Assembly: GCA_016213945.1 (NCBI GenBank)
Contig: JACQZF010000032.1
Span: 84,324 to 134,293, forward strand
Origin: Nitrospirota bacterium
GTDB taxonomy: Bacteria; Nitrospirota; Thermodesulfovibrionia; UBA6902
Direction of reading: 5' to 3'
DNA length: 49,970 nt
Below the pieces are notes generated by a model. That model was not told where the DNA came from. It ran no database searches and saw only the letters and a list, made by a program, of their open reading frames with translations. Every line of letters begins with the position of its first letter. Positions within the stretch are counted from its first letter, which is position 1. Both the position numbers and the translations under genes were made by a program. Positions 1-49,970 of the stretch are shown here, piece by piece.

Positions 1-951
1 AGCGCTGACGAGGCGATGACCAAGATTAAGGAAGACAATGTTGATGTCGTCCTCTCCGACGTTGTTATGCCTGAAGTCTCCGGGATTGAGCTGCTTGAAA
101 AAATACATGATTTAAACCGCCAGTTGCCTGTTATCTTAATGACCGGATACGCTGATTTGAACTTGGCAATTGCGGCAATAAAAAAAGGGGCCTTTGATTT
201 TATATTAAAACCTTTCCATCCCGACTATCTGATGTATTCCATCAAAAAGGCCATCCAACACGTTAATTTTCTCAAAATGAAGGAAGATTACAACCGTCAT
301 CTTGAGTACATGGTGATGAAAAGAACCGAGGAACTGGAGATAGCCAGCAAGCAGGCGGAAGGCCTGAGCAATGACATTGTAAAACGTTTAACAACAATAG
401 CGGAGTTCAGGAACATTGAAGCGGTAGAGCATGTGTCGAGGATCAGTATTTATTCTGAAATGCTTGCTAAAGAACTTAAGCTGCCTTCTGATTTAATCCA
501 GAAAATAAAGCTTGCCAGCCCCCTGCACGACATCGGCAAGATAGGGATAACGGAAAATATTTTATTGAAACCCGGTCCCCTTACCCCTGAAGAATTTGAA
601 GTTATGAAGACACATACTGTAAACGGCGAAATGATCTTGTCAGGCTCCTCTCATCCTGTCTTACAGATGGCGGCGTCTATCGCGCTAACTCATCATGAGA
701 AATGGGATGGATCAGGATACCCCGGAAGTTTACGGGGCGAAGACATCCCGATTGAGGGCAGGATCGTTTGCATTGTGGACCAATATGACTCAATCAGGAC
801 GGAAAGAGTTTATAAACCGGCATTGGGGCATAACGACGCCTTAAGGATAATCACGCAGGGAGACGGAAGGACCATGCCCTATCATTTCGACCCCGGGGTA
901 TTAAACGCCTTCATTAAGATTGCTTCAATATTGAAGGTAATACATTCTTAA
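1..951 (+). CDS. Response regulator with HD-GYP domain (5'-truncated by window edge)
   Basis: The reading frame is open from base 1, so the true start lies upstream. The N-terminal part is a receiver domain: the phosphoacceptor Asp lies in LSDVVMP (codon 58-60), followed by the conserved MTGY and LKP segments. After a short coiled linker comes an HD-GYP domain, with HDIGKIG (about 526-546) and [11 protein letters not shown] (about 691-723). HD-GYP proteins of the RpfG type hydrolyse cyclic di-GMP, and phosphorylation of the receiver probably controls this activity. All signature residues visible here are intact. The partner kinase is not in the window. It ends 67 bases before serS on the same strand. 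Confidence 0.9.
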
Positions 952-995
952 GCCGCGTAACTGCCTTGACTTTCAAATCCCTTTGCCTTACCCTT

Positions 996-1001
996 TATAA
1001 T
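996..1001 (+). promoter_or_regulatory. -10 box upstream of serS
   Basis: A perfect TATAAT lies 17 bases before the serS start. No good -35 hexamer is found at 16-18 bases; a TTGACT further upstream is too distant. A GGAG ribosome-binding site follows at 1010-1013. The assignment rests on the -10 box alone. Confidence 0.4.
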
Positions 1002-1003
1002 GA

Positions 1004-2299
<1,296 letters not shown>

Positions 2300-2391
2300 G
2301 ACGTTAGAAGGGAGAAGTGAAGGATGAAAGATGCTTATGTTTTTTTACTTCTTACTTCCTACTTGTTACTTTTCACTTGTATTTGAGTTTT
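2300..2391. repeat. Imperfect inverted A/G-rich and T/C-rich tracts between serS and tRNA-Ser
   Basis: The spacer holds purine-rich repeats of the AAGTAG/AAGTGA type (about 2287-2325), answered by their pyrimidine complements (about 2345-2382). These could pair into a long imperfect hairpin. No clear T-run follows it, so a terminator role is not assigned. Confidence 0.35.
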
Positions 2392-2477
2392 GGAGGGGTG
2401 GCCGAGTGGTCGATGGCGACGGTCTTGAAAACCGTAGGGCGAAAGTCCCGTGGGTTCGAATCCTACCCCCTCCGCCA
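2392..2477 (+). tRNA. tRNA-Ser (anticodon UGA)
   Basis: The acceptor stem GGAGGGG pairs with CCCCTCC, followed by discriminator G and an encoded CCA end. The anticodon loop CTTGAAA gives anticodon TGA (2426-2428), reading UCA. A long variable arm (GGGCGAAAGTCCC) typical of class II tRNAs and a normal TTCGAAT T-loop are present. A run of seven T follows at 2481-2487. Confidence 0.97.
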
Positions 2478-2513
2478 TAGTTTTTTTCATAACTATTTCA
2501 CAATTTTTTGGTA

Positions 2514-2519
2514 TATAAT
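2514..2519 (+). promoter_or_regulatory. -10 box upstream of the cytochrome gene
   Basis: TATAAT in an AT-rich stretch between tRNA-Ser and the cytochrome gene. No convincing -35 box is visible. Confidence 0.35.
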
Positions 2520-2559
2520 ATTCAGGTTTTAAAATCACAAAGTGAAAGGAGGTGAAATC

Positions 2560-3126
2560 GTGAAGAAAATCTTAACTGTTTTTTCAGTATTAATGTTGGT
2601 CATGGCGTTCTGGGCCGTGGCAAATGGTAATGCAGCAGAGTATATCGGAGCTAAGAAATGCAAGGCTTGTCACATGAAAGAGTACAAGGCTTGGGAAAAG
2701 ACGCTGATGGCAACGAGCTTTGAGAATTTAAAGCCGGGCGTAAAAGCAGCGGAAAAGACAAAGGCAAAACTGGACCCCAATAAAGACTATACTGCGGACC
2801 CAAACTGTCTGAGATGTCACACAACCGGCTACGGCAAACCGGGCGGCTTCAAATCCATAGCAGAAACACCTGATCTGGCCAATGTTCAGTGTGAAAGCTG
2901 CCACGGACCCGGAAGCGAATACTCTAAGGTAATGAAGGCAAATAAGGAGTATCCTTTGGCCGAAGCAAAAGGCTTAATACTTCCGTCTGAAGATGAAAAA
3001 GGATGCATGGTTTGTCATGGCGGTGAAAGCCCGTTTACTGACAAGGTTGATGCAAAGTACAAGTTTGTATTTAAGGACAGGCTTGTAAAAACACACGAGA
3101 AATTCCCTTTAAAGTACAAACACTAA
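2560..3126 (+). CDS. Secreted tetrahaem cytochrome c (cytochrome c554-like)
   Basis: 188 residues with four CxxCH haem-binding motifs: CKACH (residues 34-38), CLRCH, CESCH and CMVCH. An N-terminal signal peptide (MKKILTVF, hydrophobic core, cut near GNAAEY) sends it to the periplasm. This is the layout of small cytochrome c554/c-prime-type electron carriers. An in-frame GTG at 2542 is rejected: AGGAGGT (2547-2553) is six bases before the GTG at 2560, and only that start leaves a clean signal peptide. It is monocistronic, with a terminator directly behind it. The redox partner cannot be told from the window. Confidence 0.9.
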   Translation: MKKILTVFSVLMLVMAFWAVANGNAAEYIGAKKCKACHMKEYKAWEKTLMATSFENLKPGVKAAEKTKAKLDPNKDYTADPNCLRCHTTGYGKPGGFKSIAETPDLANVQCESCHGPGSEYSKVMKANKEYPLAEAKGLILPSEDEKGCMVCHGGESPFTDKVDAKYKFVFKDRLVKTHEKFPLKYKH

Positions 3127-3134
3127 AAACAAAG

Positions 3135-3186
3135 AAAGCCGACATCCTATAGTTGAAAAACAAAAGATGCCGGCTTTTCTTTTTTA
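3135..3186 (+). terminator. Rho-independent terminator after the cytochrome gene
   Basis: The stem AAAGCCGACATC (3135-3146) pairs with GATGCCGGCTTT (3166-3177) with one mismatch, followed by a T-rich tract to 3186. Confidence 0.8.
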
Positions 3187-3275
3187 GTCGCAGATAAACA
3201 CAGATTACGCTGATAGAAACCAAGACGAAATCATGAACTTATTAATCCGCGACAATCTGCGGTTATCTGTGGCTA
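3185..3275. repeat. Inverted repeat of the CACAGATT family at the 3' end of mnmG
   Basis: Arms 3185-3206 and 3254-3275 match as reverse complements at 18 of 22 positions. The right arm contains the mnmG stop codon (3273-3275). Related CACAGAT-type arms recur at 5575-5640, 25328-25357 and 27536-27606. Confidence 0.65.
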
Positions 3276-5210
3276 AAATTTTTTCCTTCTCTGCCTCACG
3301 ACAGCTATCATCAAGATTGAGATCGCCGCAGGCGTGACGCCCGGGACCCTGCTTGCCTGTCCGAGGTTCAGGGGCCTGACCTCTTCGAGCTTTTCCACAA
3401 TCTCCGTTGAAAGCCCGTTAATGCCTCTGTAAACAAATCCTTCCGGTATGATTTTCTCTTCAACCTTCTTGAATTTCTCCGCCTGCTCCGCCTGCCTGTT
3501 AATATACCCCGTATACTTTGTCTGGATCTCGACCTGGTTTACCACATCCTGTGAGAGATTACACCCCCACACTTGCCCTCCCCCGTCAATGGGGAGGAAA
3601 GAGATATCTGCATATTTAATTTCCGGCCTTTTCAGCAGTTGATACAGGGAGATGTCTTCCCTCACCGTGGAGCCGCCGAGTTTCTCAAGCACGGGATTTA
3701 TTACTTGAGGCTTCACACGCATGGACTTTATTCTCTTTAACTCTTTTTCTACAGCTTCCTTCTTGCTGAGGAACGCATCATATTGTTCGTCGTTGATAAG
3801 ACCGAGATGATGTCCTTTTTTCAATAAGCGCAGATCGGCGTTGTCCTGACGCAGCAGGAGCCTGTATTCCGCCCTTGAGGTAAACATCCTGTAAGGTTCT
3901 TTTGTCCCTTTTGTTACGAGGTCATCAATCAACACCCCGATATAAGCCTCATGCCTGCCGAGAATGAACGGCTCTTTGTTTTTAAGTTTCAGCGCCGCGT
4001 TGGTCCCGGCGACAAATCCCTGGGCGGCAGCCTCTTCATAGCCTGATGTGCCGTTGATCTGTCCTGCAAGAAAAAGCCCTTCTATGGCTTTTGTCTCAAG
4101 TGTCGGCTTCAATTGAGTGGGATAGACAAAGTCATATTCTATCGCGTAACCGGATTTTCTTATCTCTACCTTCTCCAGCCCTTTGATGCTTCTTACCATC
4201 TTAAGCTGGACTTCGCGCGGCAGGCTCGTGGAAATGCCGTTGGCATAATATTCATCCGAATCGATGCCTTCAGGTTCGAGGAATATCTGGTGCCTTATCT
4301 TGTCTTTAAACCTGACGACCTTGTCTTCAATTGACGGGCAATAGCGGGGGCCGATCCCTTTGATCACCCCGCTGTAAAGAGGGGAAAATTTCAGGCCCTC
4401 CTGGATTATTTTGTGGGTCTCAGCATTTGTGTAAGTCATGTAACACGGTAATTGCGGGTTTGTGATCTCTTTCGTAAACAACGACATGGGTGGAGGAGGC
4501 ACATCGCCGTCCTGTATTTCCATAACGGAAAAATCAATGCTCCTGGCCTCAAGCCTCGGAGGGGTCCCTGTCTTCAGCCTTCCAATCTTGAATCCGATTT
4601 CGTGAAGACTCTTTGAAAGATTTATCGAAGGAGGTTCGCCGATCCTCCCTGCAGGAAAATTCTCCAGCCCGATATGGATCAACCCATTTAAAAATGTCCC
4701 TGTCGCAATAATTAAAGCCTTTGCCCTGTAAACCTGTTCACCAGAAACCCCTCTACATCCCCCCTTACCAAGGGGGGACTCCAGGGGGGTGGTCTTTATT
4801 CCGCAAATTTTATCCCCATCAATTAGAATCTCTTCAACGTTCTCCTGTTTGATATCAAGCCGTGCCTGCGCCTCAAGCGCTTCTCTCATGTGTTTCCTGT
4901 ACAATGCGCGGTCTGCCTGCACCCTCGTTGCCCACACAGCAGGGCCTTTGCTCTTGTTAAGGACCTTAAATTGAATGCCTGCCTTGTCCGTGATCTTCGC
5001 CATCTCGCCGCCGAGTGCGTCTATCTCTTTCACAAGATGGCTTTTTGCAAGCCCGCCGACAGCGGGATTGCAGGACATCTGCCCTATGGAGTCAAGGCTC
5101 ATGGTGAAGATCGCTGTGTCAAAACCCATCCGCGCCGAGGCAAGCGCGGCCTCGCACCCGGCATGTCCTGCACCGATAACTATGATGTCGTAGCCGCTGT
5201 TTGGTTTCAT
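3273..5210 (-). CDS. mnmG: tRNA uridine-5-carboxymethylaminomethyl modification enzyme MnmG
   Basis: With MnmE it installs the (carboxymethyl)aminomethyl group on U34 of certain tRNAs, using FAD. The FAD-binding G13-x-G15-x-x-G18 is at the N-terminus and the C-terminal helical domain is complete. At 645 residues it is longer than the usual 620-630. The excess comes from two peptides absent from the family core: about residues 139-156 (PLESPLGKGG), encoded by a C/G-run palindrome at 4759-4777, and about 537-552 (FLPIDGGGQVWGC), encoded by one at 3577-3597. Both keep the frame. There is no Shine-Dalgarno site; a -10 box sits six bases before the ATG. Confidence 0.96.
   Translation of the reverse strand: MKPNSGYDIIVIGAGHAGCEAALASARMGFDTAIFTMSLDSIGQMSCNPAVGGLAKSHLVKEIDALGGEMAKITDKAGIQFKVLNKSKGPAVWATRVQADRALYRKHMREALEAQARLDIKQENVEEILIDGDKICGIKTTPLESPLGKGGCRGVSGEQVYRAKALIIATGTFLNGLIHIGLENFPAGRIGEPPSINLSKSLHEIGFKIGRLKTGTPPRLEARSIDFSVMEIQDGDVPPPPMSLFTKEITNPQLPCYMTYTNAETHKIIQEGLKFSPLYSGVIKGIGPRYCPSIEDKVVRFKDKIRHQIFLEPEGIDSDEYYANGISTSLPREVQLKMVRSIKGLEKVEIRKSGYAIEYDFVYPTQLKPTLETKAIEGLFLAGQINGTSGYEEAAAQGFVAGTNAALKLKNKEPFILGRHEAYIGVLIDDLVTKGTKEPYRMFTSRAEYRLLLRQDNADLRLLKKGHHLGLINDEQYDAFLSKKEAVEKELKRIKSMRVKPQVINPVLEKLGGSTVREDISLYQLLKRPEIKYADISFLPIDGGGQVWGCNLSQDVVNQVEIQTKYTGYINRQAEQAEKFKKVEEKIIPEGFVYRGINGLSTEIVEKLEEVRPLNLGQASRVPGVTPAAISILMIAVVRQRRKKF
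3560..3600. repeat. In-frame palindromic insertion in mnmG (second)
   Basis: CCTCCCC (3577-3583) and GGGGAGG (3591-3597) form a perfect inverted repeat inside the coding sequence. It encodes residues between the PEIKYADI and VVNQVEI segments that are adjacent or nearly so in other MnmG proteins. The exact insert borders are estimates. Confidence 0.6.
4742..4793. repeat. In-frame palindromic insertion in mnmG (first)
   Basis: CCCCCCTT (4759-4766) and AAGGGGGG (4770-4777) form a perfect stem, and a further CCAGGGGGG run follows. Translated on the minus strand it gives a TPLESPLGKGG-type peptide between the ICGIKT and VYRAKA segments of MnmG. A related element lies in the MMPL gene (15915-15985). 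Confidence 0.7.
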
Positions 5211-5216
5211 AGAAAT

Positions 5217-5244
5217 ATAATAACAAAAATAATTAAACGGTCAG
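5217..5244 (-). promoter_or_regulatory. Putative leaderless promoter of mnmG
   Basis: -10 TATTAT (5217-5222) is exactly six bases from the mnmG ATG. A weak -35 CTGACC (5239-5244) lies 16 bases upstream. No Shine-Dalgarno sequence is present, so transcription would start at or next to the A of the ATG. Confidence 0.45.
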
Positions 5245-5263
5245 GTTGGTAAAGAGGAGTCTG

Positions 5264-5539
5264 CTAAGAAGCTTTTTTCCTGTTCTCAAATACGTACTTC
5301 GCAAGGGTATCAATGGAGGTAAAAATTTCCTTCCGGTTTTCCATGTCCTTGACCTCTAACCCGAAGTTGCGCTGAAGCAGAACAACAATCTCCACTGCGT
5401 CCAGGGAATCCAGCCCCAGCCCGTCACCAAACAGCATCTCGTCGTCCTTAATATCTTCAGGCTTGATGTCTTCCAGTGATAAACCGGTTACAAGCATCTC
5501 TTTTAAATCCTTCTTTATCTGCGCTAAATCCTGTGCCAT
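5264..5539 (-). CDS. Acyl carrier protein (first of two in the polyene cluster)
   Basis: A 91-residue ACP. The motif GLDSLD carries the serine (Ser45) that receives 4'-phosphopantetheine, so it would hold the growing acyl chain in the cytoplasm. AGGAG lies six bases before the ATG at 5539; a second ATG two codons upstream is too close to it. This is the last gene of the minus-strand lipid/polyene cluster. A second ACP lies at 22000-22266, a pairing also seen in aryl-polyene clusters (ApeE/ApeF). Confidence 0.93.
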   Translation of the reverse strand: MAQDLAQIKKDLKEMLVTGLSLEDIKPEDIKDDEMLFGDGLGLDSLDAVEIVVLLQRNFGLEVKDMENRKEIFTSIDTLAKYVFENRKKAS

Positions 5540-5574
5540 TGCCATACTCCTTTATTTAATTTGAAATTAAAACC

Positions 5575-5640
5575 ATCCACAGATTACTCAGATTAACACA
5601 GATTTTTTTATTAGTAAAATCTGTGAAATCTGCAGTTAAT
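5575..5640. repeat. CACAGATT-family inverted repeat
   Basis: CACAGATTTT (5597-5606) and AAAATCTGTG (5616-5625) form a perfect 10-base stem. Partial CAGATTA copies surround it, between the ACP and deacetylase genes. Confidence 0.6.
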
Positions 5641-5645
5641 TTATC

Positions 5646-6581
5646 TTACTGTATCCCCAGCAGGTCAAGCCCCTTATCGATTGTAACTATCCGCATGTCA
5701 GGATAGTTTTTATGGATATATTCAATCATGTCATTAATATCTTCTTTCTCATTATAAATTACCCTGTCTAACCTGCATGTGGCCCCGCTCGTCCGGCCTG
5801 TGATTGTATCATTTGTCTGTGGAATTCCCCCAAGAGGGGTAAAATATATTGCAGGACCTATGAAAACAATTCCACTTTCAGTATATCTGCCTGTTGCGCC
5901 TGAAGGCTGGAAGAATAGATTTTCTCCTGATATAAAATTACCTTTTTTATCTGATATCTTTAATTTTGCATCGATCTGATGGTGGTAGAAGATCAGCCAT
6001 TTTTTTTCAGAATACGCGTTGTCAATATAGCTTTCCATTTTACTGAGATTGTGTTTAATAGAGTAAGATTTCAACTCATACCTGTCCAGGATATAAAGGT
6101 TCAACATGCTGCCCCCTTCTCTTGCCGACCTGTAATATTTCCCCGCAATTTCCTTGACCATCCTATTTGTTTTGTTATATGGATAAACAAGATTTTTAAC
6201 GGTAAGCCCCAGGTCTTCAAGGGTTGATTTTGACCTGGACAATTCAGTTTCAACCTGACTCCCGGACAGTGCCCTCAGGTTTGGATGAGATTCTGTATGG
6301 CTTAATATTTCCCAGCCGTCCTTTTGAAGTTCCCCAAGCTGTGAGGCGCTTAAATAATTTTTAGTGTCAAGCCAATTTGTTGTAATAGCGGCGCAGGCAA
6401 CCTCGGCATGTGATTTAAAAATATCCCTGGCAACCGTGTAATCCGTCTCGTTGCCGTCATCAAAGACGAACGTAACAAGGGGTTTTGATTTACTGTCCAT
6501 GACCGAGGTCTCTTTAGTGGTTACCCCTCTGCATGATGAAATGAGAAGCAATATTAATGCAAAGCAAATGTAACGGTCCAT
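5646..6581 (-). CDS. Polysaccharide deacetylase family lipoprotein
   Basis: A NodB/carbohydrate esterase 4 fold. TFVFDDG carries the catalytic and metal-binding Asp pair, and SHTESHPNL carries the H-x3-H metal ligands. The N-terminus is a short lipoprotein signal with lipobox LISSC, so the enzyme should be anchored to a membrane facing the periplasm. The ATG at 6581 has an AAGG site at the right distance; a GTG two codons upstream is possible. Its place in the polyene cluster suggests it trims an acetyl group from a sugar head group or nearby glycan. That role is inferred, and the substrate is unknown. Confidence 0.85.
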   Translation of the reverse strand: MDRYICFALILLLISSCRGVTTKETSVMDSKSKPLVTFVFDDGNETDYTVARDIFKSHAEVACAAITTNWLDTKNYLSASQLGELQKDGWEILSHTESHPNLRALSGSQVETELSRSKSTLEDLGLTVKNLVYPYNKTNRMVKEIAGKYYRSAREGGSMLNLYILDRYELKSYSIKHNLSKMESYIDNAYSEKKWLIFYHHQIDAKLKISDKKGNFISGENLFFQPSGATGRYTESGIVFIGPAIYFTPLGGIPQTNDTITGRTSGATCRLDRVIYNEKEDINDMIEYIHKNYPDMRIVTIDKGLDLLGIQ

Positions 6582-6626
6582 TTTCACCTTGATCTTTATT
6601 AATCTGAAAAATAATTTTAACCTGAA

Positions 6627-7556
6627 TCAGGGTTTAATTACATTGGCATTATTTAAATTTTTCCCTTTCCAGATGTCACGAAAGACAAACCATTGCAAGG
6701 GATACTGGGCAGTGTAGTCCTCCATGATGCGCGCGAATTCCTGGACCCAGCCCCTGATGTCCTCATGCTTTTTATTTCTCGAACTGTAACGCGGGATTAT
6801 AACATGAGAGGCGTCCACCAGATATTTCTTTGCGGAAATTTTGGCTGACAGGAGAACAACTACTGGACATTGGGCTGCTGCCGCAATGCTGAAAGCGCCG
6901 TAGGGGAAGGCGGCCTTTTCGCTTAAAAAATATACCTCCTCAGAACTGTATCCGTCACTGCGGTCCCCCATTATGGAAACAAGATCGCCCTCATTGATCA
7001 CCTTCATGATCTCAATAACGCCGCCTAAAAAATTATTTAGGGAAATTATCTTTATCCTCTCCCTGTCGCTGTCAAGGGCCAGGGCTTTTTTGACTGCAAC
7101 ATTCTCCTCCGGCGACATTAATAAATAAACCGTCTTCTCCAGTTTCTTCAAAGCGGTCATTGTAACCTGCCAGTTGCCGACATGGGCTGTAAGTAAGATC
7201 AGCCCTTTCGGGGAGGCGGACAAGAGTTTTTGTATCTCATCATATCCCTTAAACTCTACGTCAAATTCTCCAAGTCCTGATACCGCATAATGCCTGTCAA
7301 TCAGATTTTTACCCTGATTAACAAATAATGTGTACACGCCGTAAACCCTCCGCAGAAAGTTATACGTTTTAAACCGCCGCCTTATATACGCCATGCTTGA
7401 GGCGACGGCTGGTCGGTCAAAAAGCAGATAGTACAGGCAGACTGGATAAAGCAATCCGTAAGCCCCGGACAACCCGAAGGCCCTTAACGCGGCCCTGAAA
7501 AACCAGAAGCCTAATCTGTTGCCCCGTTTTTTATTGGAGGATCTTTGTCGTGTCAT
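6627..7556 (-). CDS. Lysophospholipid acyltransferase family protein (LpxL/HtrB-like)
   Basis: 309 residues. A hydrophobic N-terminal segment (about 20-50) places it at the inner membrane. TAHVGNWQ is the catalytic H-x4-type motif of lipid A late acyltransferases, and MGDRS matches the second conserved block. Enzymes of this family move an acyl chain from ACP to a lipid or glycolipid acceptor. In aryl-polyene clusters similar enzymes are thought to attach the polyene to its anchor, which fits here, but acceptor and donor are not known. It is separated from the upstream glycosyltransferase by a 200-base gap filled by a palindromic element. Confidence 0.85.
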   Translation of the reverse strand: MTRQRSSNKKRGNRLGFWFFRAALRAFGLSGAYGLLYPVCLYYLLFDRPAVASSMAYIRRRFKTYNFLRRVYGVYTLFVNQGKNLIDRHYAVSGLGEFDVEFKGYDEIQKLLSASPKGLILLTAHVGNWQVTMTALKKLEKTVYLLMSPEENVAVKKALALDSDRERIKIISLNNFLGGVIEIMKVINEGDLVSIMGDRSDGYSSEEVYFLSEKAAFPYGAFSIAAAAQCPVVVLLSAKISAKKYLVDASHVIIPRYSSRNKKHEDIRGWVQEFARIMEDYTAQYPLQWFVFRDIWKGKNLNNANVIKP

Positions 7557-7578
7557 TTATATTTAAATATTTGAGACG

Positions 7579-7707
7579 CTTGCAAAAGCCTTAATTCGTC
7601 ATTCCCGAGGTCTTTATCGGGAATCCAGTATTCTTTAAACCAAAGACTTCTGGATACCCGCCTTCGCGGGTATGACGTCAAAGCGATTTCCTTGATACTT
7701 TTGCAAG
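7579..7707. repeat. Cruciform repeat copy A with outer inverted repeat
   Basis: The outer arms CTTGCAAAAG (7579-7588) and CTTTTGCAAG (7698-7707) are perfect. The core 7597-7677 has stem CGTCAT/ATGACG, a side hairpin CCCG..CGGG, a central stem ATCCAG/CTGGAT and a second side hairpin CCCG..CGGG. The same architecture recurs at 13495, 14113 and 25383. Confidence 0.75.
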
Positions 7708-7755
7708 AAGCTCTATTCTCTGTTTATTTGTCTCCGCGCCCTCTGTGGCTCAATC

Positions 7756-8922
7756 TCATGTTGCTGTAATCCGTTTTTTTATCACAGCCGCCGTAAAGAA
7801 AACAATGCCTCCGGTAATTGCGGCCCCGATGGGCGCGATGATCAATGATCCCAAAAACCATTCAAACAACCGGTCTGAGAATTGCGCGAAAACAGTCTCA
7901 AAAGAAATGTCTGTCAGCCAATATCCGTGTCTTATGAAATAACCGGTCATAATGCAGAGCGCAGGAACAAGAGGCGGCATGAAAAAGTGCTGCACATTGA
8001 CGGCCACTATCTTATTCAGGTTAAGACGAGACGAAACGTATATTATGACAATCGTGTGAGCGAACAGAAGCGGGAGTATGGCAAAAAACGCGCCGACTGC
8101 CGCCGCTGCCGCAAGCCCGCCGGGGGTTGCGCTTTCGGTCAGGAGCATTTTCAGTAACTTGCCCGGGTGAAAAATTATTTTAAAGTCGGTCTTTTTCTGC
8201 TCGACCAGCCGTTTGTGTCCCCACGGCAGCAGGCGCCTTGCGATAAGTGTCACGTGCGTGCGTGAAATACGCAGATTATCCAGAAACGGTTTGAAGCTTG
8301 AAACGCGGTGTTCTGGCTTCGGATAACTGACATCCACTTCAACTGTTTTTAATTGCAGCCCGGCCCACGCGGCCTTTGCCAGGACCTCTGCCTCAAAGTC
8401 ATAATGTGAACCATTGAACTTCAGTTTGTTGAGATATCCGACAGGGTACGCGCGGAACCCGCTCTGGCAATCGTCAACATACAGCCCTGTTTCAACGCGC
8501 AGCCAGAAATTGGCAAACTGCCTGCCGAACCTGCTTTTGCCGGGGACGTTTGCCGTGTTGAAATTCCTGCAACCTATGATTATGCCCGCCTCCTCTTCAT
8601 TCAGAAGCGGAAGAAATTTTTCAATGTCTTTTGGATTGTGCTGGCCGTCGGCGTCGATGGTTATCATGTGGGTCCCGCCCCGGGCCTCAATATATTTTGA
8701 GGCCGTTAAGATCGCCTGTCCCTTGCCGAGGTTCTTTTCATGTCTCACTACCGAAACATCGATACCGGAAAGAAGGGCGGCAATGTCCGCGTCAGCGCTG
8801 CCGTCGTCAATAACAACAACATTCTTTAAAATCGAACGGCAGCCCGCGGTAATATTTCTGACCGTGTCTTTGTTGTTGTAAACAGGTATCGCGCACCAGA
8901 TATGATTATTATCCTGCGGCAT
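7756..8922 (-). CDS. Family 2 glycosyltransferase with C-terminal DUF2062 membrane domain
   Basis: 388 residues. The N-terminal half is a GT-A glycosyltransferase related to dolichyl-phosphate mannose synthases: IPVYNNKDTV, VVIDDGS, NLGKGQA, the metal-binding ITIDADGQH, and DCQSGFRAY. The C-terminal third is hydrophobic and matches DUF2062-type segments. It is thus a membrane-bound enzyme likely to move a sugar onto a lipid carrier or onto the pathway product. The chosen ATG overlaps the upstream radical SAM gene by 14 bases, which suggests translational coupling. A longer open frame up to 9018 exists but only reads through that gene. Confidence 0.87.
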   Translation of the reverse strand: MPQDNNHIWCAIPVYNNKDTVRNITAGCRSILKNVVVIDDGSADADIAALLSGIDVSVVRHEKNLGKGQAILTASKYIEARGGTHMITIDADGQHNPKDIEKFLPLLNEEEAGIIIGCRNFNTANVPGKSRFGRQFANFWLRVETGLYVDDCQSGFRAYPVGYLNKLKFNGSHYDFEAEVLAKAAWAGLQLKTVEVDVSYPKPEHRVSSFKPFLDNLRISRTHVTLIARRLLPWGHKRLVEQKKTDFKIIFHPGKLLKMLLTESATPGGLAAAAAVGAFFAILPLLFAHTIVIIYVSSRLNLNKIVAVNVQHFFMPPLVPALCIMTGYFIRHGYWLTDISFETVFAQFSDRLFEWFLGSLIIAPIGAAITGGIVFFTAAVIKKRITAT

Positions 8923-10279
8923 GGTGTTTTCTTGAAGGATGCTTTTTGTCCTGCAATAGCATGTCCCACAGCGTGCCGGAGTAGCCCATCTTGTGAAGCA
9001 TCCGCAGGCTGCTGTCAAATGTGTCCGGCGGAAAGATACAGTGGCGGATTGAAGCGAAGGCCTCAGTCAGTGTCTTTTCCAGCCAGTCCTTATCAACCGC
9101 TGGCGAGATATAATAAATCGGTTTAAGCATATCGTTGTCCGGCAAGAGGACCTTTTCCTTTAATGCAATTTTTGCAAGATGGGTATCAGGCAGTATCCTT
9201 ATTCCCATAAAAATAAATACAACGCATTTTTGCAATCTCTTGATATTCTCGATTCCCTCAAGCACGGTCTCCTGCGTTTCGCCCGGACAGCCGAACATGA
9301 AAAAATGCGACGCGGAGACCCCGTGCCTGACAAACAGATCGTTGCACTCCGCGATGTCCTGAAAGGAAAATCCCTTGCCCAATTTCCTGAGGGTAGTGTC
9401 GCTCGCGGCATCAGAGCCGATCTCAACGGCGATAAGCCCTGTCTCCTTCATCATCTCCACGATCTCGTCATTCAACCCCTGCGGTTTAAAAAATCCGGTC
9501 CACGGCACCGTGACCTTGCGGCGCAGCATCTCGTTTATCACGCCGAGGTAAGCGCCTTCGTCGTCATTGAAAACGGAATCCACAAAGAAGATATATTTTA
9601 CTTTATGCACATTGGCGAGCAGCTCTATGTCATCGACAACCGATCGCGGGTCTCTCTGCCGGATGCCTGGACCTTCCAATACCGGGTATGAGCAGTAAAT
9701 GCACTTGTGGGTGCATCCGCGTTTTGTCTGCACGGAAGCGATATTGCCGCTCTGCAGATAATATTTTATCAGGTCCTCATCGTAGTGAGCAGGGAATATT
9801 TCCGCTCCGGAAAGCCTTGTCGCGGAACCGATTACCCGCGTTTCAGGATAAATGCCGTTGGCCGCATCTGCGGCAAACTTTACCGCCAGAGATTCGCCTT
9901 CCCCAACGATGCCGTAATCCGCGCCTGTCTCATTCAGGATCAATTCCGGCATCAACGAAAAACCAGCTCCGCCCAACAACACCTTTGCAGTGGAAACTTC
10001 CCTGATCTTCTTCACGATAGTTTTTACATTTTCGATGTAATACTGTTCATTCATGAGATTGACATTATCAACGTTGCGTATGGAGATGCCTATCAGCTCC
10101 GGAGTGAATTTTTCTATTTCCCTCCCAACGGCGTTCAGAAAGTCTTCATACTGGAGGATGTCGAATTGGCGCACATCGTGTCCAGCTTTTTTCAAAGCAG
10201 CCGCGATTATGCTGACTCCGAGCGGATAGATCGGGTACGGCGAAACAGTCGTGTTGGATGAGATCAATAGTATCTTCAT
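8909..10279 (-). CDS. B12-binding-type radical SAM protein (first)
   Basis: 456 residues. The N-terminus (MKILLISSN, YPLGVSIIAAALKKAGHDV) has the Rossmann-like layout of cobalamin-binding domains in class B radical SAM enzymes. The radical SAM cluster motif is C189-x3-C193-x2-C196. Family members do methylations, ring contractions or other C-C chemistry using a [4Fe-4S] cluster, S-adenosylmethionine and often cobalamin. Its tight coupling to the glycosyltransferase and its place in the cluster point to tailoring of the acyl/polyene product. The reaction cannot be read from sequence. It is followed upstream by a second radical SAM gene across a long palindrome. Confidence 0.88.
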   Translation of the reverse strand: MKILLISSNTTVSPYPIYPLGVSIIAAALKKAGHDVRQFDILQYEDFLNAVGREIEKFTPELIGISIRNVDNVNLMNEQYYIENVKTIVKKIREVSTAKVLLGGAGFSLMPELILNETGADYGIVGEGESLAVKFAADAANGIYPETRVIGSATRLSGAEIFPAHYDEDLIKYYLQSGNIASVQTKRGCTHKCIYCSYPVLEGPGIRQRDPRSVVDDIELLANVHKVKYIFFVDSVFNDDEGAYLGVINEMLRRKVTVPWTGFFKPQGLNDEIVEMMKETGLIAVEIGSDAASDTTLRKLGKGFSFQDIAECNDLFVRHGVSASHFFMFGCPGETQETVLEGIENIKRLQKCVVFIFMGIRILPDTHLAKIALKEKVLLPDNDMLKPIYYISPAVDKDWLEKTLTEAFASIRHCIFPPDTFDSSLRMLHKMGYSGTLWDMLLQDKKHPSRKHHAAG

Positions 10280-10305
10280 TATGTCATTACCATATTGTCA
10301 ACTCA

Positions 10306-10427
10306 CAAATGAAGCAGATGTTGTGAGGAAATTTATTTGTCGATACCTTATACAGGCGAACGGCTGTTCGCCTGTTAATTAAATCTATCGAATTAAATAA
10401 ATTTTCGAACAATGTCTGCTTCATTTG
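10306..10427. repeat. Long near-perfect palindrome between the two radical SAM genes
   Basis: Arms 10306-10338 and 10395-10427 are close reverse complements (AAATGAAGCAGA... and ...TCTGCTTCATTT). Inside is a perfect hairpin, CAGGCGAAC (10353-10361) with GTTCGCCTG (10366-10374). The right arm includes the last codons and stop of the upstream radical SAM gene. The structure is MITE-like; no coding capacity is seen. Confidence 0.75.
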
Positions 10428-11668
10428 GTCCATCTGCCTCTTCTGAGGCGGCTCCCTTTGTAAGTGCCGTCGGCCTTTTCCTTCTCAATCACCTTGAGGA
10501 ACAATTTCGCCATTTGAAGGTTCTGGCTGCAATCGCGGTAGAACGTGTCCCAAGCGTAGAAAAACATTTTCTGCAGCGCATCCACGCTCATCTTTGCGGG
10601 CTGAAAAACGACCTCGGCCCCCGTGTAGTGCAGCCAGTCATTGTGGAGAATTCTTTTCTGCTTCTCAAGGTCTGCCCTGATTGGCGTATGGGGAAACGGC
10701 GTGAGTATTGTAAATTCCGCCAGGTCCAGCTCGATCTCAAGCAGGAAATCAACAAGACGCTTGATGTAATCTTCATCATGGTCGTCCATGCCGAGGATAA
10801 TGGTCCCTTCCACACCGATGCCGCGTTCCTTGAGCCTCTTCACCCGCCTCCGTATGTGGTCCGATGTATCGAAGACCGCCTGATACACATACCAGCAGCC
10901 TGCCTCTGCGGCAAGGTCCAATATCTCGTCATCATCTTTGATGGGGTGAGAGATCCATTTCTTCTTCAGAGGTATCAAGGCCTTGAACAATTCCTTTTCC
11001 CATTCGTCATCCTGAGCGAGAGAATTGTCAACAAAGAAAAGCCGGTTGTTGTCGAGCTGTTCCAGTTCCCGGACCACCGCGTCAATCGCCCTGGCCCTGA
11101 ATTTCCGCCCGCCGAGAAAAGGCGTACAGCAGGGGAAACAGTTAAACCGGCAGCCGCGTGAGGCGTGCACAAGGTCTACCATCTGTACGCCCCGGTAGTT
11201 GTATAATTTGCGGTTTAAGATACTACGCCTCGCCGGGCCGATCAAATTCATGTCAGGAAAGTCATTGAGATAGTTGTAGACTTTTTTCAACTTATTATTT
11301 CTGACATCGTTTATGACTTCTTCAAATCTCCCCTCCGCCTCGCCGAGGAAGATCGCGTCCGCGTGCTGCATGGTTTCCTCGGAGTGCAGCATGGTCCCGA
11401 TACCGCCGAATATGACCGGGACGCCTTGTTTCCTGAAACGGTCCGCAAGCTCCCAGGCGCGCGGTATCTGGCAGGTGAGCATGACCGAGAAAGCCACAAG
11501 ATCAGCCTTTTCGTCAAAATCAACGGGCTGAATGTTCTCATCGTAAAAAGATATTTCAACGTCATCAGGTATGGCGGCCGCAAAACAGACAGGCCCGTGC
11601 GGCGGGAGGTGGAATTCCGTCTGCCTGTTTAACTTGGGCCATGAGGGATAGATAATTTTTATTTTCAT
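10421..11668 (-). CDS. B12-binding-type radical SAM protein (second)
   Basis: 415 residues. The N-terminal cobalamin-binding-like domain includes PPHGPVCFAAAIPDDVEISFYDE and the FGGIGTML loop. The radical SAM motif is C173-x3-C177-x2-C180 within SRGCRFNCFPCC. A GGRKFRARA segment follows, then a C-terminal helical domain. Like its neighbour it is expected to carry out SAM-dependent radical chemistry on a pathway intermediate. The ATG overlaps the end of the chain-length-factor-like gene by four bases (ATGA), with AAGGAAGAG as ribosome-binding site. Sequence identity to the first radical SAM protein looks low, so they probably do different steps. Confidence 0.87.
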   Translation of the reverse strand: MKIKIIYPSWPKLNRQTEFHLPPHGPVCFAAAIPDDVEISFYDENIQPVDFDEKADLVAFSVMLTCQIPRAWELADRFRKQGVPVIFGGIGTMLHSEETMQHADAIFLGEAEGRFEEVINDVRNNKLKKVYNYLNDFPDMNLIGPARRSILNRKLYNYRGVQMVDLVHASRGCRFNCFPCCTPFLGGRKFRARAIDAVVRELEQLDNNRLFFVDNSLAQDDEWEKELFKALIPLKKKWISHPIKDDDEILDLAAEAGCWYVYQAVFDTSDHIRRRVKRLKERGIGVEGTIILGMDDHDEDYIKRLVDFLLEIELDLAEFTILTPFPHTPIRADLEKQKRILHNDWLHYTGAEVVFQPAKMSVDALQKMFFYAWDTFYRDCSQNLQMAKLFLKVIEKEKADGTYKGSRLRRGRWTK

Positions 11669-12336
11669 TGATCTCTTCCTTTGCGTAAGCTCGAAAATTC
11701 TTTTACCAGCTTGTCCTGCGGCATGTCCCTGCTCAATATGGCCCCGGCCTTATCAGCGTCACACAGAAAATCTTTATTCGCAGTGTTGTCTCTCATGAGA
11801 GTAAAATAAACAGCCTCATTTTCCCCTGTCATTCCCGCGAGCATCGCTGTGGTTTCCTCAGAGAGGAGCATCTCCGATGCCGTTGTAATTACCTTCAGCA
11901 GCGATTTCTTCGGGGCGGAAGAGAAAAACACCGGGCCCTGTAAACCAAAATGAATTGCCGCTTCTCCAAGCGGGCTTGACGGCAGCGTGTAAATAAAGAG
12001 ATTGCCCCTCGCCAGGGTCCGCCCGCAATTCACGTAGTCATTGAAATAATCAATGTCCGCCTGCAAAGAACCTGAATCGTTAGCGCCGATGGCACCGATG
12101 TCCTGCTTTAGCTCCGGCGAGTAATCAATTCCCGCGTCCTTCAATGCGAGCGCGATTGCGTAACAGGTCAGCTTTGATATTCTATCAAGCCTGCCGAAAT
12201 ATTTAAACGGATGGGAGAAGAGCTTTTTGGACAAGCCGCCAAAACCGGTATCGCCCTCATAGGCGACCCTGGTCCCCTTTGCGATGCAGCCGTATCCCCT
12301 CGCATCGATCCATCCTATGCCGTGAATGTTAATCAT
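11665..12336 (-). CDS. Chain-length-factor-like ketosynthase homologue without active-site Cys
   Basis: 223 residues matching the N-terminal half of ketosynthases (HGIGWIDARGYG, YAIALALKDAGI, IGANDSGSLQADIDYFNDYV, EAAIHFGLQGP). Where the nucleophilic Cys would stand, the sequence reads FSSAPKKS, so it cannot catalyse condensation itself. This matches the short KS-CLF partner proteins of aryl-polyene systems (ApeC type), which dimerise with a true ketosynthase and set chain length. It directly abuts the active ketosynthase gene: the stop of one and the ATG of the next are adjacent. That spacing supports an obligate heterodimer. Confidence 0.82.
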   Translation of the reverse strand: MINIHGIGWIDARGYGCIAKGTRVAYEGDTGFGGLSKKLFSHPFKYFGRLDRISKLTCYAIALALKDAGIDYSPELKQDIGAIGANDSGSLQADIDYFNDYVNCGRTLARGNLFIYTLPSSPLGEAAIHFGLQGPVFFSSAPKKSLLKVITTASEMLLSEETTAMLAGMTGENEAVYFTLMRDNTANKDFLCDADKAGAILSRDMPQDKLVKEFSSLRKGRDQ

Positions 12337-13467
12337 TTACCTAACCACCAGCGCCGTATTTATACCGCTGAAACCCGCGTTTGTTATGAGCGCCATTTTC
12401 TTATTAGCTAATGCGCGCTGTTTATTTGAAACCCATCCATGCGCGTCATCATCGGCAGCTTTTAGATTAACAGTAGGCGGAATTACTTTCTCCTTTAACG
12501 CCCTGAGCGCCGTTATTGTTTCAACAAGGCCCGCTGCCCCAAGTGTGTGCCCAATGGCCCCTTTGACTGAATAAACGGGCAACTTATTTTTAAACACGAA
12601 ATGAAATGCCCGCATCTCCATAGCGTCGTTATAAACCGTTCCAGTGCCATGCGCTGAGATGAAACTGATGCCGCCTTCATCCGCACCCGCGGACCTTAAT
12701 GCCTTGTTCACGGCCATTATCAGTCCGTCGCTCGTGCGCGAAGGGCCTGTCATGTGGTTGGCGTCGTCGCTCATCCCCCAGCCCGCTATTTCACCAATGA
12801 TATTTCTTTTCTCCCTTTTTGCCCTCGCATCGCTCATGAGCAGCGCATATGCCGCGGCCTCACCGAGGCTCAGGCCGCTCCTTTTTTTATCAAAAGGCCT
12901 TGCAGCAGATTTTTCGAGCGCCATCAGCGAAGAGAAACCCGCGTAAACAAATTCCGTGACGCTGTCGCAGGCAGTTACTAAAACGCAATCGCCGTGTCCG
13001 CTGCGTATCATCGACGCGGCCCTTGCCAATGCCGTTGATGATGAAGCGCAGGCAGCGGAGATGATCATTCCTCTGTCTTTGACCCCGGCGAGGGCCGAGA
13101 TCTTTTTCAGGAGTTTATGCGGATTGCTGTCTGAAGCCTCTCCCCTGTCTGTAAGAAATTTTTTCTCAAGCAGATCGATCTCTCCTTTTGTCGTTGCCAG
13201 AATAAGTTTTGCGTCTTCCGGTATCGATGCGGAATTGTCTTTGAACAGCAGCCTGAACATCTGCATCACCAGAGAATCTTTCTTAAGATATTTCAGGCCA
13301 TTAATTACGGCCGCATGATCAGACTGGAATGCTTTGGTGTTAAACCTGTCTATTTTTGAAATCGCCGTCGCGCCGGATCTTATGCCGTTCCAGAGCGCGT
13401 CAGTCCCCGCTCCAAACGCGGTGACCATATCGCATGAGACAACAACTGCTTTTGTTTCAGTTAACAT
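12337..13467 (-). CDS. Beta-ketoacyl-ACP synthase, ApeO-like
   Basis: 376 residues with an intact ketosynthase active site: Cys140 in SAACASS, His273 in SAHGTGT and His307 in GAIGHTLG. It would condense malonyl-ACP with the growing acyl chain. It is transcribed immediately ahead of the Cys-less chain-length-factor-like partner, as in aryl-polyene ApeO-ApeC pairs. It is distinct from the more FabF-like ketosynthase at 22470-23696, so the cluster has two active condensing enzymes. No Shine-Dalgarno site is obvious before the ATG. Confidence 0.9.
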   Translation of the reverse strand: MLTETKAVVVSCDMVTAFGAGTDALWNGIRSGATAISKIDRFNTKAFQSDHAAVINGLKYLKKDSLVMQMFRLLFKDNSASIPEDAKLILATTKGEIDLLEKKFLTDRGEASDSNPHKLLKKISALAGVKDRGMIISAACASSSTALARAASMIRSGHGDCVLVTACDSVTEFVYAGFSSLMALEKSAARPFDKKRSGLSLGEAAAYALLMSDARAKREKRNIIGEIAGWGMSDDANHMTGPSRTSDGLIMAVNKALRSAGADEGGISFISAHGTGTVYNDAMEMRAFHFVFKNKLPVYSVKGAIGHTLGAAGLVETITALRALKEKVIPPTVNLKAADDDAHGWVSNKQRALANKKMALITNAGFSGINTALVVR

Positions 13468-13494
13468 TAATTTAAAATCTCAAACTGCCGTGCT

Positions 13495-13552
13495 GTCATT
13501 CCGGCTTGTCCGGAATCCTTTTTCGGAAAGACTCCCGACAAGCGGGAGTGAC
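13495..13552. repeat. Cruciform repeat copy B
   Basis: Outer GTCA/TGAC, hairpin TTCCGGcttgtCCGGAA, short central stem and hairpin CTCCCGacaagCGGGAG. It is a shorter variant of the element at 7597, 14113 and 25383, and lies between the ketosynthase and thioesterase genes. Confidence 0.65.
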
Positions 13553-13579
13553 AAACGTCCGGCTAATTATTCATAGCTT

Positions 13580-14062
13580 TTAACTGTGAAACTCTCCGGC
13601 CTTCCATTTCGTCCTGCATCTTTCAAGCAAAGGAGGCGATATTATGCAAACCTCTCCGGTCGCTGCGGCGGTCAGCACCTGCACCGTGTATCCGCTCGTT
13701 GCGATACTGCCGTCTTCCTTTAAAAGATAATACTCCGTGTTAATGCGTGAACTCTCGTCCCACACCAGGACGGCCCGTATTGTAAATACCTCCCCCAGAC
13801 AGAGGGGCTTCAGATAATCAATGTAAAGTTGAGCAATAGGGGCGCGCAGGCCAGACTCGTAAAAATCCTTATACGACAGGCCGCATACCCTGCCAAGCTC
13901 CTCGGAGCCTTCCTCAAAAAAGACCGGGTATCTGCCGTGCCAGACTATGCCAAGGAGATCAACTTCATTGAAATGAACACGCCGTTTAACTTCAACCACA
14001 ACCGGCTCCGGCGCTCCCTCGGCCCTCTTAAAATAATTTTTAGCTCTCCGCCTGTTTTCCAT
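13580..14062 (-). CDS. Acyl-CoA/ACP thioesterase, 4HBT hotdog (YbgC/ApeK-like)
   Basis: 160 residues with a single hotdog fold. The motif VDLLGIVWHGRYPVFFEEG corresponds to the catalytic Asp and the helix of YbgC-type thioesterases, with the D-x-x-G-x-V-x-H pattern kept. It probably releases or edits thioester-bound acyl intermediates of the cluster. Similar thioesterases occur in aryl-polyene clusters. The ends are flanked by cruciform repeats B and C. Confidence 0.85.
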   Translation of the reverse strand: MENRRRAKNYFKRAEGAPEPVVVEVKRRVHFNEVDLLGIVWHGRYPVFFEEGSEELGRVCGLSYKDFYESGLRAPIAQLYIDYLKPLCLGEVFTIRAVLVWDESSRINTEYYLLKEDGSIATSGYTVQVLTAAATGEVCIISPPLLERCRTKWKAGEFHS

Positions 14063-14112
14063 TTTTAATAAATTTATTTAGTGTCTGTCCATAAATTGCT
14101 GTTTGCTATTTT

Positions 14113-14194
14113 CGTCATGCCCGAAGTCTTTAATCGGGCATCCAGAACTTACTAAGAAAACTGGATTCCCGCTCAACAGATTGCGGGAATGACG
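14113..14194. repeat. Cruciform repeat copy C
   Basis: Outer stem CGTCAT (14113-14118) with ATGACG (14189-14194), hairpin GCCCG..CGGGC, central ATCCAG/CTGGAT, and hairpin TTCCCGC..GCGGGAA. Apart from the hairpin loops it is built like copy A. Confidence 0.75.
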
Positions 14195-14222
14195 ATTCAA
14201 TGTTCGAGTTTACGGACAAACT

Positions 14223-14606
14223 CTATTTAAATTCCACCTTTAGTTTCAACTCCGATATTTTTTTGTTGCCTTTGCTGAAGTAAGCCCTCAGGATAAAGTC
14301 AGCGTCTGTCTTGTCAATGCCTTTGCACATGCAGGTTATTTCTTCAGAAGGAGAAACGGTCGCGAAAAACTTCGCAAGGACGATCTCCTTCAGCACGACT
14401 TTTCTTTTTTTCCATTTCTCAAGCATTGTCACGGCGCACTGTATCTGGCATACGCCGGGCAGTATCTTGTTGCCTGGGAAATGGCCCTGAAAGCCTATGA
14501 ACTCTTCGGGGAAAGTAAAGCGCGCGATCAGCCCCGGGGTTTCTTTGACCGTCCCTTCTTCCAAGCCGCTCATGCATTTTTCGATCTCTCTTTTTATGGC
14601 ACTCAC
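14223..14606 (-). CDS. 3-Hydroxyacyl-ACP dehydratase, ApeI-like hotdog protein
   Basis: 127 residues. FQGHFPGNKILPGVCQIQ is the FabA/FabZ active-site helix with the catalytic His in GHFPG. It should remove water from 3-hydroxyacyl-ACP to give the 2,3-double bond needed for a conjugated polyene. The start is GTG at 14606, overlapping the upstream lipoprotein stop by four bases (GTGA), with AAGGAG at suitable spacing. A second dehydratase-like hotdog domain is fused to the radical SAM protein at 18477-19949, matching the two-dehydratase logic (ApeI and ApeP) of aryl-polyene systems. Confidence 0.88.
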   Translation of the reverse strand: MSAIKREIEKCMSGLEEGTVKETPGLIARFTFPEEFIGFQGHFPGNKILPGVCQIQCAVTMLEKWKKRKVVLKEIVLAKFFATVSPSEEITCMCKGIDKTDADFILRAYFSKGNKKISELKLKVEFK

Positions 14607-15268
14607 CCCTTGATCTCCTTCAATTTTATTGTCAGGCCGTAACCGTATTTGTAATTATCTAAGATAATACCTGAAGGATATATTTTTCCATCTTTCTGCC
14701 GGTATTCGTAATATGAAACGCGCCAGTTAAGCCTGTTGTCCTCATAATAATTTTTTTCGACCAGATGACCGCCTGCGCCTGCAAATATGTATTCAACGAC
14801 TCCCGCCCCAAGCGGTTCATCGAATATGACCTTGTACTTTTTCTTTTTTACTTCAGCCGAGGCAGATGGTGTCAGGTCAAAATAGACCCTCCTGATGTCC
14901 TCACCGACCGTGGCGGTGAAGTTGCCTTTCTTTGTGAATTGCTCCATCGCGAAATGGGAGTCTATCCGGTCTTTATCGCCTGCTAATTCAAACAGCTTTA
15001 CACCCATGGGATTTATGCAGACCACGGTGAAGGTTTTCTCCTTTGCATCTACCTTTATGTAGCCAAGCGCTGATAACTTGTTTCCGCTGTAATCAAAGAC
15101 GATCGAGTTTATGAGCATGAAATTTTCAGGCGAACGGTCCCTGAACTCCTCCACAAGCGTCCACGGGTCTGCACTTTCCATCGGGACATTAGAAGTCTTC
15201 TGGAAAGGAATGCCGGCGCATGAGGTGAGGCAAACAAATAAGATTAGGATTATCAGTAAACGTTTCAT
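14603..15268 (-). CDS. Outer-membrane-type lipoprotein of aryl-polyene-cluster kind (DUF3261-like)
   Basis: 221 residues with a lipoprotein signal (MKRLLIILILFVCL, lipobox LTSC). The mature part is beta-rich, with repeated short strands as in LolB-like carrier folds. Small lipoproteins of this sort (DUF3261) accompany the LolA-like protein and MMPL exporter in aryl-polyene clusters, and the three genes lie together here too. It probably receives the exported product at the outer membrane; that role is inferred. The ATG at 15268 is chosen over a codon at 15310 because only it gives a clean signal peptide. Confidence 0.75.
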   Translation of the reverse strand: MKRLLIILILFVCLTSCAGIPFQKTSNVPMESADPWTLVEEFRDRSPENFMLINSIVFDYSGNKLSALGYIKVDAKEKTFTVVCINPMGVKLFELAGDKDRIDSHFAMEQFTKKGNFTATVGEDIRRVYFDLTPSASAEVKKKKYKVIFDEPLGAGVVEYIFAGAGGHLVEKNYYEDNRLNWRVSYYEYRQKDGKIYPSGIILDNYKYGYGLTIKLKEIKG

Positions 15269-15276
15269 AGTATCTC

Positions 15277-17733
15277 TCAAATTGCCTTTCCTTTCACAAA
15301 CAACTCGCACAACTTCGGCACTACCATAACTGATGAAAAAAATCCCGCGCCAAGACCGATGACCATTGTGACTCCCACAGAAGACAGGGCGGGATGCTTT
15401 GCAAAGATCAGGACGCCTGCGCCGATCAGTGTGGTAACAGTACAGATCGTGATCGCCATTACCGTGCCCGTATTCATCTCTTTTCTGCTGCGGAATGTCA
15501 TGAATATTCCGTAATCCGAATTCAGTCCGATCACTAAAACACCCGCGATCATATTGGCCGCATTTATTGAAAGTCCTAAAAGGGCCATAAGGCCGAAAAG
15601 CCAGACAATGCTGGTCAGCGGGGGCACCAAGGCTATCAGGGTCTCTCTGAAATTAAAGAAACACAGGTAAGTCATCACGATCACGCTGATCGCGGATATC
15701 AATGTCATCAGTCTTAAATCTTTTGATACCACCTCAGACAGCGTGTTGGAGAGGACAGCGGCAGAGACAATATATGAACCCGGATAACGGCCGCTTATTT
15801 CATTCATTGAGCCCGCATATTCTTTTGTGTCAGGGAAAAATGACACAACGCGGTAGCCGTTATCTGTCTTTTGAACAAACCGTTCAAACAAACTGTTCCC
15901 GGATTTTTCTGAAAATCCCCCTGTATCCCCAGGACTTGTCTCACTCCTCCCCTTATTTAAGGGGAGGCCGGGTGGGGTTAATGGAGTCGAAGGAGGATCA
16001 TTATTGGCTTTTAGACTTTCAAAAAAAGGCTCAAACGCATTTTTCGAAAAATTATACTTTTTGCCTTCCTGTAAAAGCAGGCCCCTGAGTCTTTGTTTTC
16101 TCTCTTCCGACCAGAACTCATTCCAGCGCCCGGCGTTTTCCTTTCTGGTCTTTTCCGCCTGCCATAATGAAGCCATGCTGGTGAAGTTTTCCGCGCCGAC
16201 AGCCTGCACAGCATCTCTGTAGATCCTTTCATTCATCTCAAGCGCGTCCTCGTAATCTTTTGAGTTAACGACAAGCACCGCAGGTGTTTTCTCGCCCCCC
16301 CATGTCTTATGAAAACGCTCCTCGGCATTTATTATCTCTTTTTCCGTTCCGTCAATGTTTTTAATATCTCTCTCAAACTCAACGTGAAAGGCAAAGTAAG
16401 ACAATGCAAGGGTGATAAAAATCCAGAACAGGACAGCCAGTCCGTTTGAAATATTCCCCCTCTCAAGCTTTCCCGCGATGCGGTCCGCAAAGGAGGTTTT
16501 GCCGTCCGGCTTTAACATGAGATGGGGCAGCACAAATATGGAAATAAAAGTTGACACTACAATGCTGATGATCGTTACAACGGCAAGCTGGTTGTACCCT
16601 TTTATGCCGGAGAAAAAAAAGGCCAGGAAAATAGCTATCGTTGTCAATGCGCCAAAGCTGACGGGCTTTATTACATGCTTCACAAAGGGGGAGGGGTCGC
16701 TCTTGCCTTGCGCGGCAAAATAGACATGAGTTCCGTAATCAGTGGCAATCCCAGCGACTGTAGAGCCCAGACCGATCACCCAGTAGGAGAGTTTCCCAAG
16801 AAGTAAATACGACAGATCAATGGAAAACACAATCGCCACAACAGGTATCATGAATATCGTAACTGCGCTGAAATCCCTTATCACTACGCCGTATAAAAGC
16901 AGCATGGCGACAGCCGCGATAAAGCTGATAAAGACTATGTCCCTCTTTATCAGCTTCTCATTGCTGACAGTATGGGCGTGCCCGCAGATGATGTCCGCGC
17001 GGATGTAGCCTGGCAGGGTCGCGAGACGGTCTTTAAGTGAAGCTAATAATTTTTTTGAGCCTGCGGAATCTGTGATAGCGACCGCGGACTTCGCGATCAG
17101 CATTGCGTGTCTGCCGTCCCTGCTGACAAAATGCCCGTCCCTTATTTCCACATCATATCCGGTTGATGACGAAAGGGCCTTGAGTTTTTCAAGAACAAGC
17201 ATCCTCATGCCAAGCGGATCAGAACGTAACATGGAGCCGAGAAGCATACCTTGGGGTTTTAACAATTGCAGGTAGGCGTCATGGAGCTTTTGGGAAACGT
17301 GCTTCTGATCAATCCACGCGTCTATTTGAGAGAGTTCATTCCCGGAAACCATCTCCGGCAGGTTTTTGAACATGGCGTCGATGTCTTTGGCAACCGCGGA
17401 TTCAGATATCCCGACAGTGACCTCAGGAAACAGATTCCTGTCCAGTGAGCCGGCCAGCAGGTCTGTCTCTCTCAGGAGGTCGCTCACGTCTTTTTCAGGG
17501 GAAGTCAATTCCAGGGACACAACCACCTTGCCCGCGATATTTGAATTGCGGAAGAATTCCATGCTCCTGTCGAGGACCTCATTCTGGGGCAGGATATTGT
17601 CCATGCTGCTTTCGTATTCGACAAAATAAAGGGCTGCAAGGCTGATTATTATAAGCAGGATGAGGATGACCTGTACCGGTCTTTTGTTTCTTGCCGTGTA
17701 GTCGTAAAAACGGCCTGAGTATTTATCAAACAC
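15277..17733 (-). CDS. MMPL/RND-family lipid exporter
   Basis: About 818 residues with two copies of the RND half: an N-terminal TM helix, a large periplasmic loop, then a TM bundle, repeated. MMPL-type proteins move large lipids across the inner membrane using the proton gradient. The GTG at 17733 overlaps the end of the lolA-like gene by eight bases and precedes the first TM helix (VQVILILLIIISLAALYFV); a start at 17823 would add 30 non-conserved residues. The second periplasmic loop holds a proline/glycine-rich stretch (STPLTPPGLPLNKG), encoded by a palindrome like those in mnmG. Confidence 0.88.
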   Translation of the reverse strand: MFDKYSGRFYDYTARNKRPVQVILILLIIISLAALYFVEYESSMDNILPQNEVLDRSMEFFRNSNIAGKVVVSLELTSPEKDVSDLLRETDLLAGSLDRNLFPEVTVGISESAVAKDIDAMFKNLPEMVSGNELSQIDAWIDQKHVSQKLHDAYLQLLKPQGMLLGSMLRSDPLGMRMLVLEKLKALSSSTGYDVEIRDGHFVSRDGRHAMLIAKSAVAITDSAGSKKLLASLKDRLATLPGYIRADIICGHAHTVSNEKLIKRDIVFISFIAAVAMLLLYGVVIRDFSAVTIFMIPVVAIVFSIDLSYLLLGKLSYWVIGLGSTVAGIATDYGTHVYFAAQGKSDPSPFVKHVIKPVSFGALTTIAIFLAFFFSGIKGYNQLAVVTIISIVVSTFISIFVLPHLMLKPDGKTSFADRIAGKLERGNISNGLAVLFWIFITLALSYFAFHVEFERDIKNIDGTEKEIINAEERFHKTWGGEKTPAVLVVNSKDYEDALEMNERIYRDAVQAVGAENFTSMASLWQAEKTRKENAGRWNEFWSEERKQRLRGLLLQEGKKYNFSKNAFEPFFESLKANNDPPSTPLTPPGLPLNKGRSETSPGDTGGFSEKSGNSLFERFVQKTDNGYRVVSFFPDTKEYAGSMNEISGRYPGSYIVSAAVLSNTLSEVVSKDLRLMTLISAISVIVMTYLCFFNFRETLIALVPPLTSIVWLFGLMALLGLSINAANMIAGVLVIGLNSDYGIFMTFRSRKEMNTGTVMAITICTVTTLIGAGVLIFAKHPALSSVGVTMVIGLGAGFFSSVMVVPKLCELFVKGKAI
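15915..15985. repeat. In-frame palindromic insertion in the MMPL gene
   Basis: CCTCCCCTT (15946/7-15954) pairs perfectly with AAGGGGAGG (15959-15967). It encodes a low-complexity peptide of the same flavour as the MnmG insert (PLxPPGLPLNKG). The reading frame is kept. Confidence 0.65.
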
Positions 17734-18391
17734 GCCTCTTGACCTCAAAGTCCGGACCTTCAATGGGGGCGTCAAAGATGGTGTCATTGAAAATGATGGT
17801 GGTGCTGTCTCCGCTGACCTCAAGTATCCTGATCTGCTTTAAATACCTTTCATCTTCCCTGAGTCCGATGGTAATATTTTTAATGATCTTCCCGGCGGCA
17901 TTATTTGCCTTTGGCGTAAATTCAAAAACAAGCGGTGACTTCTTTAAAACACGCACATCATAATCTTTAAGGAGAGAAATATAATCCCCTGAAAACCACA
18001 CTGTCAACTGATTAAGCACGTTCTGAAAAACAGGATTGCCGGACAGCGCAATTTCCTGTACACGGTCAGTGTCTTCATCCCACTGGCGGATGGATTTATC
18101 GGTAATGACCACGGAATACCTGACCGGTTCGTCAACGTGCCACGCGATCCTGCCGGGTTTCTGAAGGTAGATCCTGCCTTTCATAACGATCTTGCTTTGA
18201 AAGATCGCCAGGTCCTTCTCCTGGATAAAATCCGTCTTCAAGCTTTTAAAGGCGGAGACATTTTCCCCGAGCTTGCGCAGCATAGCGGTAATCTCAGCTG
18301 CATCGTCTGCCGCTGTTAAGCCGGATGCGCAGAGGACCAGCAGGAAGAAAGAAAGCAGCGGTAATGTAATAAAAATATTGTTGACTTTCAT
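17726..18391 (-). CDS. LolA-like periplasmic lipoprotein carrier
   Basis: 221 residues: a signal peptide (hydrophobic core LPLLSFFLLVLCASGLTA), then the LolA fold with FIQEKDLAIF, GRIYLQKPGRIAWHVDEP and the DDRQWDED-like turn (KSIRQWDEDTDRV). Housekeeping LolA ferries lipoproteins to the outer membrane. Dedicated paralogues in aryl-polyene clusters are thought to carry the pathway product, and its linkage to the MMPL exporter supports that here. Whether the organism has another LolA cannot be seen. No Shine-Dalgarno site is apparent. Confidence 0.85.
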   Translation of the reverse strand: MKVNNIFITLPLLSFFLLVLCASGLTAADDAAEITAMLRKLGENVSAFKSLKTDFIQEKDLAIFQSKIVMKGRIYLQKPGRIAWHVDEPVRYSVVITDKSIRQWDEDTDRVQEIALSGNPVFQNVLNQLTVWFSGDYISLLKDYDVRVLKKSPLVFEFTPKANNAAGKIIKNITIGLREDERYLKQIRILEVSGDSTTIIFNDTIFDAPIEGPDFEVKRRV

Positions 18392-18476
18392 TGGCGTTGC
18401 GTCTTTAATGATCTATTACCTAAATGGACAGCGGAACTGCAAAGACAGGTCGGGCAAAAAATTTCTTCACAGATTA

Positions 18477-19949
18477 CTATTTATCGCCATTATGCCAGAC
18501 CGTTATCTCGCCTCTGGCAATTAAATCTTCTCCTTTAAAAATTTCTCCTTTTATTATCCCGAACTCGCTGAACCTGGCGACCTTGGAAACAGACACAAGC
18601 AATTTGTCGCCTGCGTAAGCGCTGCCTAATATCTCAAGATTTTTTATTCCAAGCAGAAGTCCCTGTGATTTCGGCCCGCCGTTGCCCGCGTGCTTAAGCC
18701 CGTCCTGGGCGGCTATCGCCTGTGAAATAATTTCCGGATAAGACGCTTCATTAAGCCTTCCGTCTTCCCCGGCAAAGATCACGTCTGCCGAAATCTCCGC
18801 CTCTGAAAGAGACGCCCTCTCTTTTACTTCAATAAGTTTGTTTACCATGAGCATGGGCGGTTTGTGGGGAACGAGCTTGGCGGCCTCGGTCGGGAGGCAG
18901 ATAATATCTTCCTGCCTGTCCAGGTTTTCCCAGCACAGCGGATCAGAGGCCAGGTAATCGCCTGTCATCTGATAAGCCGCCCCGCGGCATCCGTAGCATA
19001 CACTCTTTTGGGCGCATTTCCCGCAGGGGCCTTTTATTGTGTTCCTGTAATTTCTGAGGTCCTGTATGACTTCGCTGTCCAATATGATCTCAGAAAGTTT
19101 CTTTTCTTTTATATTGCCGACCGGGATAGTAACACCAACGCAGGGCGTTACGTCTCCGTAAACGTTGACAGCGCAGGAAAACTGGTGCCTGAGACATTGT
19201 TCACCTACCAGCGGAGGCTGAGGTCTCCAGTCGAAGCCGAATTTATTACGGTCAATATCCGCGATCCGCTGAAACAACTCCCAGACCTGCCGGGGATCGG
19301 CTGACAGGAAATCGTTTTCCCTGGCCCTTCCCTGAGGCGTTATCATCTCAAAGTAGGGAGAAATATTTTGCTCCCTCAGCCACTCCCACATGTGGACAAG
19401 CTCGCCGATATTCTGGCGGCAGATTATCGTGCTTATTCCAAGGGGACTTTTATGGGGAAAACCTTCTTCCTTCAGAATGTTGAAGGCAGCCTGTATTTGC
19501 CTGTACGCCCCCTTTTTTCCAGACAGGATATCCTGAAGCTTCTCGTCGGCCGTATTCATTTTCAGGACCACCGTGACATTGTTTTCCGCTAATATTCTTG
19601 CCGGGTCATGCGTCATATTGGCGCCGTTTGTAAAAAGCTCGATATCCAGGTCGAGTCCTTTAATGAAACCTATCATTTCCATTATGTGGGGATACAGCAT
19701 GGGCTCACCGCCGAGGATGATAATTTTTTTGGCGCCTAAGTCCTTTGCCTGCTGTATTACGCCGCGGCTTTCTTCGGCTGTCATCTCCTGTTTGCCGTTG
19801 ACGCCGTTCTGCACGTAGCAGTAAACGCACTTGAAATTACAGTCGCGGTTAAATTCTATCTCCATGGACAGAAGGCCGCCTTTACCGGCGACCTGTTCTA
19901 TTTCTGATGCGGAAAATTCCGATCCATATATGCGTGTTTGACATCTCAT
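18477..19949 (-). CDS. Radical SAM/SPASM enzyme fused to an ApeP-like hotdog dehydratase domain
   Basis: 490 residues. The radical SAM motif C37-x3-C41-x2-C44 and GGEPML (SAM binding) sit in residues 30-240. A Cys-rich SPASM domain with auxiliary cluster ligands (CLRHQFSC, GPCGKCAQKSVCYGC, DPLCW) spans about 250-345. From about 352 the protein changes to a hotdog domain (LVPHKPPMLMVNKLIEV, PEIISQAIAAQDG, LLLGIKNLEIL, ITVWHNGDK) resembling ApeP/FabA-like dehydratases of aryl-polyene clusters. Its ATG overlaps the ligase stop (ATGA). The fusion ties a radical reaction directly to an acyl-ACP intermediate; the reaction is unknown. Confidence 0.87.
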   Translation of the reverse strand: MRCQTRIYGSEFSASEIEQVAGKGGLLSMEIEFNRDCNFKCVYCYVQNGVNGKQEMTAEESRGVIQQAKDLGAKKIIILGGEPMLYPHIMEMIGFIKGLDLDIELFTNGANMTHDPARILAENNVTVVLKMNTADEKLQDILSGKKGAYRQIQAAFNILKEEGFPHKSPLGISTIICRQNIGELVHMWEWLREQNISPYFEMITPQGRARENDFLSADPRQVWELFQRIADIDRNKFGFDWRPQPPLVGEQCLRHQFSCAVNVYGDVTPCVGVTIPVGNIKEKKLSEIILDSEVIQDLRNYRNTIKGPCGKCAQKSVCYGCRGAAYQMTGDYLASDPLCWENLDRQEDIICLPTEAAKLVPHKPPMLMVNKLIEVKERASLSEAEISADVIFAGEDGRLNEASYPEIISQAIAAQDGLKHAGNGGPKSQGLLLGIKNLEILGSAYAGDKLLVSVSKVARFSEFGIIKGEIFKGEDLIARGEITVWHNGDK

Positions 19950-21247
19950 TCCTGATTTATTCTCCTGTCTATAAAACGTATGGCTTTGCGCGAATTCCCG
20001 GCGAAAAGCTGTTTCCTGACCTCTTCCCCGCTTGATATTATAACGTCGGGCCTTACCCTCAAATGCGCCTGAAGTATGTCCATGATCCTTTTTGCCGAAC
20101 AGGAATCGCCGTTTACCGAAACATATACCTTCAGTACATCGGAGAGGTCAAAGTCGCTTGTTACGGAAACATAGTATTCAGCAACTTCGGGGATTTCGTC
20201 AAGTGCCGAGTATACAGCCTGCGGATAAAGGGTCGTACCCCTGTATTTTATCATCTGCTTTTTTCTTCCCAGAATGGGGCCAAGACGGGGCGACTTCCTC
20301 CCGCAATTGCACGGCCCGTCTATCAGGAAACTCATGTCGCCTGTCCTGAACCTGAGCAAAGGCATCCCTTCGATAAAAAAAGTTGTCACCACAACTTCCC
20401 CGGCTTCACCCAGCGGCAGGACCTCTCCATTGTCATTGACGATCTCCACTATCGCCAGTTCGGGATGAAGGTGTCCGCCGTTCTGCGCTGTGCATTCGCA
20501 GAATGTAGTGATCGTCTCGGAAGAGGCATACGTTGAAAACACCCTGGCCCCCCAGATTTCCTCCAGGTACGCGCCCATTTTCAATAAATATAAATTTTTG
20601 TCCCTGAGCGGTTCCCCGATACAGATAAATTTTTTCACGCCGGTTTCACGGGGGTCTATTCCCTTTGATTGCAGAAACAGTCCCAGCTTGTGCAAAAATG
20701 ACGGGACTCCCACGATCGCGGTCGGCTTCATGCGCTGAATAATTTCCAAGTGACTCTCAACGCTGTTCAGTCCGTTTCTGACAGCGGCAGCCCCGAGCGC
20801 CCTTATCCCTAAAAAATACGCAAGCCCCGCGACAAAACACCTGTCTATCGTGCATGTAAGAAGGACAATATCATCCGGGGTCATGCCGCATGAGGCGAAA
20901 GATATTTCCTCATTGTAAGCCAGCCGTCTCAGGTCGTTTTCGGTATACATTATTTTTGTCGGTTTGCCGGTAGTCCCTGACGATAAAACAATGTCCACGA
21001 TCTTTGACATCGGGACCGCAAGCAGTTCGTCATTATGGTTTTCAAAAGCGGATTTACCTGTAAACGGCAAAGCGCTCAGATTCTCAAGGGTTATTTTGTT
21101 TAACGCTATACCGTCCAAAGTCCTGCGGTAAAATGGAGAGTTTCCGTAAATGTAAGCGAGATGGTTTTGCAAAAGTCTCTCCTGCACGGCCTTAATTTCG
21201 TCAGGCGTGGAGAATTCAATATTGCTGTATTGAGAAAAATCTTTCAT
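19946..21247 (-). CDS. Phenylacetate-CoA-ligase-like acyl-activating enzyme
   Basis: 433 residues of the AMP-forming ligase superfamily, PaaK-like subgroup. The P-loop is LSSGTTGKPTK, with later motifs STYASSE, LLRFRTGD and GRKKQMIKYRG. A Cys-rich patch (CNCGR) matches PaaK-type enzymes. It should adenylate a carboxylic acid starter and transfer it to CoA or ACP, the role ApeH plays in aryl-polyene synthesis. The starter is unknown; no ammonia-lyase gene for cinnamate or coumarate is visible. GGAGG lies seven bases before the ATG, which overlaps the acyltransferase gene by four bases. Confidence 0.87.
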   Translation of the reverse strand: MKDFSQYSNIEFSTPDEIKAVQERLLQNHLAYIYGNSPFYRRTLDGIALNKITLENLSALPFTGKSAFENHNDELLAVPMSKIVDIVLSSGTTGKPTKIMYTENDLRRLAYNEEISFASCGMTPDDIVLLTCTIDRCFVAGLAYFLGIRALGAAAVRNGLNSVESHLEIIQRMKPTAIVGVPSFLHKLGLFLQSKGIDPRETGVKKFICIGEPLRDKNLYLLKMGAYLEEIWGARVFSTYASSETITTFCECTAQNGGHLHPELAIVEIVNDNGEVLPLGEAGEVVVTTFFIEGMPLLRFRTGDMSFLIDGPCNCGRKSPRLGPILGRKKQMIKYRGTTLYPQAVYSALDEIPEVAEYYVSVTSDFDLSDVLKVYVSVNGDSCSAKRIMDILQAHLRVRPDVIISSGEEVRKQLFAGNSRKAIRFIDRRINQE

Positions 21248-21993
21248 GCCGCGCCCTCCATCGAGTCAAGCTCCCGGCCCATAATTTCCCGCACCCTGTT
21301 TTTTAATGTGAACACGTTCGCGCCCTTATAATCCTGCGGCTGAATAGCAGGCAGCCTGCGTATTTTTATTGTCCCCGGCTTCATAAGCCATGAACCTTTA
21401 GGGGGCATGTTCTCATTCCCGGTGATGCAAATAGGGACTATGGAGGCATTTGTCTGCAGCGCGAGCCGGAAAGCGGAACCATGGAAACTGCCCATTTCCC
21501 TTCCTCCTGACCGCGTCCCCTCAGGGAAGAATATTATAGAGACTTTATCGTCAAGCAGCTTCGCGGCCTTCTCAAGAAACAGTTCATGGTCCATCACCCT
21601 TATATTCAGATACCCTGCAAACCGGGCAAAAAAACCGAGGACGGGAATGCGGAAAGGCCAGATATTTACAACCTGAATTGCTTCATGAGGGAGAACTGAC
21701 ATCAGGAAGGCGTCTGACGCGGACCTGTGGTTGCTGACGAAAATATACGGCCCCTGAGAATTACCTTTTGAATGGTCTTCATAGCGGACCCTGACAAAAG
21801 GGAAGGGGACCAGGGCCATTCCCTTTCCGTACCAGCTTATGGCGCGGCGAAATCTTTTCATTACGTAGCGTTTGGGCGCAACCAGCGCTATCAGGGTCAC
21901 AAAGATTATTAAAACAGGAATTGCTATCATGGAAAAAATCATAAAAGCACTATACAAATAGAGATTCAAGAAAAATAGTATAAAATATTTCAT
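21244..21993 (-). CDS. PlsC-like 1-acylglycerol-3-phosphate acyltransferase family protein
   Basis: 249 residues. The N-terminal TM helices are followed by catalytic NHRSASD (the NH-x4-D motif) and the FPEGTRS substrate-binding motif. PlsC-family enzymes acylate lysophospholipids. Together with the LpxL-like protein at 6627-7556 the cluster has two unrelated acyltransferases, which could esterify the product into a glycerolipid. It starts six bases after the ACP stop and lacks a clear ribosome-binding site. Confidence 0.88.
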   Translation of the reverse strand: MKYFILFFLNLYLYSAFMIFSMIAIPVLIIFVTLIALVAPKRYVMKRFRRAISWYGKGMALVPFPFVRVRYEDHSKGNSQGPYIFVSNHRSASDAFLMSVLPHEAIQVVNIWPFRIPVLGFFARFAGYLNIRVMDHELFLEKAAKLLDDKVSIIFFPEGTRSGGREMGSFHGSAFRLALQTNASIVPICITGNENMPPKGSWLMKPGTIKIRRLPAIQPQDYKGANVFTLKNRVREIMGRELDSMEGAA

Positions 21994-21999
21994 TGCTAA

Positions 22000-22266
22000 T
22001 TACGAACTTTTTCCCGCGTCTTCATTTTTTATTGCTGAAATAAAGTCGTAAATGTCCTGCAGGGTCCTTATGTTTCTGACCTTCTCCTCATTCCGTATCT
22101 TGACCCCGAAGCTTTTCTGGAGCGCTACCACAAGATCAACAATATCAAGGCTGTCCAGGCCGAGGTCGGTGAATATGTGCGCGCCCGGCGTCAATTTGTC
22201 CTTTTCTATTTCAAATGATTCCTCAAACACCTTGTTGGTCTTATCAATGATCTCTTGCTCGGTCAT
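22000..22266 (-). CDS. Acyl carrier protein (second of two)
   Basis: 88 residues; Ser39 in GLDSLD is the phosphopantetheine site. AGGAGGAATAA precedes the ATG, a strong ribosome-binding site. It lies directly ahead of the acyltransferase and ligase genes, so the ligase may load this ACP. It differs clearly from the ACP at 5264-5539. Confidence 0.93.
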   Translation of the reverse strand: MTEQEIIDKTNKVFEESFEIEKDKLTPGAHIFTDLGLDSLDIVDLVVALQKSFGVKIRNEEKVRNIRTLQDIYDFISAIKNEDAGKSS

Positions 22267-22349
22267 TTATTCCTCCTGTTATGAAAGTCCACCTGATTAT
22301 GAATCCATATTACTTTCATTCGTATTTTAGTTGAAACGTACCTATAAAA

Positions 22350-22431
22350 AAACACTGAGGCACTGAGACACAGAGAACAATAACCATAAAACTTAAATTG
22401 TCTTTCTCCGTGCCTCCGCGTCTCCGTGTTT
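22350..22431. repeat. GAGGCAC-family inverted repeat between ketosynthase and ACP genes
   Basis: Arms 22350-22377 and 22404-22431 are 28 bases each and mostly complementary (AAACACTGAGGCAC... with ...GTGCCTCCGCGTCTCCGTGTTT). Related arms lie at 23709-23813 and 29776-29904. Confidence 0.7.
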
Positions 22432-22469
22432 TATATGTAATTCGACTTTATTGCGAATGAAGCTCATAC

Positions 22470-23696
22470 TTATATTTTTCTGCACACCAATGAAGCGTTA
22501 ATGCCGCCGAAGGCAAAGCAGTTTTTAAGAATTGTGCTGACTTCTTTAGCAACGGGTTTTGTAATATGGTTTAATCCTGCACAGTCAGGACTGACCTCGT
22601 CCAAATTCAGTGTCGGGTAGATAATATTTTTTTCCATCATCAGCAAAGACGCGATCAGCTCAATTGCCCCGGAGGCGCCGAGCGTATGCCCGATGTGGCC
22701 CTTCAGGCTGCTTACCGGAACAGCATCACCGAATATTTCTTTTATGGCCCCGGCCTCCTCAGTATCACCCTGCGGCGTTCCGGTGGCGTGGGCGTTTATA
22801 TAGTCTATCTTCTCCGGTGTCATTTGAGCATTTTGCAAGGCTTCATTCATGCATTTTATCATGGATCTTTTATCCGACTGGCTCATGTGGGAGCCGCTCC
22901 CGCAGGTGCTGTAGCCGGTGATCTCCGCGTAGATCTTCGCATTTCTTTTAATGGCATGTTCGTATTCTTCCAATACTAATATCCCGCTCCCCTCTCCGCA
23001 GACCAGCCCGTCGCGTTCTTTATCAAACGGGCGCGGGGTCTTTTGCGGGGTTTGGTTGTATTTGGCAGAAGTTGCAAAGAGGACATCAAAAGAGCCGGTA
23101 ACAGTGGGATGAAGCTCCTCAGCCCCTCCGCATAAAATTATATCCTGCCTTCCAAGCCTTATTAAATCATATCCCGCGCCGACAGCCTGAAGGCCTGAGG
23201 CGCAGGCCGCTGCCGTAGCCGCTATGTACCCTGTCAATCCGAGGTACTGGGCCACATTGGCTGAAGCTGTATGCGACATGCACTGAAAGAACATCGTGGA
23301 GGGCAGCTTAGTCAGGTCTCTGTCAGGCAGCATCATTTCAAATACATCATTAATGCTCCTTGAGCTCCCCATGGTCGAGCCGATAACGCACCCGGTCCTG
23401 CCGGAAGATAATCCGGCGGGCGCTATTTCAGAATCGGCAAGCGCCTGTTCCGCTGCCTGCACAGCGAAGATGCTCATGCGTCCCATTGAGCGCCTGCTCT
23501 GCCGGGGGATTTTCTTTTCATCTTTTAATTCAGCAGGGGCCGCCACATGACTTCTCATGCCGATATACTTAGTCCACTCCTCCATAAAGCGGACAGCGCT
23601 CCTGCCCGTTTCAAGCCCTTCAATAAAGGAGCCGATGCTGTTTCCTAAAGGTGTGACGACTCCGATTCCTGTGATCACAACACGTTTTAATTGCAT
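22470..23696 (-). CDS. FabF-like beta-ketoacyl-ACP synthase (ApeR-like)
   Basis: 408 residues, a full-length FabF-type enzyme with Cys165 in AAACASGL, His303 in NAHATGTPQGD and His337 in GHIGHTLGASG. It condenses malonyl-ACP with acyl-ACP. This is the second active ketosynthase of the cluster and carries no partner protein, so it may initiate or finish the chain as ApeR is proposed to do. Palindromes separate it from both neighbours. Confidence 0.92.
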   Translation of the reverse strand: MQLKRVVITGIGVVTPLGNSIGSFIEGLETGRSAVRFMEEWTKYIGMRSHVAAPAELKDEKKIPRQSRRSMGRMSIFAVQAAEQALADSEIAPAGLSSGRTGCVIGSTMGSSRSINDVFEMMLPDRDLTKLPSTMFFQCMSHTASANVAQYLGLTGYIAATAAACASGLQAVGAGYDLIRLGRQDIILCGGAEELHPTVTGSFDVLFATSAKYNQTPQKTPRPFDKERDGLVCGEGSGILVLEEYEHAIKRNAKIYAEITGYSTCGSGSHMSQSDKRSMIKCMNEALQNAQMTPEKIDYINAHATGTPQGDTEEAGAIKEIFGDAVPVSSLKGHIGHTLGASGAIELIASLLMMEKNIIYPTLNLDEVSPDCAGLNHITKPVAKEVSTILKNCFAFGGINASLVCRKI

Positions 23697-23708
23697 AACA
23701 TTCTATTT

Positions 23709-23813
23709 ACCACAGAGGCACGGAGACACAGAAAAATATAAATTAGAAATTAAACAAAATCTTTTCGCTTGTGTCACTTCTTACTCTTCTCAGTGCCTCT
23801 GTGTCTCTGTGGT
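23709..23813. repeat. GAGGCAC-family inverted repeat downstream of the CrtI-like gene
   Basis: ACCACAGAGGCACGGAGACA... (23709-23732) pairs with ...TGTCTCTGTGGT (23790-23813) with few mismatches. The right arm reaches the stop codon of the oxidoreductase (23813-23815). Confidence 0.7.
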
Positions 23814-25312
23814 CAACTCAAACTCTTGCTCAAGAATTTATTATACTGCTCCTCTTCCAGAATATACCGCCCGACGAGAAACGAAGACATCATGGCGCCC
23901 ATTATCCCCGGTAAAAGGGAGCTTTGTCCGGCGGCGTATAAATTGCGGAGGGGGAGCTTGCCGATCAGATTGTACTGGCCGATCTTCTGTTTTACTCCAT
24001 AAGCAGAGCCATCAGGACTGTTCAGGTAATCTCTAAATGTAAGCACGGACGCTGAGTTAATAACTTTTATCCGGTCTTTATATCTGGGGAACGCGTTATA
24101 AATACGGCCTGTTATATTTTCAACCCTCTCTTCTTTGTAATCCCCGTAAGACTGCGACCTCCTGCCGGTCTTTGAATCCTTCCAGTTCTCAACGTGCTCA
24201 ATGAAGGACGGTTCAAACGCGTTAATGGTTTTGTATATTTTCCCCTTCACTTCTTCTATTGATTTAATGATCACCAATGCCGAAGCCCCTGTGTTCGCCG
24301 GATCTAAAAGCTGATTAACATCTGTGTGAGGAAAGATGGAGAGTATATTTGAATTAAAATCGGGTTCATCATATTCTTCATCCAGGACCGCAAAGACCGT
24401 AAAGAAACCCGCAGAGGATTCAAATGATGTGACACGGTCAACAAATGCCTTGCTTAAATGCTGCTCCGGCAGGACCTTTAATATTTCGCCCGGATGTATT
24501 GTAAATATACAGTTTTCAGCCGTGACCTCTTCGCCTGTATTAAGGATGAACCTGCCCACCTTTTTATTGTAGACGTCTTCCAGCCTTGCAATGTATTTGC
24601 CGCAGCGTATTTCTATATCGGAGCTTTTAAATTTTGCCTCAAAGGCCTTTATGAAGGCCTCCCCGCCGTCTTTGACCCGCGCGACCGACTCATAAAGTCC
24701 GAGACACATCCTGCTGTGATTGGCAAAAGAGATCTCCTTAGGCATCACGCCGTAGCACATCGCAAAACCGGACAGCAGCGCCTTTAAAACAGGGTTCCCG
24801 GTCAGCCCGTTTAATACCTCATCAAGGCTCAGAAAATCTTCATTCATAGGGCTGTGTAACGCGGTGAGCGCCTGCAGATTCATGGAGGGCGTGTTAGCGC
24901 AGACCTGCTGGACTTTCTCAAAATACCTGTCAAGTGCCGACACTTCCCCGGGGAAATAGTCTTTAAATTTTTTCTTTAATTTTTCAAGCCCGTACGGGAT
25001 CTCATAGAGCCTGCCTTCCGGTTCAAAGAAAAAGGAGTTTGCGTTCTCTTCAGATAAAAATACCGGCTGGATCAGGTCCCGGATACCAAGCACCGACAGC
25101 ATGTCGTACAGCAGGCCGTTTTTATGAAGCCCCCCGGTGAAATGGAAACCTGTATCAAAAGGGACGCCCTTTTTATAAAACCGTGACACAGAGCCGCCGA
25201 TGCGCGGGCTCTTTTCAAGCAGCAGCACCTTGCGCCCGTTCATCCCGAGGATAAGCGCCATCGTCAATCCGCTGATTCCGCTTCCAACAACTATGTCGTC
25301 ATATTTTTGCAT
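23813..25312 (-). CDS. Phytoene desaturase/CrtI-like FAD-dependent oxidoreductase
   Basis: 499 residues. The N-terminal dinucleotide-binding GSGISGL, the LLEKSPRIGG strand and FDTGFHFTGG mark the CrtI/CrtISO/phytoene-dehydrogenase superfamily. The C-terminus (LYAAGQSSLLPGIMGAMMSSFLVG) is the usual FAD-binding end. Family members desaturate, isomerise or saturate conjugated polyenes. It is not part of the core aryl-polyene set, so here it probably alters the double-bond pattern of the product. Genes of this family also appear in published candidate clusters for anammox ladderane lipids. No carotenoid backbone genes are visible nearby. Confidence 0.87.
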   Translation of the reverse strand: MQKYDDIVVGSGISGLTMALILGMNGRKVLLLEKSPRIGGSVSRFYKKGVPFDTGFHFTGGLHKNGLLYDMLSVLGIRDLIQPVFLSEENANSFFFEPEGRLYEIPYGLEKLKKKFKDYFPGEVSALDRYFEKVQQVCANTPSMNLQALTALHSPMNEDFLSLDEVLNGLTGNPVLKALLSGFAMCYGVMPKEISFANHSRMCLGLYESVARVKDGGEAFIKAFEAKFKSSDIEIRCGKYIARLEDVYNKKVGRFILNTGEEVTAENCIFTIHPGEILKVLPEQHLSKAFVDRVTSFESSAGFFTVFAVLDEEYDEPDFNSNILSIFPHTDVNQLLDPANTGASALVIIKSIEEVKGKIYKTINAFEPSFIEHVENWKDSKTGRRSQSYGDYKEERVENITGRIYNAFPRYKDRIKVINSASVLTFRDYLNSPDGSAYGVKQKIGQYNLIGKLPLRNLYAAGQSSLLPGIMGAMMSSFLVGRYILEEEQYNKFLSKSLS

Positions 25313-25327
25313 TTGAACATTTTCATC

Positions 25328-25459
25328 CGCAGATTACACAGATAGCGCAGATTAATAAGAAGTTCATAAAGCCTCATCAATTGTCATTCCCGCAGTCAGT
25401 AAGCGGGAATCCAGACAGTTGGATGAACTGGATGCCCGATTAAGAATTTCGGGCATGAC
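25328..25459. repeat. Composite repeat: CACAGATT arms plus cruciform repeat copy D
   Basis: Copy D spans 25383-25459: outer GTCAT/ATGAC, hairpin CCCGC..GCGGG, central ATCCAG/CTGGAT, hairpin GCCCGA..TCGGGC. It is preceded by CACAGAT-family sequence (25328-25357) whose complement (TTTCTGTGGC) follows at about 25467-25476. One element is therefore nested in another. Confidence 0.7.
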
Positions 25460-25520
25460 GGCTAATTTCTGTGGCTAAAATTCACTACAATTCTCTGCAC
25501 ACTCCGTGGTCAATCAATCC

Positions 25521-26243
25521 CTACATCGCCAGTCCGCCGTTGACGCCGATGACCTGTCCGTGGATATACATGTTTTCTTCCGTGCACAGGAAGTTCACTA
25601 CTGAGGCAACATCCTCGGACCTGCCAACCCGGTTCAGGGGAATTAACGGCAGCACCTGCGCCTTCGGGATTTTCTCTGTCAGTTCCGTTTCAATGAAACC
25701 GGGCGCAACCACATTGACAAGAATATTTTTCTTTCCCACTTCACGCGCTAACGCCTTGGCCGCGCCGATCAGTCCCGCCTTTGAAGCGGAATAATTTACC
25801 TGCCCCGCATGGCCTATCTGTCCGGACGTTGACGATACAATAACAATGCGTCCCTTCTTGGCCCGTAACATTGAAAACAATACCGTGCGTGTCACGTTGT
25901 AAAACCCGTCAAGATTTGTTGAGAGGACGGAATCCCACTCATCTCTTGTCATCCACACTAACAAATTATCGCGGGTGATCCCCGAATTGTACACGAGCAC
26001 ATCAGGAGCGAAGTCCTCAACTCTCGTGGCCAGTGCGTCTTCCGTCTCTTTGTAGCTTGAGACGTCAAACGGTATCAAATCGCAGGCCACGCCTGAAGCT
26101 TCTATCTCCGACTTAACTTCTTTTGCGGCCTCGTGATTGCTCTTGTAGGTCAGCCAGATATTAAATCCGGATTTAGCCAGACTTAAAGCTATCGCGCGCC
26201 CGATGCCTCGGCTTCCGCCGATTATTAATGCAGTCTTTGCCAT
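25521..26243 (-). CDS. 3-Oxoacyl-ACP reductase, FabG/ApeQ-like
   Basis: 240 residues, a short-chain dehydrogenase. GGSRGIG binds NADPH, and the catalytic Ser (VSSTSGQ) and Y-x3-K (YSASK) are in place. The NVVAPGFIETELT and GVNGGLAM segments are typical of FabG. It would reduce 3-ketoacyl-ACP for the cluster. It is the first gene of the minus-strand cluster and has a good sigma70-type promoter just upstream. No Shine-Dalgarno site is seen. Confidence 0.93.
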   Translation of the reverse strand: MAKTALIIGGSRGIGRAIALSLAKSGFNIWLTYKSNHEAAKEVKSEIEASGVACDLIPFDVSSYKETEDALATRVEDFAPDVLVYNSGITRDNLLVWMTRDEWDSVLSTNLDGFYNVTRTVLFSMLRAKKGRIVIVSSTSGQIGHAGQVNYSASKAGLIGAAKALAREVGKKNILVNVVAPGFIETELTEKIPKAQVLPLIPLNRVGRSEDVASVVNFLCTEENMYIHGQVIGVNGGLAM

Positions 26244-26543
26244 AGGAATGTCCGGTTATTATATTAGTACCAGAGGCGTTTTTTCAATGAATAACGTCGC
26301 TTCCTTGCTGAGCCCACATAATTCATGGCGAACTTCGTTTCAATAGTTGCAGGCATGGAAGGCTGTGGAAGAATTTCTATACGACACCGCTTAAAAGCAG
26401 ATGGCAAAGGGCAGAGAGCATAAAGTTAGAGGCATTAATACTATTCGCCCTGAAGCAAAAGTGTAATATGCCGTTTGTCGATTTTAGAAATTCTGGAGCA
26501 GTCTTTCATGCCTGCGCCGATAGCGCGGGACCTCTTAACGTGA
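26244..26543. other. 300-base gap upstream of the lipid/polyene cluster
   Basis: It holds the fabG promoter. The remainder is unexplained: a 32-codon plus-strand frame (MANFVSIVAGMEGCG...) at about 26325-26423 without ribosome-binding site, and sequence resembling no element elsewhere in the window. It could be a decayed gene. Confidence 0.4.
26258..26287 (-). promoter_or_regulatory. Sigma70-type promoter of the lipid/polyene cluster
   Basis: -35 TTGAAA (26282-26287), 18-base spacer, -10 TATAAT (26258-26263). The predicted transcript start is about 8 bases before the fabG ATG, leaving no room for a ribosome-binding site. Confidence 0.65.
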
Positions 26544-27524
26544 TTACCCGCCGATCTTGGACATGGGGTTTATGCGATCGGGAGAATCCATATTTTCTTT
26601 GATCAGGTGCCGCTCCGGTTTTATTTTGACAGCCTTGAGGAACAACTCTTCGATCTCGTCGTCGGAGGCGCCGTTTCTCATCGGGGTTTTGATATCAATT
26701 TCAACCTTTGAAAAGAGACACGGCCTGATCTTCCCGTTAGAGGTGAGGCGCAGCCTGTTGCAGAAGCCGCAGAAATGGTCGCTGACAGGGCTGATGATCC
26801 CGATAACTCCTTTTGCGCCCTTTATCCTGTAATTTCTTGACGGCCCTTTGCCTTTGAACTCATAACTCTCCAGGCTGCCCAGAGGAGATATTATTTCCAT
26901 GATCTCCGCCGCGCTTACGCACTTTTCTTTCTGCCAGGTTTCACCGGAAGACACGGGCATAAATTCTATAAACCTTATGTGATAGTCCTTCTCAAGCGTT
27001 AGGGCCGCAAAAGAAAGTATCTCATCGTCATTTATCCCCCGGATGGGGACAACATTGATCTTCACCGGCGAAAGCCCGGCCCTCTCCGCCTCGCTTATCG
27101 CCGCAAGGACGCGCCTGATATCGCCCCCTTTTGTTATGGCCCTGTATCTTTCGGCATCCATCGTATCGAGGCTTATATTTACACGGGCAAGGCCTGCATT
27201 CTTTAATTCTCCGGCAAGCTCAGGCAGCAGGATGCCGTTTGTGGTAAGGCTCAGGTCATGTATGCCGGTTTGTTTGATCGCTGAGATCAGGTCAAGGATA
27301 TTTTTTCTCAGAAGGGGCTCGCCGCCTGTTATCCTGACTTTTCTCAGGCCGTGTTTATGCGCGATGCGCACGAACCTGACAATTTCCCCGTCAGTCATGA
27401 TCTCAGCATCAGCAAAATTCCTCAGCCCCTTTGACGGCGTGCAGTACACGCATTTCAGGTTGCACTTGTCCGTGATGGATATCCGGAGATAATCAATGCG
27501 CCGGTTGTATGAATCTTTTATCAT
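26544..27524 (-). CDS. moaA: GTP 3',8-cyclase MoaA
   Basis: 326 residues. It catalyses the first step of molybdenum cofactor synthesis, turning GTP into 3',8-cyclo-GTP. The N-terminal radical SAM cluster is C21-x3-C25-x2-C28. The C-terminal second cluster uses the Cys residues of FCGFCNRLRL and IRPCLF. The protein ends in Gly-Gly, as MoaA requires. A palindrome separates it from the MoeA-like gene upstream. Confidence 0.96.
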   Translation of the reverse strand: MIKDSYNRRIDYLRISITDKCNLKCVYCTPSKGLRNFADAEIMTDGEIVRFVRIAHKHGLRKVRITGGEPLLRKNILDLISAIKQTGIHDLSLTTNGILLPELAGELKNAGLARVNISLDTMDAERYRAITKGGDIRRVLAAISEAERAGLSPVKINVVPIRGINDDEILSFAALTLEKDYHIRFIEFMPVSSGETWQKEKCVSAAEIMEIISPLGSLESYEFKGKGPSRNYRIKGAKGVIGIISPVSDHFCGFCNRLRLTSNGKIRPCLFSKVEIDIKTPMRNGASDDEIEELFLKAVKIKPERHLIKENMDSPDRINPMSKIGG

Positions 27525-27535
27525 AGTTGTTTATA

Positions 27536-27606
27536 TCCACAGATTCCACAGATAAAATACAGCGGCTTCAAAAAAGAGAATCTGCGGCATCTGTGTAATC
27601 TACGGA
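27536..27606. repeat. CACAGATT-family inverted repeat between moaA and the MoeA-like gene
   Basis: TCCACAGATTCCACAGAT (27536-27553) is matched by ATCTGTGTAATCTACGGA (27589-27606), 14 of 18 paired. Confidence 0.6.
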
Positions 27607-27613
27607 CTAAAAA

Positions 27614-28678
27614 TTATTTACCGAACGGACACACCGGGTAGTTGCATACCTTGCACTTCAGGCACATCCCGCCGTGACCGAGCTCCGCAAGCTCTTTCCT
27701 GCCGATCTTTTCACCTGCTAAGATCCTCGGCAGGATGAGATCGAACACAGTAATGCTGGCATACATTCCGCAAGCAGGTATTCCGAGAATGGGGATAGCG
27801 CCAACGTACGCAACCAGAAACATGGAGCCCGGCAAAACCGGCGAGCCGTATGTAAATTCCTCAACGCCGAGATTCCTGATCGCAAATCTTGTTACATCGT
27901 CGGGGTCAACCGACATCCCGCCTGTTGTAATTATCAGATCGGCCCCGGCGGAGATCAATTCCTTGATCCTGTCTTCGATATGCGTCGCGTCGTCAGGTGC
28001 GAAATGCACGCCTATGACCTCTCCATCCACGCCCTTTATCTTTTTCCTTATCACGGGTTCAAAGGCGTCTTTGATCCTGCCGTGATAAACTTCGTTGCCT
28101 GTTATCACAATCCCGGTCTTTGGTCTCCTCATTTCCTTCACGCTGAGAACACCGCCTGCGCCTTCAGCAATTTTCACCGCATCTTCAACAATAGATTTTT
28201 TCACGACGAGCGGAATCGCCCTTGTCCCGGCAGCAAGCTGCCCCTCTTTAACAACGGTGTTATTGTGGACAGTAGCGCACATTACCTCGCCAAGCATATT
28301 GAATTCAAGGAGCGCGTCACGGTTGACCTTCAGCAGGCCATTCCTTGAGGCGACGAGATTTATCTTCCCCTCATTCGGCTCTCCGTCCATTTTTACGCCT
28401 TCGCCAGCAAGCGCCTTTGCAATAGCGAATGCCGCGTCGTTCTCGTGCATCTCGTCTTCTTTGATCTCGAGGACAAACAGATGCTCCTTGCCGAGCCTTT
28501 GAAGATGGCTGATGTCCTCTTCACGGATAATGTGCCCCTTTTTAAATGCCCTGCCCTTGAATTCCCCCGGCCTTATCTCCGTGATATCATGGGCGAGTAC
28601 CGTCCCGACAGCCTCAGTAACAGGCACTACCTTTGTGCCGATGCCTTTTTCTTTCACGTCATCCTGAATGTCGCACAT
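27614..28678 (-). CDS. MoeA-like molybdopterin-binding protein with Cys-rich tail
   Basis: 354 residues. The core is a MoCF/MoeA-type molybdopterin-binding fold (VITGNEVYHG, ADLIITTGGMSVDPDDVT, GIPACGMYASITVFDLILPRILAGE). MoeA enzymes insert molybdate or tungstate into molybdopterin. The protein ends with CLKCKVCNYPVCPFGK, four Cys in a C-x2-C-x2-C-x4-C arrangement that could bind an iron-sulfur cluster or zinc and is not part of standard MoeA. The middle domain 2 of MoeA looks reduced. AGGAGG lies eight bases before the ATG. It sits between moaA and a ModE-like regulator. Confidence 0.85.
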   Translation of the reverse strand: MCDIQDDVKEKGIGTKVVPVTEAVGTVLAHDITEIRPGEFKGRAFKKGHIIREEDISHLQRLGKEHLFVLEIKEDEMHENDAAFAIAKALAGEGVKMDGEPNEGKINLVASRNGLLKVNRDALLEFNMLGEVMCATVHNNTVVKEGQLAAGTRAIPLVVKKSIVEDAVKIAEGAGGVLSVKEMRRPKTGIVITGNEVYHGRIKDAFEPVIRKKIKGVDGEVIGVHFAPDDATHIEDRIKELISAGADLIITTGGMSVDPDDVTRFAIRNLGVEEFTYGSPVLPGSMFLVAYVGAIPILGIPACGMYASITVFDLILPRILAGEKIGRKELAELGHGGMCLKCKVCNYPVCPFGK

Positions 28679-28717
28679 ACTAATGGACCTCCTACCTTCT
28701 ATAAAACAATATCTGCT

Positions 28718-29089
28718 TTATCGGATCTTTTTTCCTGTTGATCTTTTCAAAGACTTGCTTGCCCCGAATATTCCTGAAAACTTACTGTCGATAATCTCAG
28801 TTACGCCTTCTTCAAGTTTTTTGTATTTCACTAAAAACACCTCAGCATTTTTTGTAAGCGCCGCGCCGCCGCCGTTCCTTCCCCCGGTCTTTCTTTCAAC
28901 AAGAGGGAGGCCGAGCCTTCGCTCCATGGATTGAATATAACTCAAGGCTTTTCTGTATGAAATATTAATCTCCTTTGCAGCCCTGTTTATCGAGCCGTAT
29001 TTGATAATCCCCTCAAGCAGCGCCCTTCTGCCGCTGCCGAATACGGCTTCGCCATCCACCTCAAGCCATATCTTTGAGCGTATCTGCAT
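28718..29089 (-). CDS. ModE-like winged-helix regulator (DNA-binding domain only)
   Basis: 123 residues matching the N-terminal LysR-type helix-turn-helix domain of ModE: LLEGIIKYGSINRAAKEINISYRKALSYI is the recognition region, followed by LVERKTGGRNGGGAALT. The C-terminal molybdate-binding Mop domains of full ModE are missing, so metal sensing, if any, must occur differently. It lies upstream of the MoeA-like and moaA genes and has a perfect inverted repeat over its own promoter, which suggests autorepression. A -10 box sits six bases before the ATG. Confidence 0.85.
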   Translation of the reverse strand: MQIRSKIWLEVDGEAVFGSGRRALLEGIIKYGSINRAAKEINISYRKALSYIQSMERRLGLPLVERKTGGRNGGGAALTKNAEVFLVKYKKLEEGVTEIIDSKFSGIFGASKSLKRSTGKKIR

Positions 29090-29092
29090 ATA

Positions 29093-29120
29093 ACCGTTAT
29101 AACATAATTGTCATAACGGT
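29093..29120. promoter_or_regulatory. Inverted-repeat operator of the ModE-like gene
   Basis: ACCGTTAT (29093-29100) and ATAACGGT (29113-29120) are perfect reverse complements separated by 12 bases. The pair spans the spacer from the -10 box to the edge of the -35 box. Known ModE sites share a CGTTATAT/ATATAACG-like core, so this is probably its autoregulatory site. Confidence 0.6.
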
Positions 29121-29125
29121 GTCCA
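29096..29125 (-). promoter_or_regulatory. Putative leaderless promoter of the ModE-like gene
   Basis: -35 TGGACA (29120-29125), 18-base spacer, -10 TATAAC (29096-29101), then six bases to the ATG. Confidence 0.6.
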
Positions 29126-29223
29126 TAAAAAAATAAGAAGTTGAGAGGATAAGAAGATATGAAGCTGAGAAAAAGCAGAACTATTCAGTCCTCATCTTCT
29201 ATTCTTCTCAGTGTTCTCAGTGG

Positions 29224-29754
29224 TTAACACTTCAGATCCATTTTTATCTTTCCGTTGGATCCGATGCTTATCAGCTTTGCATAATGAATGGAATAGAGAT
29301 GCATCACCTTTTCAGGGCTGCCCTGTATCGCAACAACCTCCGCGATATAGACGGTATGGTCTCCTGTCTCCACCTGGTCCACTACCTTGCACTCAAAAGA
29401 CACCGTCGATCCATCAATGGCAGGAGGCTTTACCGCCTTTGAATGAACAGCCTTGAACCCCGTATCCTTGAATTTGTCCGTCACTCTGCCGCTCTTTGTG
29501 CCGCAGGTCCATGCGTCCTTTTCCTGGCCTTCTGAAGGAAAGCAGAGCACAAATTCCCTGTGATGCTCAAGGCACTCGTGCGAATATCTCTGATGTCCCA
29601 CTGAAACGGCAATCATCAGCGGCGACCATGACGTAAACATCCACCATGACAGCCCCATGATGTTGGGCCTTTCTCTTTTGTCCAATGTAACGATCAGGAC
29701 ATAAGGATACGGCGAAGCTAATTCAAAGGCCTTCTGTTTTTCAAGTTCTTTCAT
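29224..29754 (-). CDS. Flavin reductase-like FMN-binding protein
   Basis: 176 residues of the flavin reductase/DIM6-NTAB split-barrel family: YPYVLIVTLDKRERPNIMGLSWWMFTSWSPLMIAVSV is the FMN-binding strand region. Such proteins bind FMN and often reduce flavin with NAD(P)H or act in anaerobic electron transfer; the substrate is not predictable. AGGAGG is seven bases before the ATG. No operon partner is evident. Confidence 0.85.
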   Translation of the reverse strand: MKELEKQKAFELASPYPYVLIVTLDKRERPNIMGLSWWMFTSWSPLMIAVSVGHQRYSHECLEHHREFVLCFPSEGQEKDAWTCGTKSGRVTDKFKDTGFKAVHSKAVKPPAIDGSTVSFECKVVDQVETGDHTVYIAEVVAIQGSPEKVMHLYSIHYAKLISIGSNGKIKMDLKC

Positions 29755-29775
29755 CGTAAGCCTCCTCTTTAATTT

Positions 29776-29904
29776 ACCACAGAGTACACGGAGAAAACGG
29801 AAAGATTTCGGACAAGCCGAAGTAACAGACCATTATGTCATTCCTGCTTGTCAGGAATCCTTCTTTTTGAAAGCACAAAGTATTATCTCTGTGTACTCTG
29901 TGGT
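29776..29904. repeat. CACAGAG-family inverted repeat enclosing a half cruciform element
   Basis: ACCACAGAGTACACGGAGA (29776-29794) pairs with TCTCTGTGTACTCTGTGGT (29886-29904) with one mismatch. Inside lies a GTCATTCC...GGAATCC half-element (29837-29860) related to the cruciform repeats. Confidence 0.7.
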
Positions 29905-29905
29905 T

Positions 29906-30802
29906 TCATTCCATTAATTCCTCTACCTCGCTCAAATCCGGGATTCCCGCTCTCCCGCCTAATTTCCTGCATTTCAACGCTGCAAAAGCTGAAGCAAAAC
30001 GCACGGTCTCTTTTATATTCCATCCCTGTAACAGCCCGTAAATATATCCGCCGTGAAACACATCCCCCGCCCCGGTCGTGTCAACCACGTCAACTTTAAA
30101 TGCGGGTATATGAAAGACTTCACCTCCGGAGATTGTTATGCTGCCTTTGCTGCCGAGCGTGATCGTCGCCGCCTTTGCGCCAAACGACTTCATGTTGAGA
30201 ATGACCTTTTCAGGGTCAAAGCTGCCGGGAGTGGTTACGAATTCTCTTGCAAACTCTTCCGAACCAACTACGTAGTCACATAACTGCGCAAGCTCGATCA
30301 TTCCCTCTCTCACCCTGCCTGCGTCAAGCATTACTGGAATATTTTTTTCTTTTGCCTTTTGAGCGGCGTACATCGAAGCCTCTGCCATAAGGCCGTCTAC
30401 GAGCAGGAAGCCGGCATTGTCAAGGAGATCATCCGGCAATTCATGCGGTTTTAAAGGTCCTGCTGAAGGTCTTTTCCAGAAGATCGTGCGTCTGCCGCTG
30501 CCTTTTTCAACAGCTATAAATGCGACCTGTGAATCTGAGCGCGGCCTTGTCAACAGCCCCTTGATATCGATGCCTTCAGACCGGATGGATTCAGAGATCT
30601 TTTTACCGGCTTCGTCGTCTCCGGTTATGCCGCAGAAACTGCAATCAATACCCAACCTTGAAAGGCTGACAAGCGCTGTCGCAACCGGCCCGCCGCCGGA
30701 TATGGTCCACCCGAGGACCTCTTTTTTTGTATCCGGCGCAGGGAAGGAATCTATAATAAACAAATGATCAAGCGAACACTGTCCCAGCCCAGCGACTTTC
30801 AT
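29906..30802 (-). CDS. PfkB-family carbohydrate/nucleoside kinase
   Basis: 298 residues of the ribokinase family. WTISGGGPVATALVSLSRLG is the substrate lid region and DTTGAGDVFHGGY is PfkB signature 2 with the catalytic Asp and anion hole. The sugar or nucleoside substrate is unknown. The start at 30802 is preferred: a -10 box lies seven bases upstream, and the family N-terminus MKVAGLGQ begins there. The longer open frame to 30937 only reads through a G/C palindrome. Confidence 0.87.
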   Translation of the reverse strand: MKVAGLGQCSLDHLFIIDSFPAPDTKKEVLGWTISGGGPVATALVSLSRLGIDCSFCGITGDDEAGKKISESIRSEGIDIKGLLTRPRSDSQVAFIAVEKGSGRRTIFWKRPSAGPLKPHELPDDLLDNAGFLLVDGLMAEASMYAAQKAKEKNIPVMLDAGRVREGMIELAQLCDYVVGSEEFAREFVTTPGSFDPEKVILNMKSFGAKAATITLGSKGSITISGGEVFHIPAFKVDVVDTTGAGDVFHGGYIYGLLQGWNIKETVRFASAFAALKCRKLGGRAGIPDLSEVEELME

Positions 30803-30809
30803 GTTTATA

Positions 30810-30838
30810 ATCATAAGGGTGTTAATAAGAGAATGCAA
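30810..30838 (-). promoter_or_regulatory. Putative leaderless promoter of the PfkB-family gene
   Basis: -35 TTGCAT (30833-30838), 17-base spacer, -10 TATGAT (30810-30815), seven bases to the ATG at 30802. Confidence 0.4.
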
Positions 30839-30856
30839 CGGGGACGGTATCTTAAA

Positions 30857-30898
30857 GTCTCCCCTCCCTTGACGGGAGGGGATGAAGGGGAGGGTGAA
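30857..30898. repeat. G/C-run palindrome upstream of the PfkB-family gene
   Basis: CCCCTCCC (30861-30868) pairs with GGGAGGGG (30874-30881) and a further GGGGAGGG follows. It is related to the in-frame elements in mnmG and the MMPL gene, but here it is intergenic. Confidence 0.65.
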
Positions 30899-31050
30899 AA
30901 CAGCAAGAGAAATGGAAGTGCATGCCCGTTGCCTCAAATAGAAATCGATATGAAATGATAATCGTTGAATTTAAGATATGATATAATTACGTTTCTACAG
31001 GTCTCTAAAATAGTTTGAGATAAAAAAACATCACTTCCTTTTTATGATAA

Positions 31051-31368
31051 CTGCCCGAAAAAACATGGATTCATCTGCGGATCGTATACCATGATAGCGG
31101 CATCGGGATTCCGAAAGAAGACATCGATAAAATATTCAATCCCTTCTTCTCAACAAAGTCTAAAGGGGAAGGTACGGGTTTAGGCATGAGCATAAGCTAT
31201 GGTATTATACAGGAACACGGAGGCGGGATCACGATCGAGAGCGTTGAGAACGAATATACCGACGTCTTTATTGATCTTCCGGTAAACCCCGGTAATCCCG
31301 GCGGGGCGATAACCCCTGCAGCAGAGCAGCGTCGCATTATTTCTAACGGGGTAAAGGAGAATGAATGA
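31051..31368 (+). pseudogene. Histidine kinase remnant (C-terminal ATPase part only)
   Basis: From an in-frame stop at 31048-31050 the frame reads straight into the G1 box (HDSGIGIP), F box (IFNPFFSTK) and G2 box (GEGTGLGMSISYG) of a HATPase_c domain and ends with a TGA that overlaps the next gene's ATG. The sensor, the phospho-accepting His and the N box are absent, and no start codon with a ribosome-binding site exists before the G1 box. It was presumably a full kinase paired with the downstream receiver. ATG 31186 is inside the G2 box and cannot give a working domain. Confidence 0.82.
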
Positions 31369-31745
31369 ACGGAAGCATACTTGTAATTGACGATGAAGAG
31401 AGCATCAGATACACCTTTGAAAATTTTCTTTTAGAGGCCGGGCACAGCGTTGTAACTGCAAAGGATTTTCCCGAAGCCGCCCGCGAGATCGGTAAAACGC
31501 AGTTTGACCTTATCATCACGGACATCATACTTGGAGGAAAAACAGGGATTGATATTCTGCGCCTGCTAAATGAGAAAGGAATTGTTTGCCCGGTAGTTGT
31601 CATAACCGGATATCCTTCTATTGAAACCGCTGCCGAGGCCGTCAAACTGAGCGCTTTTGACTACGTCATGAAGCCCGTGACAAAAGATACGCTTTTAAAT
31701 ATTGTAAAAAAAGCCTTGGCTTTAAAAAAACTTCCTAATAAATAA
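31365..31745 (+). CDS. Single-domain response regulator
   Basis: 126 residues, receiver domain only. VIDDEES is the acidic pocket, IITDIIL contains the phosphoacceptor Asp, VITGY has the switch Thr, and MKPV carries the conserved Lys. There is no output domain, so it works by protein contact or phosphotransfer. AAGGAG is five bases before the ATG. Its coupled kinase gene (31051-31368) is truncated, so it is either orphaned or served by another kinase. Confidence 0.92.
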   Translation: MNGSILVIDDEESIRYTFENFLLEAGHSVVTAKDFPEAAREIGKTQFDLIITDIILGGKTGIDILRLLNEKGIVCPVVVITGYPSIETAAEAVKLSAFDYVMKPVTKDTLLNIVKKALALKKLPNK

Positions 31746-31769
31746 CACCTGGTTATTCGCCTTCTTTTT

Positions 31770-31798
31770 TTGACGTATTCCCGATTTCCCATTATAAT
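31770..31798 (+). promoter_or_regulatory. Leaderless sigma70 promoter of the MarC-family gene
   Basis: -35 TTGACG (31770-31775), 17-base spacer, perfect -10 TATAAT (31793-31798), then six bases to the ATG. No Shine-Dalgarno sequence can fit. Confidence 0.7.
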
Positions 31799-31804
31799 CT
31801 ATCC

Positions 31805-32392
31805 ATGCTCGAAGCCATAAGAAATCTGCCGATAACGTTTATCCCCATCTTTGTCGCGATGGATGTGTTTGCTGTTCTTCCTATATTCATTGCCGTTACA
31901 AGCGAAATATCCGGGGCTGAAAAAAAATTAATCGTCAAGCAATCAATAGTGACCGCTCTTGCCGTAAGCCTTGCCTTTGTCGCAGTCGGAGAAGCGATCT
32001 TTAGAATACTTGGCATTACCGTCGACGACTTTAAGATAGCGGGCGGCCTGGTCCTTCTGGTTATAGCCGTGCTTGATCTCCTGCGATACGGCGGTGAGCG
32101 CAGAAGGCTTGAAGACACAGTAGGCGTTGTGCCTATCGGCGTGCCCTTGATAGTCGGTCCAGCTGTCCTGACCACACTGATCGTCCTGATCGACCACTAC
32201 GGCATTGCACCGACCGTGATATCTCTTGTCCTGAACTTAATTATAGTATGGGGAACTTTTGTTCATGCGGAAAAAATAACCCGGCTGATCGGTAAAAATG
32301 GCATTGTCGCGCTTTCAAAAATCATGGCGATCCTGCTCGCCTCGATCGCCGTGATGATGATCCGCCTCGGGGTTGAGCACCTTGTCAAATAA
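31805..32392 (+). CDS. MarC-family integral membrane protein
   Basis: 195 residues with about six TM helices. The N-terminal FIPIFVAMDVFAVLPIFIAV and the central IAGGLVLLVIAVLDLL and VGVVPIGVPLIVGPAVLTTLIVL segments are typical of the MarC/YchE family. The function is unsettled, and the name's link to antibiotic resistance was not confirmed for the family. The promoter lies six bases upstream of the ATG. Confidence 0.92.
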   Translation: MLEAIRNLPITFIPIFVAMDVFAVLPIFIAVTSEISGAEKKLIVKQSIVTALAVSLAFVAVGEAIFRILGITVDDFKIAGGLVLLVIAVLDLLRYGGERRRLEDTVGVVPIGVPLIVGPAVLTTLIVLIDHYGIAPTVISLVLNLIIVWGTFVHAEKITRLIGKNGIVALSKIMAILLASIAVMMIRLGVEHLVK

Positions 32393-32396
32393 CAAA

Positions 32397-32807
32397 ATGG
32401 AACTTATTGACGACCAATACTGCTTCGTGTGCGGGAAGAAAAACCCGATGGGCTTGAAACTAAGTTTTTCTTTTGACGGAAAAACCATAAAGACGGAATT
32501 CATCCCGAAGAAAGAACACCAGGGATATTTCAATATCGTCCACGGCGGGATAATATCGACCCTCCTTGACGAGGCAATGGTCAAGCTCGCGATAGAACTT
32601 GGGATGCCTGCTGTCACTGCGCAGATGGATATCCGTTTGAGAAAGGCATTAGGCATCGGCGAGAAAATAATTGTTCATGCGGAGATGACCAGGGTAACGA
32701 AAAAAATATTGGAAGCTTACGCAAAAGCAGAGACAAAAGACGGTATGATCGTTGCCGATGCTACGGGGAAGCTGATGAAGATAAATTCTGAAATTACAAT
32801 GCTCTAA
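32397..32807 (+). CDS. PaaI-family thioesterase (4HBT hotdog)
   Basis: 136 residues. The N-terminus [16 protein letters not shown] and [17 protein letters not shown] are hallmarks of the PaaI-type hotdog thioesterase family, which hydrolyses acyl-CoA esters. The Asp/Glu in the HGG...DE segment would be catalytic. The ATG at 32397 is chosen; a TTG at 32373 overlaps marC and has no better ribosome-binding site. It probably shares the marC transcript and is convergent with the Nudix gene, overlapping it by a few bases. Confidence 0.85.
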
Positions 32808-33205
32808 TATTTCCGGTTGAAATAATCCTCAAGGATCTGTCTGTGGTCAAAGGCTATTTCCTGCGGCAGGGTTTCCCTCGTGAAGATGCCGGCCTCTTTC
32901 GCGTCATCACCCGCCTCCGGTCTGCCTGACGCGGCGGCAATAAAAATTGTGGACACCGTGTGATGCCTCGGGTCCCGTCCGGGGGCAGAATATGTGTGAA
33001 ACTGTCTGACAAGCCTGATATCAAGCCCTGTTTCTTCTTTTGCCTCCCGGCACACGGCGGCCTCAAGCGGTTCTCCGTAATCGACAAAACCTCCGGGTAT
33101 CGCCCATCCCGGCGGAGGGTTTTTCCTTTTGATGAGCACTATCCCTCCTTCTATTTCTATGATCGCGTCAACTGTAAGAAACGGGTTTTTAGGTTTGGAT
33201 TCCAT
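32804..33205 (-). CDS. Nudix hydrolase
   Basis: 133 residues with an exact Nudix box (G39-x5-E45-x7-R53-E54-A55-x-E57-E58-x-G60), which binds Mg2+ and cleaves nucleoside diphosphates linked to another group. The short length and PGGFVDYGE start resemble ADP-ribose pyrophosphatase and MutT-type enzymes; the substrate is uncertain. Its 3' end overlaps the convergent thioesterase gene. Confidence 0.93.
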
Positions 33206-33216
33206 GGGGGAGTCTG

Positions 33217-33453
33217 TTACTGATTTTCTGTCGGTATGGTAAATTCCTTTTCAGGGGAAATGGTTGATACGGCGTGTTTATACACGAGCTGCTGGGTGTC
33301 ATTATTCTTAAGCAGGATCACAAATTTGTCAAAACCCTTTATCAAGCCCTTCAGGCGAGTGCCGTTGACGAGGAATATTGTGACCGGGATCTTCTCTTTT
33401 CTTATCCCGTTGAGATAAAGGTCTTGAAGTTTGTGGTCTGCGTTGTTGATCAT
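33217..33453 (-). CDS. hfq: RNA chaperone Hfq
   Basis: 78 residues. The Sm1 motif ([27 protein letters not shown]) and Sm2 (YKHAVSTI) are complete, forming the hexameric ring that pairs small RNAs with mRNAs. GGAG lies seven bases before the ATG. It follows miaA on the same strand, the order also seen in many other bacteria, here with an 88-base spacer. Confidence 0.97.
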
Positions 33454-33541
33454 ATGACGTCTCCTTTTTAAAGATTATCTATTGATGCACTGCAAAGTCT
33501 TTAACTGCACTTTCCGAGCTTAAGATCCCAATCAGCACTCA

Positions 33542-34483
33542 TTAAGAGTAAATCAATTTCTTCAGAATTTCAACATTACTTATGACCTTTTCAAATATCC
33601 TGTCCGGCTCCATGATGCCCGTTATGTCCACCCAGTTTATATCAGGCTCTTTTTTAAACCATGTGACATGCCGTTTGGCATACATCTTCGTGTGCTTTTT
33701 CAGCAGCCGCACTGCTTCTTCAAATCCGATCTGCCCGTTAATGTGCTGCGTCATCTCTTTGTATCCAAGCGCCTGCATCGCGGTCCTGTCCGGGTCCATC
33801 TTCAGCAGGTCCTGCGCCTCATGCAAGAGGCCTCTTTCTATCATTGTGTCAATGCGGGCTTCGATCAATCCGTAAAGCTCTTTCCTGTCCCGGCTGAGCC
33901 CTATCTTGATAAAATTGTACATCGCGGGTTTTGTTTCTGCCTTCTGAAATTCCGAGATCGTTTTGTCCCCGCCTGCTGAAACCTCGATAGCGCGAATGGT
34001 CCTTCTCAGATCGTTCGGACTGATCCTCGCCGCCGCTTCCGGGTCAATAGAGCTCAGGTATTTGTGAAGATGCCCTTTGCCAAAAGTCTTTTCTTCTTCC
34101 TTTAATCGCTCCCTTAACGGCCAATCCGCAGGTGGGCCGTCAAAGAGTCCCCTAGTAAGCGACCTGATATAAAGCCCGGTCCCTCCGGCGATTATGGGGA
34201 TCTTATTAATCCCGTGCAGGCCATCAATTATTTGCACGGCCCTTTCTTTGAACATCCCCGCGCTGAAAGGCTGATCAGGAGAAAGAATGTTTATTAAATG
34301 ATGCGGGACTTCTTTCAGTTCATCAGGCGAAGGCTTCGCGGTGCCTATGTCCATGTGGCGGTAGATCTGCATTGAGTCCGCGCTGATGATCTCCGTGCTC
34401 AAAGCCTTTGCAAGCTTGAGCGAGACCCCTGTCTTCCCAACAGCCGTAGGCCCGAGGATGATGATAACAATTTTATCCTGCAT
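33542..34483 (-). CDS. miaA: tRNA dimethylallyltransferase MiaA
   Basis: 313 residues. It adds dimethylallyl to A37 of tRNAs that read codons starting with U, including serine and selenocysteine tRNAs. ILGPTAVGKTGVS is the P-loop, and SADSMQIYRHMDIGTAKP and GGTGLYI are conserved. The C-terminal HVTWFKKEPDINW segment matches the family end. GGAG lies seven bases before the ATG. Confidence 0.97.
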   Translation of the reverse strand: MQDKIVIIILGPTAVGKTGVSLKLAKALSTEIISADSMQIYRHMDIGTAKPSPDELKEVPHHLINILSPDQPFSAGMFKERAVQIIDGLHGINKIPIIAGGTGLYIRSLTRGLFDGPPADWPLRERLKEEEKTFGKGHLHKYLSSIDPEAAARISPNDLRRTIRAIEVSAGGDKTISEFQKAETKPAMYNFIKIGLSRDRKELYGLIEARIDTMIERGLLHEAQDLLKMDPDRTAMQALGYKEMTQHINGQIGFEEAVRLLKKHTKMYAKRHVTWFKKEPDINWVDITGIMEPDRIFEKVISNVEILKKLIYS

Positions 34484-34528
34484 AAGATTGCTCCAGAATC
34501 TCTTTAATCGACAACAAAACAGTAGCTG

Positions 34529-34577
34529 GTAGTTAGTAGCCAGTAGTTAGGGGTCCCAACTACTGGCTACTAACTAC
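34529..34577. repeat. Perfect 20-base inverted repeat upstream of miaA
   Basis: Arms 34529-34548 and 34558-34577 are exact reverse complements (GTAGTTAGTAGCCAGTAGTT), with a 9-base loop; imperfect pairing extends outward. It lies between miaA and the divergent GH57-type gene. Confidence 0.75.
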
Positions 34578-34658
34578 TGACTACCCTCATTCCAATATCC
34601 ATCGACCACCAACAAGCTGATCAAGCAATTATAACCGACAACGATGGTTGAAAAACAA

Positions 34659-34687
34659 TTGTCATCAGGGCGATCACCTGCTATGAT
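34659..34687 (+). promoter_or_regulatory. Putative leaderless promoter of the GH57-type gene
   Basis: -35 TTGTCA (34659-34664), 17-base spacer, -10 TATGAT (34682-34687), then seven bases to the ATG at 34695. It fits the start codon that matches the protein family. Confidence 0.6.
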
Positions 34688-34694
34688 TTGCTAT

Positions 34695-37118
34695 ATGGAA
34701 AAGTATATCTGCCTGCACGGGCATTTTTATCAGCCGCCGAGGGAGAACGCGTGGCTTGAGGAAGTCGAGCTTCAGGATTCCGCTCATCCCTACCACGACT
34801 GGAACGAGAGGATAAAGGCGGAATGTTACGCGCCGAATACGGCGTCAAGAATTCTCGATACCGACGGCAGGATAACTGATATTGTTAACAACTATTCAAA
34901 GATCAGTTTCGATTACGGGCCCACCCTCCTGTCGTGGATGGAGCGGCACAGCCCTGAAACATACCAGGCCATCATCGAGGCGGACAGGCAAAGCATGGAA
35001 AACTTCTCAGGGCACGGCTCGGCAATGGCGCAGGCATACAGTCACATGATCATGCCCCTTGCAAACAGGAGGGACAAATATACGCAGGTGCTATGGGGGA
35101 TCAGGGATTTTGAATACAGGTTCAAACGGTTTCCCGAAGGCATGTGGCTTCCTGAGACTGCCGTTGATGTGGAGACCCTCGATATCCTTGCTGAGCTCGG
35201 CATATCCTTTACAGTCCTCGCGCCGCGCCAGGCACGCAGGGCGCGTAAATCAGGTCGGGGCTCACGGTGGCAGAACGTCTCAGAGGGGAAGATCGACCCG
35301 ACCACCGCCTATCTCTGCCGCCTGCCGTCAGGCAGGAATATAAACCTGTTCTTTTATGACGGCCCGATCTCCCAGGACGTTGCCTTCAGCGGCCTGCTCG
35401 GTAACGGTGAGGAGTTTGCCCGCAGGCTCACTGGCGCTTTCTTCGATAAAAGGAGCTGGCCCCAGATCGTGCATATCGCAACTGACGGCGAGACTTACGG
35501 CCACCATCACCGGGGCGGAGACATGGCGCTCGCCTACTGCCTGCATTATATTGAATCCAAAAAGCTTGCAAAGCTCACAAACTACGGCGAGTACCTTGAG
35601 AAACATCCTCCAGCATATGAAGTTGAGATCTTTGAAAATTCCTCATGGAGCTGCATACACGGCATAGAGAGGTGGCGGGACAACTGCGGCTGCCACACGG
35701 GCACGCGCGAGGGGTGGACGCAGGAATGGAGGAAGCCTTTGAGGGAGGCGCTTGATGAACTGAGGTATGCCGCAATTCCCATGTTTGAAGAAGGCCTCCG
35801 GGACCTTTTAAAAAATCCGTGGCAGGCGCGGGATGATTACATCTCTGTCATCCTTGACAGGGACGAGGAGAATGTCAAACGGTTCTTCCTGAGGAACGCC
35901 GCTAAAAAACTTACGCGTGAGGAAAAGACAAGGGCCCTGAAATATCTTGAGATGCAGAGACACGCCATGCTGATGTATACGAGCTGCGGATGGTTCTTCG
36001 ACGAAGTGTCAGGAATAGAGACCGTGCAGATAATGCAATACGCGGCAAAGGTCATTCAGTTTGCATTGGAATTAAAAGGCGCGTCCCTTGAGGCCGATTT
36101 TGTGGACGCCCTCGCCAACGCGCCGAGCAATGTGTACGGTAACGCAGCAAAGCCCTATGAGATGTTTGTTAAACCCTCAAGCGTTGATCTCCTGCGGGTC
36201 GGTGCGCATTATGTGATATCGTCTGTTTTCCATGAGTATCCTCAAACAGCAGCGATATTCTGTTATTCGGTAAAGACAGAGGAATATAATGTGTGGAAAA
36301 AAGAAAAGCAGAAACTTGCCGCCGGGAAGCTCCGCATCATTTCAAATATTACCCTGGAAGAAAAGTCGCTCATCTTTGCGGTGCTGCATCTCGGGTACCA
36401 GAACATTTTCGCCGGGGTAAAGGAATTTGACGGAGACAAACCCTACATTGCCATGCAGCAGGACCTGCAAAAAACTTTTGAAGGCGGAGACTTTTCCTCT
36501 GTTGAAACGCTCATATACAAGCATTTCGGTGAGAGGATCTTCTCTTTATCACACCTCTTCCGGGACGAGCAGAGAAAGATCATGCAGCAGATACTCGACC
36601 TGGCGTATGAAGGCATTGACGCCTCATGCAGACAGATATACGAAAACTACTACGCCATAATGGACCTCTTCCCGTCTCTCAATATGAAGGTCCCCGCAGC
36701 GTTCAGCGCGGCTGCCGGTCATATCATAAACAGGGACTTAAAGAAAATATTTGAAGAAGGAGACATCAAAATAGAGAAACTTGAAAAGCTTATCCCCGAG
36801 ATCAAAAAATGGTCCGTGGAGCTTGATGCCGCGACAGTGGGCTACGTTGCCGGCTCAAGAATAAACTCCCTCATGGAGGAACTCGCGCAGCGGCCTGAAG
36901 ATGCCGTGCTCATTGACAGGACAGAGAACATCCTGAAGCTTACAAGGATGCTCCCCGTGGAGCTCGACCTCTGGAAGGCGCAGAACATATACTTCTCGAT
37001 AAATAAAAAACTTTATAAGGCCATGAAGGACGAAGCATCAAAAGGAGAAAACGCCAGCCAGAAATGGGTCCACTCCTTCCGCAAACTCGGCCATCACCTG
37101 CATGTAAAAGTTTCGTGA
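34695..37118 (+). CDS. GH57-like glycoside hydrolase with DUF3536
   Basis: 807 residues. The N-terminal half resembles family 57 glycoside hydrolases: YICLHGHFYQPPREN, GTGSAMAQAYSH-like FSGHGSAMAQAYSH, and FPEGMWLPETAVDVETLDIL around the expected catalytic acid region. The C-terminal part matches DUF3536-type sequence. Such proteins probably act on alpha-glucans inside the cell (no signal peptide). The ATG at 34695 is preferred over 34644, since the family consensus begins there and the promoter lies just before it. No glycogen genes are adjacent. Confidence 0.85.
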   Translation: MEKYICLHGHFYQPPRENAWLEEVELQDSAHPYHDWNERIKAECYAPNTASRILDTDGRITDIVNNYSKISFDYGPTLLSWMERHSPETYQAIIEADRQSMENFSGHGSAMAQAYSHMIMPLANRRDKYTQVLWGIRDFEYRFKRFPEGMWLPETAVDVETLDILAELGISFTVLAPRQARRARKSGRGSRWQNVSEGKIDPTTAYLCRLPSGRNINLFFYDGPISQDVAFSGLLGNGEEFARRLTGAFFDKRSWPQIVHIATDGETYGHHHRGGDMALAYCLHYIESKKLAKLTNYGEYLEKHPPAYEVEIFENSSWSCIHGIERWRDNCGCHTGTREGWTQEWRKPLREALDELRYAAIPMFEEGLRDLLKNPWQARDDYISVILDRDEENVKRFFLRNAAKKLTREEKTRALKYLEMQRHAMLMYTSCGWFFDEVSGIETVQIMQYAAKVIQFALELKGASLEADFVDALANAPSNVYGNAAKPYEMFVKPSSVDLLRVGAHYVISSVFHEYPQTAAIFCYSVKTEEYNVWKKEKQKLAAGKLRIISNITLEEKSLIFAVLHLGYQNIFAGVKEFDGDKPYIAMQQDLQKTFEGGDFSSVETLIYKHFGERIFSLSHLFRDEQRKIMQQILDLAYEGIDASCRQIYENYYAIMDLFPSLNMKVPAAFSAAAGHIINRDLKKIFEEGDIKIEKLEKLIPEIKKWSVELDAATVGYVAGSRINSLMEELAQRPEDAVLIDRTENILKLTRMLPVELDLWKAQNIYFSINKKLYKAMKDEASKGENASQKWVHSFRKLGHHLHVKVS

Positions 37119-37140
37119 AAAGCTCAGTCTCCGGCATCCC

Positions 37141-37491
37141 TCATCCCCTGAACTGCTCCTTCAACCTCCTGAATCTCGGTTCGTAAATGAGATCGAACAG
37201 ATCGATCTTATCCGGGAAGAGCTCCAATATCCTCTCCCTGAGTTTCTGCTTTTCTATTTCGACATCAATCATCGGATAGTCACTGCCGACGATCAGGGAA
37301 GCGATCCGGTCGGCCATGGCCCTTATCTCCCTGACCTTCCTGTCTTCAGAGCTCCGCGCATAAAGCGTCTCGTCCGTCATCTTCTCATGCTTGAACGTGA
37401 CTGTCCTTCCGCAGACGCACGTAATGGACCGGTCAAATTCAAACAGGGTGACATCATAATCCCTGCCGCAATTTCCGCACCTGATTGCCAT
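37141..37491 (-). CDS. Conserved hypothetical protein with N-terminal zinc-ribbon
   Basis: 116 residues. C5-x2-C8 (RCGNCGRDYD) and the later CVCG form a likely zinc knuckle in the first 30 residues; the rest is helical and charged (KVREIRAMADRIASLIVG, IDVEIEKQKLRERILELFP). I do not recognise the family. It diverges from the THEP1-type NTPase gene with 79 bases between starts, and each has a -10 box close to its ATG. A -10 box is six bases before this ATG. Confidence 0.7.
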   Translation of the reverse strand: MAIRCGNCGRDYDVTLFEFDRSITCVCGRTVTFKHEKMTDETLYARSSEDRKVREIRAMADRIASLIVGSDYPMIDVEIEKQKLRERILELFPDKIDLFDLIYEPRFRRLKEQFRG

Positions 37492-37497
37492 ACTTGA

Positions 37498-37526
37498 ATA
37501 ATACGACGAACAGCCAGTTGCTGCAA
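37498..37526 (-). promoter_or_regulatory. Putative leaderless promoter of the zinc-ribbon gene
   Basis: -10 TATTAT (37498-37503) is six bases from the ATG. A weak -35 TTGCAG (37521-37526) is 17 bases upstream. Confidence 0.4.
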
Positions 37527-37558
37527 CAAAGTAAAGGATGCGATGCCGGAAAATCGGT

Positions 37559-37564
37559 TACAAT
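37559..37564 (+). promoter_or_regulatory. -10 box six bases before the THEP1-type NTPase start
   Basis: TACAAT followed by six bases and the ATG. No convincing -35 is present. Confidence 0.4.
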
Positions 37565-37570
37565 TAGCAT

Positions 37571-38104
37571 ATGGCCGATCTGAAGAAGAACATCTTCCTG
37601 ACAGGCGCTCCTTCGTCCGGGAAAACCACAGTCATAAAGAAGGTGATCGCGCGCCTGCAGCATCCTGTAACAGGATTCTACACCGAGGAGGAGCGGGTGG
37701 CAGGCAAGCGGGTCGGGTTTGTCATGAAGACCCTTGATGGGAGAACGGGCTATCTCGCCCATCAGGACATCCGGTCTGATCTTCACATACGGCGGTACGC
37801 GGTCAGCATCGAGAATATTGAGACTATCGCGACTCCCTCGATTGCGCCCCTCAACAGGCATATCATCATCCTTGATGAGATCGGGAAGATGGAGTGTTTC
37901 TCCGAGGTTTTCAAACAGGCCGCGCTCGCTGCCCTTGATTCACCCAATATTGTGATAGGCACAATCACCCTCGGCGGCGATGAGTTCATCACGCGGATCA
38001 AAAGCAGGGGAGATATCGAGATACATGAGGTGACACAGGAGAACAGGGATGCGCTGTCTGATATAATTCTGGAGCGCGTAGCACACCTCCTCAAGCAGCA
38101 TTGA
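37571..38104 (+). CDS. THEP1-type nucleoside-triphosphatase
   Basis: 177 residues. Walker A GAPSSGKT (residues 12-19), Walker B IIILDEIGKME (about residues 95-105), and TGFYTEEERVAGKRVGF match the NTPase_1/THEP1 family. These enzymes hydrolyse NTPs in vitro; their cellular role is unclear. The length is normal and no Shine-Dalgarno site precedes the ATG. Confidence 0.9.
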   Translation: MADLKKNIFLTGAPSSGKTTVIKKVIARLQHPVTGFYTEEERVAGKRVGFVMKTLDGRTGYLAHQDIRSDLHIRRYAVSIENIETIATPSIAPLNRHIIILDEIGKMECFSEVFKQAALAALDSPNIVIGTITLGGDEFITRIKSRGDIEIHEVTQENRDALSDIILERVAHLLKQH

Positions 38105-38115
38105 AGGAACTTCTT

Positions 38116-39336
38116 TCATGGCAATTGAGAAAGCCATTGATACGCGGGAGCAATGAGGATCTTGTTCCTGTCATTTGATAGCAGCTTGTAGCTGCTCCCT
38201 TCGTTTATAAGCTGTACTGCCGGTACTTTCAATGCACGCTGAAATATTTGAAGGGATTTCGAAGGCTGTTCGTCGGAGAATTTTGCTTCGATCAAAAGTA
38301 ACGGTTCTCTATTATTTGCAAGCAGGAAATCTACTTCCTGTTTTTCCTTGTTCTTGATAAAATGCAGAGAGAAATCCCCGTATCCCTTGTCATTCCACAA
38401 TGTGACCGCCCTGTAGAGTTCCATGGCGACCATGTTTTCAAAGCGTGCAGACGCACTTTTAATCCTCGGTGCATCCCAGAGGTAAACCTTCCTCTCTTTC
38501 TGAATAGCGCGCGTAATCTTTCCTGTCCACGTCGGAATGCTGAAGACAAGGAAGAACCTCTCGAACACATCAAGCCAGTTTCTGACCGTGTTGTAGGATA
38601 CCTTCAGGTCATTTGCAAGCGACTGTACTGAAAGCGGGCTGCCAATCTTTGAAGGAAGTAATAAGTAAAGTGTCTCCACATCAGTAATGGATTTCATATC
38701 AACAATGTCCCTGATATCCTCCCGGATCAACTGACGCGAATAAGTATTGGACCAGCGCCGGTATGTTGTTGCCTTTCCCGACAGATATGGTTCAGGGAAG
38801 CCGCTGAGGCTTGAAAGTAAATTCCAGATCTCTTTATTCTTCTTTGCATGTTCCATACTGATGCGTAAAGGACCTTTGAGAAAAGCCTTTACCGGAATAT
38901 TTCTGTTCCCTAACTCAGCTATAGTAAAAGGGAATAAATGGAACATGTAATAACGGCCTGCCAGAGAGTCGCCGCCTTTCTGATATATATCAAGCCTGCC
39001 GCTGCCTGAAACAATAAATTTATAGCTTTCATGAAACTGATCGTATACGCCCTTAAGATAGTTCTTCCAGTCCTTGTACTTGTGAATCTCATCAAGGATG
39101 ATCAGCGGAGTTGAGGAATCTTTACGTTTGATGCCTTCAAAAAATGCGGGATTAGAAAAGAAGTGTGTGCGATGTTCCGCAATGTCCCAGTTGAAATAGT
39201 AATTGTTTGGATAAGTGCGCGCGATAAGTTTCGAGAGAGTAGTCTTACCCGACTGACGCGGGCCCGCAATAAAGATCATGCTTTTTCCGGCAGCAAGCTC
39301 CTGCCATATCCTGATATAAAAACTGCGGTTATGCAT
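38116..39336 (-). CDS. AAA-family ATPase with DUF4143 domain
   Basis: 406 residues. Walker A AGPRQSGKT (about residues 24-32) and the LIILDEIHKYKDW Walker B are followed by a C-terminal DUF4143-like region (KEKQEVDFLLANNREPLLLIEAK, a nuclease-like E-x-K pattern). A helix-turn-helix-like stretch, VQSLANDLKVSYNTVRNWL, lies between. This is a widespread accessory family of unknown function, often in variable genome regions. It sits between the THEP1-type NTPase and selC. Two TTGACT -35-like boxes precede it. Confidence 0.88.
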   Translation of the reverse strand: MHNRSFYIRIWQELAAGKSMIFIAGPRQSGKTTLSKLIARTYPNNYYFNWDIAEHRTHFFSNPAFFEGIKRKDSSTPLIILDEIHKYKDWKNYLKGVYDQFHESYKFIVSGSGRLDIYQKGGDSLAGRYYMFHLFPFTIAELGNRNIPVKAFLKGPLRISMEHAKKNKEIWNLLSSLSGFPEPYLSGKATTYRRWSNTYSRQLIREDIRDIVDMKSITDVETLYLLLPSKIGSPLSVQSLANDLKVSYNTVRNWLDVFERFFLVFSIPTWTGKITRAIQKERKVYLWDAPRIKSASARFENMVAMELYRAVTLWNDKGYGDFSLHFIKNKEKQEVDFLLANNREPLLLIEAKFSDEQPSKSLQIFQRALKVPAVQLINEGSSYKLLSNDRNKILIAPAYQWLSQLP

Positions 39337-39342
39337 ATAACC

Positions 39343-39370
39343 ATTTTACATATCACTGAAAAATAGTCAA
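39343..39370 (-). promoter_or_regulatory. Putative leaderless promoter of the DUF4143 ATPase gene
   Basis: -35 TTGACT (39365-39370), 16-base spacer, -10 TAAAAT (39343-39348), six bases to the ATG. A second TTGACT 32 bases upstream (39397-39402) with TATAGT may be a further promoter. Confidence 0.5.
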
Positions 39371-39492
39371 GACTATATTTAATTACGGTGAAATATAGTC
39401 AATAGTGCTTTCTGAATGCTGGCAGGCTGATTTACCATATGGTGAGGACGGGGCGCTTTTAAGCGCTTACCATGATTTACAACAAAAATCAT

Positions 39493-39590
39493 TGGCGGGA
39501 GCGTGTGGGAATCGAACCCACCCTGCCCACTTGTGGCAGGCAACACCGGATTTGAAGTCCGGGAGGGACACCAGAACCCTATACACTCCC
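39493..39590 (-). tRNA. selC: tRNA-Sec (anticodon UCA)
   Basis: A 98-base tRNA with an 8-base acceptor stem (GGGAGTGT with ACGCTCCC), which is the tRNA-Sec hallmark, plus discriminator G and encoded CCA. The anticodon TCA is at 39553-39555 in the loop CTTCAAA. A long variable arm (GCCTGCCACAAGTGGGCAGG) and a GGGTTCGATTCCC T-arm follow. It lies downstream of selA and selB on the same strand. Confidence 0.97.
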
Positions 39591-39646
39591 AGTGCATTAC
39601 ATGATACCTGTTTTTTCTGCCCAAGGCAACCGCGTTGAGCAGGCAG

Positions 39647-40720
39647 TTAAGTGTCGATCTTCCGCATGATTTCCTGCTCTACCGCCTCAGGGGAAATCTT
39701 TCCGTTATCAAAGATCAGCTTCAGGACTTTTGTATAACCTTTTGCCTTTTTAAACCCCTCGGCCCTTGCCTTTTCGATAAGGCCCCAGTCGCGTGTATTA
39801 ATGAATCCTTCATAGGCTGTAATGATCTCTGAGAAAATGCTCCTCCTGAAACCGCCGAGCATCGCAACATAAAAGAACAGGGAGCCTGCCTTTTTGTTTT
39901 TGATTATATATGCCAGCATCCCGTTGTCACATGTGTCCGACATGACATCTTTAAGGCCCCTCAAAAAAAGTTCGGCCCTGCCGTACGGGAGCTGCAGCAA
40001 CAGTTCCCGCCACCATTTACCGAGGCCCCTTCTTTGCGCTGCCTCGCCAAGTTCATGGCGGATGTAAACAGAGGCCTCTTCATGTGTGATGCGTGTTAAT
40101 TTCTCTTCGAGCTCTTCAGTAGAAAGCCGCGCCGCTTCATCTTTCGCGATGCCGTATTCGGAGAACGCGTGAAAGAGAGCGCCGCAGCATCTCCCTGCCA
40201 TTACCTCCTCGAACTTGTCCCGGAAAAATAAATTCATGGTCTGCTGTCTTACAACAATTGTATTGCCCCTGAGCATCGCGGGAGAAGTTGAAAGGTCGCG
40301 GGCAATTTCCCTTCCGGCAATAAAAATGTTGTGCTTTCCGATCAAAGTTCTTTCGGAAATTTCGGCGAGGAGAAAAGAGGGCTTTAAAAGATTCCCGTAA
40401 CCGGCCCCGTAGATAAGGCCCCGGCTTGCAAGCGCGTTATTTATGTTCTTTACATCAAAGGGGTTATACCGCTTACCATTAATTTCTATTTTCTGAAAAT
40501 CACAAAGCTGAAGTTCCTCCCACAGCTTTTCCCTTTTGCCGATCCAGTCGGCTATCTTTGCGGTCTCAACTTTCTCCCAGGGCTTCACGCTGTTTTCGAT
40601 CTTGTACAGGTCCCTCATTCTAAGAAGAAGCCCGCAGGGCTGGTAATAGCCCCAGAATTTGGCGTCTGAAATATTACAGTTGAGCTTGACCTGCGAGGCG
40701 ATTGAGTTGATGTCTGTCAT
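39647..40720 (-). CDS. Conserved hypothetical protein between selB and selC
   Basis: 357 residues, no signal peptide or TM segment. The N-terminus (VKLNCNISDAKFWGYYQPCGLLLRMRDLYKIE) and the rest are helix-rich. I recall similar sequences annotated as an Sfum_1244-type conserved family, but cannot verify it. No catalytic motif is evident. All four sel-region genes run in one direction, so it may be cotranscribed with selB and could be linked to selenium metabolism; this is inference from position only. The ATG at 40720 is chosen over TTG 40741. Confidence 0.75.
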   Translation of the reverse strand: MTDINSIASQVKLNCNISDAKFWGYYQPCGLLLRMRDLYKIENSVKPWEKVETAKIADWIGKREKLWEELQLCDFQKIEINGKRYNPFDVKNINNALASRGLIYGAGYGNLLKPSFLLAEISERTLIGKHNIFIAGREIARDLSTSPAMLRGNTIVVRQQTMNLFFRDKFEEVMAGRCCGALFHAFSEYGIAKDEAARLSTEELEEKLTRITHEEASVYIRHELGEAAQRRGLGKWWRELLLQLPYGRAELFLRGLKDVMSDTCDNGMLAYIIKNKKAGSLFFYVAMLGGFRRSIFSEIITAYEGFINTRDWGLIEKARAEGFKKAKGYTKVLKLIFDNGKISPEAVEQEIMRKIDT

Positions 40721-40756
40721 TATGCATCTATTGTGACACAAGGAAACGCGGAAGGG

Positions 40757-40838
40757 AAGAAGCGATCAGCGGTCAGCCGTCAGCAGAAAAATAACGGCGG
40801 GGAACTGAAAGCTGATGGCTGATAGCTGATCGCTTACA
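40757..40838. repeat. Inverted repeat at the 3' end of selB
   Basis: AAGCGATCAGC... and ...GCTGATCGCTT form a 25-base stem with three mismatches. It could act as an mRNA end hairpin, but no T-run follows. Confidence 0.6.
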
Positions 40839-40839
40839 G

Positions 40840-42729
40840 CTATTTCTTCAGAAACTTTCTGACTTCCCCGACGCGCAGTGTGATCTTATTGCTGTCGAGG
40901 TATTCAAGGAAAGGCAGGGCGTACTTTCTCGACGTACCTAAAATATCGCGGAATTCACCGACTGTCATCTCGTTTTTTTGGGCGGAGAATTTTTTAAGGT
41001 TCTCTATCATCTTCGCGTGAAGGGTCATCGGGATATAGATGGAATCGTTTATGCGCACAAGCGTCTTCTCCGAGGCCATGATCTTAAACAGCTCGCCCAC
41101 TTCTTCTTTCTTTAATGATATGGACTGGGCGAGTTCGTCTTTTGTCGGCGGCTGGAATGCGGCCTGTTCAAGGGCCTTTAATATTTTATCTTTTAGTACT
41201 TTTTTATCATCACTCAAATTGATCATGAATGTCTTCAGCCTGAGGATCTCCCGTTCAACTACAACCTGGTTTATAAGGCCGAGGAGTGATTCAAAGAGCC
41301 TTTGGTCCAGTCCTTTGAAAGCGGCCCTGAAGGACTCTTTCAACATGCCTTGTTTAAGGGGGTTGCTCTTGTGAAAATTGGCGAGGGCCATAATTACCTT
41401 GTTGGCGAAGTCGTCAAAGATTATTTTATGCAAGAGCCTGTCTTCATACCGGATGACCCTGCCTTCCGCGATCAGGGATTTTATTTCCTTGTTTATCTCC
41501 GGCAGTTCCGCCTTGATCCAGCCTTCGATATCAGCCTGCGTTAAACCGTTCAGGCCGCTCTGAAGGATTTTCAATGACAGTTTGTCCCTGAGGCTGCCCT
41601 GTTCAAAGGCCCGAAGGTCTTTGAGCTTTTCACCCTTTCTCCTGCGTACGGGCGAGGGGTCCAGTACCTCTCCGCCGCCGATAGTCAGGAGAGGAGAGAA
41701 CTTTCTGATGATATATCTGTCTCCGGCCATGACCGCCACCGGCTCTTTGAACCTGAACTGGCAGTACGTATTATCGCCCGGCTTCAGTTCATCTTTTTCA
41801 TAAATGACTATCCTTGCAACAAGCTCTGATGTGCCGGAGTGAAAGTGGACGAGGCTCCGGCTTTTTAAGACCTCAATGGCAGAGTCTTTCAGTATCTCAA
41901 GCCCCGCATCGATAACATATGTTGTTTTGATTTTATCAGGTATGGTGATGACGTCGCCTCTCTGGATCTCGTCTTTTGAAAGGCCCTGAAGGTTCATCGC
42001 CACCCTCTGTCCGGCATAGGCCGTCTTGAGCGTCTCGCCGTGGCTTTGCAGGCCTCTTACTTTTGTGATTATCTTTTTTGGAAGCACCTCAACAGGGTCG
42101 TCCACGGAAATGCTCCCTGAAACCGCCGTGCCTGTGACAACAGTGCCGAAGCCTTTCAGCGTGAATATCCTGTCTATGGGAAGCCTGAAAATGCCGTTGA
42201 CCGATTTAGGCTCAACGCTCATGGCAAGCGCGTGTATCTTTTCTTTCAGGACCTCAATATTGTCTCCGGTCTTTGAAGAGACCGGGACCATCTCCGCGTT
42301 TTCAAGGAAGGTGCCTTTGACGAATTTTCTGATGTCGTCTTCGATCAGGGTAAGCCATTCTTTTTCAACGAGGTCGGATTTGTTTATTACAATGAGCCCC
42401 CTCTTGACCTTAAGCAAATTGCAGATATCGAGATGCTCTCTGCTTTGCGGCATGATGCCCTCGTCAGCGGCAATGACCATGAGCACGATGTCGATACCGC
42501 CCGCGCCCGCAAGCATGTTCTTTATCAAACGCTCATGTCCGGGGACATCGACGATGCCTACCTTCAATCCGTCGGGATAAGCTAAATCCGCAAACCCGAG
42601 GTCAATGGTGATGCCACGCTCCTTCTCCTCCTTGAGCCTGTCAGGGTCAGTGCCTGTCAGCGCCTTTACAAGAGAGCTCTTCCCGTGGTCAATGTGGCCT
42701 GCTGTGCCTAAGATTACGTAACGATTCAT
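40840..42729 (-). CDS. selB: Selenocysteine-specific elongation factor SelB
   Basis: 629 residues. The N-terminal GTPase has GHIDHGKSS (residues 11-19), DVPGHE and NKSD. The middle is EF-Tu-like barrels, and the C-terminal winged-helix domains bind the SECIS hairpin of mRNA. It delivers Sec-tRNA-Sec to UGA codons. The ATG at 42729 starts [12 protein letters not shown], the normal beginning. It follows selA after a 107-base gap filled by a palindrome. Confidence 0.96.
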
Positions 42730-42741
42730 GTTGTCCCGCAT

Positions 42742-42846
42742 TTAGCCACGAATAAACACGAATGGGCACGAATAAATTTGTCAATTTGAAATCTCGAAAT
42801 CTTCATATTTTTAAATTCGTGAATATTCGTGTAACTTCGTGGCTGA
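42742..42846. repeat. CACGAAT-family inverted repeat between selA and selB
   Basis: 32-base arms at 42742-42773 and 42815-42846 pair with few mismatches (AGCCACGAATAAACACGAAT with ATTCGTG...CTTCGTGGCT). The structure sits in the selA-selB spacer. Confidence 0.7.
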
Positions 42847-42848
42847 AC

Positions 42849-44240
42849 TTAATTGTTAAAAGCAGAAGTTACACAACCCGCCAGCGACTTGATCTCTTTG
42901 TCCTGGATCGTCCTTGCGTCAATAAGAAGGGCGTTACCTTTGATCCTCGCGATCACCGGCGGATCTCCGAGCCTCAGTCTTTTCTCAAGTTCATTTACGG
43001 AAATGCCTGACGGCTTTATCGATACGGCAAAGGTCGGGAAGTTTATCTCAGGCAGAGAGCCGCCGCCGGCCTGCGATTCGTCAGGGACCACTGCTATCTC
43101 AGCCTTACCGGCAATATCCTTCAGAGATGTGAAGATCTTCTTCGCCCTCTTTTTTATTATCTCAACAGGCTCCGTCATCATCCTGAGCGTGGGGATCTCC
43201 TTCATCGCCTTTTCCTCATCGAGGTACTGCATGAATGTGGCTTCAAGCGAGGCGAGGGTCATCTTGTCTATTCTCATCGCCCGTAGCAAAGGGTTCTTCT
43301 GTATCTTCTGAATGAGTTTTTCTTTCCCGATTATGATGCCGGCCTGCGGCCCGCCCAGGAGTTTGTCTCCGCTGAACGTCACAATGTCAGCTCCTGTCTT
43401 AACAACTTCCTGCACGGTCGGCTCTCCGTGCACGCCGTATTTTTCGAGGTTGATCATGCACCCGCTGCCGAGATCATCTACAACGGGTATCTTATATTCC
43501 CTTCCGATCTTCAACAGTTTTTCAATCGGGACTTCTTCGGTAAAGCCGATCACCTTATAATTGCTCTGGTGTACCTTTAACAAAAGCGCGGTGTTTCCGC
43601 ACAGGGCATTTTCGTAATCGGCAAGATGGGTCTTGTTAGTTGTGCCGACCTCTCTCAGTATCGCCCCGCTCGCCTTCATCACTTCAGGTATCCTGAATGA
43701 GCCGCCTATCTCCACAAGCTCCCCGCGCGACACAATGACTTCTTTTCCCTTTGCGAATGTGTCAAGGCAAATTAAAACTGCCGCGGCATTATTGTTGACC
43801 ACAACTGCGTCTTCCGCGCCGGTCAATTCCCGGATGATATCTTTTATGTTTGAATACCTCTTGCCCCTCTTGCCGGTGGAGATTTCATATTCGAGGTTTG
43901 AAAAGCTACGGGCGGTTGTAGTTATATGTTCAATTGCCTTGTCAGATAAGATCGACCTGCCGAGATTTGTATGGATTACGATCCCGGTCGCGTTTATTAT
44001 CGGCCTGAGCTTGTAGGCGGAATGTTTTTTGATCGCGGTCTCAATGTCCCGTGAGATGGCGTCAATCGTCACATCGGCATTTGCGCCGCTTAATATCTCT
44101 TTGCGCTTTGATTCAATTACCTCTCTGATCGCACGCAGGACCGTCTTCCTTGCGTAGGAGGAAAGCCACTTCTCGCCGTACGCGCTCTTTAAACATTCAT
44201 CAACGGAAGGCAATTGTGAAAGCTGCTCCTGAATCGTCAT
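42849..44240 (-). CDS. selA: L-seryl-tRNA(Sec) selenium transferase SelA
   Basis: 463 residues. A PLP enzyme that converts Ser-tRNA-Sec to Sec-tRNA-Sec using selenophosphate. FSGDKLLGGPQAG contains the PLP-binding Lys293. GKRGKRYS and RGELVEIGGSFRIP are conserved. The ATG at 44240 begins MTIQEQLSQLPSVDE; an in-frame TTG 12 codons upstream is less likely. A promoter lies six bases upstream of the ATG. selD is not in the window. Confidence 0.97.
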   Translation of the reverse strand: MTIQEQLSQLPSVDECLKSAYGEKWLSSYARKTVLRAIREVIESKRKEILSGANADVTIDAISRDIETAIKKHSAYKLRPIINATGIVIHTNLGRSILSDKAIEHITTTARSFSNLEYEISTGKRGKRYSNIKDIIRELTGAEDAVVVNNNAAAVLICLDTFAKGKEVIVSRGELVEIGGSFRIPEVMKASGAILREVGTTNKTHLADYENALCGNTALLLKVHQSNYKVIGFTEEVPIEKLLKIGREYKIPVVDDLGSGCMINLEKYGVHGEPTVQEVVKTGADIVTFSGDKLLGGPQAGIIIGKEKLIQKIQKNPLLRAMRIDKMTLASLEATFMQYLDEEKAMKEIPTLRMMTEPVEIIKKRAKKIFTSLKDIAGKAEIAVVPDESQAGGGSLPEINFPTFAVSIKPSGISVNELEKRLRLGDPPVIARIKGNALLIDARTIQDKEIKSLAGCVTSAFNN

Positions 44241-44246
44241 GTGTTT

Positions 44247-44276
44247 TTTGTAGCACAATAAAGGCACTATGGTCAA
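44247..44276 (-). promoter_or_regulatory. Putative leaderless promoter of selA
   Basis: -35 TTGACC (44271-44276), 18-base spacer, -10 TACAAA (44247-44252), six bases to the ATG at 44240. Confidence 0.45.
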
Positions 44277-44404
44277 GGCATTTTATATTCACCGGAGCAA
44301 TTTGCAGTCCGCTCCCATCTTCCCACAATAGTCCATGAACTGTTAATATATATCTACTTTCTTGGAAATCCGGTTTTCATATTTAAAAATATATCAGGAG
44401 GCCA

Positions 44405-45466
44405 ATGTCTCAAAGAAATTCAAACCACAACAGCACCCTGCACTTCACAAGGACCAACGGCCCGGTCGATGACGCTATTGACAGTCTGATCGGCCTCGCA
44501 CGCAATGTCGAATATCCCGACCTTGTACGCGAGATGATCCTGGCCGCCCTGAAGGTTGGACAGGAGGGCAATGACAGGGCCCACCTGAAACTCATGAACA
44601 CCACCATGAAGGAAATGAGGTTCACCGGAAAGGTATTCGGCCCTTATCGCACCGTGCGGAAGGTCACGGTCTTTGGTTCCGCCCGCACGCAGCCTGATGA
44701 GCCTATTTATAAAATAGCCCGTGAGTTTGGAAGGAAGCTCGCCGATACAGGATACATGGTCATTACCGGCGGCGGGGGCGGCATCATGCAGGCAGTCAAT
44801 GAAGGCGCGGGGCCTGATCATTCTTTCGGCGTGAACATCTCCCTCCCGTTTGAGCAGAAACCAAATCCCGTGCTCGCAGGCAATCCCCGCCTTATAACGT
44901 ATAAATATTTCTTCAACCGGAAGGTCGCCTTTCTAAAAGAGGCGGACGCGGTCGCGCTTTTCCCTGGCGGCTTCGGCACGCTTGATGAGGCAATGGAATC
45001 TCTTACTCTTTTGCAGACAGGAAAGCACACTCCACTGCCGCTCGTGCTGATCGATGAGCCCGGCGAAGGGACTTACTGGAAACGGTTTCTTATGTTCCTT
45101 AAAGAAGAGCTGCGGGCGGAAGGCTATATCACCGATTCTGACTTCAATCTTTTTGAGTGCGTTGAGTCCGTGGACGCTGCGGTTGAACGGATCGCATGTT
45201 TCTACAAGCGTTATCACAGCCTGCGTTATATTGATAAAAAGCTGGTCATAAGGCTTACGACTGCTATCAGTTCTTCACACATTCAGGAGCTGACCAGGCG
45301 CTTTGCCGACATACTCTTGCCAGGCGGCAGCATGTATCTTTCAGATGCCCTTGATGAAGAAGCGGATGAGCCTGAGATGGAGCATCTGCCGAGGCTGGTA
45401 GTTGATTATAACCTCAAGGACTTCGGACGCCTGAGAAACCTCATCGACGAGATCAATAACTGCTGA
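44405..45466 (+). CDS. LOG-family/TIGR00730-type Rossmann-fold protein
   Basis: 353 residues. The core contains GSARTQPDEP, ITGGGGGIMQAVNEGA and PGGFGTLDE, the nucleotide-binding and catalytic motifs of the LOG/lysine-decarboxylase-like family. Members release free bases from nucleoside monophosphates or act in nucleotide salvage. Residues 1-90 and 270-353 extend beyond the core domain. AGGAGG precedes the ATG. It is transcribed opposite to selA. Confidence 0.85.
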   Translation: MSQRNSNHNSTLHFTRTNGPVDDAIDSLIGLARNVEYPDLVREMILAALKVGQEGNDRAHLKLMNTTMKEMRFTGKVFGPYRTVRKVTVFGSARTQPDEPIYKIAREFGRKLADTGYMVITGGGGGIMQAVNEGAGPDHSFGVNISLPFEQKPNPVLAGNPRLITYKYFFNRKVAFLKEADAVALFPGGFGTLDEAMESLTLLQTGKHTPLPLVLIDEPGEGTYWKRFLMFLKEELRAEGYITDSDFNLFECVESVDAAVERIACFYKRYHSLRYIDKKLVIRLTTAISSSHIQELTRRFADILLPGGSMYLSDALDEEADEPEMEHLPRLVVDYNLKDFGRLRNLIDEINNC

Positions 45467-45484
45467 CCGTTAACTCAACCAGTT

Positions 45485-48400
45485 TTAATCCCCCACTCCA
45501 GGCCCCGGAACTTTGCCGTAATATTTCCGCCAGATGTTGAAGTCCTGTATCCAGACAGTCCCGTTTCCGTCCAGATCAATATCTGCCGGAGCGCCCTGCG
45601 CAACGGTCTTTCCGGCCCACTTGCGCCATTCATTAAAATCTATGATGTTCACAAATCCGCTTTCGTCGAAGTCAGGGTCACACAAGTTTCCGTAATGCTG
45701 GATGCCATCAAGTGCCTTATTATCATCTTCTGCTGAATTACCATCCAACTGGTCCTTATTTGCAACCAGCCTGCAATTGTCGCAGGCGTCGCCTACCCCG
45801 TCAGCGTCGGTGTCGAGTTGCTCTTTATTCGCGGTCTTCGGGCAGTTGTCAAAGCAATCCGCAACACCGTCACCATCTTCATCAAAGCCTTCATCAATCG
45901 TTCCATTACAATTGTCATCTACTCCGTTGCAAACCTCTGCCGCACCCGGATTGATCCATCTGTCCGAGTCATTGCAGTCTGTATTGTCTGCTACATATCC
46001 AATAGGCTGTTCGCAGGATTCTATGGTTTTATCAGGATTACCGTAACCATCCTCATCTTCATCAAGGTAATAAATCCTCGTTTCATCGATTATGCCGTTG
46101 CAGTTGTCGTCAAGATCGTTCCCGCAGACCTCTGTTGCTCCGGGATGGATACTTGCGTATTGATCATTGCAATCCGTATTGTCTGACGCATATCCGGCAG
46201 GCAGTGAGCAGGCGTTTTTCGGGCCATCGGGGTTTCCGTATCCGTCTGCATCGGAATCTTTGTAGTAGGTATTCTGAACGCCTTCATCAACCGGACCGTT
46301 ACAGTTGTCATCAACTCCGTTACAAACCTCTGCTGCCCCGGGATTGACAAACCTGTTATCGTCATTGCAGTCTGCATTGTTTGTTACATATCCGGCAGGC
46401 TGGGAACATGCCTGAACCGGGCTGTTGGGGTTCCCATAACCATCTCCGTCAATGTCCCTGTAGTAGGTTGTTAGAAGACCTTCATCAACTGAACCGTTAC
46501 AATTGTTATCTATGCCGTCACATACTTCAACGGCTCCGGGATTGATAGCCGGATCACTTTCATTGCAGTCCAGCCCGCAAATGGTCCAGCCGTCCCAGTC
46601 CATATCAAAGCCTTCATCTGTCTGCCAGTCACAGTTATTGTCAAAGCCGTCGCAGATTTCAGGAACAAAGGGATGTATAGACGCCCTGCTGTCGTCACAG
46701 TCCGTATTATTCGTTACATATCCGGTGGGCTGAGAGCAGGCTGTTGTCGAGATGCCGGGATTGCCATAACCGTCGCCGTCTGCGTCCATGTAATAAACAC
46801 CTGTCTCATCTATCGCTCCATCACAATCATCATCCACCGCATTGCCGCAAATTTCCGGCGCCCCGGGATTTACACTGTAGCCTCCGGATTTAGGAGCGTC
46901 GTTGCAATCCGTATTGTCGCTTACATATCCGTCCAGTTGCAGGCAGGAATTGCTTGTCACAGCGGGATTGCCATAACCATCTCCGTCCAGGTCCCTGTAG
47001 TAAGGGGTTGGATATAACACGTCGTCAACTATGCCGTTACAATCATTGTCCAGACCGTCACAGTAGAGTTCAGTGACTCCGCGATGTATGGATGCATTGT
47101 TATCATTGCAATCAATATCAATAGAGAGCATGGAAGGGCAGGGAGGGTCATTCCAGTCAGCGGCAAGCTTTTGATACCCGTCGCCGTCATTGTCTTCAAA
47201 GCATTGCCTTGCCACATACGGGGTGATCTGAATTGTATTCTGTGAAGCAGTGCAATTGTCCTTTTCATTAGACTCAAAGATAGTACCTGCTGCGTCGGCA
47301 CAGGCAATGAGGTAATAGTTGCCAATGGGAGTTTGAGCCGGCACTATCGCTGCTGTAACCGCATCCGAACCATGCCACGAATTCAGCGGCGGCACGGTGC
47401 GTTCAGCTATAAATATGTCGCCACTTGTAAATATATCATCAGAAGAAAGGTAAAACCGTGTAATCGAGCTTGCCCCTGTTGCCGATGCGCCGAAGTTGGA
47501 GGTGATATCCAGTATATTAAAACTCCAGCCGACCTCCAGAGAAGCGGGCGGATTACTGAGAGACTCTACTCTGAGATTTGCCGCATCGATCTTTTCCCAT
47601 AAATGGACATATGCCTCTGCTGACCCGAACAAAGGCGCAAGGTCCTGGGTAGTTAGACCCAGTTCCTTAAGGTCTGCGATAAAATCCGGCAGCATGCCGA
47701 CATGCGCCAGCCCGTCCTCGTTAATATCAAACACCTGTGGATGGACTTCGGGATTGAAGATATCAATGTAAGGCCTGCCGCCCATTTGACTCTGATACAT
47801 AAAGACACCTGTCTCTGTCACAAATGGATACAACACCCGCGAACCCGGGTCCTGCGGCTGGGATAGATCGCCGTCACAAGCTTCAAGGCCGAAACGCGGC
47901 GCCGGCTGTTTTACCCCTCCATTGAAGTCAGACCCGATAGCTACGGCGCCGCCCATTTTCTGTGCGGCGTAGAGATAGGCCTGTACCCACGAACGCGAAG
48001 ATTTGCCGCAGTCATGCGCCACCGGAGAGCCGGGCGCCTGAGCAATTTCCTCACGACTGCCCTGATGAAGGATAGTAGCCACAAGTCCCCCGACATTTTT
48101 AATACGCTCCAGCATTTCGTCGCTCTTCTGGGCTTCGGACTTTTTGTGGCCCAAAGAAATGCCAAGCATTCCCGTGTGCCCGGATACTACAGGATACTCC
48201 CTCCATTCTGCAATATCCAGGGTCTTTCCTGATGCAAAGAGGGACATGTGATCAATATCAATAATCATCCTGCGGTCCATCATCATGTTAATCAATGATT
48301 CACCGAGGGGCTTCAGTGGCAGCGCGTTACAATGGCCGTCAGAGGCAAGCATATCATATTCTGGCGGATATAACGCACCGCCGGCTATCAGCGAAAGGAA

Positions 48401-49342
48401 GGAGGCAAGACCGATTTCTCCGGAAAATCTGAACGCATCGGGGGTAAGGCAAGGCCTGACGACGAAGAAATCTCCTGTCTCTCTCTTATTCATAACGTTG
48501 AACAGATCTTCATAAAGCGCAACGCTTCCAAAGCCGTTATTAAATAAATGAACAGGGAAGATGTGGCGTACTCCCTTTTGGTAGTACCTGTCCAGTTCAC
48601 CTGCTACATAATTTGATGTGCAGCCGCTATAGACCCCACAGTTAAACAATGTGTCAACCTCGATCCCGAGTACTATAGCCATCTTTCCACTGTTGATGAC
48701 CTGCCGCGCCTCTGCGGCTGAAGTCACGATCCTGTACCATCCCATGCCCGGGCCGCCTGACACCGAGTCGATGTAATTTTGCAGGTCGTAAGCAAAATAT
48801 ATCTGCAAATCTACAGCATCCATGTCATTACAGGTAAATCCCGGTTCCGGGAAGTAGAACATCTCACACAGCGTCTTGTTGCTGACGGCAGGCATTACCA
48901 TCAATTTAAGCCCGCCGTCAAAGGCGCGTCTCAGCCACTCGTAGTAAACCTGTTGGTGTGTGATTGAATTCCAGCGCGGCCAGCCGTCAAACTGGGGCCA
49001 ACCGCCTACAAGATGCCCGCCGCCATTAGTAAATATGGTAAACGGATCCAGCAGACCGCCGGGGCCGTGCTTGTCCGTGCACCACGGTAAAGAGCTTTCC
49101 ATGTCGCCATAGGGCCACCCGTGAAGCATTCCGCCGCCGAAGCCCAGGTTCGCGAACTGATGGTTATGCAGGTCCGCAAAACCAAAAATGGGGGGAGGTG
49201 CCTGCGCTGAGGCTTCTGAACATACGAAAGAGATAGACGTTAAGCTTATGATGAAAATTATAATGGACCATGAGATAACTTTGTATGAAATCGACCGCCT
49301 GAATATAGCGTCCCGATTTTTTATGAAAGATCTAATAAACAT
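45485..49342 (-). CDS. Secreted multidomain protein: M19-like dipeptidase, CARDB, MopE repeats, dockerin-like end
   Basis: 1285 residues. A signal peptide ends near residue 46. Residues about 50-590 resemble the M19 renal-dipeptidase family: ADLHNHQ, GIEVD, IDIDHMS, VSGHT and IGSDFNG carry the metal-site His, Glu and Asp, though the usual H-x-D is H59-N-H61. A CARDB-like adhesion domain follows (about 600-720). Then come seven MopE-type repeats (DGDGYGNP...CNDNC...), and a TSP3-like calcium stretch (DEDGDGVADCFDNCP). Last is a pair of dockerin-like EF-hand repeats (DFDESGFVNIIDFNEWRK, DIDLDGNGTVWIQDFNIWRK). AAGGAGGGAGT precedes the ATG. Confidence 0.83.
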   Translation of the reverse strand: MFIRSFIKNRDAIFRRSISYKVISWSIIIFIISLTSISFVCSEASAQAPPPIFGFADLHNHQFANLGFGGGMLHGWPYGDMESSLPWCTDKHGPGGLLDPFTIFTNGGGHLVGGWPQFDGWPRWNSITHQQVYYEWLRRAFDGGLKLMVMPAVSNKTLCEMFYFPEPGFTCNDMDAVDLQIYFAYDLQNYIDSVSGGPGMGWYRIVTSAAEARQVINSGKMAIVLGIEVDTLFNCGVYSGCTSNYVAGELDRYYQKGVRHIFPVHLFNNGFGSVALYEDLFNVMNKRETGDFFVVRPCLTPDAFRFSGEIGLASFLSLIAGGALYPPEYDMLASDGHCNALPLKPLGESLINMMMDRRMIIDIDHMSLFASGKTLDIAEWREYPVVSGHTGMLGISLGHKKSEAQKSDEMLERIKNVGGLVATILHQGSREEIAQAPGSPVAHDCGKSSRSWVQAYLYAAQKMGGAVAIGSDFNGGVKQPAPRFGLEACDGDLSQPQDPGSRVLYPFVTETGVFMYQSQMGGRPYIDIFNPEVHPQVFDINEDGLAHVGMLPDFIADLKELGLTTQDLAPLFGSAEAYVHLWEKIDAANLRVESLSNPPASLEVGWSFNILDITSNFGASATGASSITRFYLSSDDIFTSGDIFIAERTVPPLNSWHGSDAVTAAIVPAQTPIGNYYLIACADAAGTIFESNEKDNCTASQNTIQITPYVARQCFEDNDGDGYQKLAADWNDPPCPSMLSIDIDCNDNNASIHRGVTELYCDGLDNDCNGIVDDVLYPTPYYRDLDGDGYGNPAVTSNSCLQLDGYVSDNTDCNDAPKSGGYSVNPGAPEICGNAVDDDCDGAIDETGVYYMDADGDGYGNPGISTTACSQPTGYVTNNTDCDDSRASIHPFVPEICDGFDNNCDWQTDEGFDMDWDGWTICGLDCNESDPAINPGAVEVCDGIDNNCNGSVDEGLLTTYYRDIDGDGYGNPNSPVQACSQPAGYVTNNADCNDDNRFVNPGAAEVCNGVDDNCNGPVDEGVQNTYYKDSDADGYGNPDGPKNACSLPAGYASDNTDCNDQYASIHPGATEVCGNDLDDNCNGIIDETRIYYLDEDEDGYGNPDKTIESCEQPIGYVADNTDCNDSDRWINPGAAEVCNGVDDNCNGTIDEGFDEDGDGVADCFDNCPKTANKEQLDTDADGVGDACDNCRLVANKDQLDGNSAEDDNKALDGIQHYGNLCDPDFDESGFVNIIDFNEWRKWAGKTVAQGAPADIDLDGNGTVWIQDFNIWRKYYGKVPGPGVGD
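45889..47238 (-). repeat. Seven MopE-type repeat units in the 1285-residue secreted protein
   Basis: Units of about 60-65 residues recur with D-x-D-x-D-G-Y-G-N-P, a Cys, N-x-T-D-C-N-D, I-x-P-G-A, E-x-C and D-D-N-C-N-G-x-D-E. One unit (FDMDWDGW...) is shortened. The pattern matches the metal-binding motif repeats first noted in MopE. Confidence 0.85.
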
Positions 49343-49634
49343 ACTCCCTCCTTGTCTTCATATCGACGACAAAGGCCTTACAGGTTTCTGTAATAAAATA
49401 ATCTTGCGCATGTGGTTGTTTATCCTGATTACTATAAACAACGGAATATAATTTAAACTTATAAGAAAATAGGTTACTTGTCAAGGTAAAAATCGCCTTG
49501 AACGACAAAAAATTTTATGATTCCGGAAGAATAGATAAAGCACATTTTATGCCATATCCAGAATATATTTCTCAAGTTTTCCAAAAATGCAAGCAAATGT
49601 AAGTTCTTATCACAGAAATGTAAATTTCCGACGC
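49343..49634. other. AT-rich intergenic region, no gene seen
   Basis: Low G+C content and the promoter region for the secreted protein. Only a short hairpin (CAAGG...CCTTG near 49486) stands out. Confidence 0.4.
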
Positions 49635-49685
49635 TCAGTCCCCAAGACCAGGGCCCGGGACTTTGCCGTAATACTTGCGCCAGAT
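49635..49685 (-). pseudogene. Remnant of a dockerin-like C-terminus
   Basis: Reads IWRKYYGKVPGPGLGD then stop, almost identical to the last 16 residues of the 1285-residue protein (WRKYYGKVPGPGVGD). An in-frame stop lies four codons upstream of it, so only the tail of a former paralogue survives. Confidence 0.75.
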
Positions 49686-49840
49686 TAAAAATCTTCATAT
49701 GTGTTACCATCTAATTTCGCATGTGGAAAAACACCTGTTTTTGTTGTCATGGTGCCGTTGATCAATTCAGTCCCCAATACTTTGTTCTCATATGTATTGC
49801 CAATATCTGCCGGATTGCCAATCGTGGCCACTATATAGCA

Positions 49841-49870
49841 TTGCATAAATAAAGCTACATAAAGCATAAT
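49841..49870 (+). promoter_or_regulatory. Promoter of the probable transposase gene
   Basis: -35 TTGCAT (49841-49846), 18-base spacer, -10 CATAAT (49865-49870). The predicted transcript start is near 49877, inside the hairpin described for the next gene. Confidence 0.5.
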
Positions 49871-49897
49871 GACACTATCCTTTAAAAAGGAGGTGTC

Positions 49898-49970
49898 ATG
49901 AAATCTGTAAAGATATATGGGACAGTCAAGAAGATACAAAAACTGGTTCAACTCAGCAAACAAGCCCTCC
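49898..49970 (+). CDS. Probable transposase, 5' end only (runs off the window)
   Basis: 24 codons are visible (MKSVKIYGTVKKIQKLVQLS). AAAGGAGGTGTC just before the ATG is a strong ribosome-binding site. This N-terminus resembles the start of helix-turn-helix/integrase-core (IS481-like) transposases; the identification is from memory and limited by length. The ribosome-binding site and ATG lie in a hairpin, ATGACAC (49869-49875) with GTGTCAT (49893-49899). Confidence 0.45.
   Translation, partial: MKSVKIYGTVKKIQKLVQLSKQAL

Follow-up and report, generated by a model that had tools for sequence, protein, structure and literature searches.

Domain structure of the fusion protein

The window analysed here, a stretch of 49,970 nucleotides of Nitrospirota DNA, carries on its minus strand an open reading frame (18477-19949) encoding a protein of 490 residues. 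The frame is intact, with an ATG start and no internal stop, and holds three domains. An earlier note on this DNA, which left the strand unstated, had read a single frame encoding a radical SAM core with a C-x3-C-x2-C motif, then a SPASM domain, then a hotdog domain; Pfam and a family profile bear this out. Residues 1-345 (window 18915-19949) form the radical SAM/SPASM part, and residues 346-490 (window 18477-18914) an ApeP-like hotdog half-site that includes Glu406. The Pfam matches to Radical_SAM (residues 31-187, 7.2e-22) and SPASM (residues 252-312, 2e-8) are both above cut-off, and the CxxxCxxC motif is C37-x3-C41-x2-C44. In an alignment of 31 full-length homologues (A1) these three cysteines are invariant, as are seven cysteines of the SPASM region (252, 270, 309, 312, 318, 321 and 339) and the hotdog residues E406 and Q410.

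By its motif and both domains the protein is, on sequence grounds, a member of the radical SAM/SPASM superfamily. The nearest named SPASM families are AhbD and NirJ2, whose substrates are tetrapyrroles. Its NCBIfam scores against the named families AhbD, NirJ2 and PqqE lie far below the curated cut-offs, the best being 144.1 bits against 500. The generalisation in the earlier note, that SPASM enzymes usually act on peptides, is thus of no help here, and a peptide substrate for this SPASM enzyme found no support.

For the C-terminal domain, the Pfam match of the single fusion sequence to the ApeP-like family (residues 356-450, E=0.023, below cut-off) is too weak to decide. Searches of the PDB with phmmer match residues 355-483 to FabZ/ApeP chains with E about 1e-3, and the hotdog domain alone matches FabZ/ApeP structures with E from 3e-4 to 3e-3. 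The assignment is secure because the profile of the A1 family matches 6QSR_B, the ApeP chain of the ApeI:P complex, with E=5.8e-14 over fusion residues 354-485; the hotdog call thus survives a profile search. The AlphaFold2 model of the fusion has a mean pLDDT of 87.6 and a pTM of 0.87, and the latter, together with the short junction between the parts, suggests a defined domain arrangement. When the model is compared with known structures by Foldseek, the radical part matches the SPASM enzymes SkfB, SuiB, anSME and PqqE. The C-terminal part matches 6QSR_B, 'Dehydratase Heterocomplex ApeI:P' (E=1.3e-9, TM 0.77 by target length), and the model also retrieves the anammox FabZ 8AYI (E=4.9e-9).

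The surrounding gene cluster

The fusion belongs to a 16-gene type II polyketide synthase (PKS) cluster, all on the minus strand, whose order is nearly unchanged across phyla. The cluster begins with a FabG/ApeQ-type ketoreductase (25521-26243; NCBIfam FabG, above cut-off) and a phytoene-desaturase-like flavoprotein (23813-25312; Pfam Amino_oxidase, with NCBIfam CrtD-like at 9.4e-23, below cut-off). These are followed by a β-ketoacyl synthase of KS3 type (22470-23696; Pfam ketoacyl-synt, 1.9e-42), an acyl carrier protein (ACP) (22000-22266; Pfam PP-binding, 1.9e-9), a 1-acyl-glycerophosphate-type acyltransferase (21244-21993; Pfam Acyltransferase, 1.8e-21) and a FlxY/PaaK-like carboxylate ligase (19946-21247; NCBIfam FlxY, 464 bits, below the cut-off of 520). 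The end of the ligase gene overlaps the start of the fusion gene by 4 bases (19946-19949).

After the fusion come a LolA-like periplasmic carrier (17726-18391; Pfam LolA, 2.4e-19), an MMPL/RND exporter (15277-17823; Pfam MMPL, 0.0053, below cut-off, with the same place in syntenic loci), a LolB-like lipoprotein of the DUF3261, ApeN type (14603-15310; Pfam DUF3261, 5.4e-5), an ApeI-like hotdog protein that is described below, and an ApeK-type 4HBT thioesterase (13580-14062; Pfam 4HBT_2, 5.7e-13). The ketosynthase KSa (12337-13467), whose best NCBIfam match is a sub-threshold one to AmcF of cispentacin synthesis, stands next to a short KS-like protein (11665-12336; Pfam ketoacyl-synt, 4.1e-6, partial) that is probably a chain-length factor (ApeC-like). 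Two B12-binding radical SAM proteins complete the cluster: BRS2 (10421-11668; Pfam B12-binding and Radical_SAM) and BRS1 (8909-10279), which scores 629 bits against TIGR04072, rSAM_ladder_B12 (cut-off 360). One ACP was found among the open reading frames of at least 80 residues examined, and neither an enoyl reductase nor a methyltransferase was seen in the window cluster. The earlier note mentions neither this setting, a type II PKS cluster of aryl-polyene/ladderane-like character that includes two B12 radical SAM enzymes, nor the kinship with an anammox SPASM protein described below.

Beyond the cluster, on the same strand, lie genes for a glycosyltransferase 2-DUF2062 protein (7756-9018), an LpxL-like acyltransferase (6627-7556) and a polysaccharide deacetylase, together spanning 5646-9018. 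To judge by orientation, the glycosyltransferase gene is probably the end of the same operon, to which the LpxL-like gene probably also belongs. A polysaccharide deacetylase also adjoins the anammox cluster. MoaA and MoeA-like genes upstream (26544-28678, same strand) are apparently unrelated to the cluster, and a promoter and terminator scan of the window gave a yield about equal to chance.

A probable split dehydratase site

Both a gap-free alignment with ApeP and the family alignment put Glu406 at the catalytic glutamate position of the hotdog dehydratases. When positions were scored against what we take to be the sequence of E. coli FabZ, all 36 fused hotdogs had Glu at this position and none (0/36) had the GHF(P) histidine motif. 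The ApeI-like hotdog protein of the same cluster (14223-14606, minus strand) has His42 in a GHFPG motif and Gln at the usual Glu position. Its Pfam match to the ApeI-like family is below cut-off (0.0012); its AlphaFold model has a pLDDT of 92.9, and Foldseek leads from it to FabZ. Among the ApeI-like partners at the fusion loci the His (His42, invariant in alignment A2) is present in 24 of 24, and the Glu is kept at 2 of 23 loci, with Gln in most. The two half-sites are thus complementary, and for this reason we take the fusion hotdog to be the Glu-bearing half, hence one subunit, of a predicted split dehydratase of the ApeI:ApeP type, with its His half encoded at 14223-14606. In the dehydratases of aryl polyene synthesis, ApeI and ApeP form a heterodimer that has one active site (PMC8041823), and the fusion of ApeI to the ligase ApeH in Acinetobacter (PMC8041823) provides a precedent for fusing a dehydratase half.

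A complete FabZ or FabA is ruled out by the absence of the GHFPG histidine. The ApeP/FabA-like dehydratase features described in the earlier note are therefore ApeP-like but do not make up a whole enzyme; the AlphaFold model matches 6QSR_B, yet its active site is only half of one, Glu406 without the His. Where a fusion locus extends far enough downstream, the ApeI half is encoded about 4-5 kb past the fusion; the exceptions are L054 and L095. For L054, and also for L052, another contig of the genome carries this half. For L095 (genome G116) no ApeI was seen in the 18 kb of the locus, and the rest of the genome gave only a weak match. Measured against five relatives, dN/dS is 0.06-0.09 over the SPASM part of the protein and 0.10-0.12 over its hotdog, and both halves are under purifying selection.

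Distribution of the fusion

Fused matches, 43-96% identical, occur in Nitrospirota, Desulfuromonadales, Omnitrophota and PVC bacteria. Besides the window itself, the match continues into the hotdog in one frame in 14 of 60 related genomes, with 52-96% identity, and the same is true of about 30 contigs from Nitrospirota, Desulfuromonadales/Deltaproteobacteria, Omnitrophota, Verrucomicrobiota, Kiritimatiellota, Lentisphaerota and Planctomycetota. In a wider draw from the window's phylum the fusion was found in 11 of 296 genomes and a standalone SPASM protein in 3 of the 296. A match is present in 27 of 289 genomes of the phylum of Victivallis, 23 of the 27 spanning both domains in one frame, and the isolate Victivallis vadensis DSM 14823 carries the fusion. 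The plasmids and viral contigs searched gave no relatives.

A sequencing frameshift merging two separate genes, considered in the earlier note, or an assembly error with the same effect, is refuted by these single-frame, full-length copies in several phyla and in many independent assemblies, one of them of an isolate, and by the low dN/dS (0.06-0.12) across both halves; its probability is negligible. Like the earlier note, which knew of no described enzyme with this architecture, we found no description of it in the open-access literature searched. Nor does that literature contain an earlier case of a type II PKS dehydratase that incorporates a radical SAM/SPASM enzyme, so that this would be the first.

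Separate and alternatively fused relatives

The same SPASM family occurs in other arrangements. In a Desulfobulbaceae genome (G062) a standalone SPASM protein lies behind the ligase, and a separate hotdog gene (HD) occurs in the order FabG-HD-LolA-MMPL-ApeI-TE-KSa, matching that of the fused cluster. The hotdog protein is ApeP-like, with Glu present and His absent, and matches fusion residues 347-489 with E of 4e-18. At one further locus (L059, genome G063) SPASM and hotdog are likewise a separate pair. In a planctomycete genome (G350; contig C11, L096:9905-11302) the domain joined to a SPASM protein of this family is instead an acyl carrier protein (PP-binding, 8.4e-10, above cut-off) with the serine motif GLDSLGLMELL. 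The gene lies near KS, B12 radical SAM and thioesterase genes, and its SPASM part is closest to the anammox SPASM (48-50%). It is a single case, no further fusion of this kind being found in 75 genomes of the same class. That one SPASM family has been joined both to half a dehydratase and to an ACP points towards an acyl substrate bound to a carrier.

A distinct cluster in Desulfobulbaceae and Chromatiaceae (L061-L079) has a standalone SPASM with ACP, KS and acyltransferase genes, and often a B12-rSAM-like protein of about 496 residues; the queries used found no hotdog near these standalone SPASM genes. A further genome, G888, had appeared from its open-frame length to hold a third architecture, and proved to have a standalone SPASM with upstream read-through. 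A tree of the SPASM domains, the root of which is not fixed, gives three sets: a standalone set that contains the anammox proteins, the standalone proteins of Desulfobulbaceae and Chromatiaceae, and the fused proteins. The tree is compatible with a single origin of the fusion (p-AU 0.09), though it does not demonstrate one; loss in the Desulfobulbaceae group would be an alternative to separate gains.

Relationship to the anammox ladderane-candidate cluster

Candidate genes for ladderane synthesis were listed in 2009, and the pathway has remained unsolved since; heterologous expression of the 34 candidates gave no ladderanes (PMC2649909, PMC4790861). Rattray et al. (2009) listed the SAM radical enzymes of the cluster and saw synteny with Desulfotalea (PMC2649909), and ladderane-like clusters have been reported in non-anammox phyla with no product assigned (PMC9902471). 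Five genomes of our planctomycete draw, which are anammox genomes since they contain hydrazine synthase alpha (PF18582), have a standalone SPASM protein 46-47% identical to that of the window. Their locus runs KS, non-canonical KS, methyltransferase, KS, short KS, ligase, SPASM, B12-rSAM, and then FabG, ACP, FabZ, methyltransferase, MMPL, phytoene-desaturase-like protein and glycosyltransferase. This is the order from kuste3349 to kuste3335 in PMC4790861, and by position, rather than by sequence, the SPASM protein should thus be Kuste3343 and the TIGR04072 protein Kuste3342. The TIGR04072 scores in the anammox loci are 440 and 418 bits (cut-off 360). Each anammox FabZ copy retains Glu as well as His, so that the dehydratase of anammox bacteria is whole and separate.

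An anammox-type ladderane-candidate cluster occurs in synteny in three genomes of Nitrospirota that are not anammox bacteria, including two from the genus of the window: L127 (G002:C8:1500-21499), L128 (G007:C131) and L129 (G039:C118:8000-27999). In L127 and L129 the synteny runs from the glycosyltransferase to an ATP-grasp gene, and in L128 it stops near the contig edge after the B12-rSAM gene. These clusters include a methyltransferase and a non-canonical KS at the Kuste3347/3348 positions. Hydrazine synthase alpha is absent from all three genomes. A HrcA-like gene on the G002 contig has counterparts of 70-71% identity in genomes of its own genus and none in the anammox genomes that were searched, which makes mis-binning of this contig unlikely. 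Judged by their genes, these Nitrospirota are possible non-anammox makers of ladderanes.

Proposed function and alternatives

We consider it probable that the fusion serves as the ApeP-type half of a heterodimeric 3-hydroxyacyl-ACP dehydratase split between two proteins, and that the radical SAM/SPASM enzyme at the N-terminus of the fusion performs a radical step on an ACP-bound chain. The fusion hotdog would contribute Glu406 to one shared dehydratase site, and the His of this site would come from the ApeI-like protein, whose gene lies in the same operon about 4 kb further downstream. This site would remove water from an ACP-bound chain built by the KS/CLF, FabG and ACP. Because no enoyl reductase was seen in the cluster, a polyene should build up, as happens when aryl polyenes are made. 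In radical SAM chemistry a 5'-deoxyadenosyl radical takes a hydrogen atom from the substrate. The SPASM domain, held at the dehydratase, would do so from the ACP-bound hydroxyacyl or enoyl chain, so that the radical step would take place as the chain is elongated and would not have a free acid as its substrate; candidate outcomes are desaturation, C-C bond formation or isomerisation. The two B12 radical SAM enzymes and the phytoene-desaturase-like flavoprotein would act afterwards, and the finished acyl group would be transferred to a lipid and moved to the outer membrane by the LolA, MMPL and DUF3261 proteins. A radical step on an ACP-bound chain, already suggested in the earlier note, is thus also our best reading, towards which both kinds of fusion point. 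Against it stands the occurrence of SPASM proteins without a hotdog in Desulfobulbaceae and Chromatiaceae, from which it follows that the fusion is not needed for SPASM chemistry. That the ACP fusion is known from one case, and that the L095 locus has a fusion but no ApeI seen nearby, also weigh against it.

The adjacency of ligase and SPASM in most fused clusters, as in the anammox clusters, could also count against this explanation and indicate work on the starter acid. The SPASM enzyme would then act before elongation and modify this acid, either free or once the FlxY-like ligase has loaded it on to ACP, and the hotdog would do no more than keep the enzyme in the complex. The adjacency is found in the window, where the two genes overlap by their 4 bases, and in L074, L059 and L016-L018, and AhbD and NirJ2, the nearest SPASM families, work on small non-peptide molecules. 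The fusion partner is, however, a dehydratase half, which becomes active only after the first elongation, and the ligase in front is missing in the Desulfobulbaceae set and in the fused loci L040, L041 and L057; the ACP fusion is compatible with either view. We regard action on the starter acid as rather unlikely.

Gene fusions often mirror co-expression and can reflect co-regulation only. With standalone SPASM relatives in existence, the hotdog might provide no more than docking to ApeI or ACP, or a fixed stoichiometry, while the radical domain acts elsewhere, for example on a peptide or a lipid head group. The invariance of the catalytic Glu (36/36) and the fact that this SPASM family has also been joined independently to an ACP make such a lack of shared chemistry improbable. 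The missing GHFPG histidine could also be a sign of decay, with the hotdog a pseudo-dehydratase of structural role only. This is very improbable given the complementary His half in the same operon, the invariant Glu, a dN/dS of about 0.10 and the one shared site of the characterised ApeI/ApeP pair.

If the probable reading, a radical step at a split dehydratase, is true, the substrate range of SPASM enzymes widens to carrier-bound acyl chains. The fusion ties a relative of a ladderane-candidate radical enzyme to a dehydratase, hence to the 3-hydroxyacyl/enoyl-ACP class of substrates, which can be assayed with purified proteins, and is a concrete clue to where radical chemistry enters the ladderane pathway. 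Victivallis vadensis DSM 14823 is a cultured carrier of the fusion that can be used for product analysis. A bolder proposal, which we put forward only tentatively, is that the SPASM enzyme, both when fused and at the Kuste3343 position, works at the dehydratase while elongation is under way, with the ACP-bound chain as its substrate, that in anammox bacteria this is part of the making of the cyclobutane ladder, and that the Nitrospirota with the anammox-type cluster make ladderanes too.

Comparison with known systems

The closest parallel for the dehydratase is the ApeI:ApeP system (PDB 6QSR; PMC8041823). Here too the His is on the ApeI-like half and the Glu on the ApeP-like half, and the genes are part of a type II PKS cluster with KS/CLF, KR, ACP, ligase, TE, LolA, RND and DUF3261 proteins. 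The window differs in that its ApeP half carries the N-terminal radical SAM/SPASM enzyme and its cluster adds two B12 radical SAM enzymes and a phytoene-desaturase-like protein, with a single ACP found and no methyltransferase seen. When set against the table of aryl polyene clusters in PMC8253772, the KS, CLF, KR, DH pair, ligase, TE, acyltransferase, LolA, RND and DUF3261 entries are all matched, so that the window cluster resembles an aryl polyene cluster gene for gene, with radical SAM enzymes added. Aryl polyene clusters have two ACPs, against the one found here among the frames of at least 80 residues. The AhbD, NirJ2 and PqqE-type enzymes share the SPASM architecture of the fusion but not its hotdog domain.

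With the anammox cluster kuste3335-3352 (PMC2649909, PMC4790861) the window shares the SPASM enzyme, the TIGR04072 B12 radical SAM enzyme, which adjoins the SPASM gene in anammox, the ligase (Kuste3344 position), the KS and short KS, FabG, ACP, MMPL and the phytoene-desaturase-like gene. In contrast, the anammox SPASM stands alone and the FabZ has both His and Glu, and the anammox cluster has two methyltransferases and a non-canonical KS (3348 position) that the window cluster lacks. The anammox-specific FabZ (7QV0, 8AYB, 8AYD, 8AYI) has the hotdog fold in common with the fusion, whereas the FabZ of the anammox loci is unfused.
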